DNA of 64,000 nucleotides from Clostridium sp. AM33-3 (GTDB lineage Bacteria > Bacillota > Clostridia > Lachnospirales > Lachnospiraceae), in the NCBI RefSeq assembly GCF_003480315.1, contig NZ_QUIV01000013.1:25508-89507 (forward strand). Reading direction: 5' to 3'. The notes below the pieces were generated by a model that saw nothing but the letters and a program-made list of their open reading frames with translations, was not told the DNA's origin and ran no database searches. The number at the start of each line of letters is the position of its first letter. Position 1 is the stretch's first letter. Below, piece after piece: positions 1-64,000 of the stretch. The translations under genes and the position numbers were made by a program.

Positions 1-886
1 ACGCCAGGACGAGCTCGGGCAGCTGTCCCAATCCGTCGGGCAGCTGCGGCTGGCCTTACAGCGGCTGGATATTCTGCGCCGGGAGGTCATCGCCAACGTC
101 TCCCATGAGCTGCGCTCCCCGTTAGCTCTCATCACCGGCTATGCGGAGATGGTGCGGGACATCACCTGGAAAGATGACGAGCTGCGCAATGAAAATCTGA
201 ATCTCATCATCAGCGAGTCCAACCGCATGAGCGAGATGGTAAACGACATTCTCGACTATTCCCAGTTTTCCGCCGGCTACAGCAGCTTAAAGAAGGAATG
301 GTGCGATTTACGGGATATCGTAACAGCCGAGCTGACCCGCTGCAGACAGGCAGCTGCCGAGCATGGCATCACGCTGACACTGCTGGTGACAGAGGAAACC
401 TCTGACCGCAGGTCATCTGCTTCGGCTGCTGATGTGCAATCCTCCCGGCCGTTTTTCTTTGAGGTCGATGCCCTGAAAATGAGCCAGGTCATGCGCAACC
501 TGCTAAACAATGCCATCAACCACACACCGGAAAATCAGGAAATCCGGATCTGTCTGACTCCGCAGCCGGCTGCGCGTTTTCAGGAGCTTGCCGGCGCACC
601 GATTCTGACTGGCAATACAGCTTCCTTCACCGGCGACACATCGGCAGAAGCAGCTTTTTCCGTTTCCTGCTGCCTTGTCGAGGTCATCAATCCCGGTGAT
701 CCGATTCCCGAAGAGGACCGTGCTATCATCTGGGAGCGCTACCAGCGCAGCCAGCACCAGAACGGGCGCAGGCTCGGGACCGGCATCGGACTTTCCATTG
801 TCAGCACGATCCTAAAGGCACATCAGATGCCGTACGGAGTGGACTGCCAAAATGGTTATAATGATTTCTGGTTTTTGTGCCGTTGA
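1..886 (+). CDS. sensor histidine kinase, C-terminal part (5' truncated by window edge)
   Basis: The frame is open from base 2, so the gene enters from outside the window. What remains is the transmitter of a two-component sensor kinase. A helical linker leads to the H-box VSHELRSPL, whose phospho-accepting His is encoded at 104-106. The N-box MRNLLNNAINHTP and the glycine-rich GTGIGLSIV of the HATPase_c domain follow. The kinase would autophosphorylate on His and pass phosphate to a response regulator, presumably encoded upstream. The sensor and membrane parts are missing, so the signal is unknown. The region between H-box and N-box is long and rich in Ser/Ala. The 3' end overlaps the convergent hydrolase gene by 31 bases. 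The family call is secure; the specific role is unknown. Confidence 0.9.
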   Translation, partial: RQDELGQLSQSVGQLRLALQRLDILRREVIANVSHELRSPLALITGYAEMVRDITWKDDELRNENLNLIISESNRMSEMVNDILDYSQFSAGYSSLKKEWCDLRDIVTAELTRCRQAAAEHGITLTLLVTEETSDRRSSASAADVQSSRPFFFEVDALKMSQVMRNLLNNAINHTPENQEIRICLTPQPAARFQELAGAPILTGNTASFTGDTSAEAAFSVSCCLVEVINPGDPIPEEDRAIIWERYQRSQHQNGRRLGTGIGLSIVSTILKAHQMPYGVDCQNGYNDFWFLCR

Positions 887-1791
887 ATGATTTCTTTCAT
901 GAAACGGTCTGCCGCATCCACAGCCTCCGGTGTCCAGAACTCGGAACCGCCGTGGTCCGCGCCGTCCACCAGATACAACGTTGCTTCTTTTCCGCATTCC
1001 TTTAACTTCTTATATAAACGCACACTCTGATAGGGACTCACCTTGCGGTCCTTGGTTCCGTGCATGATCCACACAGGCGGGAGCTTAGTCTCCGGGCGGA
1101 TATAAGTCACAGCCGTTGCCCGGGCTGCAAGCTCCGGATGCTCTCTTAAGTTTGCTCCCACCTCCATGCCTTCCGGGCTGGTCTCCAGATGATGCTCCAA
1201 TGTATCCGGGAAATCATCCATCTCTGTCATGCTTACCGCACCGTAGTAATCCAGGATTCCCATGACATCTGCAGATACTCCCGGATATACGGAGGCATCC
1301 AGCCACGGCTCCTGATCTGCCAGAGCTGCAAACACGGCGGTATGGCCGCCTGAGGAACAGCCGCCCAGGAAAAAGTTTTCCCCGTCCAGATGGTAATCTG
1401 CCGCATGCAGGCGCATAAAGCGGACTGCATTTCTGGCATCCTGAATCGGTGCCGGAAAATGGGCAATTCCGGAATGACGATACTGCACCACAGCTACCAC
1501 ATATCCGCGGGCAGCCAGTCTCGCATAATGCGGGCAGCTCTTATACACATCCTGTACGCCCCAGGCAGACCCCTGCACAAACACAAAACATGGATGAAGC
1601 TTTTCCGGCTCGTTTCTGGTATATGGCTCCAGAATCTGAAGCACCAGCGTATGACCGTCCACTTCTGCATACGGAATATCATGCCAATGGTAAACTCCCG
1701 GCTCATCTCCGGTGGTCGGGATATGGATTGCCCCTTCCACCTCTTCGGTCAGTCCCGGATATTCCTCATATTCCCACACTTTTACTTCCAT
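856..1791 (-). CDS. alpha/beta hydrolase, esterase/acetyl-esterase type
   Basis: A cytosolic 311-residue serine hydrolase with no signal peptide. An oxyanion-hole loop VFVQGSAWG replaces the usual HGGG. The nucleophile elbow is GGCSSGGH (Ser in GxSxGG), followed by the acid region WIMHGTKDRK and the catalytic His in DGADHGG. This layout matches the BD-FAE/acetyl-esterase family, which cleaves small carboxylic esters or amides. ATG start with AAGGAG ten bases upstream. It is the last gene of the GntR-led cluster, 36 bases after the ferredoxin subunit, so it may release or process a substrate of the redox enzymes, but this is inference. Its 3' end runs into the convergent kinase gene. The substrate is not predictable. 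Confidence 0.85.
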   Translation of the reverse strand: MEVKVWEYEEYPGLTEEVEGAIHIPTTGDEPGVYHWHDIPYAEVDGHTLVLQILEPYTRNEPEKLHPCFVFVQGSAWGVQDVYKSCPHYARLAARGYVVAVVQYRHSGIAHFPAPIQDARNAVRFMRLHAADYHLDGENFFLGGCSSGGHTAVFAALADQEPWLDASVYPGVSADVMGILDYYGAVSMTEMDDFPDTLEHHLETSPEGMEVGANLREHPELAARATAVTYIRPETKLPPVWIMHGTKDRKVSPYQSVRLYKKLKECGKEATLYLVDGADHGGSEFWTPEAVDAADRFMKEIIQRHKNQKSL

Positions 1792-1827
1792 CTATTTTAT
1801 TCTCCTTTCTACTGCTGCCGTCCCTGC

Positions 1828-2352
1828 CTATACCTGGGCCTTCAGCATCTGCATACTGGTCATACGCAGGGAATGCTCCTTCGGGATCTGTTCCTCCGGT
1901 GCTTCCAGATCAACCAGCTTCAATGCTCCAAACGGGCAGGCCTTGACGCAGGCCGGAAGCATACCTTGATGTACCCGCACATAGCAGCCGTCACATTTGA
2001 TCATCTTTCCATTTTCTCCGAAGGATGGAATTCCGTACGGACAGGCCATGGCACAGCTGTGACAGCCAATACAGTTTGTGGTATCATAAACCGTAAGATT
2101 TGTCTCCGGGTCTTTCCTGAGACAGGCACTCGGACAGCCGGTGATGCAGGGCGCATCCTCACAGTGCATACAGGCTAAGGAGAGCCGGTGATAACTGACA
2201 CGGTTATTCTTTTCAAGCTCCATATCGAAAATATTACGGTACGGGCGCTGTCCTTCCCTGACTTCATAATCATTCTGGTCCATACAGGCTACCGCGCAGG
2301 CACCGCAGGCCACACATTTGCTCAGATCGAGATCGATCGCGTATTTTTTCAC
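1828..2352 (-). CDS. four-cluster 4Fe-4S ferredoxin subunit (DmsB/PhsB-like electron transfer subunit)
   Basis: A 174-residue iron-sulfur protein with four cysteine groups: CVACGACAVAC, CMHCEDAPCITGCPS, CIGCHSCAMACP and CDGCYV with CVKACPFGA. That is sixteen Cys ligands for four [4Fe-4S] clusters, the layout of the B subunits of DMSO-reductase-family enzymes. It should carry electrons to or from the molybdopterin subunit encoded just upstream. The start is GTG at 2352, overlapping the TGA of that gene in GTGA, with GAAGGTG ahead of it, so the two subunits are probably translationally coupled. There is no signal peptide or membrane anchor, so the complex should be cytosolic. Family assignment is firm; the physiological reaction is not known. 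Confidence 0.92.
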   Translation of the reverse strand: MKKYAIDLDLSKCVACGACAVACMDQNDYEVREGQRPYRNIFDMELEKNNRVSYHRLSLACMHCEDAPCITGCPSACLRKDPETNLTVYDTTNCIGCHSCAMACPYGIPSFGENGKMIKCDGCYVRVHQGMLPACVKACPFGALKLVDLEAPEEQIPKEHSLRMTSMQMLKAQV

Positions 2353-4484
2353 TGCTGCACCTTCTTTCTCATTCCACAGCGCGTGGAATTGTATGCCGGG
2401 AAACCGGAATAAGGATCCACATGCGTACCAGACATCAGGGAATTGACATCTGCCTCCGAATATCCATGATAGAAAAAGACCACAGATTTTGGAACCTTAT
2501 GACTCGGCATAGCCTTTACGCAGATACAGCCGCGTTCCGTATAAAGTTCCATGTCATCTCCGGCTTCAATGCCCAGTTCCTTTGCATCCTCCACAGACAG
2601 CTCCGCTGTCGGATCCGGTCTTAAGCTGCGTGCCCATTTGACCTTATGAAGACGGGAATGGATCGCATTCGGAATACGCCCGCCGGAACAGAGCTGGTAC
2701 GGATAAAGCTCCGGATCTGCCTCATCAAGCGGCTCGCAGTAGGTCGGAAGCGGATCCAGGTGCCATTCCGGATGAGATGCAATGAGCTCCGAATACAGTT
2801 CAAACTTTCCGGTCGGTGTCAGAAGTCCCCGCTCCAGATGCTCACCCGGAGCAGATTTTTTTACATTCGGTACCTTAATCGGAACATCACTGTTCTTCAG
2901 TTCCTCCACGGTAATGTCAAGATCACGGAGAATGAATTCCAGGTTTTTCTCATAGCCTGCTTCCAGCTCCTCATCGCCCAGACCAAGCTTTTTTGCCAGC
3001 TCCGCGATGATCTCCGTATCGGATTTACTCTCTCCCACCCGGTCAATGGCCGGTTTCGTATACCATGCATAGCAACCTGGATAGGTTTCCAGCTCACCGC
3101 GCTCATAGGAGGTGCAGACCGGAAGAACGAGATCCGCAAGCATCGCCGTATCCGTCAGGAACAGATCGGTATCTACAAAATAATCCAGCTTCAGCAATGC
3201 CTCTTTCACATACTGGTCATCCGGCAGCATCCGGTAATTCATTCCCATAGCAAAGAGCGCCTTAACCGGATACGGTTTTTCTTCCATGATCTGTCTTGCC
3301 AGATCCACACACTGCATCTCCTTTTCCATATGATACCACAGTGGAAAACGCTCTGCTCCTACCGCCGGTTTCGCATTCTCAGGCTCTGTCACCTCTGCAA
3401 ATTCTTCATCCCGGGTCACAAATCCGGCCATCTGGTGTGTAAAGCTGTGAAGTCCCGGAAGCTGACCGCCTTCCCGGTCATAATTGCCGGTCAGTGCCAG
3501 AAGCGCCATGATCGCACGATAATTCTGGAAGCCGTTTTTATGGTGGGGAATTGGGGCACTATTTTCATTGATACACATAGAGCTGCTTTCCCAAATCATC
3601 CGACAAGCCTCAAGCACCTGTTCATAAGGAACTCCGGTCAGAGCTTCGACATTACTTTCATTAAATTGCTTTACATACGCCTTATATTCTTCAAATCCAT
3701 GCACATACTTCTCAATATACGCTGCATCAATCCATCCGTTTTCTATCAGGATGTTTCCCATGCACAAAGCCAGAGCGCCATCGGTTCCGGGATACGGACG
3801 AAGGTAGAGATCACAAAGGCGCTCGACCGCAGGAGTGATTTTAGGATCAACAATAATAACCTTCATGCCCTTTTCACGGCGTTTTTCAATCGCAGTTGCC
3901 TTGGCATATCCGGAAAAATACGGATTCATAGCCCAGCCTAAATACAGATCTGTATGCGCCATATCCGGACGCGCCAGCTGTCCGGACGCCGTTTTCCAGG
4001 CCATCCAGCCGGCTGTCATACAAGTACTGGATTCCGTGCCGAAATTCATGGTTCCAAAGGAATGTGCCAGGCGCCGCAGCCACGGACGGTACCACTTATT
4101 ATAGCCGCCGAAAAACGCCACTGCATCTGCTCCGTATTCTGCCTTGATCCCATTTAACCGGGAAGCGATCTCATCATAGGCCTGTTCCCAGGTGATCGGT
4201 TCAAATTTTCCTTCTCCCCGCTCGCCAACCCGCTTAAGCGGAGTCAGGATCCGGTCCTCCCGGTAAGCAAACTGACGGCCGGAAAGTCCCTTCACACACA
4301 TGCGCCCCTTACTCTGCGGATGCTCGTCCATCCCCTCAAGCTTGACCATTCTGCCGTCCCTGACGTATGCATTTACACCGCAGTTATTGGCCGGACTGCA
4401 GATTGCGCACACCGTATGGCAAACCCGGATCCCGGTTTCCTCACACGGAATTTTTGCTTTGATTAATGCTTCCAAACTATCCAT
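2349..4484 (-). CDS. molybdopterin (bis-MGD) oxidoreductase, DMSO reductase family, catalytic subunit
   Basis: 711 residues from the ATG at 4484, chosen because GAGGAG lies nine bases upstream; the longer frame has no ribosome site. N-terminal Cys22, Cys26, Cys29, Cys35 and, after 27 residues, Cys63 in GRMCVKG form the [4Fe-4S] domain. The catalytic domain has ESSTCMTAGW with Cys155 at the Mo/W ligand position. The C-terminal MGD-binding domain includes LCSGGRIPNAIHSR and ends GFPAYNSTRCG. There is no twin-arginine signal, so the enzyme is cytosolic, unlike most respiratory relatives. It overlaps the FAD reductase upstream by eight bases and the ferredoxin downstream by four, implying a three-part complex. 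Relatives include polysulfide/thiosulfate reductases and gut catechol dehydroxylases; the substrate is open. Confidence 0.9.
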   Translation of the reverse strand: MDSLEALIKAKIPCEETGIRVCHTVCAICSPANNCGVNAYVRDGRMVKLEGMDEHPQSKGRMCVKGLSGRQFAYREDRILTPLKRVGERGEGKFEPITWEQAYDEIASRLNGIKAEYGADAVAFFGGYNKWYRPWLRRLAHSFGTMNFGTESSTCMTAGWMAWKTASGQLARPDMAHTDLYLGWAMNPYFSGYAKATAIEKRREKGMKVIIVDPKITPAVERLCDLYLRPYPGTDGALALCMGNILIENGWIDAAYIEKYVHGFEEYKAYVKQFNESNVEALTGVPYEQVLEACRMIWESSSMCINENSAPIPHHKNGFQNYRAIMALLALTGNYDREGGQLPGLHSFTHQMAGFVTRDEEFAEVTEPENAKPAVGAERFPLWYHMEKEMQCVDLARQIMEEKPYPVKALFAMGMNYRMLPDDQYVKEALLKLDYFVDTDLFLTDTAMLADLVLPVCTSYERGELETYPGCYAWYTKPAIDRVGESKSDTEIIAELAKKLGLGDEELEAGYEKNLEFILRDLDITVEELKNSDVPIKVPNVKKSAPGEHLERGLLTPTGKFELYSELIASHPEWHLDPLPTYCEPLDEADPELYPYQLCSGGRIPNAIHSRLHKVKWARSLRPDPTAELSVEDAKELGIEAGDDMELYTERGCICVKAMPSHKVPKSVVFFYHGYSEADVNSLMSGTHVDPYSGFPAYNSTRCGMRKKVQQ

Positions 4485-5736
4485 GTAATTTCTCCTCAAT
4501 CTCATCAATGAATGCTTCCGACAGACCAGCCTTCTGAAGCATAGCCCTCTGGTAATCCGGAAGGACAAACTCTTCTCCCGCAAACAGCCGCAGCATATAA
4601 TTTTTCACGATACCGCTGATCCGGTAATTGTCCAGGATATTGGCACCCACGATCCGTTTTCCATCCAGCACCAGGCGTACATACAGGCTGTCTTCCAGGC
4701 TTCCGTACTCCAGCACCTCCCCCGTCAGACGGTTATCACCAAAGCCGATAAAATCCATGTTCATAAAATGTGTGATATTATGCAGGATGTTTCCGTGATA
4801 CGCGACACCCTGACCTGCCATGTTGGCTCCTGCCGTCTCGCCCTGTCGGTTGGCATTGGCCCAGAGACCGATGATCTGATTCTGTCCGCTCTCCAGGTTG
4901 TTTCCCTCACAGCAATCTCCGGCTGCATACACACCCGGAACTGAGGTTTCCATATGATCGTTGACCGTAATACCGCGGACGATTGCCACCTCATCCTTCA
5001 CAGGATCCGTGATGGCTCTTGTGCCAATGCAGAGTCCGACAATATCTGCCGGAATCCGGCTTCCATCTGTCAGTACGGCGATTTTCTGCCCATCCTCCTG
5101 CTCCATGTGGTCGATCGTTGCTCCGAATTTCAGATGAACGCCCTGAGCCTCCACCCGCTTTTCAATCTCCGCGGACACCTCCGGATAAGCTGCCAGCGGA
5201 AAAATATGAGGTGCCAGATCTAAAAGCCAGGTTTCAATGCCAAATTTATGCAGCACCTCCACCACCTTGATTCCGGCCATGGATGCACCGATCACAACAG
5301 CATGGCGGACATTCTTCTGTTTCAGACGTTCTTTGAAGCGGATGGAATCCTCCACCGTCCGCATCAGAAAAGCATCCTCCGGATCAAGTCCCTTCACCGG
5401 CGGTGCAAACGCACGCGCACCGGTCGCGATCAGAATCCGGTCATACTGCTTTGTCTGCTGCTTCGTCTCCACCAGATGCTCTTTTGCATGTACCCGGATG
5501 ACCGGCTCCTGAATCAGGTGAAACGATATCTCCTTCCGGATCTGATCCAGATCCCCAAACGGAAACAGGCCGTCAAACTCCAGCTTTCCGAACGCATAGT
5601 ATGTTGTCAGCATCGGATTGTACGGTGCCCGGCTGGTATTGCTGTATACATCGATCTCCCCCTCCTGGTCACAGGCGCGGATCGCTTTAACCGCATGATA
5701 ACCTGCCGTGCCGAATCCTACCACAGCATAGTTCAT
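4477..5736 (-). CDS. NAD(P)H/FAD-dependent oxidoreductase (pyridine nucleotide-disulfide class I fold)
   Basis: 419 residues from the ATG at 5736, preceded by AGGAGG; the longer frame lacks a ribosome site. FAD binding is shown by the N-terminal VVGFGTAGYHA, by ILIATGAR and by the late VPGVYAAGDCC. The NAD(P)-binding Rossmann motif is VVIGASMAGIKVVE near residues 160-175. The position of the redox Cys of CoA-disulfide reductases is not Cys (APYNPMLTTY), so it resembles rubredoxin or nitrite-reductase-type flavoproteins that pass hydride electrons to an iron-sulfur partner. It overlaps the molybdoenzyme gene by eight bases, so it is the likely NAD(P)H entry point for that enzyme. The electron path is inferred from gene order. 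Confidence 0.88.
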   Translation of the reverse strand: MNYAVVGFGTAGYHAVKAIRACDQEGEIDVYSNTSRAPYNPMLTTYYAFGKLEFDGLFPFGDLDQIRKEISFHLIQEPVIRVHAKEHLVETKQQTKQYDRILIATGARAFAPPVKGLDPEDAFLMRTVEDSIRFKERLKQKNVRHAVVIGASMAGIKVVEVLHKFGIETWLLDLAPHIFPLAAYPEVSAEIEKRVEAQGVHLKFGATIDHMEQEDGQKIAVLTDGSRIPADIVGLCIGTRAITDPVKDEVAIVRGITVNDHMETSVPGVYAAGDCCEGNNLESGQNQIIGLWANANRQGETAGANMAGQGVAYHGNILHNITHFMNMDFIGFGDNRLTGEVLEYGSLEDSLYVRLVLDGKRIVGANILDNYRISGIVKNYMLRLFAGEEFVLPDYQRAMLQKAGLSEAFIDEIEEKLHG

Positions 5737-5758
5737 GTTTTTCCTCCTCTCAAATACC

Positions 5759-5784
5759 GAAAAAGCCACTGAAATCCAGTGACT
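5759..5784 (-). terminator. weak intrinsic terminator or attenuator inside the GntR-led cluster
   Basis: On the minus strand GTCACTG, a five-base loop and CAGTGGC form a seven-pair stem (one G-U) followed by TTTTT. It sits 35 bases after the permease stop and ends 23 bases before the flavoprotein start. No promoter fits between it and that start, so partial read-through, that is attenuation, is the likely outcome. Confidence 0.6.
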
Positions 5785-5818
5785 TATCCGATTATCTTTT
5801 TTCAGATTTTCAAGTCCT

Positions 5819-7135
5819 TTATTGTGCGCTCTGCTGTTCCAGCTTTGCTTTCACATTCTTATAACGGATCAGCATGATGATGATGGAAACCAGAATGAAG
5901 AGACCGATATACAGGTAATGCTTCGGCTTCAGACTGGAGAGGCTTACAAAGGAAGTAACAATGGTAACTGTCAGGCATACACAAAGAACTGCATGCAGTT
6001 TCTTTGGTTCTATATGCAATACAGACTTTTCATAAGCTTCCGGGAACAGACTCGGAAGTCTCCAGCATGCACAGATCGTAAACAGGCCGGTCAGTTTGCT
6101 ACAGCCGGTACCCATATTGGAAATATCGGTGGTATCCATGCCGGTTAAGATCGGGATCAGGCCCACAATAAAGAAGAAGAATAACAGCAGAACCGGAGTT
6201 CCGTTTTTATTTTCCTTTGCGCAGATTTCCGGAAGCCATCCATCCATGGCAGCTCTCTGAAGAGAACGGGTAGTCCAGGACAGTGTTCCGTTCAGGGTTG
6301 TTAACAGGGCGAACCATGCACCGCCGATAACAAAAAACAGATAAACCGGTGCAGGGAATACTTCTTTTGCTACAACCGAAATATTGACACCTGCTACCTT
6401 ATCTAACGGAAGCACGCAGGCAGCTACAATACCGACAAATGCATAAAAGATTGCAACGATCGCGGTGGAAAGGATCATGGCCTTCGGAATATTCTTTCCC
6501 GGATTCTCGATTTCTCCGCCATTCTCAGCCAGGAAGCTTGCGCCGCCACATGCAAAGGACAGAAGCGTTGCGCCCTGCAGGAAGTTTTTCAGGCCGTGAG
6601 GCATGATGTTGGATGCGGAAAATTCCAGTGCAGACCAGTCAACCTTCGGAAGACCGAATACGATATAAATGAACAGGGAAATCAGAAGCAGGGAAACCAT
6701 CACCTTCTGAACCTTCGCAGAGGTTTTCAGACCGATCAGGTTTACGATCACTGCCGCAGTCAGGGCGCCAACCGCAACCACGGTCTGGTTTACTGACGGA
6801 AAGATCACGCCAACATAGCTTGCAAAGCCGATTGCGAACGTGGATACCAACACCTGCTGCAAAATAAACATCAGAAGAAATACAAATGCGATCCTCGGCC
6901 CCAAAAGCTTCTTGGCATACACATAGCTTCCGCCGGTTGCCGGCATACTGGAAGAAAGTGTTGCCATCGGGATCAGGCTGATCAGTGAGATGATCGCTGC
7001 AAGAAAATATCCGTACGGAGCGCCGTGTCCAGTCAGTCCGATTACGATTGCTGTCAGTACAAACACACCGGAACCTACGATCTGGCCAATACAAAAGCCC
7101 ATGCAGTCCCAAAAATTCAGTTTTTTCGTCTCCAT
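5819..7135 (-). CDS. APC-superfamily amino acid permease
   Basis: 438 residues with about twelve hydrophobic segments. The family signature is at the N-terminus: GFCIGQIVGSGVFVL in TM1, then MPATGGSYVYAK in TM3. TM6 carries the conserved GGASFLAENGGEIENPGKN region. It is a secondary transporter, probably amino acid:H+ symport or antiport, in the cytoplasmic membrane. The start codon lies three bases after the stop of the PLP-lyase gene, so both are surely co-transcribed; import of an amino acid that the lyase and the redox enzymes act on is the simple reading. A weak stem-loop follows the stop. The exact substrate cannot be read from the sequence. Confidence 0.88.
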   Translation of the reverse strand: METKKLNFWDCMGFCIGQIVGSGVFVLTAIVIGLTGHGAPYGYFLAAIISLISLIPMATLSSSMPATGGSYVYAKKLLGPRIAFVFLLMFILQQVLVSTFAIGFASYVGVIFPSVNQTVVAVGALTAAVIVNLIGLKTSAKVQKVMVSLLLISLFIYIVFGLPKVDWSALEFSASNIMPHGLKNFLQGATLLSFACGGASFLAENGGEIENPGKNIPKAMILSTAIVAIFYAFVGIVAACVLPLDKVAGVNISVVAKEVFPAPVYLFFVIGGAWFALLTTLNGTLSWTTRSLQRAAMDGWLPEICAKENKNGTPVLLLFFFFIVGLIPILTGMDTTDISNMGTGCSKLTGLFTICACWRLPSLFPEAYEKSVLHIEPKKLHAVLCVCLTVTIVTSFVSLSSLKPKHYLYIGLFILVSIIIMLIRYKNVKAKLEQQSAQ

Positions 7136-7138
7136 TTG

Positions 7139-8320
7139 TTATACCCCTTTTCTCCAGTCTGATACAAACTGTACCAGTTTCTCCATACCCTCTTCGAGCC
7201 TTTTGCGCGGACAGCCAAAGTTGAACCGCAGAAAATGCTCTCCGTCTCCGCCATAGGAAGTACCGCCTCCCACTGCAATGCCATAATGATCCGCCAGTGT
7301 TTTCTGGATTTCATCGGAGGTCATTCCCAGTGCGCTGCAGTCCAGCCACATCAGATACGTTCCTTCCGGCTTCACCGGCTTGATCTCCGGCGCGTGCACG
7401 GCAAGATAATGAATGATAAACTCTGCATTTTCTGTCAGATACGCATTCTGCTGGTCCACCCACTCATCACCGTAGGTGTAGCAGGCCTCGATTGCCGCGT
7501 TAGACAGGCAGTTCGGGCTCATAAGCCATGCTTCCCGAAGAGATGCCTCCTGTCTCTTTTTGTATTCCGGATTCGGAATGATGCTGCAGGATGAGTGCAG
7601 ACCGGCCATATTGAAGGTCTTGCTGATTGCAGTGTAAACGATCATCCTGTCATATACGTCTGCAAAGCAGGCTGCCGAGGTATACTGATTGCCGTAGAGG
7701 GCCACATCACCGTGGATCTCATCGGAGAACAGCCATACCGAATATTTTCTGCACAGCATAACCACCCGTTCCACCTCATCCCGCGTCCAGACACGTCCGA
7801 CCGGGTTATGGGGATTGCAGAATATCATAGCCTTCACCCCACCGGCCAGCTTCCTTTCGAAATCTTCCCAGTTAATGCTGTAGCGTCCGTCCTGATAGAT
7901 CAGCGGACAGTCTACCTCTTTTCGCTCCTGGGTGCGGATCGCCACAAAAAACGGATCATACACCGGTGTAAAGACAAGCACCTGATCTCCCGGCTCTGTA
8001 AAGCCTCTGATTGAAAACCAGATGGATGTCACGACGCCTTCTGACGGTGAAAATGCCTCCACCGGAAGATCCACATGATGACGGCGCTGATACCATGCCC
8101 GGACCGTCTCATTGGTCCGTTTTCCGGTTGACGTATAACCAAACAGCGGATGTTCCAGACGCTTCTGAATTGCAGTCACGGCCTCCGGAAGTGTTCCGAA
8201 ATCCGTATCTGCGATCCAGAAGGGGATCAGCCCGGTCGGAACGCCAAACTTAAACTGACGATCCCATTTAATGGAATCGGTATCCACACGATCCCAAACC
8301 TTATCAAAATCGTATTTCAT
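7139..8320 (-). CDS. MalY/PatB family PLP-dependent aminotransferase/C-S lyase
   Basis: 393 residues from the ATG at 8320, with GGAGG seven bases upstream; a further 46 codons in frame lack a ribosome site. Fold type I PLP enzyme: IPFWIADTDF and YTSTGKRTNE near the N-terminus, the substrate/PLP loop CNPHNPVGRVW, SDEIHGDVAL with the PLP-pyridine Asp, the Schiff-base Lys in AISKTFNMAGLHSS, and the carboxylate-binding Arg in LRFNFGCPRKR. The DEIHGDVAL and NMAGLH blocks are typical of MalY/PatB beta-C-S lyases, which split cystathionine or S-substituted cysteines to a thiol, pyruvate and ammonia. It is the second gene of the unit, 83 bases after gntR, and abuts the permease. True aminotransferase activity cannot be excluded. 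Confidence 0.88.
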   Translation of the reverse strand: MKYDFDKVWDRVDTDSIKWDRQFKFGVPTGLIPFWIADTDFGTLPEAVTAIQKRLEHPLFGYTSTGKRTNETVRAWYQRRHHVDLPVEAFSPSEGVVTSIWFSIRGFTEPGDQVLVFTPVYDPFFVAIRTQERKEVDCPLIYQDGRYSINWEDFERKLAGGVKAMIFCNPHNPVGRVWTRDEVERVVMLCRKYSVWLFSDEIHGDVALYGNQYTSAACFADVYDRMIVYTAISKTFNMAGLHSSCSIIPNPEYKKRQEASLREAWLMSPNCLSNAAIEACYTYGDEWVDQQNAYLTENAEFIIHYLAVHAPEIKPVKPEGTYLMWLDCSALGMTSDEIQKTLADHYGIAVGGGTSYGGDGEHFLRFNFGCPRKRLEEGMEKLVQFVSDWRKGV

Positions 8321-8403
8321 TTTGTACCTCCACCCCTTAAAGGTTTTATGTTCCATTTTTCCGGAAAGCCGGGCCCTGGTTCTCTGAAAAAATATCACCT
8401 GTT

Positions 8404-9135
8404 TTAACGGCAGAATTCTTCGAAATAATGCTGATACGTCGCATAGATCCAGTCGCAATGCTGAAGCATATAAAAGAATGCATATTCCGGATCATGGTCT
8501 TTGACTGCCTTCAGAATATTTCCATGCTGCTTTCGTATTTCTGCCTTGTAGGATTCCTGCTGCACCGGAACGATCAGCGGAAGCGCTGTGATCGCGTTGG
8601 ACGGCGGCACCGTTGCTTCCCAGATCTGCTTCATGAGCGGATTTCTCAGGATTTCCCACAGACAGCCATGGAAAGACTGAAGACCGGTTCCCTTCTGGAT
8701 CCGGATAGACGGCTCTGCCTGCTCTGCAGTCTCAGAATCATGCTCAAATGCATATTCCAGCTGACGGATATCCTGCTCTGTTGCCATGATGGCTGCCTGC
8801 TTTGCGATAGAAGGCTCAATGACGCGTCTGGCCAGCGTAGACTGTTCAAACAAATGCCAGTAGGTTTCTGCCTGATCCCGGAGTTCGCCCGGATCCAGAA
8901 TGCTTTTCCAGTCCACCGCGACGATGCTGCCCTTTCCCTTCCGGGTTTCAATGATGCCGCTGTCACTGAGCATTTTCAAAGCCTGCCGGACTGTCACACG
9001 GCTGACTCCCATCAGCTCCATAAGCTCCTTCTCACTTGGGATCAGATCTCCCTTTTTGTATTCTCCGCTCCGCACAGAATCCTTAATGCGGTTAAATACC
9101 TGTTCATACAGTGGATTACTTGATAATTTGTTCAC
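8404..9135 (-). CDS. GntR (FadR-type) transcriptional regulator
   Basis: 243 residues if translated from GTG at 9135, which has AAGGAGG five bases before it. ATGs at 9153 and 9183 are in frame but have poorer sites, and the latter would place the promoter inside the gene. A GntR winged helix comes first (GDLIPSEKELMELMGVSRVTVRQALKMLS, residues about 29-57). An all-helical FCD-type effector domain follows, with RRVIEPSIAKQAA and the late HGNILKAVKDHD metal/ligand region. It should repress or activate its own operon in response to a small organic acid or amino acid. A perfect inverted repeat overlaps its -10 box, arguing for autoregulation. It is the first gene of the cluster reaching 856. Confidence 0.92.
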   Translation of the reverse strand: MNKLSSNPLYEQVFNRIKDSVRSGEYKKGDLIPSEKELMELMGVSRVTVRQALKMLSDSGIIETRKGKGSIVAVDWKSILDPGELRDQAETYWHLFEQSTLARRVIEPSIAKQAAIMATEQDIRQLEYAFEHDSETAEQAEPSIRIQKGTGLQSFHGCLWEILRNPLMKQIWEATVPPSNAITALPLIVPVQQESYKAEIRKQHGNILKAVKDHDPEYAFFYMLQHCDWIYATYQHYFEEFCR

Positions 9136-9157
9136 AATATCCTCCTTTTTCATCTCC

Positions 9158-9179
9158 TGTATGCTGTTCTCAGCATACA
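9158..9179 (-). promoter_or_regulatory. probable GntR operator, perfect inverted repeat
   Basis: TGTATGCTG, four bases, CAGCATACA: nine-base arms with no mismatch. It covers the -10 box of the gntR promoter and ends 23 bases before the GTG start. GntR/FadR proteins bind such short palindromes; binding by this protein is inferred. Confidence 0.75.
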
Positions 9180-9200
9180 ACATGTAATATAATAAGTCAA
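9172..9200 (-). promoter_or_regulatory. sigma-A-type promoter of the gntR-led operon
   Basis: TTGACT at 9200-9195 and TATGCT at 9177-9172 with a 17-base spacer, read on the minus strand. The -10 lies inside the palindrome, so a bound regulator would block polymerase. Confidence 0.75.
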
Positions 9201-9382
9201 GTTGTTATTGGCATTTTTCTTGTTAATTCTCAATTTGTTTCTGTTTTTTTGTCTCTTTTTACTATTTATGATGTTTTTGAAGCATTTTCCCTTTGTTTTT
9301 TTCGTCAATGCATAAGATTCTTAGCTAGCCTGTATTAATACATGTTATTCCCGGCATCGTTATTTTTTTATAAATATATCGG

Positions 9383-9432
9383 CAAAAAACAAGAACGCAG
9401 CCGCAGACCTTGGTCAGTCTGTCCTGCGTTCC
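9383..9432 (-). terminator. intrinsic terminator after the GGDEF-EAL gene
   Basis: GAACGCAG pairs with CTGCGTTC, with an inner CAGAC/GTCTG stem, followed on the minus strand by TTGTTTTTTG. It begins eight bases after the stop. The rest of 9201-9382 is AT-rich and shows no gene. Confidence 0.8.
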
Positions 9433-9439
9433 TGTATTC

Positions 9440-10840
9440 TCAGCGTTTTAATTTTTCACGTTCCTGGTCAATGAGACTTTTGGTGGCATCTGCCGACTTC
9501 CCAAGCACCTCAGCCAGAAGCTCCTGTGGGATCGTCGGTGCATAATAAAATCCCTGCTGGTATACGCAGCCAAACTTTTTCAGAATGTCAAGCTGACGCT
9601 GTGTTTCCACACCCTCCGCGATCAGGCGTTTGCCAAGCTTTTCGGATGCCCGGATCAGGCATTCCACGATCGGTTCCGATCTCGGATCACTTTCCAGCTG
9701 CCACATAAACATACGCTCAAACTTCAGCGTATCCACCGGAAGCTCCAGAATCCTGCTGATTCCGGAATAGCCGGAGCCAAAGTTATTCAGGATCAGTTCA
9801 ACTCCAAGCTCCTTCAACTGCTGCATCACGATCTCCAGGATGACCGCATCCATAGCCAGCGCATATTCATCAATCTCGATCGCCAGCTTTCCGGATGGAA
9901 TCTGGTATGTCTCGATCATGCGCCGGACCGTATCCACAAAATTCTCCTGAAGGATCAGCACCGGAGAAACTGCAATTGCAATGGACTCATACTCCACGCC
10001 CTTTTTCTCCAGTTCTGCAATTGCCTGTGCAACCCGTTCCAGGGCATAGTATTCCACGCTGCTGATCTGGCCGGTATCCTCCGCGATCGGTACAAACTCC
10101 GCACTTCCTACCATGCCGATGTCCTTTACAAACATACGCATATAATATTCTGCACGGACAAAACGTTTCTCTTCTGTGTTGTAGGTCGGACGGAAGCGAA
10201 TCTCCAGTTCATGATTTTCCAGCGCTGTTCCGATATAACGGGCGATCGCCTGCTTGCGCAGATATGCTGCATGGAGTTTGGAATCATATACCGCATACTG
10301 GTTGCTTCCGCTTTCCGCTGCCTTGCTGACAGCCAGATCCAGATATTTTAACAGATCATCTGTATTTCCCGCATAACCGGGATAAGAGCAGACACCGATC
10401 TGACAGGAGCACATACAGTCTGTCCCGCCGATCTTCCAGCTCTGGGAGAAGCGGTTCAGGATTTCCTCAACAAGCCGTACAGCCTGTCCCTGCGTTCTGT
10501 TTCTCAGGATCGCGATAAATTCCACACCGACATAGCGGTAAACCGTGCAGCCTGTCTCTTCCCGAAGATATTTCAAAATTTCCTTTAACAATGCTTCACA
10601 ATAGGAAAAGCCGAACAGCTCATTCATGCGCTTGAAATTTTCGATATAAAACTTCAGAACCACGCCCTGTCCGTCACCGGATAACGCACGCTCCAGCTGA
10701 CGGCGGCAGACCATGCGGTCGCCGCTGACTTCATTTTCTTCTGTATTGTCTGCATCTGGAAGCGGTTCTGCACTCAGCCCGGTTCTCTTTTCTGCTGAAG
10801 CATACTCCGTTTCCTGTTTCTTCTTTCCAAATAATCCCAC
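9440..10840 (-). CDS. GGDEF-EAL domain protein with both active sites degenerate
   Basis: 466 residues, GTG start at 10840 with GAGGAGG ahead. A short basic N-terminus (MGLFGKKKQ) and a linker lead to a GGDEF-like domain (about 45-185), where the signature is YVGVEF, not GGDEF. An EAL-like domain (about 210-455) follows. There the EAL motif is replaced by RAEYYMR and the metal-binding DDFGTGYS by NNFGSGYS, while AEGVETQRQ survives. Cyclic-di-GMP synthesis and hydrolysis are therefore both unlikely; a binding or scaffolding role, or sensing of cyclic-di-GMP, fits better. No membrane segment. It starts 27 bases after the shikimate kinase fusion and is probably in the same transcript, though no functional link is evident. 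Confidence 0.87.
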   Translation of the reverse strand: MGLFGKKKQETEYASAEKRTGLSAEPLPDADNTEENEVSGDRMVCRRQLERALSGDGQGVVLKFYIENFKRMNELFGFSYCEALLKEILKYLREETGCTVYRYVGVEFIAILRNRTQGQAVRLVEEILNRFSQSWKIGGTDCMCSCQIGVCSYPGYAGNTDDLLKYLDLAVSKAAESGSNQYAVYDSKLHAAYLRKQAIARYIGTALENHELEIRFRPTYNTEEKRFVRAEYYMRMFVKDIGMVGSAEFVPIAEDTGQISSVEYYALERVAQAIAELEKKGVEYESIAIAVSPVLILQENFVDTVRRMIETYQIPSGKLAIEIDEYALAMDAVILEIVMQQLKELGVELILNNFGSGYSGISRILELPVDTLKFERMFMWQLESDPRSEPIVECLIRASEKLGKRLIAEGVETQRQLDILKKFGCVYQQGFYYAPTIPQELLAEVLGKSADATKSLIDQEREKLKR

Positions 10841-10867
10841 AATACGTTCCTCCTCTCAACTGTCTGT

Positions 10868-11689
10868 TTACTTGCACTGCTCTGCTGCCATGTCACGGTC
10901 CAGCTGTGTCAGCTTCTCTACGATCTCCCTGCAGATTTCTTCCGGATTTTTGCCATCAGTTGCTACCGTAACATCTGCAGCTGCCTCATAAAGCGCGCGG
11001 CGTTTTTCCTGCAGTCCGGCAATAAAATCCACGTTCATGTGGTCATTCAGGATCGGACGCTCAGTGCTGTCCTTGACACGATTGTAAACGGTTTCCGGTG
11101 TCGCAGTCAGAAGCACGACACGGCCATGCTTCTTCATGTGATCCTTGTTATCTTCCCGGACCACCACACCGCCGCCGCAGGAAACAATGGTCTGCTTGCT
11201 CTTCTGAAGCTCGATCAGTGTGTTGCACTCCAGATTCCTGAAATACACCTCACCGTATTCCGCGAAAATCTCAGAAATAGACATCCCCTGCTTATCGACG
11301 ATCAGCTGATCCATCTCCACATAGTTCATCTCCAGCTGACGCTTCAGTTCCTTGGCAATGGTGCTCTTTCCTGCACCCATAAACCCGATCAGGAAAATAT
11401 TGTAGTTGAACAGGGCCTTTGCCTGAATCTTTCGGCTGTTCTTCACAATGTATTTGAAGATATTCAGGATCTCCTCCTCAAATGCATTGTCTCCCAGCTT
11501 CTGCTTCAGGTTATCCTCCTGCTTTTTTTCCTGTTCCGGCTGCAGGATCGGGATTCCATTCTGTTTCTTATAAGCAATGATCTCCTGAATGCATTCCATG
11601 CGGTCTACCAGCTGCTTGATGATAATGTCATCACATACTCCGATTTTTTTGCGGATCTCCTCGATTCTGTCATCCATTCTGTTGTCCAT
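10868..11689 (-). CDS. chorismate mutase-shikimate kinase fusion
   Basis: 273 residues from the ATG at 11689, with GAGGAG eight bases upstream; an upstream in-frame ATG at 11731 lacks one. Residues 1-90 resemble an AroQ-type chorismate mutase (DRIEEIRKKI, then LVDRMECIQEIIAYKKQNG). Residues about 96-265 are a shikimate kinase: Walker A GFMGAGKSTIAKEL, the shikimate site in YVEMDQLI (the Asp of the DxD region), the Arg in YFRNLE and SCGGGVVVRE, and a lid Arg in ERPILND. One chain would thus combine phosphorylation of shikimate with rearrangement of chorismate to prephenate, two non-adjacent steps of aromatic biosynthesis. Followed by the GGDEF-EAL gene. Domain calls are firm; activity of the mutase half is not tested by sequence. 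Confidence 0.9.
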   Translation of the reverse strand: MDNRMDDRIEEIRKKIGVCDDIIIKQLVDRMECIQEIIAYKKQNGIPILQPEQEKKQEDNLKQKLGDNAFEEEILNIFKYIVKNSRKIQAKALFNYNIFLIGFMGAGKSTIAKELKRQLEMNYVEMDQLIVDKQGMSISEIFAEYGEVYFRNLECNTLIELQKSKQTIVSCGGGVVVREDNKDHMKKHGRVVLLTATPETVYNRVKDSTERPILNDHMNVDFIAGLQEKRRALYEAAADVTVATDGKNPEEICREIVEKLTQLDRDMAAEQCK

Positions 11690-11743
11690 TACACTTTCTC
11701 CTCTTCCGGTCCCAATCAGCGTACATGTCACCGTGCTGCCTTC

Positions 11744-11772
11744 ATTGTAGCACGTTCTGCTGATTCTGACTA
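11744..11772 (-). promoter_or_regulatory. putative promoter of the chorismate mutase-shikimate kinase gene
   Basis: TAGTCA (4/6 match to the -35 consensus), 17 bases, TACAAT on the minus strand, giving a leader of about 50 bases before the ATG at 11689. Confidence 0.5.
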
Positions 11773-11812
11773 TATGATAATATCGTAGTAATACTGTCCC
11801 CTAAACAGTAAG

Positions 11813-11842
11813 ATTCCGGATATCCTGCCAGATATCCGGAAT
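11813..11842. repeat. perfect 12-base inverted repeat in an intergenic gap
   Basis: ATTCCGGATATC and GATATCCGGAAT separated by CTGCCA. There is no T-run on either side, so it is not a standard terminator. It lies downstream of the EamA gene and upstream of the promoter at 11744-11772, in a 223-base gap (11732-11954) with no gene. It could be an mRNA 3'-end stem or a protein-binding site. Confidence 0.6.
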
Positions 11843-11954
11843 ATACAGTATGTTTTATGCAATTATATCAACAGTTTTCGAAACACGCAATAGTTTATCG
11901 CTTTAAAGTGTTAATTTTATGATAGCTGCAATGCAGGCCCGCAGGACAGTCTTC

Positions 11955-12824
11955 CTATTTTTTTGACGGCAGAAACGTGATCACAATGCCGGAGCAGATC
12001 AGGACCGCCCCCACAACAAACTGCCATGTGATCACCTCATGAAGAAGCAGCACTCCAAGCACCGCGGAAACCAGAGGCTGCAGCGGATAAAACATCGAGC
12101 AGGTGCTGGCGCTGAGCAGCTGCAGGCTCTTATTCCAGCAGGTATGCGCCACGGCAGTGCCAAACACTGCCACAAACAGACAGGCAAGAAGGGCAGCTGC
12201 TGTCGGATGACTCTGTGTCAGGAATACATTTTCCAGAACTGCAGCCGGAATATTGAACAACAGTGCTATGCACATGCCGTACAGAGCAATCTGCACCGGA
12301 TCATAATAGCCGGAGATTTTGCGGATAGAAACCGATGCCGCAGACCACAGTACCACAGAACCGGCCGAAAGCAGGATTCCCAGCGGATTGATCTGCATGC
12401 TTCCATTGCCCAGTATAATGTAAACACCGATCAGGGACACTACAATGCTGAGCACATTTTTCCAGGTGATCTTTTCCTTCAGAAAGACTGCTGCCAGGAT
12501 AGAGATCATAACCGGATTTAAGGAATTGATCAGGGATGCCAGAGAGCCTGACAGAAGCGCGGTGCCTCCCAGCTGAAGAATGATCGCGGCAAAATAGCCG
12601 AGTCCGCCCAAAATCAGCAGATATGGCCAGTGCTCCTTCGCTATCTTCTTATGACCGCCCTTCCACTTCAAAATTCCGTACAGACAGACTACCGATACGA
12701 GATAGCGGCAGAACGACACCGTAACCGGCCCCATCACCGCGAGCGCATATTTGCTCACGACATAAATACTTCCCCAGCAAAAAAAGGTGATTAATAAATA
12801 AAGATATCCTGCATTGCGTTTCAT
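11955..12824 (-). CDS. EamA/DMT-superfamily transporter
   Basis: 289 residues from the ATG at 12824 (AGGAAGG nine bases upstream; the longer frame adds a hydrophilic stretch without a site). Ten hydrophobic helices form two EamA repeats. The first begins YLLITFFCWGSIYVVSKYA with RYLVSVVCLYG. The second carries GSVVLWSAASVSIRK and ends with LLLHEVITWQFVVGAVLI. Members export amino acids, metabolites or drugs by exchange across the cytoplasmic membrane. It follows the chorismate-mutase-like gene after a 75-base gap holding a strong stem-loop, so co-transcription with the acid island is uncertain. The substrate is unknown. Confidence 0.87.
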   Translation of the reverse strand: MKRNAGYLYLLITFFCWGSIYVVSKYALAVMGPVTVSFCRYLVSVVCLYGILKWKGGHKKIAKEHWPYLLILGGLGYFAAIILQLGGTALLSGSLASLINSLNPVMISILAAVFLKEKITWKNVLSIVVSLIGVYIILGNGSMQINPLGILLSAGSVVLWSAASVSIRKISGYYDPVQIALYGMCIALLFNIPAAVLENVFLTQSHPTAAALLACLFVAVFGTAVAHTCWNKSLQLLSASTCSMFYPLQPLVSAVLGVLLLHEVITWQFVVGAVLICSGIVITFLPSKK

Positions 12825-12862
12825 GGTATGGTTCCTTCCTCTTTTTCCTTTGAATGTCATAT

Positions 12863-12889
12863 AGCCGTTCAGCTCATAGCTGAACGGCT
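12863..12889. repeat. strong stem-loop between the acid operon and the EamA gene
   Basis: AGCCGTTCAGCT and AGCTGAACGGCT are perfectly complementary over 12 bases with a three-base loop, beginning ten bases after the stop at 12900. The T-rich tract (TTTGTTGTTTTT) is on the plus-strand side, whereas the flanking genes are on the minus strand. It may still stop or stabilise the minus transcript. Confidence 0.6.
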
Positions 12890-12899
12890 TTGTTGTTTT

Positions 12900-13460
12900 T
12901 TACTGTAATGATAAAATCTGAAAATTCTCTGCTTCTTTTCCAAGCTGGCAAACAAGTCTTCTCATATCTGACTGGTTTAAATTTCCATGCAGCTGTATGG
13001 TCACCTGCTGCTCATTGCCCTGACTTTTTAATTCCATATGATCGATCGGGATCTCATTTAACCGGATCATATTCAGATACAGGTTCAGACTGCTTTTTTC
13101 CCGGTGATCGGTAAAGCTTACTGTAATCTGCTCATGAGAAACATGCTCATCCAGGCCGGCCTGCTTTAGAGCCTCAGCAATTACCTGCTCCTGCATTTCT
13201 GTCAGGATTCCGTACTGGTATCTGCGGCAGACACTCATCAGGTGACGAAGAAACATTTCATATTCTCTTTTCACGCTGACATCCACATCGCCTGTACGCT
13301 TTAAAATAATCTCATTCTCCCGGTCCGGCACAAACACATCAGAACCGTTTTCTGCCTTTGCAGCAGCCACATGTTCCGCACATGCCATCCGTTCTAAAAA
13401 CAGCGGTTTGATCTGGGTATCCACGCTGTCAATCATCTTCCGCACTTCTTCTAATGTCAT
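12900..13460 (-). CDS. chorismate mutase-like (AroQ fold) protein with extra C-terminal domain
   Basis: 186 residues from the ATG at 13460, preceded by GGAGG. Residues 1-90 have the AroQ helical pattern: EEVRKMIDSVDTQIKPLFLERM, AEHVAAAKAENG, a charged turn VPDRENEII, then FLRHLMSVCRRYQ. The C-terminal 90 residues (VTVSFTDHREKSSLNL region to the end) look like a small alpha/beta domain I do not recognise, perhaps ligand-binding. It is the last gene of the DASS transporter-FAD oxidoreductase unit, 37 bases after the oxidoreductase. A second mutase beside the fusion at 10868 is odd for housekeeping, so it may isomerise a related alicyclic acid or act as a sensor. That is inference. Confidence 0.7.
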   Translation of the reverse strand: MTLEEVRKMIDSVDTQIKPLFLERMACAEHVAAAKAENGSDVFVPDRENEIILKRTGDVDVSVKREYEMFLRHLMSVCRRYQYGILTEMQEQVIAEALKQAGLDEHVSHEQITVSFTDHREKSSLNLYLNMIRLNEIPIDHMELKSQGNEQQVTIQLHGNLNQSDMRRLVCQLGKEAENFQILSLQ

Positions 13461-13497
13461 TCTTAACCTCCATTTCGCATTGGCACATTTTCCAATT

Positions 13498-14757
13498 CTA
13501 CACCAAAGCACCCTGTTTTTTCAAGATTTTCTGGATATGTTCTATATTTACAGCACCATCCAGGGCCTGGCAGGCTGCACCGACACCCGCCGCATGACCT
13601 GTTGCAAAACAGGTTCCCATAACACGGACGGCTGCAAAAGCAGCCTCGTCTGCAGATATCATTCTTCCTGCGCCATACAGGTTTCTGATATTTTCAGACT
13701 GCAGGGCACCCAGCGGAATATCAAAATAGCTACCTTCCTTTACTTCCAGATAGGTTGCCATCTTATTGATATCCTTGTGGATCTCCGGCTTCCAGCCGCC
13801 GCGGGCCACACTGTTATCCCGTTTTCTTCTGGTAAGCACATCATCCACGGTGATCGTCTCTTTTCCAACCAGTTTTCTGGTCTCACGGAACCCGAGTGCC
13901 GGTCCTATCACAGCCAACTCTGCATGCTCCATACCCGGCATATAGGTTCTTAATGCCTGTACATAGCTTAGTACCTGCTTTCTGGTCTCGCGCTCCATTC
14001 TGGTAAGTGCCTCTGCGTTCAGTGCATCCGGGATAATGCTCGGAAGAAGAACTCCTACAATATTAGATCCTTCTTTTTTTAAGATAAAGCCCTTCTCCCT
14101 TGTGAGGTTGGGGATTCCGTCTTCTTTTGCCTTCACAACGGCACGCTCCACCGCAGCCGGAGACATATCGCAGCTGGTGTCCACGCCGCTTAAGCGAAAC
14201 GGCATGGTTGCCGCCTGCGGGCATCCGTCATCGCCGCCCCATACCAGGTGTGCCCCGGCAAGGCGGGCAAGATTGGCGTCTCCGGATGCATCCACAAAGG
14301 CCTTCGCAGCTACCGTAAAGGTACCCTCATCATCCACACAGTGAATTGCCGTAATGGTTCCGTTTTCCGTATCTGCACCAATTACAGACGTATGCAGGAG
14401 GTAATCCACCCGTTCTTTCTCCAGCAGATTGTCCATGGCACATTTTAAATACTCAGGCTGAAAATTAATATTGCGGTTTCCGGTTGCAGAAATAACGTAG
14501 TCCACAGTCGGACCAAGTGCCTCCATCTCATTTAACACAAGCCGACCGACTCCTTCTACAACCCGTACCGGATTTTCCCCACAGGTGTAAAACCCGCAGA
14601 AAGCGCTGACTCCGGAATTGGTAGCTTCACCGCCAAGATAAGCATTCCGCTCGATCAGAAGCGTTTTCGCTCCCGTCTTCGCAGCTCCAACTGCTGCAGA
14701 TACTCCGGCAGTTCCTCCTCCAACAACGACTACGTCATACTGCTGCAAACGTTCCAT
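13498..14757 (-). CDS. FAD-dependent oxidoreductase (FAD_oxidored/succinate dehydrogenase-like fold)
   Basis: 419 residues, ATG at 14757 with AAGGAG. The N-terminal dinucleotide fold is VVVGGGTAGVSAAVGAAKTG with LLIERNAYLGGEAT. Further FAD contacts are FVDASGDANLARLAG and the C-terminal GRMISADEAAFAAVRVMGTC with GHAAGVGAA. This is the PF12831-type flavoprotein family, often found on catabolic operons for plant-derived or alicyclic compounds. There is no signal peptide. It sits between a DASS transporter (21 bases upstream) and a chorismate-mutase-like protein, under a divergent LysR regulator. Oxidation or dehydrogenation of an imported ring acid is plausible. Exact chemistry is unknown. Confidence 0.85.
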   Translation of the reverse strand: MERLQQYDVVVVGGGTAGVSAAVGAAKTGAKTLLIERNAYLGGEATNSGVSAFCGFYTCGENPVRVVEGVGRLVLNEMEALGPTVDYVISATGNRNINFQPEYLKCAMDNLLEKERVDYLLHTSVIGADTENGTITAIHCVDDEGTFTVAAKAFVDASGDANLARLAGAHLVWGGDDGCPQAATMPFRLSGVDTSCDMSPAAVERAVVKAKEDGIPNLTREKGFILKKEGSNIVGVLLPSIIPDALNAEALTRMERETRKQVLSYVQALRTYMPGMEHAELAVIGPALGFRETRKLVGKETITVDDVLTRRKRDNSVARGGWKPEIHKDINKMATYLEVKEGSYFDIPLGALQSENIRNLYGAGRMISADEAAFAAVRVMGTCFATGHAAGVGAACQALDGAVNIEHIQKILKKQGALV

Positions 14758-14778
14758 AATCCTCTATACTCCTTTTTC

Positions 14779-16239
14779 TTAACCAATGATGAGTGTTCCC
14801 AGCGGATATGCAAAGAAGGTCAGCACAACCAGTGCCATCAGTGCAAAAATTCCGCCCCAGATAAACATGTCTTTGGTCGTGGTCCATCCGGAACCGATTG
14901 CTACGGTGTTGATGGTACTCTGACCTGCCGGTGTCATGTTGCTGACAGCGGCTGCAAAACCAACCATGCATACAACTGCGCCAACGCTTACTGCTCCTGC
15001 CGGAAGTGCAGTTAAAACAGACAGTGCTACTGCGCTTACTACGGTTGTGGTAACAATGTTGGAAGAGAAGTTTGTCTCAAGCAGTGCCCACAGCATAAAG
15101 AATAAGATCATGCCGGTAACCGGGAGTGCTGCAGTTAACGGAGACAGGGAAGCGGTCAGCCAGTCGCTGATTCCAATATCTGCGTTGGTTAAGCAGGAAC
15201 CAAGCCAGGTTGCCGCACCGGTCATCAGGATACTGCCCCACAGGATTCCTTTGGTTACGCCTTCCTTAAAGTTTAAGATACGCTCGCCATCTACTTTGGT
15301 GATAAAGAGAAGGATGCATCCTAATAACGGCGGCATTGCGGTAGACCAGCTGTTGATGGTCTTGTAAAGCTCCGGGAAGCTGCCCTTGATCAGGCTCGGG
15401 CCAACCCATAAGAATACAGTTAAACCTACTACAGAAAGAATAATTTTCTCTTTGGTATCTGCCTTTGGAACGGTTCCGCGCAGTCCCATTGCATTTTCCG
15501 GTTTGATCTCATGGATATCATCCGGACGGTAAATGAACTTAAACACCAGAATTAATAAGATGATCAGCAGAATGCCGGTCGGGATCCCCATTGCCATGTA
15601 TTGGAACTGGTTGACATCATTTCCGGTTGCTGCGGTGTAATAACCGATTGCCATGGTCGGCCATACATGTCCGATTGCGGTCATACCGGAGGAAAGGCTG
15701 ATGCAGAATGCCGTTCCCATCATGATCATATTTCCGGTTTTGCCGCCCTTCTTCACACCGAGTACCTGGAAGATATCCTCAAGGAAAGGCATAAATGCAA
15801 CGAACAGAACAGACGGGGATACGAATAACCCCATGAAGGTAACTGCCGCAAACAGGAAACATACAAAATACCACGGTCCCTTTCTTGCAATCTTATTGGT
15901 AATAAAAGATACCGTACACCGTCTTACAAAATTTGTCTTGGAAAGCGGATATACCAGCATAAAGGTAAAGATCAGGAACGCTACGGTCGTATTGCCGAAT
16001 GCGCCTGAAAAGGTTTTTGAAAAACCGAATGTCGGGATAAATCCAAGTGCCAGTAAGGTGATCATGCTCGGCCAGTCAATGGAAATGGTAATCCACATGA
16101 GCAGGGAACCGAAGAATACGCCAAGTACTCCGATTGCCTCAGAGGAAAGACCTCCAAATGGCGGTACAAATCTTGACCCGATCATGATTGCCAGCGACAG
16201 GATCAAAAAGATTGTGTCTTTGCTGCTTTTGTTGTTCAT
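14779..16239 (-). CDS. DASS/SLC13-family anion:Na+ symporter
   Basis: 486 residues with about eleven to twelve membrane segments. DASS hallmarks are the two SNT-like loops: SPSVLFVAFMPFLEDIF in the first half and LLETNFSSNIVTTTVVSA in the second, plus AVSNMTPAGQSTINTVA near the end. Members import di- and tricarboxylates, sulfate or related organic acids with sodium. It is the first gene of a three-gene unit with a flavoprotein and a chorismate-mutase-like protein, read from a promoter overlapping that of the divergent lysR gene, so it is probably the inducible uptake system for the compound they degrade. A ring carboxylate such as shikimate or quinate is a guess from the neighbours. Confidence 0.88.
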   Translation of the reverse strand: MNNKSSKDTIFLILSLAIMIGSRFVPPFGGLSSEAIGVLGVFFGSLLMWITISIDWPSMITLLALGFIPTFGFSKTFSGAFGNTTVAFLIFTFMLVYPLSKTNFVRRCTVSFITNKIARKGPWYFVCFLFAAVTFMGLFVSPSVLFVAFMPFLEDIFQVLGVKKGGKTGNMIMMGTAFCISLSSGMTAIGHVWPTMAIGYYTAATGNDVNQFQYMAMGIPTGILLIILLILVFKFIYRPDDIHEIKPENAMGLRGTVPKADTKEKIILSVVGLTVFLWVGPSLIKGSFPELYKTINSWSTAMPPLLGCILLFITKVDGERILNFKEGVTKGILWGSILMTGAATWLGSCLTNADIGISDWLTASLSPLTAALPVTGMILFFMLWALLETNFSSNIVTTTVVSAVALSVLTALPAGAVSVGAVVCMVGFAAAVSNMTPAGQSTINTVAIGSGWTTTKDMFIWGGIFALMALVVLTFFAYPLGTLIIG

Positions 16240-16293
16240 AATGAAACCCCTTTCTCCTATTGGTGTTCTTTTGTTTTGTATTTCCTTGTAGCG

Positions 16294-16333
16294 TTATGAT
16301 ATAAAGTTTATTGACATTTGTAAAATATCATAA
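16294..16333. promoter_or_regulatory. inverted repeat, candidate LysR binding region
   Basis: TTATGATAT at 16294-16302 and ATATCATAA at 16325-16333 are perfect complements 22 bases apart, spanning both divergent promoters. This is a typical location for LysR control; binding is inferred. Confidence 0.6.
16296..16324 (-). promoter_or_regulatory. promoter of the DASS transporter operon
   Basis: TTTACA at 16324-16319 and TATCAT at 16301-16296 with 17 bases between, on the minus strand; about 50 bases from start point to the ATG at 16239. Confidence 0.6.
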
Positions 16334-16339
16334 TATTAT
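16311..16339 (+). promoter_or_regulatory. promoter of the divergent lysR-type gene
   Basis: TTGACA at 16311-16316, 17 bases, TATTAT at 16334-16339. It overlaps the minus-strand promoter, so expression of the two units should compete. The leader is about 85 bases. Confidence 0.7.
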
Positions 16340-16430
16340 CAAATCAATAAGTTTTTCCTATATCATTGGATTTTTTTAGAAACATTTTACAATTTTTTTA
16401 TTTCTTACCAGGCAAAGGAGTTCGTTTCTC

Positions 16431-17336
16431 ATGCAAATGCAACAATTACGCTATTTTCTTGAAATCGCCAAAGAGAAAAACATCTCTGCGGCAGCCAAGA
16501 ACCTGTATCTTTCCCAACCCTCCCTCTCCCAGCAGATCCGGAAACTGGAAGAGGAACTGGAGGTGCCGCTTCTCATCCGCCACTCCAAATCTGTCTCCCT
16601 GACAGATGCCGGAGAACAGTTTGCCCACCATGCCCGAAGAATCCTCGGCGGAGTCGACCAGCTCTCTGAACTCATGCACAAGCAAAGCTTATTAGAGGCC
16701 GGAACCTTAAAGATCGGTCTGTTATGGATTGCCGGATACACAAACCTGCTTCAGATTTTAAGCGACTACCACCGCCTGTATCCGGGTCTGAATTATTCCT
16801 TCAGCGTAAACGGCAGCGCCCACTTACAGCAGATGCTTTTAGACCGCAAAATCCATGCCGCATTCATCATCGGCACGGAGGAGCAGCTGGATCAGGAACC
16901 GGATCTTTACTCCTGCAAAATTCAGGAAGACTTTTACTCCGTAATCGTATCCCGGCGCAATCCACTGGCATCCAGAAAAAGCCTTTCTGTTCTGGATTTA
17001 AGGGACTCTCCCATCATCATGCCCTCTCCTGCTTCCGCACTGCGAAAAAGCCTGGACCGGATTTTTGAGGAAGCTGGCATCACACCGAATATTCTCTGCG
17101 AAACCAGCCAGTCCGATCTGGTTATCCAGCTGGCCGCTCATGATCTCGGAGTCGGTATTTCCTCCAAAAGCATCGCCACAAGCGCACAGGATGGCACATA
17201 CGCCATCGTGCCCTTTGAGAGCCGCCTTCACCGCTCCATTTATTATGTAACGTTAAAAGAGCTTCTGGATTATCCATCCATCCGCTCTTTTACAAGGTAT
17301 GTGAAACGTTATCAGTTGGAAAATAAAGCATTATGA
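16431..17336 (+). CDS. LysR-family transcriptional regulator
   Basis: 301 residues. N-terminal LysR helix-turn-helix: LRYFLEIAKEKNISAAAKNL and LSQPSLSQQIRKLEEEL, then LLIRHSKSVSLTDAGE. The effector domain is a type-2 periplasmic-binding fold (about 90-295). ATG at 16431 with AAAGGAG ten bases upstream; a second Met two codons on is an alternative. Divergent from the DASS transporter operon and convergent with the YdiB-like dehydrogenase, whose stop is eleven bases from this one. It probably activates the transporter operon when a ring acid or its product binds, and represses itself. The effector is not known. Confidence 0.92.
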   Translation: MQMQQLRYFLEIAKEKNISAAAKNLYLSQPSLSQQIRKLEEELEVPLLIRHSKSVSLTDAGEQFAHHARRILGGVDQLSELMHKQSLLEAGTLKIGLLWIAGYTNLLQILSDYHRLYPGLNYSFSVNGSAHLQQMLLDRKIHAAFIIGTEEQLDQEPDLYSCKIQEDFYSVIVSRRNPLASRKSLSVLDLRDSPIIMPSPASALRKSLDRIFEEAGITPNILCETSQSDLVIQLAAHDLGVGISSKSIATSAQDGTYAIVPFESRLHRSIYYVTLKELLDYPSIRSFTRYVKRYQLENKAL

Positions 17337-17347
17337 ATTACAGAAAC

Positions 17348-18214
17348 TTACTCTGCGAAATATTTCTCCATTACTTCCTGTGCCGGCATTTCCTGACCGG
17401 TGTAGAGCCTGAAGGCCTCCGCACCCTGCCAGAGCAGCATGCCGATTCCCGGAATGGTCTTGCAGCCTGCTGCTGCCGCATCCTTTAACAGTTTGGTCTC
17501 TCTCGGGTTGTAAACAACATCGGAAACAACCAGATCCTTGCGGAATAAGCTGGTATCGGTAATGATGCTCTGGTCGTCCATCGGCTTCATGCCCACACGG
17601 GTTGCATTGGTGAAAATATCACTGTCTGCAACTTCCTTGCGGAATGCTTCCTGGTCATCCAGATCAAACAGGTTGACGGTGCAGGCCGGAACATGCTTGC
17701 GGATTTTCTCTACCGTTGCCTCTGCATTGGCAAAGAAGGAGTCTTTTCTTGCGAAAATAGAGATTTCCCGCATGCCCTCCAGTGCTGCCGTGATCTCAAT
17801 AGCAGTTGCTGCGCCGCCGGAACCGGCAATGGTCATCTTCTTTCCCGTGATCTCAAATCCGTTTTCACGGCAGTTTCTGACCCAGCCCATTCCATCGGTG
17901 TTATGGCCGATGAGCTTTCCATTTTCATTTACCACCGTATTCACCGCACCGATCAGCTCAGCTGCCTTAGACAGCTCATCACAACAGGCCAGAGCTGCAG
18001 TCTTACATGGCATGGTGATGTTAAAGCCTTTCACATTCAACAGGCGAAGCGCCTTTACTGCCTCTGCAGTCTCCTCTTCTTTAATGTCGTAAGCAAGGTA
18101 AGCGTAATCCAGTCCAAGCTTCTGAAAACTGTAATTGTACATGGCCGGAGAACCGGAATGTCCCACCGGGCTTCCGATCAGGCAAAGCATTTGTGTATGT
18201 CCGCTAATTTCCAT
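17348..18214 (-). CDS. ydiB: quinate/shikimate dehydrogenase, YdiB-like
   Basis: 288 residues, ATG at 18214 after AGGAGG. Shikimate-dehydrogenase fold: substrate site SPVGHSGSPAMYN, the catalytic Lys in ITMPCKTAA, GAVNTVV, GHNTDGMG with the catalytic Asp, nucleotide loop AGSGGAATAIE, and C-terminal GIGMLLWQGAEAF. The blocks FARKDSFF, TNATRVGMKP and VVYNPRETKLL resemble YdiB, which oxidises both quinate and shikimate with NAD(P)+, more than biosynthetic AroE. It probably shares a transcript with the AEC carrier 71 bases upstream. Next to the LysR-DASS-flavoprotein unit, a catabolic role is favoured, but it could be the only AroE of the cell. Confidence 0.85.
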   Translation of the reverse strand: MEISGHTQMLCLIGSPVGHSGSPAMYNYSFQKLGLDYAYLAYDIKEEETAEAVKALRLLNVKGFNITMPCKTAALACCDELSKAAELIGAVNTVVNENGKLIGHNTDGMGWVRNCRENGFEITGKKMTIAGSGGAATAIEITAALEGMREISIFARKDSFFANAEATVEKIRKHVPACTVNLFDLDDQEAFRKEVADSDIFTNATRVGMKPMDDQSIITDTSLFRKDLVVSDVVYNPRETKLLKDAAAAGCKTIPGIGMLLWQGAEAFRLYTGQEMPAQEVMEKYFAE

Positions 18215-18285
18215 TGTCGTTTCCTCCTATCAGTAACATTTTGGGGTTTATTTTACTCGTTTTCTTTTCCTCTTGCAAGTAATTC

Positions 18286-19197
18286 TTACATAACCAGCAC
18301 CAGTACCATAATAATGCAGCAGATACTGATCAGCGCCGAAATCGAATTGAGTGCGCTGGACAGGCCGAAATCCTCGCCAAGCTCTGCAGTAAACGCCGGA
18401 ACTGCCGAAGATATAGGGCTGAATACCAGAAACGCCAGGGCCTGACGATATTCCAGTTCCAGAGGAAGCAGACGGAAAAATGCCACGGCCAAAATAACTG
18501 CAATGCTATACCGGATCAAAAGGATCCGTGCCATAACGCCAAACTGCTCCCGGCTTCCCGATAACTGAAAACCAACTCCAAGCATCAGCATGGCCAGAAA
18601 TGGATTTGCATTTCCGACAATCCCGGCAAATGTTGTCACTGCCTCCGGCAGACGGATCTGCAAAAGATTCAGGATCAGCATCAGGACATAAGTATCAAAC
18701 GGAATAGAACAGAGCAGTGTCAACGCGATCTTTTTTACAGAAAAGCCCTTTCCCCCTCCCTTTATCATGGAAGCAATGCTGTAGGAACCGCCCAGACAGA
18801 TAAAGGAATTTCCCGTATCAAACAGGCTGGTGGCCAGCATACCGGCCGGGCCAAGAAAGCTCTGTACAAATGGCATCGTAAAGGTGCCGATGTTATAACC
18901 GGTACTATTAAGGACCTCAAATGCCCTCTTTTCCCTGGAAGCTCTGAGATTCAGAAGATATAAAACCGTCATGTACAAAACGCCGCCTCCAAATCCCAGC
19001 AGGCACAGGCCCAGCAGAGATGGCTCTATCTTCATCCCGTTCATGTTGCTTATGATCGCTGCGGGCAGTGTTATTTTCAGCACGGTCTTTGACAGCACAT
19101 AAAAATCATCTTTCTTAAAAAAACCGATCCGGCGCAGCACATGTCCCAGAATGATGATCAGAATAAAACAGGCTGCGCGCATCAGAATTTCTCCCAT
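18286..19197 (-). CDS. AEC-family (auxin efflux carrier-type) permease
   Basis: 303 residues, ten hydrophobic segments. ATG at 19197 with AAGGAG. The AEC signature includes ILGHVLRRIGFFKKDDF in TM1, KTVLKITLPAAIISNMNG in TM2 and a C-terminal half with PFLAMLMLGVGFQL. Bacterial members move malate, malonate and similar carboxylates. The shikimate dehydrogenase gene follows on the same strand, so this carrier may import or export a substrate of the ring-acid pathway. Upstream is a 351-base gap with stem-loops. Substrate and direction are unknown. Confidence 0.85.
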   Translation of the reverse strand: MGEILMRAACFILIIILGHVLRRIGFFKKDDFYVLSKTVLKITLPAAIISNMNGMKIEPSLLGLCLLGFGGGVLYMTVLYLLNLRASREKRAFEVLNSTGYNIGTFTMPFVQSFLGPAGMLATSLFDTGNSFICLGGSYSIASMIKGGGKGFSVKKIALTLLCSIPFDTYVLMLILNLLQIRLPEAVTTFAGIVGNANPFLAMLMLGVGFQLSGSREQFGVMARILLIRYSIAVILAVAFFRLLPLELEYRQALAFLVFSPISSAVPAFTAELGEDFGLSSALNSISALISICCIIMVLVLVM

Positions 19198-19548
19198 GGG
19201 GACTCTCCTTTTCGCCGCATAGTTTTTTTATTTCACATATGCTTCCTATTGTGCATCAGTTCAGCCGGATTGGCAAGCGTTTATTTTCTGTCATTTATTC
19301 ATATTCCGTTCACAAATCATTCAAAAACCTTTTACAGATTTAACATGATTTCTTCACGATTTCTCTCTATACTGTAACCATAAACAACAGGAACGAAAGA
19401 GTTGTTTATAAAACGCTTAAAAGATTTTTTTCATAATACTCGAGCTGATAACAAGAGTTGTCAGCTCTCCTCCCTTTTTATAACAAAAAAGCAGGTGCTA
19501 TTTCCCGGCACCTGCTTTCTTTGTTTTCTTCTCTATCTATTTTCTTTT
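19198..19548. other. 351-base intergenic region with stem-loops, possible small RNA or leader
   Basis: No convincing protein gene. TAAACAAC (19381-19388) and GTTGTTTA (19401-19408) form a perfect eight-pair stem. GAGCTGA (19442-19448) and TCAGCTC (19461-19467) form another, followed on the plus strand by TCCTCCCTTTTTA, which resembles a weak terminator. A TATACT box at 19368-19373 lies just before the first stem but has no good -35. Read on the minus strand, the same region is the AEC leader. The exchanger terminator occupies 19484-19517. Confidence 0.45.
19484..19517 (-). terminator. intrinsic terminator of the cation exchanger gene
   Basis: GCAGGTGC (19491-19498) pairs with GCACCTGC (19508-19515); on the minus strand the stem is followed by TTTTTTG. 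It lies 31 bases after the stop at 19549. Confidence 0.85.
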
Positions 19549-20463
19549 CTACCGTATACAGATATAAACCAGATAACCGGCATACATGGCAAGCATAGCC
19601 AGGCCTTCTCCCCGGCTGATACGCAGCTTGCTGCGGCAAAGCACCCAGGTCACAACGCTGGCCACAATAAGGCAGACCGTATCAATCACCGAAAACGATG
19701 TTACCGCGATCGGATGGACTGCCGCAGAGGCCGCAAGCACCATCAGAACGTTAAAGATATTGGAGCCGATGACATTGCCCAGAGCCAGCCCATTCTCCCC
19801 TTTTCTGGATGCGACAACGGAGGTGACAAGCTCCGGCAGGGAAGTGCCGAGTGCCACAACGGTCAGGCCTACAAGGGTCTGGGAAAGGCCGAAGGAAAGG
19901 GCAATATCTTTTGCGCTGTCTACAACCATGTTCCCGCCGCAGACAATGGCTGCCAGGCCGCCGACAATATAAATCACGCTGATAAGCGGAGACAATACTC
20001 TGATCTCCTCATTCTCCTCGATCCGGTTTGCCAGTGCATCACGAACCGTCAGCACAAGAAAGCCGACAAACAGCAGTAACAGAAAGACTGCTTCCGGTCT
20101 GCTGATAAAATGATCCCGGAAAATCATGAAAAACAAAACCAGGGCCACACCTACCGATGCGGCGTAATCCCACCGCAGCTGTACCGCAAATGGACGGATG
20201 ACACCGCAGCAGCCCAACACTACCAGCAGGTTAAACAGATTGGAACCAATGACATTGCCCACCGCGATCTCATTGCTTCCGGCCAGAGAGGCCGTAGTGC
20301 TGACCGCCAACTCCGGTGCGCTAGTTCCAAACGCCACAATGGTAAGTCCGATGATGATACTGGGCACCCTGAGCGCCCGCGCAATGGAGGAACTCGCCTC
20401 CACAAAATAATCTGCTCCCTTGATCAGAAGCACAAAGCCGACAACCAGCCAGACGTACATCAT
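19549..20463 (-). CDS. CaCA-family cation (Na+/Ca2+-type) antiporter, YrbG-like
   Basis: 304 residues, about ten membrane helices. ATG at 20463 after AGGAGG. The two alpha repeats that form the ion site are clear: LTIVAFGTSAPELAVSTTAS with NVIGSNLFN in the first half, and LTVVALGTSLPELVTSVVAS with NVIGSNIFN in the second. A long acidic loop between the halves (NRIEENEEIRV) fits. It should extrude Ca2+ (or another cation) against Na+ or H+. It stands alone between the AEC unit and the AGCS gene with its own terminator. Confidence 0.93.
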   Translation of the reverse strand: MMYVWLVVGFVLLIKGADYFVEASSSIARALRVPSIIIGLTIVAFGTSAPELAVSTTASLAGSNEIAVGNVIGSNLFNLLVVLGCCGVIRPFAVQLRWDYAASVGVALVLFFMIFRDHFISRPEAVFLLLLFVGFLVLTVRDALANRIEENEEIRVLSPLISVIYIVGGLAAIVCGGNMVVDSAKDIALSFGLSQTLVGLTVVALGTSLPELVTSVVASRKGENGLALGNVIGSNIFNVLMVLAASAAVHPIAVTSFSVIDTVCLIVASVVTWVLCRSKLRISRGEGLAMLAMYAGYLVYICIR

Positions 20464-20725
20464 AATCTTTCCTCCTGCCCTGTCCCCAGGTTTTTGTATT
20501 CTTTCCTAAAGTGAAATACAGTATAGGTGGTTTTGATGTACTTGTCAAGGCGGTGCCGGCTTTCTCCATGCACTTATCGAAAATCTATTTATTCCGTTTC
20601 TTCTCCGTTATCCTTCGGCACTCCGTCAAATTCTGTTACCTTTGCGTATTGTTTGTTTGATTCCATAGTGTCTGATTCCTCTTTTTTTCAGGTCTCATGA
20701 CTGATTTTATTTTTTGCCTATATAA

Positions 20726-22087
20726 CTATTTTTTAGCTTTTATTTTCGGGAACTGTACATGGTCTGCCAGGAGCCACAGGGATAGAAGATTTGGATATGC
20801 CATCAGGCCATTCACCAGATCCGACATAAGCCAGACAAGCTCCAAACGGCAGATGCACCCCAGCCAGACTGCCAGAAGATAAAGAATGATATACAGATAT
20901 TCCGTATTTACACCAGGACACAGGTACTCTGCCAGATAAGAAAACATCTGTCTTCCTATATAGTACCAGCCAACAATCGTGGCAAAAGCGAACGCAGCCA
21001 TGCTGGCGGACACCAGAATGCCACCGCATCTGCCAAGAATTTTGGTAAAACAGAAGGAGGTAAGGGCAGCGCCATCCAGACCGGCTGCAATGCGCCACAC
21101 CGCTTCGGCCCCGGCCATCAGTGCGCACTCCCGTTCCACGCACAAAATCACCAGAGCCGTCAGCGTGCAGATCACGATCGTATCAACAAACACCTCAAAC
21201 ATGGCCCACATCCCCTGTTCCTCCGGCGTGGTCTCTTCCGCCGCGCCATGCAGCGCCGCAAGCGTTCCAAGTCCCGCTTCGTTAGAAAACACGCCCCGGG
21301 CCAGGCCAAAACGCACACTTCGTGAAAACAGAAATCCGGCAATACCACCGCCGGCCGCCCCAGGCGTCCAGGCCTCTTTCAGAATCTGTCCAAGCACCAC
21401 CGGAATGCTGCGTCGGCACACCGCCAGAACCCATACGGAAAAGAAAAAATAAATTCCCGCGGACAGCGGCACAAACCAGGAAGTCATCCGGGAAATGCGC
21501 CGGATTCCTCCCCACACCACTGCAGCTGTCAGGGCTGTTACCAGAACTGCCGCAATTTCCTGCTTCATACCGGCTTCATAGCAAAGTGTTTCACTGACCG
21601 CGTTCGCCTGCACCATGCTTCCCATCCCCAGAGAAGCCAGTACCGCAAACAGCGCATAAATCAGTCCCATGCTCCGGCAGCCCAGCCCACGCTCCATAGA
21701 CACCATGGGACCGCACTGCCATGCTCCATCCGTTCTGCGATAACGGTACTTCTGCCCCAGGCTGGTTTCCGCGTAAGCCGTGGCCATGCCGATGAGGGCT
21801 GAAATCCAGAGCCAGAACACGGCACCGGGACCACCGGCAGTCAGAGCCGTCGCCACGCCGACAATATTGCCTGTGCCAATGGTAGCAGCCAGCGCAGTGC
21901 AGGAGGTCTGGAATGAAGAAACCGAACCATTTCCAAGACTTCCCATCGTCTTTTTCCACCAGTATGGCAGTTTCCGGATCTGGAATCCACCAGACTTCAC
22001 GGTAAAGAACAGTCCTGTTCCCAGAAACAAAAGCATCGTCCACGGCCCCCAGACGATTTCGTGTAACAGCTGCAATGTCTGCTGCAT
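20726..22087 (-). CDS. AGCS-family sodium:alanine/glycine symporter
   Basis: 453 residues from the ATG at 22087 (GGAG six bases upstream), where the protein reads VWGPWTMLLFLGTGLFFT like family N-termini; nine more codons to 22114 are possible. About eleven membrane segments. Family blocks: ALAATIGTGNIVGVATAL, the signature region FSNEAGLGTLAALHGAAEE and AFAFATIVGWYYIGRQM. It imports small neutral amino acids with Na+ (or H+). The gene is monocistronic and divergent from the phospholipase-like gene at 22187. The 262 bases between its stop and the exchanger start show no gene. Confidence 0.92.
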   Translation of the reverse strand: MQQTLQLLHEIVWGPWTMLLFLGTGLFFTVKSGGFQIRKLPYWWKKTMGSLGNGSVSSFQTSCTALAATIGTGNIVGVATALTAGGPGAVFWLWISALIGMATAYAETSLGQKYRYRRTDGAWQCGPMVSMERGLGCRSMGLIYALFAVLASLGMGSMVQANAVSETLCYEAGMKQEIAAVLVTALTAAVVWGGIRRISRMTSWFVPLSAGIYFFFSVWVLAVCRRSIPVVLGQILKEAWTPGAAGGGIAGFLFSRSVRFGLARGVFSNEAGLGTLAALHGAAEETTPEEQGMWAMFEVFVDTIVICTLTALVILCVERECALMAGAEAVWRIAAGLDGAALTSFCFTKILGRCGGILVSASMAAFAFATIVGWYYIGRQMFSYLAEYLCPGVNTEYLYIILYLLAVWLGCICRLELVWLMSDLVNGLMAYPNLLSLWLLADHVQFPKIKAKK

Positions 22088-22156
22088 GGTTATCTCCATA
22101 CACCTGCTCTTCATTCTAACTTATGCACAGAGTTCCTCGTATTTTCATTCGAGATG

Positions 22157-22165
22157 TGCTATAAT
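22157..22165 (+). promoter_or_regulatory. extended -10 promoter of the phospholipase-like gene
   Basis: TGC followed by TATAAT (22160-22165) with no clear -35. Only about 15 bases then separate the likely start point from the GGAGG ribosome site. Confidence 0.6.
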
Positions 22166-22186
22166 CCAGCTATAGGAGGTATTCTT

Positions 22187-23167
22187 ATGCCCGGATTTAC
22201 CACACACTATATCTTAGGAATGAAGGCCTACAACGATCTTCCCAACAATCAGTTAAAATACATCATTGCCAAATACCGCTGGCTCTACCAGCTGGGCCTG
22301 CAGGGGCCGGATATGTTTTTCTACAATATTCCCGTTCTGCGCCACCGGGACTACCGCAACGTTGGCTCCTATATGCATGAGCATCACATCCAGGAGTTCT
22401 TTGTCTGCTATCTGCAGCATTTAAGCGAAGTGAAATCCCGTCAGCAGAGAGAAGAAGGACTGGCTTACTTCTGTGGCTATTTAAATCACTACATCGGAGA
22501 CTCCATCTGTCATCCTTATGTGTATGGACGCATCGGCTACGATGCCAAAGCTCCAAACAGCCAGGCCCATGGCCGCCACGCTTCCCTGGAGAATGACATT
22601 GATGCCATACTCCTGTGGAAATACAAGCACAAAAAACCATCCCAGTTCAACCAGGCAGCAACCATCTGCTTAAACGGCATGGAAACCCAGTTTATCTCCC
22701 GTTTCCTTGCCGACTGTATCAATGAGACGTATTATCCCATCACCTACAGCAACAACTTCCAGGTAACCCCTGCCATGATCCACCGTTCCATTCTGGCTCT
22801 GCGATTCGGGTGCCGGACCCTGGCAGATCCAAAGGGATCCAAACGCAATAAGATTGCCTTCGTGGAGAAGCTGGTCCTGAAAAATCCGGTGGCATCCCAG
22901 AAGCTGGTCACCGACGAGATCAATAACCCACGTGAAGTCCTGAACATCGACCATGACATCTGGTGCAACCCCTGGGACCGCAGACTTGCCTCAAAAGCCT
23001 CCTTCCCTGACCTGTTCCGGCAATGCCTGCACAAGAGCAACAATGTCTACGCCATCATCAATTCCTATCTGACCGGCGAACTGCCAAACACCAAAGAAAA
23101 CATGGACCGGCTGCTGGATGAGCTTGGAAGCTACTCCTACCACAGTGGACTTTTTGTTCCGGATTAA
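22187..23167 (+). CDS. zinc-dependent phospholipase C family protein
   Basis: 326 residues from the ATG at 22187, preceded by ATAGGAGGT; eleven codons further upstream are in frame but span the promoter. PF00882-type all-helical fold: MPGFTTHYILGMKAY with the first His, LQGPDMFFYNIP with the conserved Asp, HEHHIQEF, then AYFCGYLNHYIGDSICHPYVYG, whose His/Asp/His set would bind zinc, and a Glu/Asp near ENDIDAILLWK. No signal peptide, so unlike secreted phospholipases it seems cytosolic, as is common for clostridial paralogs of unknown function. Followed by a terminator. Confidence 0.85.
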   Translation: MPGFTTHYILGMKAYNDLPNNQLKYIIAKYRWLYQLGLQGPDMFFYNIPVLRHRDYRNVGSYMHEHHIQEFFVCYLQHLSEVKSRQQREEGLAYFCGYLNHYIGDSICHPYVYGRIGYDAKAPNSQAHGRHASLENDIDAILLWKYKHKKPSQFNQAATICLNGMETQFISRFLADCINETYYPITYSNNFQVTPAMIHRSILALRFGCRTLADPKGSKRNKIAFVEKLVLKNPVASQKLVTDEINNPREVLNIDHDIWCNPWDRRLASKASFPDLFRQCLHKSNNVYAIINSYLTGELPNTKENMDRLLDELGSYSYHSGLFVPD

Positions 23168-23184
23168 TAATCCCAAATAGACAA

Positions 23185-23230
23185 GCGCCGATACAGAACC
23201 ATTTCGTTCCGTATCGGCTGCTTATTTTCG
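23185..23230 (+). terminator. intrinsic terminator after the phospholipase-like gene
   Basis: GCCGATAC (23187-23194) pairs with GTATCGGC (23211-23218), with a 16-base loop, followed by TGCTTATTTTCG. Confidence 0.7.
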
Positions 23231-23275
23231 TCCAATAATTTCACGTAAATATCAGTTAATATTTCAGTTAAAATA

Positions 23276-23304
23276 TTGCATATTATTTTAATGTATCATA
23301 TAAT
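23276..23304 (+). promoter_or_regulatory. promoter of the toxin-antitoxin operon
   Basis: TTGCAT at 23276-23281, 17 bases, TATAAT at 23299-23304. Just upstream, CAGTTAA occurs twice (about 23253-23270) in an AT-rich direct repeat, a likely site for autorepression by the antitoxin complex. Confidence 0.75.
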
Positions 23305-23332
23305 ACTTATATAGATGAAAGGAGGTTTTCTT

Positions 23333-23683
23333 ATGAGTTTCGCATTTGCCAATATGACCGAAAAATTAATTCCCATTTCTGATTTCAGCCAGGGAAAAGC
23401 TGGCAAAATCTTTAATGATGTCGCACAGAATAACAGTGAATATATTGTTTTGAAAAACAACCAGCCTACTGCTGTCCTTATCTCTGTCAAAGAATATCAG
23501 GACACCCAGAAAAAGCTGGCCCGCCTTGAAAAATTTATGGAGGCCATTGAGAATATACGTCTGCTGAAGCTTGCCCAGTCCAGATCTTTAGATGACACCA
23601 CTTCGTTTGAATCCTTTATAACGGAAGAGGGATTTTCCATGGAAGAATTAGAACAGCTCGCAGAAAGCGTAGAAATCGAATGA
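23333..23683 (+). CDS. type II antitoxin, Phd/YefM family
   Basis: 116 residues from the ATG at 23333, with AAAGGAGG ahead. N-terminal Phd/YefM DNA-binding fold: LIPISDFSQGKAGKIFNDV and EYIVLKNNQPTAVLISVKEYQ. A charged helical C-terminus (FITEEGFSMEELEQLAES) would wrap the toxin. It should neutralise the RelE-like partner and repress the operon. The toxin start overlaps the antitoxin stop in ATGA, the classic coupling. The -10/-35 region is bordered by direct repeats. A chromosomal stabilisation or stress-response module is likely. Confidence 0.9.
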   Translation: MSFAFANMTEKLIPISDFSQGKAGKIFNDVAQNNSEYIVLKNNQPTAVLISVKEYQDTQKKLARLEKFMEAIENIRLLKLAQSRSLDDTTSFESFITEEGFSMEELEQLAESVEIE

Positions 23684-24039
23684 AAAGATGGAATATAAAA
23701 ATTACCAAAGAGGCGAAAAAAGATTTTCAACAGCTCGACAATAGCCTGAAAAAGCAGGTAGCCGCCGGTATCATCAAAGTGGCCAGGGCCCCACTTCCCA
23801 GTCCACACGGCTATGGAAAGCCTCTCGGCAACAAAAACGGAAAAAATCTAACCGGTTTTTTCAAAATTAAATACAAAGGAATCGGCATCCGCATTGTATA
23901 TACCCTTGTACTCGCCGATATCACTATGAATATCGTTGTAATTTCTGAGCGTGATGATAATTACTGCTATGACCTTGCGTTTAAGCTATATCAGAAATAC
24001 GGAGATAAGCTTTTTGAAAATATTTTCTTTGATTTTTAA
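23680..24039 (+). CDS. type II toxin, RelE/ParE superfamily
   Basis: 119 residues. The small RelE fold is visible: WNIKITKEAKKDFQQLDNSLKK at the N-terminus, then HGYGKPLGNKNGKNLTGFFKIK and IGIRIVYTLV with the conserved Arg, and IVVISERDD near the C-terminus. RelE members cleave ribosome-bound mRNA; ParE members hit gyrase. Which applies is not certain, though the Lys/Arg-rich strand favours RelE. It runs on about 20 residues past the usual fold end (KLYQKYGDKLFENIFFDF). Translated with the antitoxin through a four-base overlap. Confidence 0.88.
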   Translation: MKRWNIKITKEAKKDFQQLDNSLKKQVAAGIIKVARAPLPSPHGYGKPLGNKNGKNLTGFFKIKYKGIGIRIVYTLVLADITMNIVVISERDDNYCYDLAFKLYQKYGDKLFENIFFDF

Positions 24040-24042
24040 TAG

Positions 24043-24078
24043 AAAAAACCAGGGATCCCTTATCGGATCACCTGGTTT
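24043..24078 (-). terminator. intrinsic terminator of the metallo-beta-lactamase-fold gene
   Basis: AAACCAGG (24046-24053) pairs with CCTGGTTT (24071-24078); on the minus strand TTTTTTC follows. The stop codon at 24060 lies in the loop. Confidence 0.8.
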
Positions 24079-25247
24079 CCATCTTTCATGCAGTAATGTT
24101 TTTCTACATTCAGTTCTTTCATCCACGCCTTGGTCTCCGGCGTGGTATACTTCCCATCCTCGTTATCCCACAGCCACTGTGGTGTCGGCCACAGGCAGAT
24201 TTTCGGGCTGACTGCCTCGTAAAATTCCTTCGTCACGGCATGCTGTCCGTGGTGTGCCATCTGTACAATGTCGGCTTTCAGATCTTCCTTCGCCACCGTT
24301 TCCAGCACATGATTGCCGCCGTCCACCTGCAGATCGCCGGTAAACAGAATGGTAACGCCGTTTACCAGCATCCGGTATACCATGCTGGCATCGTTTCCGT
24401 CCCGCTCACCGACATGATCGTCATCCGGCTCGTAGCGGTCATTCAGCACGGTGATGCACACATCATCCACCAGGATCTCATCACCTTTTTTTACCGGGCA
24501 TGCCTCTCCTTTCGGAAGTCCGGCCAGTGCAGTGAGAATGGCGTCCGCAGTTCCCAGATCGCCAAGCTCATGCTTCTTGTACCAGTCCAGGGAAGCAAAA
24601 TTATAGTAAATGTGATCGATGGTGATGCCGGTATCTTCCCCATCAGCCTCACTCTGCAGGAGGTTTAAGAGTGCTCCCACATGATCGGTGTGGGCGTGGG
24701 TCAGAAACCATGCGGATACATGGCTGCCCCGTTTTTTGATCTGCTCCTTTAAGTAGTCAGCATCGTCCCACCAGCCGCCGTCCACCACGATCAGACCGCC
24801 TTTCTTTGTCTCCAGGAGGAACGACATCATCTGGGCCTTCGTCTGTCCGGCCAGCATGGTCAGCTCCGCTCCGCCGAGGATCGGCTCCGTCCGGGCCGCA
24901 ATTTCCTTTTCTGTCTTTCCCTGGGCCTCCAGCTCTTTTGCCTTCTCGCCCTCTGTCACCAGCTCCACATTTTCATAAGCTCCGGTGCTTCCGGTCTGCT
25001 CTGTTTTGTGGGCAGATCCTGAAGCATCTGCGCCTTTTTTGTGAGCTGCCCGCTTAACCGCAAACACGCAGCCAAAGGTCAGAAGCAGCACCAGTAATAC
25101 GCCCAGGATCACAAACCACATATTCCTGTGACGCCGGTAACTGCGGTACCTTCTGGATGCAGCACGGTCAATGGACATCTCCATCTGCCATCCGATTTTC
25201 CGGCTGCCGCTTCTTCTAAATCTATGTCTTCTGCCAAATCTTCTCAT
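24060..25247 (-). CDS. membrane-anchored metallo-beta-lactamase-fold hydrolase (ComEC C-domain-like)
   Basis: 395 residues from the ATG at 25247, with AAGGGG five bases upstream; the 18 extra codons to 25301 have none. A strongly basic N-terminus (MRRFGRRHRFRRSG) precedes one membrane helix (MWFVILGVLLVLLLTFGCVF), then an Ala/Lys/Glu linker. The beta-lactamase-fold domain has THAHTDHVGALL with the zinc-binding HxHxDH motif, MAHHGQHAV and TILFTGDLQ. The fold matches the extracytoplasmic domain of ComEC/Rec2, probably facing outside, acting on nucleic acid or a phosphoester. There is no ComEC permease here, so a DNA-uptake role is not supported. Substrate unknown. Confidence 0.85.
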   Translation of the reverse strand: MRRFGRRHRFRRSGSRKIGWQMEMSIDRAASRRYRSYRRHRNMWFVILGVLLVLLLTFGCVFAVKRAAHKKGADASGSAHKTEQTGSTGAYENVELVTEGEKAKELEAQGKTEKEIAARTEPILGGAELTMLAGQTKAQMMSFLLETKKGGLIVVDGGWWDDADYLKEQIKKRGSHVSAWFLTHAHTDHVGALLNLLQSEADGEDTGITIDHIYYNFASLDWYKKHELGDLGTADAILTALAGLPKGEACPVKKGDEILVDDVCITVLNDRYEPDDDHVGERDGNDASMVYRMLVNGVTILFTGDLQVDGGNHVLETVAKEDLKADIVQMAHHGQHAVTKEFYEAVSPKICLWPTPQWLWDNEDGKYTTPETKAWMKELNVEKHYCMKDGNQVIR

Positions 25248-25330
25248 AAAATCCCCTTGCTTTTTCCGCATTGCGGTGCTATTATGTTCAATATAATTCA
25301 ATTTTAAGTTTTTTTGAACAGGAGGCCGTT

Positions 25331-26887
25331 ATGAAACATCACACTAATCCCACTACTGCCAGACAGACATCTCTGTTCCGGCAGATTGACTGGTTCACCA
25401 CACTGGTTCCTTTCTTATGCATTCTGGCGCTCTGTGCCTGGTTTGTCGTAAGTCCTGAGAGCTCCACTAACACCATCAGCGCCATCCGCAATTTCCTGGG
25501 TGATGAGATGGGTAGCTATTACCTCATCATTGGACTTGGTGTCTTTGTCTGCTCCCTCTATATCGCGTTTTCCCGGTTTGGAAAAATTCGCCTGGGTGAA
25601 ACGGATAAGCCACTTTACTCCGGCTTTCAGTGGGGCTCCATGATCTTCACTGCCGGCCTGGCTGCCGACATCCTGTTCTATTCCTGCTGTGAGTGGATCC
25701 TGTATGCTTCAGACCCGCACACGGCTGAGATGGGCACACTCCACGAATGGGCTGCCACATATCCCCTGTTTCACTGGGGACCGATCCCCTGGGGCTTTTA
25801 TCTGGTGCTGTCCGCAGCCTTCGGCTTCATGCTTCATGTCCGCAAACGGACCAGACAGAAATATTCTGAGGCCTGCCGTCCGGTTCTTGGAAATAAAGTA
25901 GACGGTATTGCCGGAAAGCTTATTGACCTGATTGCGGTCTTTGCGCTCCTGGCAGGAACTGCCACCACGTTTTCCCTGGCAACACCGCTCCTGGCCGGTG
26001 CCATCAGCAGCGTAACCGGCATCCCGCAGAGCACCGGACTCACTCTGGTGATCCTGGTGATCGTCTGCGCGATCTATACCTTCAGTGTCTACTTCGGCAT
26101 GAAGGGTGTGCAGCTTTCCGCTGCCACCTGTACCTGGCTGTTCTTCGGCCTGCTGGCCTATGTCTTCTTCTTCGGCGGCCAGACCCGCTTCATCATTGAA
26201 GAAGGCATAACTGCTCTGGGAAACCTGACCCAGAACTTTATCGGCCTTGCCACCTGGACCGACTCCCTCCGTACCTCATCCTTCCCGCAGACCTGGACCA
26301 TTTTCTACTGGGCTTACTGGATGGTCTGGTGTGTAGCTGTTCCGTTCTTCATCGGCTCCATCAGCAAGGGCCGTACCCTTCGCCAGGTCATCCTGGGCGG
26401 CTATGTGTTTGGCCTCTCCGGAACCTTTACTTCTTTCATTATTATGGGAAACTACGGTCTCGGCCTGCAGATGCACGGAAAGCTGGATGTGCTCTCCTCC
26501 TATGCCGCAGACGGAAACCTGTATCATGCCATCCTGGATATCCTGGGGCAGCTTCCGCTCTCCAAGGCCGTGCTCGTTCTGCTGGTACTGTGCATGATCA
26601 CCTTTTACTCCACATCCTTTGACTCCATCACCATGGTGGCATCTACCTACACCTATAAGGAATTGCAGAACGATGAGGAGCCGCACCGGAATGTGAAGCT
26701 GTTCTGGGCCATTTTCCTGATCCTGCTGCCGCTGGCACTGATCTTCTCGGAAAACTCCATGTCCAATCTGCAGACCGTATCCATCATCGCGGCCTTCCCG
26801 GTGGGGATCATCATGCTGCTGATTATCTCATCCTTCTTTAAAGATGCCGATGCCTACCTGAAAGAGCAGGCAAATCCGCCGGAATAA
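25331..26887 (+). CDS. BCCT-family betaine/carnitine/choline-type transporter
   Basis: 518 residues from the ATG at 25331 after GGAGG; the longer frame overlaps the divergent gene. Twelve membrane segments. The BCCT signature TM8 is FYWAYWMVWCVAVPFFIGSI followed by SKGRTLRQVI. TM4-like EWILYASDP and the glycine-rich FSVYFGMKGVQLSA also fit. Members take up quaternary ammonium compounds, either for osmoprotection or in exchange with a metabolite, as in CaiT. No choline, carnitine or betaine catabolic gene is next to it, so an osmolyte role is the default. A TATAAT box at 25292-25297 is the likely promoter. Confidence 0.9.
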   Translation: MKHHTNPTTARQTSLFRQIDWFTTLVPFLCILALCAWFVVSPESSTNTISAIRNFLGDEMGSYYLIIGLGVFVCSLYIAFSRFGKIRLGETDKPLYSGFQWGSMIFTAGLAADILFYSCCEWILYASDPHTAEMGTLHEWAATYPLFHWGPIPWGFYLVLSAAFGFMLHVRKRTRQKYSEACRPVLGNKVDGIAGKLIDLIAVFALLAGTATTFSLATPLLAGAISSVTGIPQSTGLTLVILVIVCAIYTFSVYFGMKGVQLSAATCTWLFFGLLAYVFFFGGQTRFIIEEGITALGNLTQNFIGLATWTDSLRTSSFPQTWTIFYWAYWMVWCVAVPFFIGSISKGRTLRQVILGGYVFGLSGTFTSFIIMGNYGLGLQMHGKLDVLSSYAADGNLYHAILDILGQLPLSKAVLVLLVLCMITFYSTSFDSITMVASTYTYKELQNDEEPHRNVKLFWAIFLILLPLALIFSENSMSNLQTVSIIAAFPVGIIMLLIISSFFKDADAYLKEQANPPE

Positions 26888-26907
26888 CTCCGGCGGATTT
26901 TCTTTTC
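26872..26907 (+). terminator. intrinsic terminator of the BCCT gene
   Basis: AAATCCGCCGGA and TCCGGCGGATTT form a perfect 12-pair stem with a five-base loop that contains the TAA stop; TCTTTT follows. Confidence 0.9.
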
Positions 26908-26909
26908 CC

Positions 26910-27848
26910 TCACACAGATTTTTTCTCCACATTCTGTGTTTCTTGCACGATATAAATTGGCCGGTCCTTCAGCTCGCTGAACAGAATCGCGATATACTCT
27001 CCGATAATGCCCACAATCAGAAACAGGATCGCAAACATAAAGCAGTTTAAGATCACGATGGTAGCGTAGCCGCTGGGCGCACCCTGACGGGTGAACAGTG
27101 TGTAGATCATTACCGCCACCCCCAGCAGTCCCGCAAAAGCCCCGGCATAGATGCCAAGCTTCAGCGGCAGATTGGAGAAGCACATGATCGTGTTCAGAGA
27201 AAAGACCAGCAGCTTTTTGATACTGTACTTGCTCTCTCCCGCTACCCGGTCATGAGCCTCATAGGTAATCGTCGTCTTCTGAAATCCGATGCTCTGCACA
27301 TAGCCGCGCAAAAACCGCACCTTCTCCCGGTAGTTCTTCCGCAGCACCTCGGCTGCTTCCCTTGATATCGCGAAAAAATCCGATGCGTTAGGCTCAAACT
27401 TCACATCGGAAAGAGTATTGATAACCCGGTAAAATCCGGCGGAAGTGATGTTCTTGATCAGCCCGGCAGACTTGTTTTTCGTCCGCACCATGCTGATAAC
27501 TCCGCAGCCCTCCTCAAATTTCCGGACGATCTCCGGCAGACATTCCGGCGGATGCTGCAGGTCCGCATCCATACAGACGATGCCATCTCCGTCCGCGTAA
27601 TCAATGCCTGCAATCATGGCCGCCTCATGGCCAAAGTTGCGTGAGAAGGATACGACCTTCACTTTTTCATCCCGGGCTGCATACTCCCGCAGGATGGAAA
27701 GACTGTCATCCCGGCTTCCGTCATTGACAAACAACAGCTCATAATCCCATGGCAGGATCTCCAGGATCAGTTTTGTTGTCTCGTAAAACATAGGCAGTGC
27801 CTGCTCTTCGTTGTATACCGATACGACTACCGATAATTTCTTTTCCAT
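26910..27848 (-). CDS. GT2 glycosyltransferase, GtrB/DPM1-like, polyprenyl-phosphate sugar synthase
   Basis: 312 residues. GT-A domain: LSVVVSVYNEEQALP, FVNDGSRDDSL, then VCMDADLQHPPE with the metal-binding DAD, and RVAGESKYSIKKL. Two C-terminal membrane helices (LPLKLGIYAGAFAGLLGVAV; FMFAILFLIVGIIGEYIAIL) are typical of enzymes that load a sugar on undecaprenyl phosphate at the inner face. It is the last gene of the glycan cluster. Its ATG overlaps the TAA of the LicD gene by one base, so translation is coupled. It probably provides a lipid-linked donor for side-chain decoration outside the membrane; the sugar is unknown. Confidence 0.9.
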   Translation of the reverse strand: MEKKLSVVVSVYNEEQALPMFYETTKLILEILPWDYELLFVNDGSRDDSLSILREYAARDEKVKVVSFSRNFGHEAAMIAGIDYADGDGIVCMDADLQHPPECLPEIVRKFEEGCGVISMVRTKNKSAGLIKNITSAGFYRVINTLSDVKFEPNASDFFAISREAAEVLRKNYREKVRFLRGYVQSIGFQKTTITYEAHDRVAGESKYSIKKLLVFSLNTIMCFSNLPLKLGIYAGAFAGLLGVAVMIYTLFTRQGAPSGYATIVILNCFMFAILFLIVGIIGEYIAILFSELKDRPIYIVQETQNVEKKSV

Positions 27849-28693
27849 TATGCTTCCTCGTCAAATACCTGAATGTCTATTGTGGAATGGGCCGGTACCC
27901 GCTCTGCCTCCGGCGGCAGCTTCATGTAGTCGCCGTACACCCAGGTCAGAACCTCATGAGCATACTTCGATGCCATCAGCGTCTCGCCCTCAAACTCGAT
28001 GTCGGTAATCTCCTCGCACCATTCCTTCTGAATGGTCACATACAGGTAATCCGGCTGGTAATTGCTGTAATAGCGCAGGCTGCTGCAACCATGCTTGTCC
28101 TTCAAAGCTGCTGCATGCTGCATTTTAAAGATCAGCTTCATCGGAACCAGTCTTCCGACTGCGGAACCGCCGCCTACCGCCAGCTTATGGAACAGGCTGT
28201 ACTTGGAGAAATCCAGATGATACCGGTGTCCCATGGCCAGAAGATAGATGCTCTTGTGAAGCAGCCGGGTAAAGCCTGCTGCCGCCTTGCTTTGCGGAAG
28301 CTCGTCAATGATGAACAGATCCACCCACAGATGGTTCAGCTTTCCCTCGTAATACTGTACCTCAGGTGAATCCTCATGACGGCGGCTGTTTTTGTAGATG
28401 ACCCGGGCCGTAAAATCGAAGAAAGCCCTTCCACCCTGGAAATCCTCCGGCATCAGAAGCTCCATGGTATCCGGAAGCTCCCGTCTTACTACCTTTAAAA
28501 ATGCCTCATAGTTGTTTCTCGTAAAGGCGATATCCGCGTCGTCATCCCACGGGATAAAGCCCTTGTGGCGGACCGCACCAAGTAATGTGCCGCCGTCCAG
28601 CATATATTTAATCTTGTATTTTCTGCAGATCCGGTCAATCTCTTTTAAAATCTTCAGGTTGATCTCATGGACCTTTGTTAAATCGTACTGCAT
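27848..28693 (-). CDS. LicD-family phosphotransferase
   Basis: 281 residues with the LicD nucleotidyltransferase-like motif GTLLGAVRHKGFIPWDDD (residues 35-52) and DADI completing the metal site. DLFIIDEL and the C-terminal HEVLTWVYGDYMKLPP are usual for the family. LicD proteins transfer phosphocholine or other phospho-substituents (phosphoethanolamine, phosphoglycerol) from CDP donors to surface glycans. It is in the surface-polysaccharide operon between rfbH and the GtrB-like gene, so it probably decorates that glycan. No CDP-choline synthesis gene (licC) is in the window, so the substituent cannot be named. Confidence 0.9.
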   Translation of the reverse strand: MQYDLTKVHEINLKILKEIDRICRKYKIKYMLDGGTLLGAVRHKGFIPWDDDADIAFTRNNYEAFLKVVRRELPDTMELLMPEDFQGGRAFFDFTARVIYKNSRRHEDSPEVQYYEGKLNHLWVDLFIIDELPQSKAAAGFTRLLHKSIYLLAMGHRYHLDFSKYSLFHKLAVGGGSAVGRLVPMKLIFKMQHAAALKDKHGCSSLRYYSNYQPDYLYVTIQKEWCEEITDIEFEGETLMASKYAHEVLTWVYGDYMKLPPEAERVPAHSTIDIQVFDEEA

Positions 28694-28715
28694 TGTCCGA
28701 CCTCTTTTCCGGGTA

Positions 28716-30053
28716 TTACTGGTTGATGGCTTCGCGGATCGTTGCTGCCATATAATCGATCATCTCATCGCTCATGCCCGGATAAACGCCTACCCAGAAG
28801 GTATCCTGCATGATGCGGTCGGTGTTGGTTAATTCACCCACCACACGGTAGCCACTCTTCTTTGCACGCATCTGGTCAAAGCACGGATGCTTGGTCAGAT
28901 TACCTGCAAACAGCATTCGGGTCTGTACGCCCTTCTTCTCCACGTACTGAACTACTGCGTTGCGGTCCACACCTTCCCTGCAGGTGATAAGGAAACCAAA
29001 CCAGCTCGGTCTGGAGTTCTCGCACGGCTCCGGCAGGATCAGCTTGCCGGTGGTGTCAGCCAGCGCTGCTTTCAGCCGGTCGAAGTTATGACGTCTGCGC
29101 TCCACAAAGCCCGGGAACTTGTCAAGCTGCGCACATCCGATGGATGCCTGAAGGTCGGTGGCCTTTAAGTTGTAGCCGAAATGAGAATACACGTATTTGT
29201 GATCGTAGCCCAGCGGCAGCTCGCCGTACTGGCGGTCGAAGCGGTGTCCGCACAGGTTATCCCGGCCGGACGGGCAGACACAGTCGCGTCCCCAGTCACG
29301 GAAGGAGCGGATGATCTTGTTCAGCAGCGGGTTATCGGTATAGACAGCTCCGCCCTCACCCATGGTCATGTGATGAGGCGGGTAGAAGCTGGAGGTTCCG
29401 ATGTCACCCACGGTGCCGGTAAACTTCTCCACGCCGTCAATGGTATAGCGGCTTCCCAGGGCATCACAGTTGTCCTCGATCAGCCACAGGTTATGGCGGT
29501 CACAGAACTCCTTTACAGCCTTTAAGTCAAACGGGTTGCCCAGAGTATGGGCGATCATGACTGCCCTGGTCTTCTCAGAATAGGCCTCTTCCAGCTTCGT
29601 CACATCAATGTTGTACTGCGGAATGGTTACATCCACAAACACTGGAACCGCACCATACTGGATGGCCGGGGTTACAGTAGTCGGAAAGCCTGCTGCCACG
29701 GTAATGATCTCATCTCCCGGCTTCACCTGACGCTCCTTTAAAAGCGGAGAAGTCAGAGTCATGAAAGCCACCAGATTTGCGGAGGAGCCGGAGTTTACCA
29801 GGGCGCAGTAGCGCACGCCCAGATACTCAGCCAGCTTCGCCTCAAACTCATCAGTATAGCGGCCGGAGGTCAGCCAGAACTCCAGAGCGCTGTCCACCAG
29901 ATTCACCATCTCGGCTTCATCGTACACACGGGACGCATACGGAATGCGGTCGCCCGGCTTGTAAGGTTTCTTATTATCGATATGATAGGTTCTGCAGTAA
30001 TCCGCTACCAGGTCAAGAATTTCCTGGCGTGCCTGCTCCTGTGTTTTTTCCAT
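28716..30053 (-). CDS. rfbH: CDP-4-keto-6-deoxyglucose 3-dehydrase (E1, RfbH)
   Basis: 445 residues, fold-type-I PMP enzyme of the DegT/StrS family. The normal Schiff-base Lys is replaced by His227 in SSFYPPHHMTMGEGG, which is diagnostic of E1. Cys196 in EDNCDALG and Cys258, Cys260 and Cys268 in DCVCPSGRDNLCG are the likely ligands of its [2Fe-2S] cluster. E1 removes the C3 hydroxyl of CDP-4-keto-6-deoxyglucose on the way to 3,6-dideoxyhexoses (paratose, abequose, tyvelose, ascarylose). The reaction needs an E3-type NADH reductase, which is not in this cluster. Preceded by rfbG (14 bases) and rfbF. Confidence 0.94.
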   Translation of the reverse strand: MEKTQEQARQEILDLVADYCRTYHIDNKKPYKPGDRIPYASRVYDEAEMVNLVDSALEFWLTSGRYTDEFEAKLAEYLGVRYCALVNSGSSANLVAFMTLTSPLLKERQVKPGDEIITVAAGFPTTVTPAIQYGAVPVFVDVTIPQYNIDVTKLEEAYSEKTRAVMIAHTLGNPFDLKAVKEFCDRHNLWLIEDNCDALGSRYTIDGVEKFTGTVGDIGTSSFYPPHHMTMGEGGAVYTDNPLLNKIIRSFRDWGRDCVCPSGRDNLCGHRFDRQYGELPLGYDHKYVYSHFGYNLKATDLQASIGCAQLDKFPGFVERRRHNFDRLKAALADTTGKLILPEPCENSRPSWFGFLITCREGVDRNAVVQYVEKKGVQTRMLFAGNLTKHPCFDQMRAKKSGYRVVGELTNTDRIMQDTFWVGVYPGMSDEMIDYMAATIREAINQ

Positions 30054-30067
30054 GTTATTACTCTCCT

Positions 30068-31126
30068 TTAATATTCTCCGATCTGCCGATCCATCACCTT
30101 CCGCATATCCTCACCGGCCAGGTACGCTTTCGACCAGACAATGGTCTTCCCGATGGCATCCTGAATGTGCCAGTGGGGCTTCCAGCCAAAGGTCTTCTTG
30201 AGCTTTGAGCAGTCCAGCTTTAAAAAGTTTGCCTCATGCGGACCTCCATCATGGCGGTTTACCCAGGAAGCGCCCTCGCCCCAGAGATCGCAGAACAGGG
30301 TTACCAGCTCGCCAGTGGTCACACAGTCGCACTCATCCGGGCCCACGTTGTAATAGCCCTGGTATGCCAGATCCTCGTACTGCTTCTGGGCAATCTCCAG
30401 ATAAGCAAACAGCGGCTCCAGCACATGCTGGAACGGACGGGTAGAATAGGGATTGCGCACCACGATCTCCCTGCCTGCCTCCATGGCCCGCACACAGTCC
30501 GGGATGATCCGGTCGTTGGCAAAATCACCGCCGCCGATCACATTTCCGGCCCTGGCAGTGGAAATGGCACAGTGTCCGTCCGCAAAGAAGGACTTCTGAT
30601 AGCTGTGAGTCACCAGCTCGGAACAGGATTTGCTGTTGGAATACGGATCATAGCCATCCAGCGGATCGCACTCCCGGTATCCATACTCCCACTCCCGGTT
30701 CTCATACACCTTGTCGGTGGTCACATTCAAAAAGGACTTCACGGAAGGCGTCAGGCGCACGCACTCCAGCACATTCACCGTGCCCATCACATTGGTCTCA
30801 TAGGTGTAGACCGGATCCTTGTAGGAATCCCGCACGATGGGCTGTGCAGCCAGATGCAGCACGATCTCCGGCTGTACCCGGTCAAAGACCTCTTTCAGAT
30901 GCCCCAAATCCCGGATATCTCCGATCACACTGTCCATGGTATCCGCCAGCCCGGCAATCGAAAACAGGGCCGGGTCGGTCGGTGCCTCGGCCGCATAACC
31001 GGTCACCTGCGCACCGGCCAGTGTCAGGATCCGGCACAGCCAGGAGCCCTTAAAGCCGGTGTGACCGGTCACCAGAACGCGCTTTCCCTGATAAAAATCC
31101 CTGCATGTATTCAAATCATACTTCAT
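30068..31126 (-). CDS. rfbG: CDP-glucose 4,6-dehydratase
   Basis: 352 residues, extended short-chain dehydrogenase fold. NAD-binding GHTGFKGSWLC near residue 20, HLAAQPIV, and the catalytic region TTDKVYEN followed by the YSNSK pair (Tyr-x3-Lys). WLCRILTLAGAQVTGYA and the C-terminal KTFGWKPHWHI match CDP-glucose dehydratases more than the dTDP family. It converts CDP-glucose to CDP-4-keto-6-deoxyglucose. Lies between rfbF and rfbH in the same order as in known dideoxyhexose clusters, with short gaps. Confidence 0.94.
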   Translation of the reverse strand: MKYDLNTCRDFYQGKRVLVTGHTGFKGSWLCRILTLAGAQVTGYAAEAPTDPALFSIAGLADTMDSVIGDIRDLGHLKEVFDRVQPEIVLHLAAQPIVRDSYKDPVYTYETNVMGTVNVLECVRLTPSVKSFLNVTTDKVYENREWEYGYRECDPLDGYDPYSNSKSCSELVTHSYQKSFFADGHCAISTARAGNVIGGGDFANDRIIPDCVRAMEAGREIVVRNPYSTRPFQHVLEPLFAYLEIAQKQYEDLAYQGYYNVGPDECDCVTTGELVTLFCDLWGEGASWVNRHDGGPHEANFLKLDCSKLKKTFGWKPHWHIQDAIGKTIVWSKAYLAGEDMRKVMDRQIGEY

Positions 31127-31186
31127 TGTATTCTCTCCCTGCTGCTGCCGCTTGTTCCGGCAGCCAGATATTTCAGCAAGCTTTCT

Positions 31187-31963
31187 TTATTCCTTCCAGA
31201 TCTTCCATGGTGCGTTGCCGGACTGCCACAACGTCTCCAGAAGCTGCATCTCACGCTGCGTATCCATGCACTGCCAGAAACCATCGTGATAGAAGGACAT
31301 GAGCTGTCCCTCTGCTGCCAGGCGGGTCATCGGCTCCTGTTCAAACACAGTGGTATCATCCTTCAGATAGGAGAAAACTTCCGGATTCAGCACCATGAAA
31401 CCGCCGTTGATGATGGCGCCGTCAGATGCTGCCTTCTCTCGGAAGGAGCGGATTGTATTGTCCGGACCGATATCCAGCACGCCCTTCTGCTGGTCAATGC
31501 TGACGGTCGTGATGGTCGCGGTCTTTCCGTGAGACTTGTGGAACTCCACCAGTCCCTTTAAATCCACGTTGCACACACCGTCACCGTAGGTCAGCATAAA
31601 CGGCTCATCGCCAATATAAGGCTGGATACGTTTTACACGGCCGCCGGTCATAGTATTTAAACCGGTATCCACCAGCGTTACCTTCCACGGCTCCGCATAG
31701 TTGTTGTGAACCTCCATCCTGTTGTTAGCCAGGTCAAAGGTCACATCGGAGGTATGCAGGAAATAATCTGCAAAGAACTCCTTTACCACATACTGCTTAT
31801 AGCCCAGACAGATCACAAAATCATGGAATCCGAACTCGGAATAATATTTCATGATGTGCCACAGGATCGGACGTCCGCCAATCTCGATCATTGGCTTCGG
31901 CTTTAAATGGCTCTCTTCGCTGATCCGGGTTCCCAGACCGCCTGCCAGAATTACAACCTTCAT
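31187..31963 (-). CDS. rfbF: glucose-1-phosphate cytidylyltransferase
   Basis: 258 residues, nucleotidyltransferase fold. The signature VILAGGLGTRISEESHLKPK leads to PMIEIGGRPILWHIMKYYS; TYGDGVCNVDL carries the metal-binding Asp, and INGGFMVLNPEVF and FWQCMDTQREM bind the sugar phosphate. The Arg-Ile-Ser-Glu-Glu variant of the loop is typical of CTP-using RfbF. It makes CDP-glucose from CTP and glucose-1-phosphate, the first step of the CDP-dideoxyhexose branch; rfbG and rfbH follow directly. Confidence 0.95.
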   Translation of the reverse strand: MKVVILAGGLGTRISEESHLKPKPMIEIGGRPILWHIMKYYSEFGFHDFVICLGYKQYVVKEFFADYFLHTSDVTFDLANNRMEVHNNYAEPWKVTLVDTGLNTMTGGRVKRIQPYIGDEPFMLTYGDGVCNVDLKGLVEFHKSHGKTATITTVSIDQQKGVLDIGPDNTIRSFREKAASDGAIINGGFMVLNPEVFSYLKDDTTVFEQEPMTRLAAEGQLMSFYHDGFWQCMDTQREMQLLETLWQSGNAPWKIWKE

Positions 31964-31992
31964 CTTCTTTCCTCCGTATGTTTCATTGTATT

Positions 31993-33870
31993 TTAATCCG
32001 CAGTCATCTTCAGAAGCACGGCCAGCCGTGTCACACCGCGCTTTTCCAGTGCATTCGGCACATAGAAATTGCTCTCAAACCGCAGGGTCACCGGCTGATA
32101 CGGATTCACCTGGATCGTGCACTCCTCATTCTGCTCCGTAAAATTAATGTACTCGGCCGGCTCACCGTCCACATACACGGTCAGCCACTGGTCATCCGTG
32201 AGATCCCGCGGATAGTTGAAGCTTAAATGAATTTCTCCTGTGCTTCCGGCCATCACCTGGACGGATGCCCTCTCATCTAACCAGCCATCATCATAAAAGC
32301 CGTAGATCGGGCGGCACTTAAACAGGGATGCCGCATGGGTGATATCCTGGAACCGGTTGTTCTCCGGATCCTCCTGGATCACCAGCATGTCATCGGTAAT
32401 CAGACCAATGTCACGCAGATCCTTAATATGAACGACCCTCACACAGTCATCGCGGTTTAACCGGTCGAATACCCGGAAAAACTCCGCCTGGGTGAAATCA
32501 TCCATCTCGAATTTGTCCCCTACAATGTAGATGGTCTTTCCAAAGATCCCGACACCGTACTGTCCGTAGGTTTCTTCTGCCAGAGCATTATAGTGCTCCT
32601 GGTCAGCCCAGTAATAAAGGTTCGGAAACAGGCCGCGGTAATAATGCTCCACCGGAAGCATGAACAGCACATAGAGCGTGAACAGGCTTAAGTACGGAAG
32701 TGCCTGGATCCAGCGCCCACGCTTTGCCATCTGCTCCGTCAGACTGCCGTACATCCAGGAAAGGAATAGCAGCGCTGCCGCCAGGGAAACATAGACCCAG
32801 CGCATCTCCACGCGGATGGTCACGCTGGAGCAGACGATACAGGCTCCGATAAATGCCACAAACAGGAATGCCTTCTGCAAGTACGGAACCATCTTCTTTC
32901 CCTTCCGGATCACACGGATCAGAAAGGCTAGCACCAGCATCGCGATCATCAGATCTGCCAGGGCAATGAGAATGATCACCCACAGCGGCGCTTCCCGGAA
33001 GTTCTGTCCATTTAAGTGCTCCGGTCCTGCATTGATTCCGAAGATATAGGCAATCTGGCTTAACACAAAGTGCAGCACAGAGCTCACGGAAATGGTATCT
33101 ACCACGTCGGTTCCGCCGGTCCCCGGAGGGGAGATGGTGCCGATAAAAACAAACCGCAGAAGCTGGATCAGGGCAAATCCAACAGTTGGAGCCGCCCAGA
33201 GCTTCCAGTTCCTTGACAGCCGAAAGATCAGGGAAAAGTAAAACAGCGGAAGCAACACCATATAGCGCTCATGCACCAGGCAGACACAGAAATAAAGAAC
33301 CACCGCCAGGTAAAACTTCCGGTTCGTAGCCGCCTCATCTGTTTCGCCCAGAAACTCCAGCAGGAAATACAGGATTCCCAGCGCCATCCACATGGCCATG
33401 GTCTCCATCAGCCCCAGCGCCTGGCCGATCTGGTAGTAGGACATACGGGACATCAGAAACATGACCGCACATAAAATTCCCACATACGCAGAATGGCTGA
33501 ACCGTTTTGCCATGCGGTAAAGATTGTACGCAAGACAGGAGTTCAGCACAATGTTAAAGGGCACATACCAGTTTACATGGGTGCCGAAAAGTTTCATTTC
33601 TGTCCATGCCGCCAGATTGTAAAGGGCACGGAAACGTGTCCCGCCGCTGGTAAACACCGCCGCGAAGAACGGGTTATCGTTAAAGCAGAACCACTGATAG
33701 AGATCGTCCATGTAAAGACCCTTGATCTCCATGTGACGGTTGATCACAAACGTAAAGGCAGTCAGCAGGATCAGGACCAGGGCTTCCGTCTTCCAGACAT
33801 CTGCCCGTTTCGTCCACCGGTATTGCATGGCCTCCGCCCTCTGCTTTCCGCTAAATTCCATCTTTTCCAT
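31993..33870 (-). CDS. large polytopic membrane protein, putative GT-C-type glycosyltransferase or glycan membrane enzyme
   Basis: 625 residues from the ATG at 33870 (TTGGAG seven bases upstream; 25 further codons in frame lack a site). After a basic start come about ten to eleven membrane helices (residues 30-440), with a short first loop containing IKGLYMDDLYQWF; an acidic DD just after TM1 is common in GT-C transferases. The C-terminal 180 residues are soluble, with FNYPRDLTDDQWLTVYVDG suggesting a beta-rich lectin-like domain. I do not recognise the family exactly. Placed between a GT2 gene and rfbF, it may move or attach a lipid-linked sugar outside the membrane. Function is inferred only from topology and position. 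Confidence 0.65.
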   Translation of the reverse strand: MEKMEFSGKQRAEAMQYRWTKRADVWKTEALVLILLTAFTFVINRHMEIKGLYMDDLYQWFCFNDNPFFAAVFTSGGTRFRALYNLAAWTEMKLFGTHVNWYVPFNIVLNSCLAYNLYRMAKRFSHSAYVGILCAVMFLMSRMSYYQIGQALGLMETMAMWMALGILYFLLEFLGETDEAATNRKFYLAVVLYFCVCLVHERYMVLLPLFYFSLIFRLSRNWKLWAAPTVGFALIQLLRFVFIGTISPPGTGGTDVVDTISVSSVLHFVLSQIAYIFGINAGPEHLNGQNFREAPLWVIILIALADLMIAMLVLAFLIRVIRKGKKMVPYLQKAFLFVAFIGACIVCSSVTIRVEMRWVYVSLAAALLFLSWMYGSLTEQMAKRGRWIQALPYLSLFTLYVLFMLPVEHYYRGLFPNLYYWADQEHYNALAEETYGQYGVGIFGKTIYIVGDKFEMDDFTQAEFFRVFDRLNRDDCVRVVHIKDLRDIGLITDDMLVIQEDPENNRFQDITHAASLFKCRPIYGFYDDGWLDERASVQVMAGSTGEIHLSFNYPRDLTDDQWLTVYVDGEPAEYINFTEQNEECTIQVNPYQPVTLRFESNFYVPNALEKRGVTRLAVLLKMTAD

Positions 33871-33954
33871 AATTATACTCCAATTTTTTGTTGCAGTCCG
33901 GATGGCCCTGAAGCACGGCGCTTTCCTTTGCTGCGTTCCGGTCATTGCAGGCTC

Positions 33955-34743
33955 TTACGCGTTATCGTAAGCCGCATACGCTTTCCGGTAAAAGTGCATC
34001 AGTACCTTCACCACCGGCTTTGGCCAGATTTTCTCATACATAGCTGTCTCATCTGTCCCGCGGCGGTGATCCTGAATGCAGGCCTTTGTGGTAGCTCCGT
34101 CATGGATCCGGTAACGGATCAGCGGACGTTCCACGCAGATAAAACGGCCCGGCCGCGCCGCCAGCTTCCACATGGTATCCCAGTCCAGCGCAAATTTATA
34201 GGGCGAGTCAAACAGAGGCGTGCCGAGCGCCTCTTTATCATAAGTACAGGAAGGGCAGATGATCGGGTTGCCAAACACCAGCGCTGCCTTTTTCACAAAG
34301 GTCCGGTCTGCCAGTCCATGCAGGCGCAGCGGCAGACGCAGAAGCATCTTGATAAACTGGATCATGCCCGGTCTCTGCAGCTCTTCACCCTTTAAGATCG
34401 CGCAGTCTGTGGTGAACACCGTGGTGTCCGGGTATCGTTCCCAGCACCGCTGCACCCAGGCCGCGTAATCCCGGTGGTAGCAGTCATCCTGATGAGCAAT
34501 GGTCACCAGGCGGGTATCCGCCTTTTCACAGGCAAAGTTCCAGTCATCCTGAATGTCACTTTTTCCGTCCCGCACATACAGCGGAATGTCGTGGATCCTT
34601 GCCATAGCCTCCAGAAACGGACTTGGTGTAGAGGTACAGAGAATGATCTTTGACTTCACCGACTGCCGCTTCAGGGAATGGATGCAGGCATCCAGATAGG
34701 GCGAATCCTTATAGGCACAGATTGCAAAAGTATGACTCATCAT
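33955..34743 (-). CDS. GT2-family glycosyltransferase
   Basis: 262 residues. Short GT-A N-terminus (FAICAYKDSPYLDACIHSL), a TIAHQDDCYH block with the Asp-Asp metal site (normally DxD), and FVKKAALVFGNPIICPSC plus RYRIHDGATTK near the acceptor side. No membrane helix, so it is cytosolic or peripheral. ATG with GAGGAG seven bases upstream, four bases after the gmhA stop, so co-translated with the heptose genes. It may transfer heptose or a neighbour sugar during repeat-unit assembly; donor and acceptor are not predictable. Confidence 0.8.
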   Translation of the reverse strand: MMSHTFAICAYKDSPYLDACIHSLKRQSVKSKIILCTSTPSPFLEAMARIHDIPLYVRDGKSDIQDDWNFACEKADTRLVTIAHQDDCYHRDYAAWVQRCWERYPDTTVFTTDCAILKGEELQRPGMIQFIKMLLRLPLRLHGLADRTFVKKAALVFGNPIICPSCTYDKEALGTPLFDSPYKFALDWDTMWKLAARPGRFICVERPLIRYRIHDGATTKACIQDHRRGTDETAMYEKIWPKPVVKVLMHFYRKAYAAYDNA

Positions 34744-34747
34744 ATTC

Positions 34748-35401
34748 CTACTCCTCGAAGAAGGCCTCTTCCAGCATCAGGCACAGTGCATGATAGATCG
34801 GAAGATGCAGTTCCTGGATCTTAAAGGTCTCCGTCTCCGGAACGATGACAGCCACATCGGCCCGCTTTCCGAGCAGGCCGCCATCCTTTCCGGTCAGGCC
34901 GACGACGCTTAAGCCCTTTGCTTTCGCAACGGTCACTGCGTAATCCACATTTTTAGAGTTTCCGGAGGTGGATATCCCCAGGAATACATCATCCCTGTCC
35001 CCATATCCACAAACCTTCTGGGCAAAGATCATATCCGCGTCCACATCGTTGGCAAAGGCCGTGGAAAGTCCCGGATGTCCATCCAGTGCAATGGCCCGCA
35101 GGCTGCCCTGAAGACTGCGGGCCAGATCTGCCCCATGGCTTATGTTTTCCATGGCCAGACTGTGCTGCAGTGCTTCGTCTAACGGGCGGCGCTTTCGAAA
35201 GCCCTTCATCAGTTCCCCGACAATATGCTCCGCGTCCGCGCAGCTTCCGCCGTTTCCGGCTACCAGAAGCTTTCCGCCTGTGCGGTAGCAGGTCTCCAGA
35301 ACCTCATATGCCTTTAAAATATCCTCCCGGTTCTTCTCAAGAACCGGATAGCGTACAAACAGCTCCTCAAAGATTTCCTGCTGTTTCTCTGTTAATTTCA
35401 T
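34748..35401 (-). CDS. gmhA: D-sedoheptulose 7-phosphate isomerase
   Basis: 217 residues from the ATG at 35401 with CTGGAGG; the extra 27 codons in frame belong to the overlap with gmhB. SIS domain: LLVAGNGGSCADAEHIVGEL, the HSLAMEN loop and FLGISTSGNSKNV binding the sugar phosphate, and late QELHLPIYHALC with the His of the active site. It converts sedoheptulose-7-phosphate to D-glycero-D-manno-heptose-7-phosphate, step one of heptose nucleotide synthesis. Overlaps gmhB by 35 bases. A full pathway to GDP-heptose is encoded beside it. Confidence 0.93.
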   Translation of the reverse strand: MKLTEKQQEIFEELFVRYPVLEKNREDILKAYEVLETCYRTGGKLLVAGNGGSCADAEHIVGELMKGFRKRRPLDEALQHSLAMENISHGADLARSLQGSLRAIALDGHPGLSTAFANDVDADMIFAQKVCGYGDRDDVFLGISTSGNSKNVDYAVTVAKAKGLSVVGLTGKDGGLLGKRADVAVIVPETETFKIQELHLPIYHALCLMLEEAFFEE

Positions 35402-35948
35402 TGTATGCCTCCAGTAAATCGTCTGCGTACAGGTCATAGGGGAAGTCTCCCTTTTTCTTCTGTTCCTCATGGACTCCGGCACCGTAGCCGGTTCCCACTA
35501 ACACAGTACGGACTCCGTAATTGCGGCCCGCTTCCATATCGATCAGCTTGTCACCGATCATCCAGGAGGATGCCTTGTCAACCGCAAAATCCTGTTCTGC
35601 CATCTCGAACATGCCTGTTTCCGGTTTGCGGCAGTGGCACCGGACCTTGTATTTTCCGATTCCATGCTCCGGATGGTGCGGGCAGTAGTAAAACGCATCA
35701 ATCTTCACTCCCTGTCCGGCCAGCAGTTCGTTCATATAACGATGCAGCTCTTTTACATCGTCCTCGGTATAATAGCCGCGGGCCACGCCTGCCTGATTGG
35801 TGACCACCACCAGCCTGTAGCCCTGGTCCTTAAAAGCCTTCAAGGCCTCCGGCACTCCCGGAAGGAGCACCAGATCTTCTTTCCGGTGCAGGTAATTGAC
35901 CTCTTCATTCAATGTACCGTCCCGGTCCAGAAATATTACTTTTTCCAT
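35367..35948 (-). CDS. gmhB: D-glycero-D-manno-heptose 1,7-bisphosphate 7-phosphatase
   Basis: 193 residues, HAD fold. Nucleophile motif FLDRDGTLNEE, motif II VVTNQAGVARG, and the GmhB zinc loop YYCPHHPEHG with CHCRKPETGM. WMIGDKLIDMEAG gives the metal-binding acidic pair. It removes the 7-phosphate of heptose-1,7-bisphosphate, the third step to GDP-heptose. Starts nine bases after hddA and overlaps gmhA at its end. Confidence 0.93.
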   Translation of the reverse strand: MEKVIFLDRDGTLNEEVNYLHRKEDLVLLPGVPEALKAFKDQGYRLVVVTNQAGVARGYYTEDDVKELHRYMNELLAGQGVKIDAFYYCPHHPEHGIGKYKVRCHCRKPETGMFEMAEQDFAVDKASSWMIGDKLIDMEAGRNYGVRTVLVGTGYGAGVHEEQKKKGDFPYDLYADDLLEAYNEINRETAGNL

Positions 35949-35957
35949 AAAATATCC

Positions 35958-37028
35958 TTATAATTTAAATTCGTAATCTCCGTTCGGCAGATGTACCTTC
36001 ACCTCATTATAATTCCAGCGGTTTTCATCTGCGATCCAGGACTGGGCGCCGCGCAGCTCAAAGTTCCAGTCTGCCATCTGGCCGCCCATCTGCTCCATGC
36101 GGGCTGCCACCTTATGCTTGACATTGTACGGGCAGTACATCAGAAGATAACCGCCGCCGCCCGCGCCAAGCAGCTTGCCGCCCAGCGCCCCGGCCTTGAT
36201 GGCCTCATCGTAAAGCTCATCGATCTGCGGGTTTGTGATTTTGCTGCTCATGCGTTTTTTGCTCTGCCAGCCATAATCCAGCAGTTTTCCGAAGCTGTGC
36301 AGATTTCCCTTTAACAGCTCATCCTTCATGGCATAGGCCAGGGCCTTCACCTCGCACATGGCATCAAAGGCGTCCTTCTTCTCGTAGTTTTTCACCTGGT
36401 CCTTGATGATATTCGCAGACACATGGATATTGCCTGTGTAGCATAAGAGCAGGTTATACTGCAACTCATGCAGAATGTCCTTCTTAATGCGCAGCGGGTT
36501 GACCACCACGTTGTTGCGGCCATGGAATTCAATAAAGTTGATGCCGCCGAAGGTAGCCGCATACTGATCCTGATAACCGCCGTCAATCTTTAAATCTTCA
36601 CGCTCAACCTGATAAGCCAGGTCCGCCAGGCGGTATGCATCCATCTCTACGCCTTTCCAGCGCGCCATAGCCGTTAACAGCGAAACCATAACAGTAGATG
36701 AGGTTCCAAGGCCGGAACCGGCCGGCGCGTCACACTGTAAATAAACCTCACAGCCCTGGTTGATATCCATGGCCTTTAAAGCAGCGGTGACCAGATCCAG
36801 CCGTCCGTCGTAGACAAAATTTTCCTTCGCGTTATATTTGACTGTCATGTCAAAGTCCAGAGAGTGTACGATAATCTGATCATCCTCTCTCGGAACGATG
36901 GAACAGTACGCATACTTGTTGATGGTGCTGCCGATGATGGCGCCGCCCTGCTCCACACAGAAGGGTGCCACATCCGTACCGCCGCCGCCGAAGCTGACGC
37001 GAAGCGGTGCCCGTCCCCTGATTACCAT
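35958..37028 (-). CDS. hddA: D-glycero-alpha-D-manno-heptose 7-phosphate kinase (GHMP kinase)
   Basis: 356 residues, GHMP kinase family. Substrate loop RAPLRVSFGGGGTDVAPFC, ATP loop DAPAGSGLGTSSTVMVSLL (near 105-123), QDQYAATFGGIN, and motif 3 GGKLLGAGGGGYLLMYC. HddA phosphorylates C1 of heptose-7-phosphate in the alpha configuration, which commits the route to GDP-heptose rather than the ADP-heptose of Gram-negative LPS. Overlaps hddC by seven bases, so coupled. The set hddC, hddA, gmhB, gmhA is complete. Confidence 0.92.
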   Translation of the reverse strand: MVIRGRAPLRVSFGGGGTDVAPFCVEQGGAIIGSTINKYAYCSIVPREDDQIIVHSLDFDMTVKYNAKENFVYDGRLDLVTAALKAMDINQGCEVYLQCDAPAGSGLGTSSTVMVSLLTAMARWKGVEMDAYRLADLAYQVEREDLKIDGGYQDQYAATFGGINFIEFHGRNNVVVNPLRIKKDILHELQYNLLLCYTGNIHVSANIIKDQVKNYEKKDAFDAMCEVKALAYAMKDELLKGNLHSFGKLLDYGWQSKKRMSSKITNPQIDELYDEAIKAGALGGKLLGAGGGGYLLMYCPYNVKHKVAARMEQMGGQMADWNFELRGAQSWIADENRWNYNEVKVHLPNGDYEFKL

Positions 37029-37747
37029 ACCACTACTCCTCTCTCTACATCTTCAATAAACTGATAATAAGCCTCCGGAATACCAATATCAATGAAGTAA
37101 CCATCATTTACAAAACCGCCTAACGGACGGCCCTCAGACAGCCACTTCGGGATCATCTCATTTTCCAGGGAAACCTTTCCTGCCGGGATTTCGTCAAGCA
37201 GGGCGCGCTTCATCAAATACACGCCGCCGTTGATGGTGCCCGGCTTCGCCTGGGCAGTTTTTTCGTTAAAACCGGTCAGGCGGCCATTTGTCAGAACCGC
37301 TGCCCCGTACCGGGAAATATCCGGCACCTCCCGGAGCACCAGTGCCATATCCAGATCAGACTCCTGCTGCATGGTCACCAGGCGGCTGTAGTCAATCTGA
37401 TAAAAAGTGTCCGCGTTCAGGACAAAAAAGCTGTCCTCCGTGACAAATCTGCCGGCATTTTTGATGGCTCCGGCTGTGCCGAGAAGTTCTTCCTCGTAAG
37501 CATAATGAACCGTGATGGGAGTTCCGTCCGGTGCGGCAAAGCCGCTTCCGTCCCCGAAATACTCCTCCACCATGGAACCCTTGTAGCCCACGGCAAAGAT
37601 GATATCTGTGATGCCATGGCGGGAAAGCTCATGCACCACATACTCCATAAATGGCTTCTCTCCGATCAGGGCCATAGGCTTCGGGCGGTCGCTTACCACG
37701 CTCCGGAGCCGGGTTCCCAGACCACCGGCCAGTAAAATTGCCTGCAT
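37022..37747 (-). CDS. hddC: D-glycero-alpha-D-manno-heptose 1-phosphate guanylyltransferase
   Basis: 241 residues of sugar nucleotidyltransferase fold. Signature AILLAGGLGTRLRSVVSDRP with KPMALIGEKPFMEYVVHEL, FVLNADTFYQID with the metal Asp, INGGVYLMKR and FIDIGIPEAYY. Gene order beside hddA, gmhB and gmhA supports the guanylyltransferase of the GDP-D-glycero-alpha-D-manno-heptose pathway over other sugar-1-phosphate transferases. The nucleotide specificity itself cannot be read safely from the fold. Confidence 0.88.
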   Translation of the reverse strand: MQAILLAGGLGTRLRSVVSDRPKPMALIGEKPFMEYVVHELSRHGITDIIFAVGYKGSMVEEYFGDGSGFAAPDGTPITVHYAYEEELLGTAGAIKNAGRFVTEDSFFVLNADTFYQIDYSRLVTMQQESDLDMALVLREVPDISRYGAAVLTNGRLTGFNEKTAQAKPGTINGGVYLMKRALLDEIPAGKVSLENEMIPKWLSEGRPLGGFVNDGYFIDIGIPEAYYQFIEDVERGVVVW

Positions 37748-37763
37748 TGTATATTCTCCTTAG

Positions 37764-40700
37764 CTATCTCTTAAAATCGTTCTCAATGACCTTCCATGCC
37801 GCATCCATGCTGAAATGGGTGCGGATGTAGCTCTGGGTCTTCTCGCAGAGTGCCCTGCAGCCCTCCGGGCTCTGGTACAGTCTGGTCACGGTCTCGGCAA
37901 ATGCCTCCGGCTCGTCTTCTACCAGAAGAACATCCTCTACCTGCGGAATTCCCTCCGCTCCAATGGAGGTGGTGACGATCGGGGCACCGTTGTAGATGGC
38001 TTCTACCACCTTGCCCTTTACACCTGCACCATAACGCAGCGGAACCACCACCACACGACAGGTGGCATAAAGCTCACTCAGCTCTTCCTCAGATACAAAG
38101 CCCTTGATGATGATGCCGTTGTCCGGCTGCTGCAGCGCCCTGATCTCATCGGTCACCTTGGAACCGACTACGATAAATTCCGGCGGAACCTGACCTGCTG
38201 CCTCCATCTTCTGACGGATGCGCGGATAAATGTCCTTTGCAAACCAGAGCACCGCATCTGCATTCGGCGGATGCGCAAAGCCGCCGACAAACAGAAGTCC
38301 GTTGCGCTTCGCAAAGTCCTCCTGAATGTCAGACTTAAACTCATCAAAAACATATGCTGTAATATCCTTTACGTTGATGGTCGGATCAATCTCGTGGATT
38401 GCGTCACGCTCAATGTAAGACGGATAGTAGGAGACTGCCGCCTTGCTCATCAGCGTAAACTCAATGGACTTCCAGTATTCCGCATCCTCGCGGATTTTCG
38501 GATCCTTCGTGATCTGATACTCACGGCTCTCCCGCAGCCAGTGCAGATCGTGTCCGTAGTAGATCACCTTGATATCGGTATTGTCTAAAATGTAATCAAT
38601 ATATTTGGACGCGATATGCGGGCGGTTTAAGTAAGCCACCGCAATGTCATCGCCATGATCCCGCAGCCAGTCCCAGATCTTAACCTGGTATTCCGGTCCG
38701 TATAACACCTCGATACCCATCTGCTCCAGCTCACTGGTGTAGGGCTCTTCATTCATGAAATTGTCACCCAGGAATTTTACCACATAGCCCTTCTTTAAGA
38801 ACATCTTTAAATACTGGTACGTGGTCTTGGAGCCCGCATCTTTATCATAGGTAGGCACATAATGGTCCACCACCAGGATGATCGGCTTGCCCATGCTGCG
38901 CTCTCTTGCCCGGAACGGATCCGGATTGCCGTCGTTCTCGCACTGCTTTGCGAACTCATCGGCCCATTTTTCCTTCAGCTTCCTGCTGTTTGCCACCTGA
39001 TAGCGTTTTAAGCCGGTACCCTGCACATCGGTGCCGTTGGAAACGCCCTCAAAGTGGATGACCCTGGACTTCGGCTGGTATACCACGCGGTAGCCCGCTT
39101 TTCTGACCTCGAAGGCCAGGTCGGAATCCTCACAGTAGGCCGGTGCAAAGCGGGTATCAAAGCCGCCGATCTGATTCCATAATTCATTGGATAATAAAAT
39201 AGCCGCTCCGGAAATGTAATCAACATCCTTGACATAGTTGTACTCCGGCTTGTCCGGGTTGTCCAGACGACCATAGTTCCAGCCGGAGCCGTCGCTCCAG
39301 ATGATACCGCCTGCCTCCTGCAGCCGTCCGTCCGGGTACACCAGCTTGGAACCTACCATGCCGATGGACGGATCCGACTCAATGAGCTGGACCAGGGAAG
39401 ACAGCCAGTTCTCCGTCACCTGGGTGTCGTTATTTAAGAACATCACATATTTGCCGCGGGCATGGCGTGCTGCATTATTGCAGTTGCGCAGAAAGCCCTG
39501 ATTTGTACTGTTTCTGCAGATCACAAGTCCTTCCGCATACTCGGAAAGATGCTCTGTCGCATCTGTGGATACGTCATCCGCAATAATGACCTCATAAGAA
39601 ACATCCTTCGTGTGCTCTAAAATAGAAAGCAGGCACGCATAGGTATAGTGGATCTGGTTGTATACCGGAATAATGATGGAAACCGTCGGGTTCTCCACCT
39701 GTTCAAATTTCAGGCGTCCATGCTCCCGGTAGATCTCACCAATGTTGAAATCGCCGTCCCGTAAATTTCTTCCCTCCGGTGTGGAGTAAAGCTTCATGGA
39801 ACGAAGCGGATGCAGCATATATTCCTTCTTATAATGAAGCTTTTTCCGCTCCACAGACCCCTTCGGATACTTCTGGTTGAATTTGTCGCCCAGCTTCCTG
39901 CGGATCTTAAAGAGGATGGCCTCATGTTTGTTTAAGTAATTTAAGGTCTTTGCCATCTCCCCGATCTCATGCTCATGGTTGTGGATGATTGCTTCCAGGT
40001 TGGTGACATGATTGTTGGTCAGACGCTGTACTTCCGTGATCTTGCGGATGGTCACGTCCTTCTCCCGGCTGTGGATCTTCATCTGCTCGATGCGCTCTCT
40101 CGCTCTTGCAAGGTCGCTTTCGGTCTGGCGGATGTCACGCACAGTGCGGGAATATACCATATAATTGCCCAGATACAGTTCCTGGTTTTCGCCGTGTACA
40201 TAGCTCTGGAAGTTTTCTTCCATCCTGCGGTACACCTCAGCCATCTCCGGCGTGATGCCGAAGTAACCCAGGATCTGATCTAAGGTCAGCTGCTTTAACA
40301 CACTGCTGTATTGCTCATAGAAGTAATAGAGAATACGGTATTTCACAAAATGCTCCGGAACCGGGAATAAAAATACCCACTCATAATCCAGACAGTAAAT
40401 GCCCTCCCGGGTCATCAGCATGTTTTCAAACAATGCGTCGATGTTGGAAACCTCGCAGGCCGTATCGGAAAGCAGCAGCTTCTGCTCCTCCTCCGTCAGG
40501 TCTGCGCCGAACACCTCATCAAACTCTTCCGTGCGGATAAACGCGCTGCGGCATTCCGGACTGATATCGTAAATCTGGTTCATGACAATCTGCAGCACAT
40601 CCAGCGGAAGCTGTCCGCCCTCTAACTGCTCGCCCAGCTTCTCCGCGCAGGTCTCTCCCACCAGATAGGGAAAGAATACGGAATTGCGGTGCTCGGCAAA

Positions 40701-41750
40701 CTTCGGTTCTGCCACCTTTAAGGTACGGTGCTGCTTTGTCAGCTTCTCATATTTTTCTTTGAAGGAAGCAATGTGAGCGCTGCCGTCCAGACTCAGCGCC
40801 GCTTTTTCAACATAACGCTCTTTATTTCCTGTTTCCGCACCGGCTACATTCCGCTCGCAGATGCAGGTCTTGATCTGGAACTCTTCTCGTCTTGTCTTAT
40901 TATATTTCATAAAGATCCGCTCATCTTCCTTCTGAAGCTGTTTCGGATCTGCGCTCCAGAATACCAGATAGGAGTTAGCATACAGGTCAAAAAGGCCTGC
41001 CTCGCAGACCGTGTCAAACTTCTCCCCCTGCTCCATCAGGTGATACGGCGGATAATCGTAAGCCGGAGTTACACGGGTTAAATCACCCTTCTTTGGCAGA
41101 TATGCATCGGAATAGATGCTGACCGGAGTCTTATAGTCCGGCATCGGATAATAGAATTTCAATGCACCGCTCTCATCGGCCATGCTCTGGGTTTCCCTGC
41201 CCCCGCAAAGCAGCTCCGTCAGCTGACGTTTGGTCAGTGCATTTTCTTCCTCCACTGTTCCCGCAAAATATTTCATGCCAAGGGCATTGGCTGAAGCCAC
41301 GATCAGAATTCCCTCCGGCTTTAACAGGGACTTTGCCTCATGAATGTGTTTCTCATAGGGAGCTGTCAGAGTTCCCGCAAAGATCACATAGTCATACTTT
41401 TTGCCCTCCGCACAGGCCTCTGCCGCATAACCGGCCAGACTGTCCTTTCGGTAATAAATATTTGCTGCGCCCGGATAGCGCTGGCGCACCGTTTCCAAAG
41501 CACTTTCCGTGTCATCCAGCACCGTCACTGCGCGCACGCTGGATCGAAAAAGCCCGGTCAGCGCACCGTAATCGGCTCCCACCTGCAGGACCTCTGCCTC
41601 CGGTTCAAAGTCATACCACTCAAGCAGCAGCTCACGCTGGGAAGAGAGTGCATACAACAGATCCAGCCTGTGGTTGTCCTTCAGGATGGACCGGATATCT
41701 CCGCGATGCTCTAAGAGGAGCGCCTGTATCTCATCATCGATCTTTCTCAT
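37764..41750 (-). CDS. giant multidomain glycan synthesis protein: methyltransferase-like, kinase-like, coiled coil, GT2 and GT4 domains
   Basis: 1,328 residues from the ATG at 41750; a TTG two codons earlier has a closer AGAGG and is possible. Rough order: residues 1-190, SAM-methyltransferase-like (VLQVGADYGALTGLF, then DYVIFAGTL). Residues 330-540, a region resembling an APH/choline-kinase fold, with NIDALFENML and CLDYEWVF at the places of the HGDxxxxN and DxE motifs. Residues 560-640, coiled coil. Residues 685-930, GT2 (VSIIIPVYNQ, FLNNDTQVTENW, GAAILLSNELW, YCEDSDLAFEV). Residues 985-1320, GT4 (LFVGGFAHPPNADAV, FVSEEELSELYATCRVVVVP, EGIPQVED). No membrane helix. It probably builds or caps the repeat unit. 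Domain order is seen; acceptor and sugars are not known. Confidence 0.85.
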   Translation of the reverse strand: MRKIDDEIQALLLEHRGDIRSILKDNHRLDLLYALSSQRELLLEWYDFEPEAEVLQVGADYGALTGLFRSSVRAVTVLDDTESALETVRQRYPGAANIYYRKDSLAGYAAEACAEGKKYDYVIFAGTLTAPYEKHIHEAKSLLKPEGILIVASANALGMKYFAGTVEEENALTKRQLTELLCGGRETQSMADESGALKFYYPMPDYKTPVSIYSDAYLPKKGDLTRVTPAYDYPPYHLMEQGEKFDTVCEAGLFDLYANSYLVFWSADPKQLQKEDERIFMKYNKTRREEFQIKTCICERNVAGAETGNKERYVEKAALSLDGSAHIASFKEKYEKLTKQHRTLKVAEPKFAEHRNSVFFPYLVGETCAEKLGEQLEGGQLPLDVLQIVMNQIYDISPECRSAFIRTEEFDEVFGADLTEEEQKLLLSDTACEVSNIDALFENMLMTREGIYCLDYEWVFLFPVPEHFVKYRILYYFYEQYSSVLKQLTLDQILGYFGITPEMAEVYRRMEENFQSYVHGENQELYLGNYMVYSRTVRDIRQTESDLARARERIEQMKIHSREKDVTIRKITEVQRLTNNHVTNLEAIIHNHEHEIGEMAKTLNYLNKHEAILFKIRRKLGDKFNQKYPKGSVERKKLHYKKEYMLHPLRSMKLYSTPEGRNLRDGDFNIGEIYREHGRLKFEQVENPTVSIIIPVYNQIHYTYACLLSILEHTKDVSYEVIIADDVSTDATEHLSEYAEGLVICRNSTNQGFLRNCNNAARHARGKYVMFLNNDTQVTENWLSSLVQLIESDPSIGMVGSKLVYPDGRLQEAGGIIWSDGSGWNYGRLDNPDKPEYNYVKDVDYISGAAILLSNELWNQIGGFDTRFAPAYCEDSDLAFEVRKAGYRVVYQPKSRVIHFEGVSNGTDVQGTGLKRYQVANSRKLKEKWADEFAKQCENDGNPDPFRARERSMGKPIILVVDHYVPTYDKDAGSKTTYQYLKMFLKKGYVVKFLGDNFMNEEPYTSELEQMGIEVLYGPEYQVKIWDWLRDHGDDIAVAYLNRPHIASKYIDYILDNTDIKVIYYGHDLHWLRESREYQITKDPKIREDAEYWKSIEFTLMSKAAVSYYPSYIERDAIHEIDPTINVKDITAYVFDEFKSDIQEDFAKRNGLLFVGGFAHPPNADAVLWFAKDIYPRIRQKMEAAGQVPPEFIVVGSKVTDEIRALQQPDNGIIIKGFVSEEELSELYATCRVVVVPLRYGAGVKGKVVEAIYNGAPIVTTSIGAEGIPQVEDVLLVEDEPEAFAETVTRLYQSPEGCRALCEKTQSYIRTHFSMDAAWKVIENDFKR

Positions 41751-41824
41751 GCTCAAAAAACCTCTTTCTTATGTTCACGTTCGTTGTTCGCCATGTTTGT
41801 GTTCCGATCAAACCAGTTTCCGTC

Positions 41825-43204
41825 TCACGCATTCCCGGTTTCCGTGTTCACGGCTCCCGCCGGTTTCAGCACCGCCTCCACCTCAGACTCCATATCATAA
41901 ACACCCACGGTATTCTTATTGGAAATAACCGTGATGTTCGCCACATCATACAGACGGTGGTACACAGTATGCTCGCCCTGTTCAAAGCCGGTGCAGCTCA
42001 TGGAAAGCAGATACTCGCCGCCTTGAAGGGTCATCTTCTGGCGGAAGTTCACCTCGTACTCGTCACCGTTTTTGACCGGACGGATCTCCGCCCCCTCAAA
42101 CATGGTGTTGGTACCGGTTAAGTCCGCGCCCTTCTTATCTTTAATGGTGTAGGTAAAGATCGGGGCCTGGATGCTGTCATGGAAACGGATCTTCTCTTTG
42201 ATGGTAAAATACTCACCCTTTAACAACAGGTTCGTTAAGTTGCCCCGCTCATCAAACATACCAAGATCATAGATCTCCGCCTTGCCGTTGCCATACTCGG
42301 TACGGTTCGGGTTAATGGTGATCTTGTCCTTCATAAGACCGCTGTGGACCAGCTTTGCCTCAGCATGTTCTGCCGGAGCAGTATTTTTTATACTGTCTTC
42401 TTCATCCATCCCACCGGAGAAATCATTCATCTCCAGCAGCTCCTCTTCCAGATCATCCATCTGGTTGGCCAGGATTTTCTTGTACAGATCCACCATCTTG
42501 CCCGGCGCGCCCTCAGCCACATAATGACCCTTGTTTAAAAGCACCACCCGGTCACAGTATTTGATGACACTGCCCATATCGTGGGTAACCATAAGAATGG
42601 TGGTTCCGTTCTTCCGGATCTCCTCCATGCGGCGGTAGCACTTGGACTGGAAGAACACGTCTCCCACAGAAAGGGCCTCATCCACAATGAGGATTTCCGG
42701 CTCCACATTGATTGACAATGCAAAAGCCAGCCGTACAAACATACCGCTGGAATAGGTTTTCACCGGCTGGTAAACAAAGTCTCCGATATCCGCAAATTCC
42801 AGGATATCCGGAAGCTTCTCGTCCATCTGTTTTTTGGAAAAGCCCATCATGGTTCCGTTCATGTAAATATTCTCAATGCCGGTGTAATCCATGTTGAAGC
42901 CCGCTCCCAGCTCCAGAAGCGCCGAGATAACTCCGCTCACCCGGACCTGTCCGCTTGTCGGGGTCAGCACTCCGGTGATGATTTTTAATATCGTTGATTT
43001 TCCGGAACCGTTGGTTCCGATGATGCCTACCGTCTCACCCTTCTTTACATTGAATGAAATATCACTCAGTGCAAAGAAGTCCTTATGGTAGTTTTTATGG
43101 GTTAAGCTGAGAGACTCCTTCAGCCGGTCTATCGGCTTGTCATACAGCTTATATATCTTGCTCACATCCTGTACCTGGATCGCGTATTCGTTATTTGAAG
43201 ACAT
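41825..43204 (-). CDS. polysaccharide ABC transporter ATP-binding protein, Wzt type, with C-terminal glycan-binding domain
   Basis: 459 residues from the ATG at 43204 (AAAGGA upstream). Residues 1-235 are the nucleotide-binding domain: Walker A GTNGSGKST, signature YSSGMFVRLAFAL, Walker B ILIVDEALSVGD and VTHDMGSV. A charged linker is followed by a Wzt-C-like beta domain (about 300-445: MFDERGNLTN, KEKIRFHDSIQAP, LYDVANITV) that reads the glycan end. With a Wzm permease it would flip a lipid-linked chain across the membrane. No such permease is found in the window. First gene of the glycan operon, behind a promoter at 43309-43338. Confidence 0.92.
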   Translation of the reverse strand: MSSNNEYAIQVQDVSKIYKLYDKPIDRLKESLSLTHKNYHKDFFALSDISFNVKKGETVGIIGTNGSGKSTILKIITGVLTPTSGQVRVSGVISALLELGAGFNMDYTGIENIYMNGTMMGFSKKQMDEKLPDILEFADIGDFVYQPVKTYSSGMFVRLAFALSINVEPEILIVDEALSVGDVFFQSKCYRRMEEIRKNGTTILMVTHDMGSVIKYCDRVVLLNKGHYVAEGAPGKMVDLYKKILANQMDDLEEELLEMNDFSGGMDEEDSIKNTAPAEHAEAKLVHSGLMKDKITINPNRTEYGNGKAEIYDLGMFDERGNLTNLLLKGEYFTIKEKIRFHDSIQAPIFTYTIKDKKGADLTGTNTMFEGAEIRPVKNGDEYEVNFRQKMTLQGGEYLLSMSCTGFEQGEHTVYHRLYDVANITVISNKNTVGVYDMESEVEAVLKPAGAVNTETGNA

Positions 43205-43308
43205 AGGATTCCTTTCATCCGTCCTTTTGACCCGAAAACCGCCCACAAACGGGGCATTTTATTGTTTTTCCGGCCCTGCTGGCCGCAATACGGGTAATTT
43301 ACCACGAC

Positions 43309-43338
43309 AGTATACCATTAAATTTCATCAGGTGCAAG
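43309..43338 (-). promoter_or_regulatory. promoter of the surface-polysaccharide operon
   Basis: TTGCAC at 43338-43333, 18 bases, TATACT at 43314-43309 on the minus strand, with TGG before the -10 (extended -10). The leader to the ATG at 43204 is about 100 bases and has no obvious hairpin. No second strong promoter was found down to 26910. Confidence 0.7.
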
Positions 43339-43398
43339 GCACGTGAGGGTGCACACCATAATTTTCATAAAATCGTCAGAATTAGCCAAGAGAACAAC

Positions 43399-43439
43399 AA
43401 AAACACGGCAGCCTGCATTTCACAGTCTGCCGTGTTTTT
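43399..43439 (-). terminator. intrinsic terminator of the acid-sugar operon
   Basis: AAAACACGGCAG (43400-43411) pairs with CTGCCGTGTTTT (43427-43438); T-rich on both strands, so possibly bidirectional. It separates the enolase-superfamily gene from the glycan operon. Confidence 0.88.
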
Positions 43440-43462
43440 GCTATATGTTACATAAGAGAGAA

Positions 43463-44662
43463 TTACAGCCCTTTTTCGTTTCTGTCTACGGTTACATGCA
43501 TCAATGCATTGTCCATTGCGTCCTTGGTCATTTCCTGGCCAAGTCCCGGAAGCTCCGGAACGGTGTAAATACCTTTAACCGGCTGGTAATCGTACTTGCA
43601 CAGTCTGGTCAAATCCGGCTGGGTGCTGCGGAAGTGATGCTCATGGATGCAGAAATTCGGAATTGCTGCCTCGATATGGAGTGCTGCTGCAGTAGAGATC
43701 GGGGAGCCTGCGCAGTGAGCCTGTACCGTTACATCAAATACCTGTGCCATATCGCAGATCTTCTTGGACTCGGTGAGACCGCCACAGTTACAGATATCCG
43801 GCTGTAACAGCTGTACATTGTTCTCCGCAAAATTGTTCATATAATGCCAGCGTCCATAGAGACGTTCACCGCTGGCGATCGGAGTTTTCACCTTGTCGTG
43901 AACCGCTTTCTGCATCATCGGATTCATCGGGATAACCGGCTCTTCCAGAGCCATAACTTTATACTTGTCACACAGCTCGCCGATCATAACCGCGCTGACC
44001 GCATCGGTACGACAGTGGTTTTCCACAATCAGGTCAAAATCATATCCCAGATCACGGACTGCTTTCATACGATCCTCTACCATCTTCATGAAGGTTCTGG
44101 ACGGAATGCCCTCGCACTCGCTCTTCGGAAGGTGGGTGCCGTCCGGTCCGATCTGGGTAAAATCGATCTTGATGGCATCGTAGCCGTCATCCAGAGCATA
44201 TTTTGCAATCATGCGGTACTCTTCCGGTTTGCCATAAGGTCCGATTTTGTCACACCAGCCGAACTGCAGCTGGGAAGCGTAGGAACGCATCTGACTTCTG
44301 AACTTGCCGCCCATTAACTGATAGCATGGAACATTTAATGCCTTGCCCTTAATGTCCCACAGTGCAATATCAATCGCGCTGATACCAGCAAATACGATGG
44401 CACCTCCGCCCATGCCCCAGAAGCTGGACTTAAACATCTTATTCCAGATTACTTCAATATTCATCGGATCCATGCCAACAATCAGGCCGGCCAGGTCTTT
44501 TACCATACCAAACGCTGCGGTGCTTCCGATTCCGAATGCGATACCGGCTTCGCCGTCACCGTAAATGCCTTCATCGGTATAAATACGGCACACGATCGGT
44601 TTTCTCTGCCATCTCTGAGAACCGGCATCCAGCATAAACACATCTACTTTTGTAATTTTCAT
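43463..44662 (-). CDS. enolase-superfamily (mandelate racemase/muconate-lactonizing type) dehydratase, probably acid-sugar
   Basis: 399 residues. N-terminal capping domain, then the barrel: AISAIDIALWDIKGKAL, YDAIKIDFTQIG with the Lys region, LIVENHC on strand 3 (Glu where Asp is usual), MALEEPVIP, IASGERLYG and VQAHCAGSPI with His. Three acidic metal ligands for Mg2+ are placed as in galactonate-dehydratase-like members, which abstract the alpha proton of a sugar acid and lose water. It ends the tctC-tctB-tctA unit, 42 bases after tctA, so the tripartite transporter probably imports its substrate. The particular acid sugar cannot be named. Confidence 0.87.
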   Translation of the reverse strand: MKITKVDVFMLDAGSQRWQRKPIVCRIYTDEGIYGDGEAGIAFGIGSTAAFGMVKDLAGLIVGMDPMNIEVIWNKMFKSSFWGMGGGAIVFAGISAIDIALWDIKGKALNVPCYQLMGGKFRSQMRSYASQLQFGWCDKIGPYGKPEEYRMIAKYALDDGYDAIKIDFTQIGPDGTHLPKSECEGIPSRTFMKMVEDRMKAVRDLGYDFDLIVENHCRTDAVSAVMIGELCDKYKVMALEEPVIPMNPMMQKAVHDKVKTPIASGERLYGRWHYMNNFAENNVQLLQPDICNCGGLTESKKICDMAQVFDVTVQAHCAGSPISTAAALHIEAAIPNFCIHEHHFRSTQPDLTRLCKYDYQPVKGIYTVPELPGLGQEMTKDAMDNALMHVTVDRNEKGL

Positions 44663-44704
44663 CTGACAATCCTCCTGTACATTCGTTATTTCATACTGCG
44701 CCTT

Positions 44705-46195
44705 TTACGCTTTCTTTGTTCTTTTCTTAATCAGAGCTGCAATAAACGGGAAGAAGAAGCTTAACAGGGCAATGATTACGATGGTCAGGGTAAGCGGCTG
44801 GGTATAAAGGAAATTCCAAGAACCCTTGCTTGCGATCAGCGCCTGTCTTAAGTTGTTCTCCGTCATGGATCCCAGCACCATAGCCACAATCATCGGTGCG
44901 GTCGGAATCTTGAATTTGTAGCAGAAGTAGCCAATCAGGCCAAATACGATCAGCACGAGCACATCAAACGGGTTGGTGGCCAGTGCGAATACACCCGTTA
45001 CACAAAATGCCAAGATAATTCCTGCCAGCAGTTCCTCCGGAACGGAAAGAATGGTCTTCATATAGCGAAGGGTAAAGATTCCGAGAGGCGCCATGATAAT
45101 GTTCGCAATGATGATGGAAATGAACAGGCCATAAATGATATCCGGATGCTCGGTAAAGAATACCGGGCCGGTTCTCATGCCGTGAATCATGATTGCGCCA
45201 AGGAACAATGCGGATGTGGAGTTTCCAGGAACGCCCAGTGCCAAAAGTGGCACCAGGGAACCGCCGGTTACTGCATTGTTGGCTGCCTCAGGAGCCGCAA
45301 CACCGTTTACGTTTCCGTTTCCGAAGGAATCCGGATCACCGGACAGCTTTTTCTCAATATCGTAGGCCATGAAAGTCGCTACATTGGTTCCTGCACCCGG
45401 GATGATGCCGACGATGGTTCCGATTACGGAAGCTCTCAGCCATACCGGGAACTGACGCATACATTCTTTCCAGCCAATCCAGACATTATCGACTGTCGGC
45501 ATAGTACTTGTTGTTTTCACATTTTTGCAGGCTTCCGCAGTCTTCATAACGGATACGATACCAAACAGACCGATCAGGGAAGCTACCAGGCTGATGCCAC
45601 TTAACAGGTTTACATTGCCAAAGGTCAGACGCGGAGTACCATTCTGCGGATCCATACCGATGACTGCGATCAGAAGACCGATCATGCCGGAAAGAAGTCC
45701 TTTCGGAATGTTGTCACCGCTGATGCTGGTAATGCAGGCAATACCTAACAGAGAAATTGCAAAGTACTCACCAGGACCAAACTTTAACGCGAAATCTGCA
45801 AGTACCGGGGTTAAAAACATCAGCACCAGGGCACTGAACAGTCCGCCAAAGACACTGGCCATGGTGGAAGTTCCAAGGGCCAGGCCTGCCTTCCCCTGTT
45901 TCGCCAGTGGATAACCATCCAGTGTTGTCGCGAAACTGGAGATGGTTCCCGGAATACCAAGTAAAATTGCGGAAATCGAACCGCCATAAATGGAAGAACA
46001 GTAGATTGCTGCCAGAAACGCAAGCCCCACACTCGGCTGCATGCCAAAGGTCATCGGTACCATCAGCGCAATCGCCATATTACCGGTCAGACCCGGAAGA
46101 GCTCCGATTACCAGTCCGACTACACAGCCCAGAACCAGGAACAGCAGCACCATCGGTGAAGCTACCGTCTGAAATCCCAAGAAAATACTGGACAT
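44705..46195 (-). CDS. tctA: tripartite tricarboxylate transporter, large membrane subunit TctA
   Basis: 496 residues with eleven to twelve membrane segments. TctA signatures: GALPGLTGNMAIALMVPMTF, IYGGSISAILLGIPGTISS, and GIIPGAGTNVATFMAYDIEK with a matching GVPGNSTSALFLGA in the second half. It forms the Na+-linked channel with TctB and receives substrate from TctC. ATG at 46195, 28 bases after tctB. The unit ends with an enolase-type dehydratase, suggesting sugar-acid rather than citrate uptake. Confidence 0.94.
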   Translation of the reverse strand: MSSIFLGFQTVASPMVLLFLVLGCVVGLVIGALPGLTGNMAIALMVPMTFGMQPSVGLAFLAAIYCSSIYGGSISAILLGIPGTISSFATTLDGYPLAKQGKAGLALGTSTMASVFGGLFSALVLMFLTPVLADFALKFGPGEYFAISLLGIACITSISGDNIPKGLLSGMIGLLIAVIGMDPQNGTPRLTFGNVNLLSGISLVASLIGLFGIVSVMKTAEACKNVKTTSTMPTVDNVWIGWKECMRQFPVWLRASVIGTIVGIIPGAGTNVATFMAYDIEKKLSGDPDSFGNGNVNGVAAPEAANNAVTGGSLVPLLALGVPGNSTSALFLGAIMIHGMRTGPVFFTEHPDIIYGLFISIIIANIIMAPLGIFTLRYMKTILSVPEELLAGIILAFCVTGVFALATNPFDVLVLIVFGLIGYFCYKFKIPTAPMIVAMVLGSMTENNLRQALIASKGSWNFLYTQPLTLTIVIIALLSFFFPFIAALIKKRTKKA

Positions 46196-46223
46196 TTTCT
46201 CTCCACTCCTTTCTCACATGATT

Positions 46224-46658
46224 TTAGAAAAACAGACCCATGAATCTTACATGGAATAACTGTGTAAATGCCAGATACAAACCAATGCTGATCAACAGAT
46301 CGGTTGGGATCAGAACCTTCCAGTTCCGGTATCCCAGTGTTACCGATGTGGCTAACATCATCAGAAACGTTGGGATTACATAGCCCACATACTGGAACAG
46401 GAAATAGTATGCAAACAGATACACTACAATCAAAGCCACGGTTTTATAGGAAATATTTTTCTTTTCCTTCTGAGCCGGTTCTTCCTGCTTTGCAGCCTTG
46501 AAAGAACCCGCCAGAATCAGAATTCCTAAAATTACAATAGCCGCGCTGACCAGCTTCGGGTATGATCCTGCAGCACCAGGAAGGCCCTGAAAATATACAA
46601 ATACTGCAATACCTAAGACGATCGCGCCAATTCCAAGTCCACAGTCTTTCTTACCCAC
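46224..46658 (-). CDS. tctB: tripartite tricarboxylate transporter, small membrane subunit TctB
   Basis: 144 residues, four membrane helices (LGIGAIVLGIAVFVYFQG; SAAIVILGILILAG; TVALIVVYLFAYYFLFQYVG; TDLLISIGLYLAFTQLF), the TctB layout. GTG start at 46658 with GGGGGAG six bases upstream. It lies between tctC (16 bases) and tctA. TctB is the poorly conserved small subunit needed for transport; the call rests on helices plus position. Confidence 0.88.
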   Translation of the reverse strand: MGKKDCGLGIGAIVLGIAVFVYFQGLPGAAGSYPKLVSAAIVILGILILAGSFKAAKQEEPAQKEKKNISYKTVALIVVYLFAYYFLFQYVGYVIPTFLMMLATSVTLGYRNWKVLIPTDLLISIGLYLAFTQLFHVRFMGLFF

Positions 46659-46674
46659 AGTGTACTCCCCCTTC

Positions 46675-47745
46675 TTATTCCTTCAAAAGATCCTGAATGG
46701 ATTCCATATTCTTGTAGTCTTCATCCAGCATAGCCTTAAAGTCTGATGAATTTGCATAGGTAATCGGAAGTCCGCTGTTTGCAAACTGGTCTTTTACTTC
46801 GTCAGAGTTCATAACAGATTCCATGGTATCAGACAGGTACTGAACGATCTCATCCGGAGTGCCGGCTGGAACACCAATACCTCTGTAGGAACCATACGTG
46901 AAGTCAATACCACTTTCCTTTAAGGTAGGAACATCCGGAAGATTTTCACTTCTCTCATCGGAACAGATAGCCAGAACCTTGATCTTGCCCTGATCGATCA
47001 GAGAAGCTGCACCGGCGTAAGTAGTAAAGCCAACCTCAGCATGTCCGCCTGCCAGCTGTACAGTCTGCTCAGATGATCCGTTGGTATGCATATACTCAAA
47101 CTGAACATCGGTCTTCTGGGAGAATAACAGGCTTGCAATGTGATGGGAGGTAGAGAAACCAGGTGTGGTATTCAGTAACTCTCTCTTCTTTCCTTCTTCT
47201 ACGAACTGATCGATAGTCTCAATTCCGGAATCTGCGGATACTACGATAATCTCCGGGTCGAAGCAGTACTCTGCAACCGGGATAATGGAATCCATATCAT
47301 AAGTAGTAGTTCCGCTCAGAACGTTGGTAACGAAGGATGAGGTCATAGCCAGAAGCGTGTAGCCGTCCGGTTTGGAGTTTGCTACATAAGTCTGTCCAAT
47401 AACGGCACCGCCACCCTCTTTGTTCAGAACGCTGACCGGCTGTCCCAGTTCTTTCTCCATCTCCTGAGCCAGGATACGGCAGGAAAGGTCTACGTTGCCG
47501 CCTGCGGTAAACGGTACAACCAGGTCAATGGATTTGGTCGGGTAATTTGTGGGAACTGCTGCTTTTCCGCTGTCGGCCGTTTTACTGTCATCGGCTGCCT
47601 TGGTATCTGCGGCTGCTTCTGTAGCAGCTGCGCTGCTGTCTGACTTCGGTGCCTCTGTCGCAGTGTTTCCCCCACCAGAACATCCGGATAATGCAAGAAC
47701 TGCTGCTGCCATCATAGCCATTACCTTCAGATTTCTTTTTTTCAT
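46675..47745 (-). CDS. tctC: tripartite tricarboxylate transporter substrate-binding lipoprotein TctC
   Basis: 356 residues. Lipoprotein signal with lipobox ALSGC (Cys at 22), then an Ala/Asp/Lys-rich linker of about 40 residues, then the Bug/TctC fold: SIDLVVPFTAGGNVDLSCRI, GAVIGQTYVANSKPDGYTLL, EYMHTNGSSEQTVQLAGGHA and a C-terminal LLKE end. It is tethered to the outer face of the membrane and captures a carboxylate for TctAB. First gene of the unit, behind a LysR gene, with direct repeats upstream. Confidence 0.94.
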   Translation of the reverse strand: MKKRNLKVMAMMAAAVLALSGCSGGGNTATEAPKSDSSAAATEAAADTKAADDSKTADSGKAAVPTNYPTKSIDLVVPFTAGGNVDLSCRILAQEMEKELGQPVSVLNKEGGGAVIGQTYVANSKPDGYTLLAMTSSFVTNVLSGTTTYDMDSIIPVAEYCFDPEIIVVSADSGIETIDQFVEEGKKRELLNTTPGFSTSHHIASLLFSQKTDVQFEYMHTNGSSEQTVQLAGGHAEVGFTTYAGAASLIDQGKIKVLAICSDERSENLPDVPTLKESGIDFTYGSYRGIGVPAGTPDEIVQYLSDTMESVMNSDEVKDQFANSGLPITYANSSDFKAMLDEDYKNMESIQDLLKE

Positions 47746-47853
47746 AGCGATCCCTCTCTTTTCTTAATGTTATTTTTTGCCGCTCAGGCTTTTGTTTGTT
47801 TTGTTTATTTTTTTCATTATTTTTATCTTTTTTTGTCTCTTTTAACTATCACC

Positions 47854-47882
47854 ATTTTAACACACCGCGCTTTTATTGGGAA
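47854..47882 (-). promoter_or_regulatory. candidate promoter of tctC
   Basis: TTCCCA at 47882-47877, 17 bases, TAAAAT at 47859-47854 on the minus strand. The weak -35 is what an activator-dependent promoter would show. The leader is about 100 A-rich bases. Confidence 0.4.
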
Positions 47883-47887
47883 ATATC

Positions 47888-47914
47888 CATAAACAATATG
47901 CCTATAACATAAAC
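47888..47914 (-). promoter_or_regulatory. direct repeats upstream of tctC, candidate LysR site
   Basis: GTTTATG occurs twice on the minus strand, 20 bases apart (47914-47908 and 47894-47888), with ATATGCCTAT (ATA-N4-TAT) between them on the plus strand. It borders the candidate -35. Binding by the LysR protein at 47973 is inferred. Confidence 0.45.
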
Positions 47915-47922
47915 TTATCGCA

Positions 47923-47969
47923 ATAAAAAAAGAAATCTGAAAGGTTATCGCATTTTCCTTTCAGATTTC
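47923..47969 (-). terminator. intrinsic terminator of the LysR gene
   Basis: GAAATCTGAAAGG (47932-47944) pairs perfectly over 13 bases with CCTTTCAGATTTC (47957-47969); TTTTTTTA follows on the minus strand. It lies three bases after the stop and keeps lysR separate from tctC. Confidence 0.9.
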
Positions 47970-47972
47970 CTG

Positions 47973-48887
47973 TTATCCAGTAATCCTATTCTGTTTTTTG
48001 GCCATCTTCACAAACTCCTGTGCAGCCGCCGATAAGTTCTTCTCCAAATATCCGACCGCCAGTGTCCGGATTGCATCTGGGCTGTTGATGGAGTAATATA
48101 CGATTTCTTCATGGTTCGCTGTTTTTTCTACCGAGGAAGGTACAAACCCGATTCCCATGCCATTTCCCACCATCGCATTCAGGCTTTCGCAGGAATTGGA
48201 TAAAAATGCCGCCTTCGGAACAAATCCGGCACTTCTGCACAATTTCTGAGAACTTTCATACATACGCCGTCCACGTTCATATAGAATAAATGGCTCCTCT
48301 TGCAGCTTCCGCAGATCTTCCGTCTCCAGTTCCCGTGATTCAGATCCCCCCAACTTCTGACATACATCCGAATGCTTCGGAACCGCCAGATAAATCTGCT
48401 CCCGGTAAAGCGGTTCATACCGAATCGTACCGCTGTGGAACGGCAGCATAACCAGTGCAAGATCCACTTCCCCGTTCATCAGCAGTTCCTCCGAGTAATT
48501 GGAAAACGCATCTACCACCTGCACCATGATTCCCGGATATTTTTTTCGGAATTCCGCCAGAAACGGAAGCAGAAAATTCTTCTGGTAAAATGGCGCAATG
48601 GCAATTGACAACTTTCCCTGGGTCAGCTCTTTAAATTCCCGCATCCGGCTAATCAGATGCTGACTGCGATTCAGGATTTCCCGCCCCTCTTCGCAGAAAA
48701 TAGCACCCTCCTCTGTGAGGATTACTTTGTTGCTCTTCCTTATAAAAAGCTTCACCCCAAGCTCATCCTCCAGACGCTGAATCATCTGGCTCAACGCAGG
48801 CTGGCTTACGTGCACCACAAGCGCTGCCTTAGAAAAGCTGCCAGCTTCCGCAGCCGCAATTACATACTGGATATCACGTAGCTGCAT
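47973..48887 (-). CDS. LysR-family transcriptional regulator of the tct unit
   Basis: 304 residues. The helix-turn-helix is MQLRDIQYVIAAAEAGSFSK and VSQPALSQMIQRLEDELG; KLFIRKSNKVILTEEG ends the DNA-binding domain. The effector domain covers residues 90-300. ATG after GGGAGGGG. It is upstream of tctC on the same strand, separated by its own terminator and a region with direct repeats, so it most likely activates tctCBA and the dehydratase when an acid sugar is present. Effector unknown. Confidence 0.9.
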   Translation of the reverse strand: MQLRDIQYVIAAAEAGSFSKAALVVHVSQPALSQMIQRLEDELGVKLFIRKSNKVILTEEGAIFCEEGREILNRSQHLISRMREFKELTQGKLSIAIAPFYQKNFLLPFLAEFRKKYPGIMVQVVDAFSNYSEELLMNGEVDLALVMLPFHSGTIRYEPLYREQIYLAVPKHSDVCQKLGGSESRELETEDLRKLQEEPFILYERGRRMYESSQKLCRSAGFVPKAAFLSNSCESLNAMVGNGMGIGFVPSSVEKTANHEEIVYYSINSPDAIRTLAVGYLEKNLSAAAQEFVKMAKKQNRITG

Positions 48888-48973
48888 TGTATCCCCTCCC
48901 CAATTATGTCGATTCTCTCTCGCATGACGTCTATTTTACCACAAAATCAACAAAATATGACCGTTATCTTTCG

Positions 48974-49028
48974 CAAAAAATGTGAAGAGGCGAACAGAAA
49001 AACAACTGCTATGTTTTTCTGTCCGCCT
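48974..49028 (-). terminator. intrinsic terminator of nrdD
   Basis: AGGCGAACAGAAAAAC (48988-49003) pairs with GTTTTTCTGTCCGCCT (49013-49028), one mismatch, nine-base loop; CTTCACATTTTTTG follows on the minus strand. Confidence 0.8.
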
Positions 49029-49053
49029 GGCATACAATATATTATTTCCGTTT

Positions 49054-51243
49054 TTACAGATGCAGCACGCGGTCGCGGATTTCCTGCGTCCGTCCCTGGT
49101 TCCAGAACTGGGTTCCGATATAGCCGCAGGTACGGCGTGCAACAGACATCTTGTCCTGGTCACGGTTGCCGCAGTTCGGGCACTCCCAGATCAGCTTACC
49201 TGCCTCATCCTCGACGATTTTGATCTCACCGTCGTAGCCGCAGCACTCGCAGTAATCGCTCTTGGTATTCAACTCTGCATACATGATGTTCTCATAGATG
49301 AACTTCATGACAGACAGGACTGCCGGGATATTCTGCTGCATGTTCGGTACTTCCACATAGCTGATCGCACCGCCCGGAGACAGCTTCTGGAAATCGGACT
49401 CAAATTTCAGCTTGCTGAAGGCATCGATTTCCTCACTGACATGAACATGATAGCTGTTGGTGATGTAGTTCTTATCGGTTACGCCCGGAATAATACCGAA
49501 ACGTTTCTGTAAGCATTTCGCGAACTTATAGGTGGTGGACTCCATCGGGGTTCCGTATACGGAGTAGCTGATGTTCTCGGCCTCTTTCCACTCCCTGCAC
49601 TTGTCGTTCATCTTCTGCATAACAGCCAGGGCAAACGGCTTTGCAGACGGATCTGTATGGGACTTGCCGGTCATGCGTACGCACATCTCATGCAGGCCGC
49701 AGTAGCCCAGAGAGATGGTGGAATAGCCGTTAAACAAAAGCTTGTCGATGGTCTCACCCTTTTTCAGTCTTGCCAGGGCACCGTTCTGCCACAGGATCGG
49801 GGCTACATCGGAGATGGTTCCAAGCAGACGCTCATGACGGCAGCGCAGCGCGCGGTGGCAGAGCTCCAGGCGCTCCTCAAAAATCTCCCAGAAGCGGTCC
49901 ATATCGCCCTCCGAAGAGCAGGCTACATCCACCAGGTTGATGGTAACAACACCCTGATTGAAACGTCCGTAGAACTTGTGGCTTCCGTCTGCGTTTCTCT
50001 GGGAATCCTCCACAGTCAGGAAGGAACGGCAGCCCATGCAGGTATATACGTTTCCGCCCTTTAATTCCTTCATGATCTTTGCAGAAATATAATCCGGAAC
50101 CATACGCTTTGCAGTACACTTTGCAGCCAGCTCCGTCAGATACCAGTATTTGGAATCCTCCGCAATGTTATCTTCATCCAGAACGTAGATCAGCTTCGGG
50201 AAGGCCGGAGTGATCCAGACACCCTTTTCATTTTTTACACCCTGCATTCTCTGGATCAGAACCTCTTCGATGATCATAGCCAGATCATCACGGGTGCGTC
50301 CCTCCGGGACCTCGTCCAGATACATGAACATGGTCACAAACGGTGCCTGTCCGTTACAGGTCATCAGAGTGATCAGCTGATACTGGATCGTCTGGATACC
50401 GCTCTTGACCTCCTCACGCAGTCTGCGTTCTACTACACGGTTGATGATGGTCTCATCCAGAGCCTCTCCGCACTCCTTGCGCTCCTCGATCACGTTCTTA
50501 CGCAGCTTCTGGCGGCTGATATCCACAAACGGTGCCAGATGAGCCAGGGAGAAGGACTGTCCGCCGTACTGGTTGCTGGCCACCTGCGCCACGATCTGGG
50601 TGGTAACATTGCAGGCAGTAAAGAAGCTGTGCGGCTTCTCGATCATGGTCTCACTGATGACTGTACCGTTCTGGAGCATATCTTCCAGATTGATCAGGTC
50701 GCAGTTATGCTCCTTCTGCGCAAAATAATCGGTATCGTGGAAATGGATGATACCGGCCTCATGCGCGCGCACAATTTCTTCCGGAAGCAGGACACGGCGG
50801 CTTAAATCCTTGCTGACCTCGCCGGCCATGTAATCACGCTGGGTAGAGTTGATGACCGGATTCTTATTGGAGTTTTCCTGCTTTACTTCCTCATTCAGAT
50901 GCTCGATCAGAGCAAGAATGCCATTGTCCGTGGTATTGGACTTTCTGGTCAGCTCTCTCTTATAACGATAACGCACATATTTCTGTGCCACCTCATAACC
51001 GCGCATCTCCATGATGCCGGTCTCTACCATATCCTGAATATCTTCTACATTTACCGCATGCGTAGCCTCTTCCACCTGCTTAGCGATCATATCTGCCACT
51101 GCATTGATCTGATATTCATTCAGCTGATGAAGATGATCCACACTGGCATTTGCCTTTGTGATCGCATTCACGATTTTAGAGACATCAAAAGAAACTTCCT
51201 TGCCGTTTCTCTTGATGACATTTGTCTTAACATCCGTAGTCAT
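49054..51243 (-). CDS. nrdD: anaerobic ribonucleoside-triphosphate reductase
   Basis: 729 residues from the ATG at 51243 after GAGAGGGG. An N-terminal ATP-cone (VIKRNGKEVSFDVSKIVNAI) senses ATP/dATP. The barrel follows, with HFHDTDYF, NVTTQIVAQVASNQYGGQS and YTCMGCRSFL near the active-site Cys residues. The C-terminal zinc knot CECCGYDG with CPNCGNRDQ and the glycyl-radical loop RRTCGYIGTQFWNQGR with the radical Gly complete the protein. It makes dNTPs under anaerobiosis using formate as reductant. Activation needs NrdG, which is not in the window. Two NrdR boxes lie in the promoter region. Confidence 0.97.
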   Translation of the reverse strand: MTTDVKTNVIKRNGKEVSFDVSKIVNAITKANASVDHLHQLNEYQINAVADMIAKQVEEATHAVNVEDIQDMVETGIMEMRGYEVAQKYVRYRYKRELTRKSNTTDNGILALIEHLNEEVKQENSNKNPVINSTQRDYMAGEVSKDLSRRVLLPEEIVRAHEAGIIHFHDTDYFAQKEHNCDLINLEDMLQNGTVISETMIEKPHSFFTACNVTTQIVAQVASNQYGGQSFSLAHLAPFVDISRQKLRKNVIEERKECGEALDETIINRVVERRLREEVKSGIQTIQYQLITLMTCNGQAPFVTMFMYLDEVPEGRTRDDLAMIIEEVLIQRMQGVKNEKGVWITPAFPKLIYVLDEDNIAEDSKYWYLTELAAKCTAKRMVPDYISAKIMKELKGGNVYTCMGCRSFLTVEDSQRNADGSHKFYGRFNQGVVTINLVDVACSSEGDMDRFWEIFEERLELCHRALRCRHERLLGTISDVAPILWQNGALARLKKGETIDKLLFNGYSTISLGYCGLHEMCVRMTGKSHTDPSAKPFALAVMQKMNDKCREWKEAENISYSVYGTPMESTTYKFAKCLQKRFGIIPGVTDKNYITNSYHVHVSEEIDAFSKLKFESDFQKLSPGGAISYVEVPNMQQNIPAVLSVMKFIYENIMYAELNTKSDYCECCGYDGEIKIVEDEAGKLIWECPNCGNRDQDKMSVARRTCGYIGTQFWNQGRTQEIRDRVLHL

Positions 51244-51262
51244 GCCTAAACCCCTCTCAAAT

Positions 51263-51278
51263 ATACTATATCTTGTAT
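51263..51278 (-). promoter_or_regulatory. nrdD: NrdR box, proximal
   Basis: ATACTATATCTTGTAT (plus strand) matches 14 of 16 positions of the known NrdR consensus ACACWATATNTWGTGT. It is one of two boxes 32 bases apart, and ends 20 bases before the nrdD start. Confidence 0.8.
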
Positions 51279-51294
51279 TTTTATTGTTTATAAA

Positions 51295-51310
51295 CAACTA
51301 TATATCGTAG
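51295..51310 (-). promoter_or_regulatory. nrdD: NrdR box, distal
   Basis: CAACTATATATCGTAG keeps the ACTATATAT core of NrdR boxes, exactly 32 bases (three helical turns) from the proximal box. A perfect palindrome, TTGTTTATAAACAA (51284-51297), sits between them. NrdR with ATP/dATP would repress nrdD here. Confidence 0.7.
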
Positions 51311-51509
51311 CAGAGACTATGATACTACAAATACAGGGAAAATGGAAGTGGCAATTTCACGAATATTTCATGGAATATTTGGTTGAATATTTATTTTACA
51401 TAAGGTATGATTAGACAGGTCCGGTTTGCCAAAATACGGAAATTTCCGCAGAGTTCCTTGCTTTTCACTCGAACCGGCAAACGGAAAAAGAACACGGGAG
51501 GTTTGCACA

Positions 51510-52979
51510 TTGCTAAATAAATGGAAACAAACGATATCAAAATTTGTATGTTTTGTCCTAACATGCCAGTTGTTCATTCTGACAGTCTGGGCAAAACCGG
51601 ACTGGCCCTCCGATACCGGCATCATGGCTGAGGCAGGCATTGTCATGGATATGGATTCCGGTGCCATTCTGTATGGTCAGAATATCCACCTGACCTACCC
51701 GCCGGCCAGTATCACCAAAATCCTCACAGCACTCATCGTCCTGGAAAATTGCAATCTGGATGATACTGTAACATTTTCTACAACGGCTGTCAACCAGGTT
51801 GAGGCCGACAGCGGAAATAAAATCAGCGTTGTGGCAGGTGACCAGCTGTCCGTAGAAGACTGTCTCTACTCCATGCTGCTAGTATCCTGCAACCAGGCCG
51901 CCAATGCTCTGGCCGAGCATACGGCAGGCAGTATTTCTGCCTTTGTGGACATGATGAATGAAAAACTGGCGGAGCTTGGATGTCAGGAAAGTCACTTCGA
52001 AAACCCATCCGGCTTAAACGGCGATAATCAGTATGTTTCCGCTTACGATATGGCCCTGATCGCCCAGGCTGCCTACGACAATGAAACCCTGGTAGAGATC
52101 AGCTCTGCCACCACCCATAGGATCGCGCCGACCACCCAGAACCCGGATGGCTTCACCATCCGCGGAGAGCACCGGCTCTGCGTGACCGAAGATTCCACCA
52201 GCCCGTATTACTATCCGGAGGCAATCGCCGGAAAAACCGGGTATCTGATCAAGGCCGGAAACACGCTGGTCACCTACGCCGTCAAGGATAACCGCCGTCT
52301 GGTATCCGTTATCCTGAAGGGTCAGCCAAGACAGTATTTTGTAGACGGAAAGGCACTTCTGGAATTCGGCTTCCGGTCTTTCCAGAACTATACCATTGCA
52401 GATTACGAGAGCCGGTATGTCACCGGTGACGAGACCATCAGCCTTGATAAGGGTTCCTTCCGGGCATCAGACCTGATGATCGACCCGGACAGCGTTGTTA
52501 CGCTGCCAAATGGCGCCTCCTTTGAGGATGCTGACATTTCCCTCGGTGCCCTGCCGGAAATCAGCCCCGAAAACGCGGTAGCGCTCCTCACATACAGCTA
52601 CAACGACCGGGTAGTGGGAACTGCCTATCTGCTGGCGAAAGATGGTGTCACCATCGACAGCGATGATTCTGCTGCAGATGCCCCGTCTTCCACGGATGTT
52701 TCGACTCCGTCTGAACCGTCAGACGGTGCTGACACAGACCCCCCCCGTCCTGCCCGCAGCAATTTTTCCCTGGCAGGGGTTCTGGTCACAATCCTCATCG
52801 TTCTGTTCGTTCTTGCAGTGATCAGTCTGATCAGCTGGCTTATCTATTCGAAAAAGAAAGAAGCCAGGGCACTTGCCGAGCGCCGCGAACGCCGCAGACA
52901 GAGACTCCAGCGCTCTGGTGACGAAGAAGAGTTTGAGCGTCTTCTATCCGAATACAAAAACAAAACCAGAAAGAAATAA
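51510..52979 (+). CDS. D-alanyl-D-alanine carboxypeptidase (PBP5-type, peptidase S11)
   Basis: 489 residues from TTG at 51510, chosen because GGGAGG lies eight bases ahead and the protein then begins with a clean signal peptide (LNKWKQTISKFVCFVLTCQL, cut near VWA). An upstream ATG at 51426 would bury it. Catalytic motifs: PPASITKIL (SxxK), LLVSCNQAA (SxN) and IAGKTGYL (KTG). After the S11 C-terminal domain comes a Ser/Asp/Pro linker, a membrane helix (LVTILIVLFVLAVISLISWL) and a very basic tail. It trims D-Ala from peptidoglycan stem peptides and is anchored outside. Sporulation-type (DacF) or vegetative role cannot be told apart. Confidence 0.93.
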   Translation: MLNKWKQTISKFVCFVLTCQLFILTVWAKPDWPSDTGIMAEAGIVMDMDSGAILYGQNIHLTYPPASITKILTALIVLENCNLDDTVTFSTTAVNQVEADSGNKISVVAGDQLSVEDCLYSMLLVSCNQAANALAEHTAGSISAFVDMMNEKLAELGCQESHFENPSGLNGDNQYVSAYDMALIAQAAYDNETLVEISSATTHRIAPTTQNPDGFTIRGEHRLCVTEDSTSPYYYPEAIAGKTGYLIKAGNTLVTYAVKDNRRLVSVILKGQPRQYFVDGKALLEFGFRSFQNYTIADYESRYVTGDETISLDKGSFRASDLMIDPDSVVTLPNGASFEDADISLGALPEISPENAVALLTYSYNDRVVGTAYLLAKDGVTIDSDDSAADAPSSTDVSTPSEPSDGADTDPPRPARSNFSLAGVLVTILIVLFVLAVISLISWLIYSKKKEARALAERRERRRQRLQRSGDEEEFERLLSEYKNKTRKK

Positions 52980-53018
52980 CCCGGATCTGGCAGGTTTTAC
53001 CACAGATCGCAATCAAAT

Positions 53019-53058
53019 AAGCCCATGAAAACTGTTTCGTTGTTTTCATGGGCTTTTC
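53019..53058. terminator. intrinsic terminator between carboxypeptidase and subtilase genes
   Basis: AAGCCCATGAAAAC (53019-53032) pairs with GTTTTCATGGGCTT (53042-53055), then TTCTG on the plus strand. It lies between convergent stops at 52979 and 53109. Confidence 0.85.
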
Positions 53059-53108
53059 TGATACTTTTTTAATGCTCTTCTGACATAAGCGCTTACTTTC
53101 TGACACGC

Positions 53109-54626
53109 TTACCACCCCAGGCTGACCGGTTCTCCGCCTCCCGCTGTAATTGTTTTGGAGGCAGCAGATGCTGTGCCCTGTCCGGCCTCCGGATCCTGTT
53201 CTGCATTCTGGTCATCTGCCGCAGTCTGCTCTGCATCCTGCCTGTCTTCCACATTCTGACCACCTGCCGTAGTCTGCTCTGTATCCTGCCTGTCTTCCTC
53301 ATTCTGTCCATCTGCTGCAGTCTGCTCTGTCTGCGCGCTGTCCGCTGTCTCTGTCGTTCTTCCATAGTTCAGCGCTGCGTACAGGTCCAGCATGCCGTTG
53401 CTGCTGAGCTTTCCATTCAGGGTCGGAAGCTTTCTTGCTGTTTCCAGAAGAACCTTCCGGATGTCTGAAAGCTGCAGATCCGTGCGATAGGAATACAGCA
53501 TTGCCGCCGCACCGGTCACCATGGGGGCCGACATGGAGGTGCCGGTCATGAAGCCGTATCCGTTATCTGCGATGGTGCTGACGATATAAGTACCCGGTGC
53601 TGCGATATCCACACTCTTTGCCCCGTAATTGGAGCTCTCTGCAAGATTTCCGTCAAACATCAGGTTTGCTGCCGAAATCACATTATCCAGATCAAAGGAT
53701 GAGGGATAATCCGGTTTCTGATCCGTATCCTCCCCGATTCCTTTTGCATTTCCGTTTCCGGCTGATACCACAAACAGCATTTTGGAATCCCGCATCACCT
53801 TCTCCAGCTCCGGATAATACTCCGTGGTGCCAAAACTGAGATTGCAGATGGAGGCTCCATTGGCTTCCGCATAGCGGATGGCCTCGATGATAGCCTTTTC
53901 CTCTCCCACACCGTACCGGGTTCCAAGTGCCTTGAGCACCATAATCTTAACATAGTTGTTGTCCGTGATACCTGCAATACCGCCATTTCCGCGGGCCGCA
54001 GCGATGGTGCCTGCCGCATGGGTGCCATGGTCATCCTCTCTGCCCTTGCAGAGTTCGTTGTTTCCATCAAAAAAGTTCCAGCCGTGAACATCATCTATAT
54101 AACCGTTCCCGTCATTGTCAATGCCATCTCCCGGAATCTCGTCTTCGTTGGTCCAGATTGCATTTTTCAGATCCGGATGACTGATATCAATTCCGGTATC
54201 AATCACTGCAACGACCACGTGACGGTGTTCCTCCGTGCTGGAGTCGTAAAGGTTCCACGCTGGCAGAATGTTAATATCTACACCTCTTCGCGCCCGTATC
54301 TCCTTAATACGGTAAGCATCCGGTCCGGCTACCGGAGCTGGCATGCCAAAATAATTTGCCAGATCAATGTAGTTTGCCAGCTTCGGATTACTGTCGCGGA
54401 AGCGGTTTGTGATCTCACTGTACTGCAGCTCCGCATCATTTTTCAGTCCCCACTGGTATCTGGAATAGCTGTCTGAAGCAGAAAGGTTTATCACCCCCGG
54501 CCCATATACATCCGCATGGAAGGTATAACGGGCACCAGGCATTGCCGATGCGGCAATGTGAAGACCTGCTCCGCAGAACAACGCCATCAGAGCAGTAACC
54601 GCCTGCTGTTTCCATTTCATTTTCAT
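53109..54626 (-). CDS. secreted S8 (subtilisin-like) serine protease with repeat tail
   Basis: 505 residues from the ATG near 54626 (GGAGG eight bases before; a GTG two codons earlier is possible). Signal peptide VTALMALFCGAGLHIAASAM, then about 110 residues of propeptide. The catalytic triad is intact: VAVIDTGIDISHPDL (Asp), DDHGTHAAGTIAA (His), VSAGNGNA (oxyanion Asn) and TGTSMSAPMVTGA (Ser). A DGIDNDGNGYIDD loop near the active site looks Ca2+-binding. The C-terminus has three 16-residue Gln/Glu-rich repeats and a Ser/Thr/Gly tail without a sorting motif. An extracellular protease, substrate unknown. Alone in its unit. Confidence 0.93.
   Translation of the reverse strand: MKMKWKQQAVTALMALFCGAGLHIAASAMPGARYTFHADVYGPGVINLSASDSYSRYQWGLKNDAELQYSEITNRFRDSNPKLANYIDLANYFGMPAPVAGPDAYRIKEIRARRGVDINILPAWNLYDSSTEEHRHVVVAVIDTGIDISHPDLKNAIWTNEDEIPGDGIDNDGNGYIDDVHGWNFFDGNNELCKGREDDHGTHAAGTIAAARGNGGIAGITDNNYVKIMVLKALGTRYGVGEEKAIIEAIRYAEANGASICNLSFGTTEYYPELEKVMRDSKMLFVVSAGNGNAKGIGEDTDQKPDYPSSFDLDNVISAANLMFDGNLAESSNYGAKSVDIAAPGTYIVSTIADNGYGFMTGTSMSAPMVTGAAAMLYSYRTDLQLSDIRKVLLETARKLPTLNGKLSSNGMLDLYAALNYGRTTETADSAQTEQTAADGQNEEDRQDTEQTTAGGQNVEDRQDAEQTAADDQNAEQDPEAGQGTASAASKTITAGGGEPVSLGW
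53187..53330 (-). repeat. three tandem 48-base coding repeats in the protease tail
   Basis: Encodes TEQTAADGQNEEDRQD, TEQTTAGGQNVEDRQD and AEQTAADDQNAEQDPE. Period 48 bases, in frame and acidic. Length could vary between strains by slippage or recombination; that is inference. Confidence 0.8.
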
Positions 54627-54752
54627 AATCACTTCCTCCGTTCACCGCAACCGTGCGAGCACGCTTTCGGTTCTCTTGCACTCGCTACATTATAGCATAT
54701 CTGCCAGCACTTTAGTTTGAACTTTGTGTGAAATTCCAAAAATCCACACAAC

Positions 54753-54783
54753 AGAAAAACCCGTGGAGAAAATCTCCACGGGT
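54753..54783 (-). terminator. intrinsic terminator of the str operon
   Basis: ACCCGTGGAGA (54759-54769) and TCTCCACGGGT (54773-54783) form an 11-pair stem, followed on the minus strand by TTTTTCTGTT. It is about 80 bases after the tuf stop. Confidence 0.9.
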
Positions 54784-54861
54784 CATCTTACGTTTGGACA
54801 CAGTAGGCGCACCAGGCGCATCTACATTATATAAAAATTTCGATTAATTTCTGATCAGTGA

Positions 54862-56055
54862 TTACTCAACGATAGAAACAACACGGCCTGAACCTACGGT
54901 TCTACCACCCTCACGGATAGCGAAACGAAGACCCTGCTCCATAGCTACCGGATGGATCAGCTCAACGGTCATCTCTACGTTATCACCAGGCATGCACATC
55001 TCGGTTCCTTCCGGGAGCTCGCAAACGCCGGTTACGTCAGTTGTTCTGAAGTAGAACTGCGGACGATAGTTGTTGAAGAACGGGGTATGACGACCACCCT
55101 CGTCTTTGGTCAGAACGTAAACCTGTGCGGTAAACTTGTTGTGGCACTTTACGGATGCCGGCTTACACAGAACCTGTCCACGCTCGATCTCAGTTCTCTG
55201 GATACCACGAAGCAGAGCACCGATGTTATCACCAGCCTGAGCCTCATCCAGTAACTTACGGAACATCTCGATACCGGTAACAACGGTCTTCTTGGTCTCC
55301 TCGTGGATACCAACGATCTCAACCTCATCGTTCAGATGAAGAACACCACGCTCTACACGGCCGGTAGCAACGGTACCACGACCGGTAATGGTGAATACAT
55401 CCTCTACAGGCATCAGGAACGGCTTATCAGTCTCACGCTGCGGATCCGGGATCCAGCTGTCAACTGCGTCCATCAGCTCCATGATCTTGTCGCCCCACTC
55501 ACCGTGCGGATCCTCAAGAGCCTTCAGAGCGGAACCCTGAATGATCGGGGTGTCATCGCCCGGGAACTCGTACTCGTTCAGCAGCTCACGGATCTCCATG
55601 TCTACTAACTCAAGCAGTTCCGGATCGTCAACCATATCACATTTGTTCATGAATACAACGATGTACGGTACGCCTACCTGACGGGAAAGCAGGATGTGCT
55701 CTCTGGTCTGAGCCATAACACCATCGGTTGCTGCTACTACAAGGATAGCGCCATCCATCTGAGCTGCACCGGTGATCATGTTCTTAACGTAGTCAGCATG
55801 TCCTGGGCAGTCAACGTGTGCATAGTGTCTGTGCTCAGTCTCATACTCAACGTGTGCGGTAGAAATGGTGATACCACGCTCTCTCTCCTCCGGAGCCTTA
55901 TCGATGTTCTCGAAATCGGTAGCGGTGTTACCAGCAACTCTCTCAGCCAGAACTTTGGTGATTGCTGCGGTCAGAGTGGTTTTACCATGGTCAACGTGGC
56001 CGATGGTACCAATGTTACAATGCGGTTTGGTTCTTTCAAACTTTGCTTTTGCCAT
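54862..56055 (-). CDS. tuf: translation elongation factor Tu
   Basis: 397 residues, standard length. GTPase motifs: GHVDHGKTT (P-loop, with His 20-type region), the switch I Thr in [15 protein letters not shown] (switch II), MNKCDMVDD (NKxD) and QGSALKAL. Domains 2 and 3 are complete with [13 protein letters not shown] and the C-terminal GRVVSIVE. It brings aminoacyl-tRNA to the ribosome. Last gene of the str operon, 183 bases after fusA; that gap has its own promoter and a small stem before the ribosome site. Confidence 0.99.
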
Positions 56056-56077
56056 TTTATAACGTCCTCCTTGATTT

Positions 56078-56094
56078 GCCCGCCTAGTACGGGC
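56078..56094 (-). promoter_or_regulatory. small stem-loop in the tuf leader
   Basis: GCCCG and CGGGC pair around a seven-base loop, just upstream of the AAGGAGG ribosome site of tuf. It could tune translation start. Confidence 0.4.
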
Positions 56095-56122
56095 GATTGA
56101 TTATATGGTTAGGCTGTTCTTT

Positions 56123-56151
56123 ATTATATGCTATTTACGCAATATTTTCAA
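56123..56151 (-). promoter_or_regulatory. separate promoter for tuf
   Basis: TTGAAA at 56151-56146, 17 bases, TATAAT at 56128-56123 on the minus strand, in the fusA-tuf gap. It would let tuf be made in excess of the upstream genes. Confidence 0.75.
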
Positions 56152-56238
56152 GCCTTTTCTCTACTCCGGCCAGCCGCCCCGCGGCATGTTTTCTGATAAA
56201 AACAACCGCGGAGCTTCTGCTTCGGAAATTAGATTACT

Positions 56239-58359
56239 TTATTTCTTATGCTCGTTGATAACCTTCTCCTGTACGGACTTCGGAACCGGCTCGTACTTCT
56301 CGAAGAACATGGAGTAGTTACCACGTCCCTGAGTCTTGGAACGAAGGTCGGTAGAGTAACCGAACATCTCGGAAAGCGGAACGTATGCTCTTACGATCTT
56401 ACCGCCGCCTAAGTCATCCATACCCTCGATACGGCCACGACGGGAGTTGATATCACCGATAACATCACCCATGTACTCCTCTGGCATGGTAACCTCAACC
56501 TTCATGATCGGCTCAAGCAGGATAGCGCCTGCCTTCTGCATAGCCTCCTTGAACGCCATGGAACCGGCGATCTTGAATGCCATCTCGTTAGAGTCGACCT
56601 CATGGTAAGAACCATCGTATACAGTAGCTTTTACACCGAGTACCGGGAATCCGGCAAGGATACCGGACTTAGCAGCCTCTTCGATACCAGCGCCAACTGC
56701 CGGGATGTACTCTTTCGGGATAGCACCGCCGACAACGGTAGACTCGAACTTGAAGGTTTCTTCTGCGTTCGCATCCATCGGCTCGAAGTGAACTTTACAG
56801 TGACCGTACTGACCACGACCACCAGACTGCTTCGCATATTTGCTGTCTACGTCTACGGCTTTGGTGAAGGTCTCTTTGTAAGCAACCTGCGGAGCACCAA
56901 CGTTTGCTTCTACGTTGAACTCTCTCAGAAGACGGTCTACGATGATCTCCAGATGTAACTCACCCATACCGGAGATGATGGTCTGGCCAGTCTCCTGGTT
57001 GGTGGATGCACGGAAGGTCGGATCCTCCTCTGCAAGTTTCGCAAGTGCCTCACTCATCTTGCCCTGACCAGCTTTGGTCTTCGGCTCGATAGCGATATCG
57101 ATAACCGGCTCCGGGAACTCCATGGACTCCAGGATAACCGGATGATTCTCATCACAGATGGTATCACCGGTACCGGTAATCTTAAAGCCTACTGCTGCAG
57201 CGATATCGCCGGAGTAAACTTTGTCAATTTCCTGTCTCTTGTTAGCATGCATCTGAAGGATACGGCCAACACGCTCTTTCTTGCCTTTGGTAGCGTTCAG
57301 AACGTAGGAACCGGAATTCATGGTACCGGAGTACACACGGAAGAATGCCAGCTTACCTACGAACGGGTCAGTCATGATCTTGAATGCCAGAGCTGCGAAC
57401 GGCTCTTCATCAGAAGAGTGACGGAATACTTCATTGCCATCCATATCGGTACCCTTGATAGACGGGATATCGGTCGGAGCCGGCATGAACTCGATAACTG
57501 CGTTCAGAAGTCTCTGAACACCTTTGTTTCTGTATGCACTACCGCAGCATACCGGAACAGCAGTACACTCACAGGTAGCTTTTCTTAATACTTTCTTCAG
57601 TTCCTCGATAGATGGCTCTTCGCCTTCCAGATACTGCATCATCAGATCATCATCCAGCTCGCAGATCTTCTCTACCAGCTCGGTGTGATATAACTCTGCA
57701 TCATCCTTCATATCATCCGGGATTTCGCAAACAGTAACGTCGTCGCCCTTATCATCGTTGTAGATGTAAGCCTGCATCTCGAACAGGTCGACAAGACCCT
57801 TGAACTCGTCCTCTTTACCGATCGGCAGCTGTAAGCAGATAGCGTTCTTACCAAGTCTGGTACGGATCTGCTCTACTGCGCCGTAGAAGTTAGCGCCCAG
57901 GATATCCATCTTGTTGATGAATGCCATACGCGGTACGTTGTAGGTATCAGCCTGACGCCATACATTCTCGGACTGCGGCTCTACACCACCCTTTGCACAG
58001 AACACGCCTACAGCGCCGTCCAGTACACGAAGGGAACGCTCTACCTCAACAGTGAAGTCTACGTGACCTGGGGTATCGATGATGTTGATACGATACTCCG
58101 GCTGTCCTTTGATCGGACGGTTGTCCTGGCCATGAATGGTCCAGTGACAGGTAGTAGCTGCTGAAGTAATGGTAATACCACGCTCCTGCTCCTGCTCCAT
58201 CCAGTCCATGGTAGCAGTACCTTCGTGAGTATCACCGATTTTGTAGTTTACACCAGTGTAATACAGGATACGCTCAGTCAAAGTGGTCTTACCAGCATCG
58301 ATGTGAGCCATGATACCAATATTTCTGGTTCTCTCCAACGGATATTCTCTTCCAGCCAA
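56239..58359 (-). CDS. fusA: translation elongation factor G
   Basis: 706 residues, full length. The start is TTG at 58359: AGGAGG lies eight bases ahead and the protein begins [14 protein letters not shown] as in other EF-G. GTPase motifs: [28 protein letters not shown] and [10 protein letters not shown]. Domain IV has [11 protein letters not shown] and [10 protein letters not shown], domain [15 protein letters not shown]. It translocates tRNA and mRNA on the ribosome and helps in recycling. Lies 15 bases after rpsG in the str operon. Confidence 0.99.
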
Positions 58360-58374
58360 AGCTTTTTCCTCCTA

Positions 58375-59012
<638 letters not shown>

Positions 59013-59438
59013 TTATTTCTTCTTAGCGTCTTTCGGTCTCTTAGCGCCGTACTTGGAACGAGCCTGCTTTCTGTTGGCTACGCCTGCGGTATCAAGAGTA
59101 CCTCTGATGATGTGGTATCTGGTACCCGGAAGGTCCTTAACACGACCACCACGAATTAATACTACGCTGTGCTCCTGTAAATTGTGTCCCTCGCCCGGGA
59201 TGTAGCTGGTTACCTCGATACCGTTAGAAAGACGTACTCTGGCGATTTTACGAAGTGCAGAGTTCGGCTTCTTCGGGGTTGCAGTCTTAACTGCGGTGCA
59301 GACACCTCTCTTCTGCGGAGAAGAAGTGCTGGTTGCACGCTTCTGTAAGGAGTTGTATCCTCTCTGCAGAGCCGGTGCGGTAGACTTCTTTTCTGCGGTC
59401 TGTCTTCCCTTTCTCACTAACTGGTTGAATGTTGGCAT
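59013..59438 (-). CDS. rpsL: 30S ribosomal protein S12
   Basis: 141 residues from the ATG at 59438, preceded by AGGAGGTGAAAGG; the 41 extra codons in frame are leader. Starts [23 protein letters not shown] and [13 protein letters not shown] keep the Lys residues whose change gives streptomycin resistance, so the site looks wild type. The tail ends [10 protein letters not shown]12 sits at the decoding centre. First gene of the str operon. Confidence 0.99.
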
Positions 59439-59532
59439 TCCTTTCACCTCCTGTGATATTGTCTGTTGGTTGCTGTAATTCTTTTCAGCTTTTTGCGCAT
59501 CAAAAAATCCTGCGATTTTCGCACGCCATATC

Positions 59533-59561
59533 ATTATATCCGTTTGATGATGGCATGTCAA
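59533..59561 (-). promoter_or_regulatory. consensus promoter of the str operon
   Basis: TTGACA at 59561-59556, exactly 17 bases, TATAAT at 59538-59533: a full sigma-A consensus on the minus strand. The leader of about 90 bases carries a TGCGA/TCGCA hairpin soon after the start point. Confidence 0.9.
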
Positions 59562-59683
59562 GGATATTTTTGTAATTTTCCGCCTGATTTTCTTAGTATT
59601 TAAGCCATTTTATATCGCGTATATCTGAGGACAGCCCGGAATAAAATGAAGCAATCAGAGTATTCCCGAAAAGGAGGAGTTTT

Positions 59684-60043
59684 ATGCTTCCATCCCGCCC
59701 GAAAGCCGTTTTAATTTCCCTGCTTGCCTCTTATCTCTTATCTGCCCTGCTTTTATTCATCCTGACCCTCGTCCTGTACCGGCTCAAGCTAAAGGAATCC
59801 CAGATCACTCCAGCCGTCTACGCCCTCTATGTCATCTCCTGCCTCGCAGGCGGCCTGCTCTGCGGCAAGGCGCTGCGTACACGGAGATTTTTCTGGGGGC
59901 TGCTCACTGGAATGCTTTATTTTCTGGCCCTCCTTGCCGCGTCTGTCCTGCTGCGCCACGGTCAGATGCCGGAACTTACCAGAATGCTCCCGGTTCTGGC
60001 CTGCTGCGCGGCCGGCGGCATGATAGGCGGAATTTTAAGCTGA
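59684..60043 (+). CDS. small membrane protein, TIGR04086 type
   Basis: 119 residues with four membrane helices: VLISLLASYLLSALLLFILTL, TPAVYALYVISCLAGGLLCG, FFWGLLTGMLYFLALLAASV and MLPVLACCAAGGMIGGILS. A basic loop CGKALRTRRFFWG connects helices two and three. ATG with AAGGAGGAG. The layout matches the clostridial TIGR04086 family, of unknown function, often near ribosomal or secretion genes. Single-gene unit between the divergent str operon and a shared terminator. Confidence 0.75.
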   Translation: MLPSRPKAVLISLLASYLLSALLLFILTLVLYRLKLKESQITPAVYALYVISCLAGGLLCGKALRTRRFFWGLLTGMLYFLALLAASVLLRHGQMPELTRMLPVLACCAAGGMIGGILS

Positions 60044-60049
60044 CACAAC

Positions 60050-60116
60050 AGAAGAGGATGCAGCAAATCCGGAGCCGTTACGTGTCGGAACCAGTTTGCT
60101 GCATCCTCTTCTTTTT
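60050..60116. terminator. bidirectional intrinsic terminator
   Basis: AGAAGAGGATGCAGCAAA (60050-60067) and TTTGCTGCATCCTCTTCT (60095-60112) are perfect complements over 18 bases; TTTTCG follows on the plus strand. It lies between convergent genes ending at 60043 and 60124. Confidence 0.88.
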
Positions 60117-60123
60117 CGCTGTT

Positions 60124-61437
60124 TTATTCGTGCTCCTCTGTTTTTTCCGGTTCTCCATCCTCTGTTTCTTCCTGATGGTGGATCTGCAGACGGATCTTTC
60201 CGATCCGGTTTTTGTCCATCTCCTCTACTTTTAGATGAAGATTCCCGTAATCGACTTCCTCGCCCTCTTCCGGCAGATGATCTAACAGGCCGATCACCAG
60301 ACCGCCGATGGAATCATAATCCTCAGACTCCAGCTCCAGCCCCAGACGGTCATTTAAGTCATCCAGCTTGGCAGAACCGTTGACCAGATATTCATCTGGA
60401 CTGACCTCCCTGACCTCGTCTTCCTCATCCTGATCGTACTCGTCACGGATTTCTCCCACGATCTCCTCCAGCATATCCTCCAGGGTAATGAGACCTGCCG
60501 TGGCACCGTACTCATCCAGTACGATAACGATATTGTTGAAGGTTTTGCGCATCTCCAGCATCAGCTCGGCCGTCTTCTTGTATTCGTAGGTATAGAGTGG
60601 CTGGCGCAGATAATCACGGATGGAAAAATTCTTTTCCTTTTCATGATCAAACAGAATAAAATCCTTCATATTCACAATGCCGATGACATTGTCCGTATTT
60701 TCCTCGTAAACCGGAATACGGGTAAAGCGTTCATTCTGGAACAGCTCCATGAGCTCGTCAAAGGTTGCGTTTACATCTACCATGACCATATCGATACGCG
60801 GCACCATAACATCCTTGGCAACAGCATCCCCGAAATCGAATACGTTGTTGATCATCTTCTTTTCTTCGCTCTCAATAACGCCTTCTTCATGACTTACTTC
60901 CACGATCGTCCGGAGCTCATCCTCTGTTATGGGATCCTGCTTTTTGTTGGGGTCTACACGCAAAAGAAAGAGGACTGCCATGGACAGCTTATTGACAATG
61001 AAGATTACCGGAGTCAGAACCACCATCAGCACATGGATGGCACCTGCATAGGCAAAAGAGATTTTCTCCGCATACAGCGTGGACATAGTCTTTGGCGTGA
61101 TCTCACCGAATACCAGGATCAGCAGCGTCAGCACGCCGGTGGCTACGCCAACCGCCGCATTGCCAAACACGCGCAGGGTCAGGGTTGTCATCAGGGAAGA
61201 GGCTGACAGATTCACAATGTTGTTGCCGATCAGAATGGTGCTGAGCATCTTGGCCGGATCTTCGATGACTGCCGCCACCATGGCTGCACGCTTGTCACCA
61301 CCCTCTGCCAGAGTACGCACCCGCATCTTGTTTACCGTAGTCAGGGCAGTCTCCGCCGAGGAGAAAAACGCTGACAGCATCAGCAGGATCAAAACCGCCG
61401 CCAGTTGTATGCCCGTACTGTCTCCAGAATCTAACAT
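60124..61437 (-). CDS. HlyC/CorC family transporter-like protein (DUF21-CBS-CorC_HlyC)
   Basis: 437 residues from the ATG at 61437 (AAGGAG twelve bases upstream, rather far; an ATG ten codons earlier has none). DUF21/CNNM membrane domain (residues 10-180: FFSSAETALTTVNKMRVRTL, LVFGEITPKTMSTLYAEKI). A CBS pair comes next (about 200-330: VPRIDMVMVD, RFTRIPVYEENTDNVIGIVN, IVIVLDEYGATAGLITLEDM). The C-terminal CorC_HlyC domain is about 345-420 (VNGSAKLDDLN, SIGGLVIGLLDHLPEEGE). Relatives export Mg2+ or affect divalent-cation resistance. A highly acidic tail ends the protein. Follows the signal-peptidase-II-like gene by 36 bases. Confidence 0.92.
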   Translation of the reverse strand: MLDSGDSTGIQLAAVLILLMLSAFFSSAETALTTVNKMRVRTLAEGGDKRAAMVAAVIEDPAKMLSTILIGNNIVNLSASSLMTTLTLRVFGNAAVGVATGVLTLLILVFGEITPKTMSTLYAEKISFAYAGAIHVLMVVLTPVIFIVNKLSMAVLFLLRVDPNKKQDPITEDELRTIVEVSHEEGVIESEEKKMINNVFDFGDAVAKDVMVPRIDMVMVDVNATFDELMELFQNERFTRIPVYEENTDNVIGIVNMKDFILFDHEKEKNFSIRDYLRQPLYTYEYKKTAELMLEMRKTFNNIVIVLDEYGATAGLITLEDMLEEIVGEIRDEYDQDEEDEVREVSPDEYLVNGSAKLDDLNDRLGLELESEDYDSIGGLVIGLLDHLPEEGEEVDYGNLHLKVEEMDKNRIGKIRLQIHHQEETEDGEPEKTEEHE

Positions 61438-61473
61438 AGAAATATTTCGCTCCTTTTTTATTTTCATTCGATT

Positions 61474-61983
61474 TTACATGGTTTCACGACTGCTGTCAAC
61501 AGGAGTTTTTTCCGGCAGCATCCTCCGGATTTCCTTTACGATCTCCGCTCCGAACAGAATGCCGGAGCCAAGAAATACAAAGATATCCCCAAGATTGAAG
61601 ACAACCTTCTTCAGTTTTCCACACTGAATGCTGAAATAGTCCACCACATAGTGACGGATCATGCGGTCATAAAGATTGCTGACAGCGCCGCCAAGAATAA
61701 CAGCAATGCCGAATTTCTGTACGGTTTTTCCTTTCTGCGGAAGGATCGCAGCCAGAAAACCGGCCAGTCCTGAGATCACCGCCAGCGGCAGCATCCGCAC
61801 AAGCTCTGCATGCTGTTCCAGAAAGCCGAAGGGAAAACCGGCGTTGTGATTCCGGTACAGCAGGATTTTTCCTTTTGCATGCGGCAGCGGCTTCGGGAAC
61901 TCTTCCGGTTTTTCCTGTTCGATCAGCCATTTGATCCCCAGATCCAGTGATGAAAGTGCTGCAATGATTCCTGTATAGAGCAT
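61474..61983 (-). CDS. lspA: signal peptidase II-like protein
   Basis: 169 residues from the ATG at 61983, preceded by AGGAGG. Four membrane helices. LspA motifs are present but diverged: NAGFPFGF for NxGaaFG, LGGAVSNLYDRMIRHYVVDYF with the first catalytic Asp, and FNLGDIFVFLG with the second. The family cuts prolipoproteins after lipid attachment at the outer face. Since lipoproteins such as TctC are encoded here, activity is plausible, but the divergence suggests a paralog and another lspA may exist elsewhere. Confidence 0.78.
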   Translation of the reverse strand: MLYTGIIAALSSLDLGIKWLIEQEKPEEFPKPLPHAKGKILLYRNHNAGFPFGFLEQHAELVRMLPLAVISGLAGFLAAILPQKGKTVQKFGIAVILGGAVSNLYDRMIRHYVVDYFSIQCGKLKKVVFNLGDIFVFLGSGILFGAEIVKEIRRMLPEKTPVDSSRETM

Positions 61984-62152
61984 AGACAGATTCCTCCTGA
62001 TTTTCAAAAATTCCTGCGATTTTGAAAGCGGCAGGCTGCCGCGCAGTTACTCTTATTGTACTATTGAAACGCAATGCCGTCAAATCGCAATCTATCCGTA
62101 ACAGTTCTGATTTTTCGTCATATACTATCAGGAAAAACCTCTGGGAGTTTCC

Positions 62153-63937
62153 ATGATTTCCTGCAATATTTCACCCGCCTCAGAAGATGTTGCCGATTTC
62201 ATCGTCCGCTATTCTCCGCGGGCTGTGGAATCACTCTATGAGCTGGCCCGGACCCGGTGTGTGAATCTGGTAAGCCAGGAATACGCCATTGTCCATGTGC
62301 CGCTTTCCGGTGTCCTCCCTTTAAGCTTCGCGCATCACACCTACTCAGCGATTCCCAAGCTTTACGGTCTTCAGGATACTACGGCACCGGAAGCCTCCGG
62401 AATCCTCCCGGTCTTTTCCCAGCCAAATCTCATGAGCACCGGCCAGGGCGTCCTGATCGGGCTGATCGATACCGGGATCGATTATACAAATCCACTGTTT
62501 CAAAATCCGGACGGCACCAGTCGGATCTTACGCATCTGGGATCAGACCCTGGAAAGCGAAAATCCACCTGAGCCGGTGGCAGGATTTCAGCCATTCTACG
62601 GCACCGTCTACCGCCGGGAAGAGATAAACCGTGCCCTGGCCTCGGAAAATCCTTTTGAGCTGGTGCCATCCACTGATACCAACGGACACGGTACCTTTCT
62701 GGCCGGAGTTGCCGCAGGCCGCCAGATACAGAACCCGTCCGCATTTTCCGGTGCCGCGCCGGATGCCATGCTGGCGGTGGTCCGGTTAAAGCCTGCCAAG
62801 CAGTATCTGCGGGAATTCTTTGCAGTGGCGGCTGACGCTGACGCTTACCAGGAAAATGATATCATGACCGCAGCCGCATTTTTGCTGGGTGTAGCCGGAC
62901 AGTACCGGATGCCTCTGGTACTCTGCCTCGGTGCAGGGACCAGCCAGGGAAGCCACAGCGGAATCTCGCCCCTTGCCATGCAGCTGCAGGCCTTAAGCGG
63001 CACCCGTGGCTTCGCCTGCGTCACCGGGGCCGGCAATGAATCCGGATTCCGGCATCACTACCTGGGGAAGCTTGCCCCGGATCAGAAATATGAGGATGTG
63101 GAGCTTCGCGTGGCAGATTCCACCTCCGGATTTTCCATGGAGCTGTGGGCCGATGCCTCGGAGGTTTACACATTAGGCTTCATCTCGCCCTCCGGGGAAG
63201 TCATCGAACGGGTCCCCATGTCTGTGGGGGAGGAAAATACATTCTCTTTTAAGCTTGATGCTTCCAGCATTTTTATCAGCTATCAGATCACCGAATCCTC
63301 CTCCGGGCGCTTTTTAGCCTTCCTGCGCTTTACCGCTCCGGCTCCCGGTATCTGGCATATCCGGGTCTATCCCACATTGCTTGTCTCCGGGCAATTTCAT
63401 ATCTGGCTCCCCATGCAGGGATTTCTCACGGAGGACACCGGCTTTCTCCGTCCGGACCCGGACATCACCATCACCGATCCGGGAAATGCGCCGCTGCTTC
63501 TGACCGTCAGCACATACAATCATGTCACCGGCATCCTCTACATCCACAGCAGCCGCGGCTTCACCGCCACCGGACAGATCAAGCCGGACCTTGCTGCCCC
63601 CGGCGTCAACGTGCAAGGACCGGGGATTTTGCCCGGCACTTCCCGCCTGCCCCGGCAGACAGACAGCGCCGTCCGTGAAGCTGTCCCGCCGTCCAGTTCC
63701 ATTTCCCTCACCCGAAAAACAGGCTCCTCCATAGCCGCCGCCATCACCGCCGGAGCTGTGGCCTGCCTCTTCTCCTGGGGGTTCACCCAGGGAAATGACA
63801 CAACCCTCACCAGCATTTCCGTAAAATCCATTCTCATCCGCGGGGCAGAACGCAAGGAAGCGTTCCGCTATCCCAATTCCCAGTGGGGGTATGGAACATT
63901 GAATCTGTACCGGGCATTTCTGCAGATGCGGGAATAA
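62153..63937 (+). CDS. Csp-like S8 protease (subtilase with jelly-roll insertion)
   Basis: 594 residues. No classical signal peptide. N-terminal 85 residues resemble the Csp prodomain (CVNLVSQEYAIVHVPL). Triad: GVLIGLIDTGIDYTN (Asp), DTNGHGTFLAGVAAG (His), GAGNESGF (Asn) and KTGSSIAAAITAGAV (Ser), all intact. An insertion of about 180 residues with beta-strand pattern (SGFSMELWADASEVYTL to GQFHIWLPMQG) sits between Asn and Ser, like the jelly roll of CspB/CspC. Csp proteins process SleC or sense germinants in Clostridia; several paralogs of this type in Lachnospiraceae have no assigned role. GGGAG is six bases ahead of the ATG. Ends 63 bases before the window edge. Confidence 0.88.
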   Translation: MISCNISPASEDVADFIVRYSPRAVESLYELARTRCVNLVSQEYAIVHVPLSGVLPLSFAHHTYSAIPKLYGLQDTTAPEASGILPVFSQPNLMSTGQGVLIGLIDTGIDYTNPLFQNPDGTSRILRIWDQTLESENPPEPVAGFQPFYGTVYRREEINRALASENPFELVPSTDTNGHGTFLAGVAAGRQIQNPSAFSGAAPDAMLAVVRLKPAKQYLREFFAVAADADAYQENDIMTAAAFLLGVAGQYRMPLVLCLGAGTSQGSHSGISPLAMQLQALSGTRGFACVTGAGNESGFRHHYLGKLAPDQKYEDVELRVADSTSGFSMELWADASEVYTLGFISPSGEVIERVPMSVGEENTFSFKLDASSIFISYQITESSSGRFLAFLRFTAPAPGIWHIRVYPTLLVSGQFHIWLPMQGFLTEDTGFLRPDPDITITDPGNAPLLLTVSTYNHVTGILYIHSSRGFTATGQIKPDLAAPGVNVQGPGILPGTSRLPRQTDSAVREAVPPSSSISLTRKTGSSIAAAITAGAVACLFSWGFTQGNDTTLTSISVKSILIRGAERKEAFRYPNSQWGYGTLNLYRAFLQMRE

Positions 63938-64000
63938 CAATATAAAAATTTAAAGAATAACTAATAGAGTCCGAAGGTTCGGTCAGACCATACAGAATAA

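Follow-up and report, generated by a model that had tools for sequence, protein, structure and literature searches.

The window, a 64,000-nt stretch of contig NZ_QUIV01000013.1 from Clostridium sp. AM33-3, carries seven minus-strand genes close to its beginning. In the direction of transcription, they encode a GntR regulator, a PatB/MalY lyase, an APC permease, a flavoprotein, a bis-MGD molybdoenzyme and a polyferredoxin, followed by an alpha/beta hydrolase. The features are as follows.

8404..9183, minus strand: GntR/FCD regulator, 259 aa (PF00392 72.7 bits, PF07729 47.9 bits)
7139..8320, minus strand: PatB/MalY-type PLP beta C-S lyase, 393 aa (TIGR04350 392 bits, cutoff 340)
5819..7135, minus strand: APC amino-acid permease, 438 aa (PF13520 148.6 bits)
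5737..5818, minus strand: permease-flavoprotein gap, 82 nt, with a predicted RNA hairpin at about 5755-5790 (folding)
4477..5736, minus strand: FAD/NAD(P)H oxidoreductase (flavoprotein), 419 aa (PF07992 173 bits)
2349..4484, minus strand: bis-MGD molybdoenzyme, 711 aa (PF00384, PF01568, PF04879)
1828..2352, minus strand: four-cluster (DmsB-like) polyferredoxin, 174 aa, 17 Cys (PF13247 75 bits)
856..1791, minus strand: alpha/beta hydrolase (BD-FAE), 311 aa (PF20434 151 bits)

All seven genes of the original prediction were found, and their coordinates were corrected. The flavoprotein starts at an ATG preceded by GAGGAGG, the ferredoxin starts at a GTG, and the molybdoenzyme gene model was corrected to 711 aa from a 744-aa open reading frame. 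From upstream to downstream, the genes are spaced by 83 nt, 3 nt, 82 nt, an 8-nt overlap, a 4-nt overlap and 36 nt. The earlier description of tiny gaps or overlaps therefore holds for the 3-nt and 36-nt gaps and both overlaps, but not for the gaps of 83 and 82 nt. The counts of promoter-like and terminator-like signals were about those expected from shuffling, and a search of a plasmid collection returned no match. No Rfam family reached its gathering score in the window and eight loci, so that neither a molybdenum cofactor riboswitch nor a T-box was detected there. Judged by comparison of loci, the gene arrangement is more than chance, because its order recurs in other genera and the lyase and molybdoenzyme are linked across genomes.

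This linkage was analyzed among the matches listed for the molybdoenzyme. In the clade containing the window, the lyase was nearby in 18 of 20 rows, compared to 4 of the 62 other rows. Genome samples added three more members, each with the lyase 1.3-2.8 kb from the molybdoenzyme, which raised the clade count to 21/23. Across 793 sampled genomes, uncorrected for kinship, both genes were present in 7 (4 of them already among the discovery loci), the lyase alone in 1, the molybdoenzyme alone in 1 and neither in 784. The host species include cultured [Clostridium] asparagiforme DSM 15981 and Faecalibacterium prausnitzii APC923/61-1 (L006, L008). No paper among the matches listed described the gene set, in a search of titles and the start of abstracts with subscription journals and preprints mostly outside it.

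The pairing was kept across Lachnospiraceae and Oscillospiraceae despite differing transporters and regulators. Of 19 clade loci among the matches listed, 10 had a GntR gene close to the molybdoenzyme and 11 a permease homologue, that of L009 being only 28% identical and divergently oriented. Opp-type ABC genes replaced the permease in four loci and a DUF5058 gene in one, and by these neighborhoods the transporter is exchangeable. The permease, originally counted in the set, is thus present in the window but not fixed. L003 had no lyase nearby, and the adjacent flavoprotein was missing in both L003 and the F. prausnitzii locus L008. The original prediction was to fall if the redox genes never lay beside the lyase and permease; in the window's clade they do, while 58 of the 62 outside rows had no lyase. 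The wider molybdoenzyme family mostly adjoins quite different genes, so the family is not generally devoted to lyase chemistry. In [C.] asparagiforme, a lyase of another lineage precedes a second, more distant redox module, which is a separate pairing.

The lyase exceeded the cutoff of the PatB/MalY C-S lyase family model, and its best PDB match was PatB (6qp3). In a quick tree, the 18 linked lyases and that of L056, likewise beside a molybdoenzyme, formed one clade (SH-aLRT 100). This clade left out all 28 other lyases of seven genomes, one of which adjoins another molybdoenzyme copy. Against their own profile, the linked lyases scored 627-700 bits and the next match 516 bits, with four of the eight genomes having contributed profile rows. 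D122 and T98 were each fixed in 25/25 dedicated lyases (5/70 and 6/70 of the others, respectively), and W265 was also found in 25/25. These fixed residues suggest that the dedicated lyases have a substrate of their own. On genomic grounds, a function shared by lyase and reductase, apart from its substrate, is well supported, because the 18/20 clade rows, the dedicated lyase subfamily and the 7/1/1/784 co-occurrence agree; the claim that the lyase and the NAD(P)H-linked molybdoenzyme belong together was borne out by the same three results.

The two halves of the cluster can nevertheless be separated. L001, the nearest relative, carries GntR-flavoprotein-molybdoenzyme-ferredoxin genes with neither lyase nor permease, and G041 (locus L196) carries the lyase-permease pair without redox genes, in a genome with no molybdoenzyme match at E<=1e-20. 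The halves of the window are also divided by the 82-nt gap, which folded at -20.7 kcal/mol (z -3.5; 1 of 200 shuffles equally stable). The hairpin previously placed at 5759-5784 is thus real as a predicted structure, and it is absent from the terminator list of the consensus scan. The same gap was unusually stable in 8/8 relatives folded (z -3.0 to -5.6), with 150-nt pieces used for three and L005 outside the shuffle comparison; L006, with a 14-nt gap and no comparable hairpin, is a counter-case. Taken with the solitary halves, the hairpin would fit two independent units lying side by side, one for amino-acid import and cleavage and one a general redox module. We consider this highly improbable in view of the dedicated lyase clade, the persistence of the pairing with different transporters and regulators across two families, and four relatives that lack the permease and whose lyase gene leads into the flavoprotein gene at 5-35 nt. 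The hairpin does not look like a complete transcription stop, because in the window it is followed after some 20-26 nt by the start of the flavoprotein gene, leaving no room for a promoter, and because of these short lyase-flavoprotein gaps. Comparative genomics thus supports the genes, their pairing, a dedicated lyase subfamily and the separability of the halves.

The molybdoenzyme belongs to an apparently uncharacterised family of gut Clostridia, which is read as cytosolic; no export signal was seen by eye at its N-terminus. Its PF00384, PF01568 and PF04879 domains, [4Fe-4S] cysteines and protein metal ligand place it in the DMSO reductase (bis-MGD) superfamily. A bis-MGD cofactor is in keeping with the MobA-like genes that neighbor the cluster in L001 and the MobA-MobB-like gene that neighbors it in L025. 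Among the matches listed, the spacing of the cluster motif C26-x2-C29-x5-C35-x27-C63 was kept in 80/82 rows, C35, C63 and the metal ligand C155 were present in 82/82, H314 in 80/82 and H315 in 76/82. C26 and C29 were present in 81/82 rows, the exception being L023, where a deletion joins the flavoprotein and molybdoenzyme genes and removes these two cysteines, which suggests a damaged or misassembled copy. The fused reading frame lacks the flavoprotein end and the first 26 residues of the molybdoenzyme, and it was dropped as evidence of partnership.

In the contig search, the 80 best molybdoenzyme loci of the matches listed had a ferredoxin homologue within 6 kb in 77 cases and a flavoprotein homologue in 67. 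The flavoprotein is PadH-like (195 bits, below the cutoff of 475) and is the probable electron-input subunit. The ferredoxin, at 124 bits, falls short of membership in TIGR02951 (DmsB-type; cutoff 214). The alpha/beta hydrolase, proposed earlier as part of the cluster, had no homologue at E<=1e-8 in 117 loci and none near the molybdoenzyme in the 80 best loci of the matches listed, so its membership is doubtful. As it is not conserved, it is probably not core and was dropped as a pathway enzyme.

The probable role of the gene set is uptake and cleavage of an amino acid, with the soluble molybdenum enzyme as an electron outlet. Our main reading, with a probability of roughly 0.45, is that the cluster forms an inducible unit for the catabolism of a beta-substituted alanine (cysteine-S-conjugate-like), which is cleaved first, its leaving group then being reduced. 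The permease would bring in the amino acid, and the dedicated PatB-type PLP lyase would split the beta bond to give pyruvate, ammonia and the leaving group. The redox proteins would form a soluble complex that passes electrons from NADH, presumably rather than NADPH, through the FAD protein and the four-cluster ferredoxin to the [4Fe-4S]/Mo-bis-MGD subunit. Working in the reductive direction, the complex would then reduce the leaving group and regenerate NAD+. The likeliest leaving groups would be sulfur species that contain an S-S bond and hydroxylated (hetero)aromatics. Canavanine-type cleavage was dropped, because the canavanine-cleaving lyase is of another PLP family.

The order of the two steps could be reversed, with an imported amino acid (sulfoxide, N-oxide or hydroxylated) reduced by the molybdoenzyme before the lyase cleaves the product. 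The lyase-reductase linkage suits this order, which we regard as possible but doubtful, and PMC8137612 reports such a step in gut bacteria: a faecal E. coli isolate reduced S-methylcysteine sulfoxide. The lyase-permease pair of G041, lacking both redox genes and a molybdoenzyme match in its genome, indicates that the lyase does not necessarily require a preceding reduction. In the sulfoxide and N-oxide reductases DmsA, TorA and BisC, the molybdenum ligand is Ser. The ligand was Cys in 82/82 rows among the matches listed, and model scores for this class were far below cutoff, so the class was rejected; the sulfoxide or N-oxide substrate suggested at first is accordingly weakened and not supported.

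Three other known classes were also rejected. Formate dehydrogenases have Sec/Cys followed by His at the active site; no His was among the six commonest letters at position 156 (F, M, Y and others), and TIGR01591 scored 284 bits against a cutoff of 666. Acetylene hydratase has a catalytic Asp13 beside its second cluster Cys, whereas S or C follows C29 and no Asp occurs at that site in a 21-row alignment. Thiosulfate/polysulfide reductases have a membrane anchor subunit and an export signal; the cluster contains no anchor gene, no signal-like start was seen by eye, and PhsA scored 267 bits against a cutoff of 694.

A soluble sulfur reductase is a special case of the main reading. The lyase would act as a desulfurase on cystine/cysteine (or S-sulfocysteine), and the molybdoenzyme would release H2S as a polysulfide, thiosulfate or persulfide reductase. 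PatB-family lyases cleave cystine and cysteine, and the top single-sequence PDB match of the molybdoenzyme was a thiosulfate/polysulfide reductase (200 bits), an enzyme that also has a Cys ligand. We nonetheless judge this version unlikely. In the profile search, acetylene hydratase (2e7z), FdhF and PsrA were about equidistant (262, 254 and 251 bits), and the cluster has no membrane subunit. PsrA Arg332 aligns to molybdoenzyme position 313, which is variable in the rows among the matches listed, with no Arg among its six commonest letters.

Alternatively, the molybdoenzyme might dehydroxylate or rearrange a (hetero)aromatic leaving group, such as one derived from a mimosine-like plant amino acid, as catechol dehydroxylases or transhydroxylase do. 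In L028, the redox genes are immediately preceded by UbiD and UbiX-like flavoprotein genes, and in L019 the molybdoenzyme has a UbiX-like gene nearby, but both loci are outside the window's clade. We are not aware of any exposure to mimosine in those host species that live in the human gut. PMC12366334 describes conversion of mimosine to 3,4-DHP by rumen microbes, and PMC7028382 reports catechol dehydroxylases to be closest to acetylene hydratase, the best profile match here. By contrast, PMC12771579 gives two DMSO-reductase-family enzymes of E. bolteae, possible members of the present family, less than 22% identity with catechol dehydroxylases. Taken together, dehydroxylation appears quite unlikely.

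Returning to cleavage followed by reduction, the fact that several gut Clostridia carry the lyase and the molybdenum enzyme as a pair suggests a metabolic pathway not yet described. Somewhat speculatively, a beta-substituted alanine of dietary or host origin may be split anaerobically by a dedicated PLP beta-lyase, its alanine half going to pyruvate and ammonia, and a soluble molybdenum reductase driven by NADH may reduce the other half as an electron sink; the redox module may also have been recruited for other substrates, in combination with at least three different sets of partners. Few molybdoenzymes of gut Clostridia appear to have been characterised, and a 2024 review lists molybdenum-dependent dehydroxylases only from Eggerthella and Gordonibacter (PMC11574389). 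If the reading is right, amino-acid or conjugate cleavage in the gut would be tied to a soluble electron sink, which might affect the release of H2S, thiols or phenols. The set offers a defined target in cultured species for growth and product tests on beta-substituted alanines, cysteine conjugates among them.

The cluster was finally compared to known systems. With the PatB/MalY C-S lyases (cystalysin, PatB, MalY and cysteine-S-conjugate beta-lyases), the window lyase shares a family model above cutoff, alignment to PatB over its entire length, and K234 and a C-N-P-H-N-P stretch that are invariant in 17 rows; it differs in its own clade, its own fixed residues and its pairing with a molybdoenzyme. 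As in PsrABC/PhsABC, a DMSO reductase superfamily Mo subunit is joined to a four-cluster ferredoxin subunit, and the metal ligand is Cys as in PsrA. Unlike those systems, the cluster includes a flavoprotein, no membrane subunit was seen in it, and the cluster motif of the window molybdoenzyme has x5 in place of x3. Acetylene hydratase supplies the best profile match, but its Asp has no equivalent here, and its partner genes, like those of the catechol dehydroxylases, differ. In AorABC and phenylglyoxylate dehydrogenase, catalytic, wire and NADH subunits are combined in a similar layout. Of the NCBIfam models, PadH comes closest to the flavoprotein, which in the PDB resembles the FAD subunit of an aldehyde oxidoreductase (8c0z_E), whereas the catalytic subunit here is a bis-MGD enzyme instead of a tungsten AOR or thiamine enzyme.

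The seven-gene cluster of the original prediction was present on the minus strand, in the order GntR regulator, PatB/MalY lyase, APC permease, flavoprotein, bis-MGD molybdoenzyme, polyferredoxin, and alpha/beta hydrolase. The lyase scored above its family cutoff (392 vs. 340 bits), and the flavoprotein, molybdoenzyme, and ferredoxin (the redox genes) reached no NCBIfam cutoff among the models listed (best 25 per protein). Since no signal-like start was seen by eye in the molybdoenzyme or ferredoxin, both were read as probably cytosolic. The window features were as follows:

4484, minus strand: start of the molybdoenzyme gene (711 aa)
856-1791, minus strand: hydrolase gene
149-886: histidine-kinase-like ORF, which may begin upstream of the window edge and converges with the hydrolase gene (31-nt overlap)
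13498-17336: second small transport/redox unit, made up of a FAD_oxidored protein, a DASS-type transporter, and a LysR regulator in divergent orientation
31993-33945: 650-aa ORF with no Pfam hit (E<=1e-5); glycosyltransferase and Wzt-type ABC genes lie some kilobases off

A profile of 21 aligned molybdoenzymes was searched against genome contigs, and the best 80 of 548 loci were kept. Among these 80, a flavoprotein homologue was located within 6 kb of the molybdoenzyme in 67 loci and a ferredoxin homologue in 77; in L027 and L042, counted as misses, both lie about 7 kb away. Within 6.5 kb, the lyase was found in 21/80, the permease in 12/80, GntR in 10/80, and a hydrolase homologue in 0/80, which argues against the proposed membership of the hydrolase in the cluster. 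One locus (L047:5923-12612) carries two tandem molybdoenzyme-ferredoxin pairs with a flavoprotein gene between them.

In a tree of 82 molybdoenzyme rows, the window fell in a clade of 20 rows (SH-aLRT 90). A lyase was nearby in 18 of the 20, and in 4 of the 62 rows outside (L028, L036, L056, and L074); this label required 7 changes on the tree vs. 19.7 in shuffles. The clade rows without a nearby lyase were L003 and L001, the nearest relative (78% identity), whose genome (G001) holds the redox genes and, on a separate contig, a single lyase of 35% identity. The commonest core in the clade is the lyase plus the redox genes; L008 and L003 lack an adjacent flavoprotein. The importer varied: the permease occurred in 11 of 19 clade loci (the L009 copy is divergently oriented and only 28% identical), Opp-type ABC genes accompanied by a LysR gene in L013, L020, L022, and L025, and DUF5058 in L023. 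An M24 peptidase was also present in L013, L020, and L022; L025 ends just past the ferredoxin. At L023:9880-10065, the flavoprotein and molybdoenzyme genes are merged in one 1114-aa frame, with about 36 and about 26 residues missing at the junction, two cluster cysteines included. This copy would be either a damaging deletion or an assembly error, and because of these losses the fusion was dropped as evidence for partnership.

Co-occurrence was counted in 397 and 396 genomes from the families of [C.] asparagiforme (G004) and G001, samples that include both genomes and others behind the loci. The molybdoenzyme was detected at E<=1e-150 in 19/397 and 12/396 genomes, and because clade members occurred in just 4 of each sample, the clade trait is patchy. 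Three clade members were new (L083, L084, and L108), each with a lyase 1.3-2.8 kb away, raising the clade tally to 21/23. A profile of 17 linked lyases, those near a clade molybdoenzyme, scored 627-700 bits in 8/793 genomes (next match 516); four of the eight (G004, G005, G270, and G668) had contributed profile rows. Seven of the 793 genomes held both genes, G041 the lyase alone, and G001 the molybdoenzyme alone, with a Fisher p of 1.7e-15 that takes no account of relatedness or of the four genomes already known. Of the new cases, three favoured the pairing and one, G041, opposed it. G041 carries a GntR gene and an MFS protein together with the lyase and permease and gave no molybdoenzyme match at E<=1e-20, although such an empty result carries little weight.

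Eight genomes carried 1 to 16 lyase homologues each (E<=1e-30). A quick tree built from 51 lyases grouped L056 with the 18 linked lyases in one clade (support 100), and 28 other lyases drawn from seven genomes fell outside. L056 was nested among the 18, so no single branch sets these 18 apart by themselves; a constraint grouping them alone was not rejected (p-AU 0.32). Among the 28, the L127 lyase immediately precedes another flavoprotein-molybdoenzyme-ferredoxin module of [C.] asparagiforme (L100; molybdoenzyme 54% identical, outside the clade) and groups with the L028 lyase (support 99). Thus, a second lyase lineage also adjoins the molybdoenzyme family. When 25 lyase rows (two genomes twice, one row G041) were compared with 70 others, D122 and T98 were fixed in the 25 vs. 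5/70 and 6/70; W265 was also fixed, and is outside the five commonest letters in the others. Judging from neighbouring motifs, these residues might face the substrate.

The permease-flavoprotein gap (5737-5818 in the window) showed an unusually stable predicted fold in the window and eight relatives (z -3.0 to -5.6; 150-nt pieces for three; L005 left out of the shuffle comparison). Two GntR-lyase gaps showed no unusual stability (z -0.2 and -1.0), and the 14-nt gap of L006 has no such hairpin. The terminator proposed at 5759-5784 was thus upheld as a predicted fold, but a complete stop seems unlikely: the roughly 20-26 nt to the flavoprotein start are too short for a promoter, so a partial read-through site or stabilised mRNA end seems likelier. 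In four permease-less loci, the lyase-flavoprotein gap is 5-35 nt (starts extrapolated from alignments).

Outside the clade, the module was accompanied by MmgE/PrpD, octopine-dehydrogenase-like, arylmalonate-decarboxylase-like, and ornithine-cyclodeaminase-like genes with DASS or TRAP transporters; by an NhaC-type carrier, partly with a Crp regulator; or by ABC_cobalt/Oxidored_molyb/MobA genes. In a sister clade (L039:12617-14927 and similar loci), ABC_cobalt-like, Oxidored_molyb-like, and MobA-like genes lie 3' of the ferredoxin gene. The first set comprises 21 loci:

MmgE/PrpD set: L027, L042, L043, L044, L051, L054, L055, L061-L063, L065-L068, L070-L073, L075, L076, L079

In 20 of the 21, at least one of the three accompanying enzyme types occurs within 7.5 kb, DASS/TRAP transporters being frequent; these loci would represent another, undescribed type of pathway. 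The redox genes of L028 are immediately preceded by UbiD and a UbiX-like flavoprotein (L028:6631-8715), and a lone UbiX-like gene lies near the molybdoenzyme of L019 (L019:271-831); both hint at aromatic substrates in those branches. Given such varied partners, the redox module looks like a general device whose substrate is set by partner genes; family membership is therefore a weaker argument for one chemistry.

Its domain content and conserved cysteines mark the molybdoenzyme as a DMSO reductase superfamily member. For the iron-sulfur cluster, the motif C-x2-C-x5-C-x27-C was conserved in 80/82 rows, the predicted metal ligand was Cys in 82/82, and an H-H pair was nearly invariant. A bis-MGD cofactor would fit the MobA-like genes located close to L001, L017, and L039, as well as the MobA-MobB-like gene close to L025. 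An acidic residue in the second nucleotide-binding stretch of the flavoprotein suggests NADH, not NADPH, as electron donor.

The lyase-molybdoenzyme pairing shows a shared function, as originally proposed; the sulfoxide substrate of that proposal, reduced before lyase cleavage, is disfavoured by the Cys ligand. We infer the direction, order, and substrate of the pathway, and prefer that the lyase would act first and the reductase second, because lyase and permease can form a unit where the reductase is absent and Cys ligation disfavours sulfoxides. The loss of the L023 fusion as evidence and the additional L100/L127 module leave this main line of argument unaffected. A literature search (titles and abstract openings among the matches listed, mainly open-access) returned no description of the gene set.

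Among known systems, PMC12771579 gives the two DMSO-reductase-family enzymes of E. bolteae less than 22% identity to catechol dehydroxylases. Against solved structures, our profile scored nearly equally for acetylene hydratase, FdhF, and PsrA (262, 254, and 251 bits), so no subfamily was assigned. The molybdoenzyme lacks the residues that define acetylene hydratase, the sulfoxide reductases, and the formate dehydrogenases.
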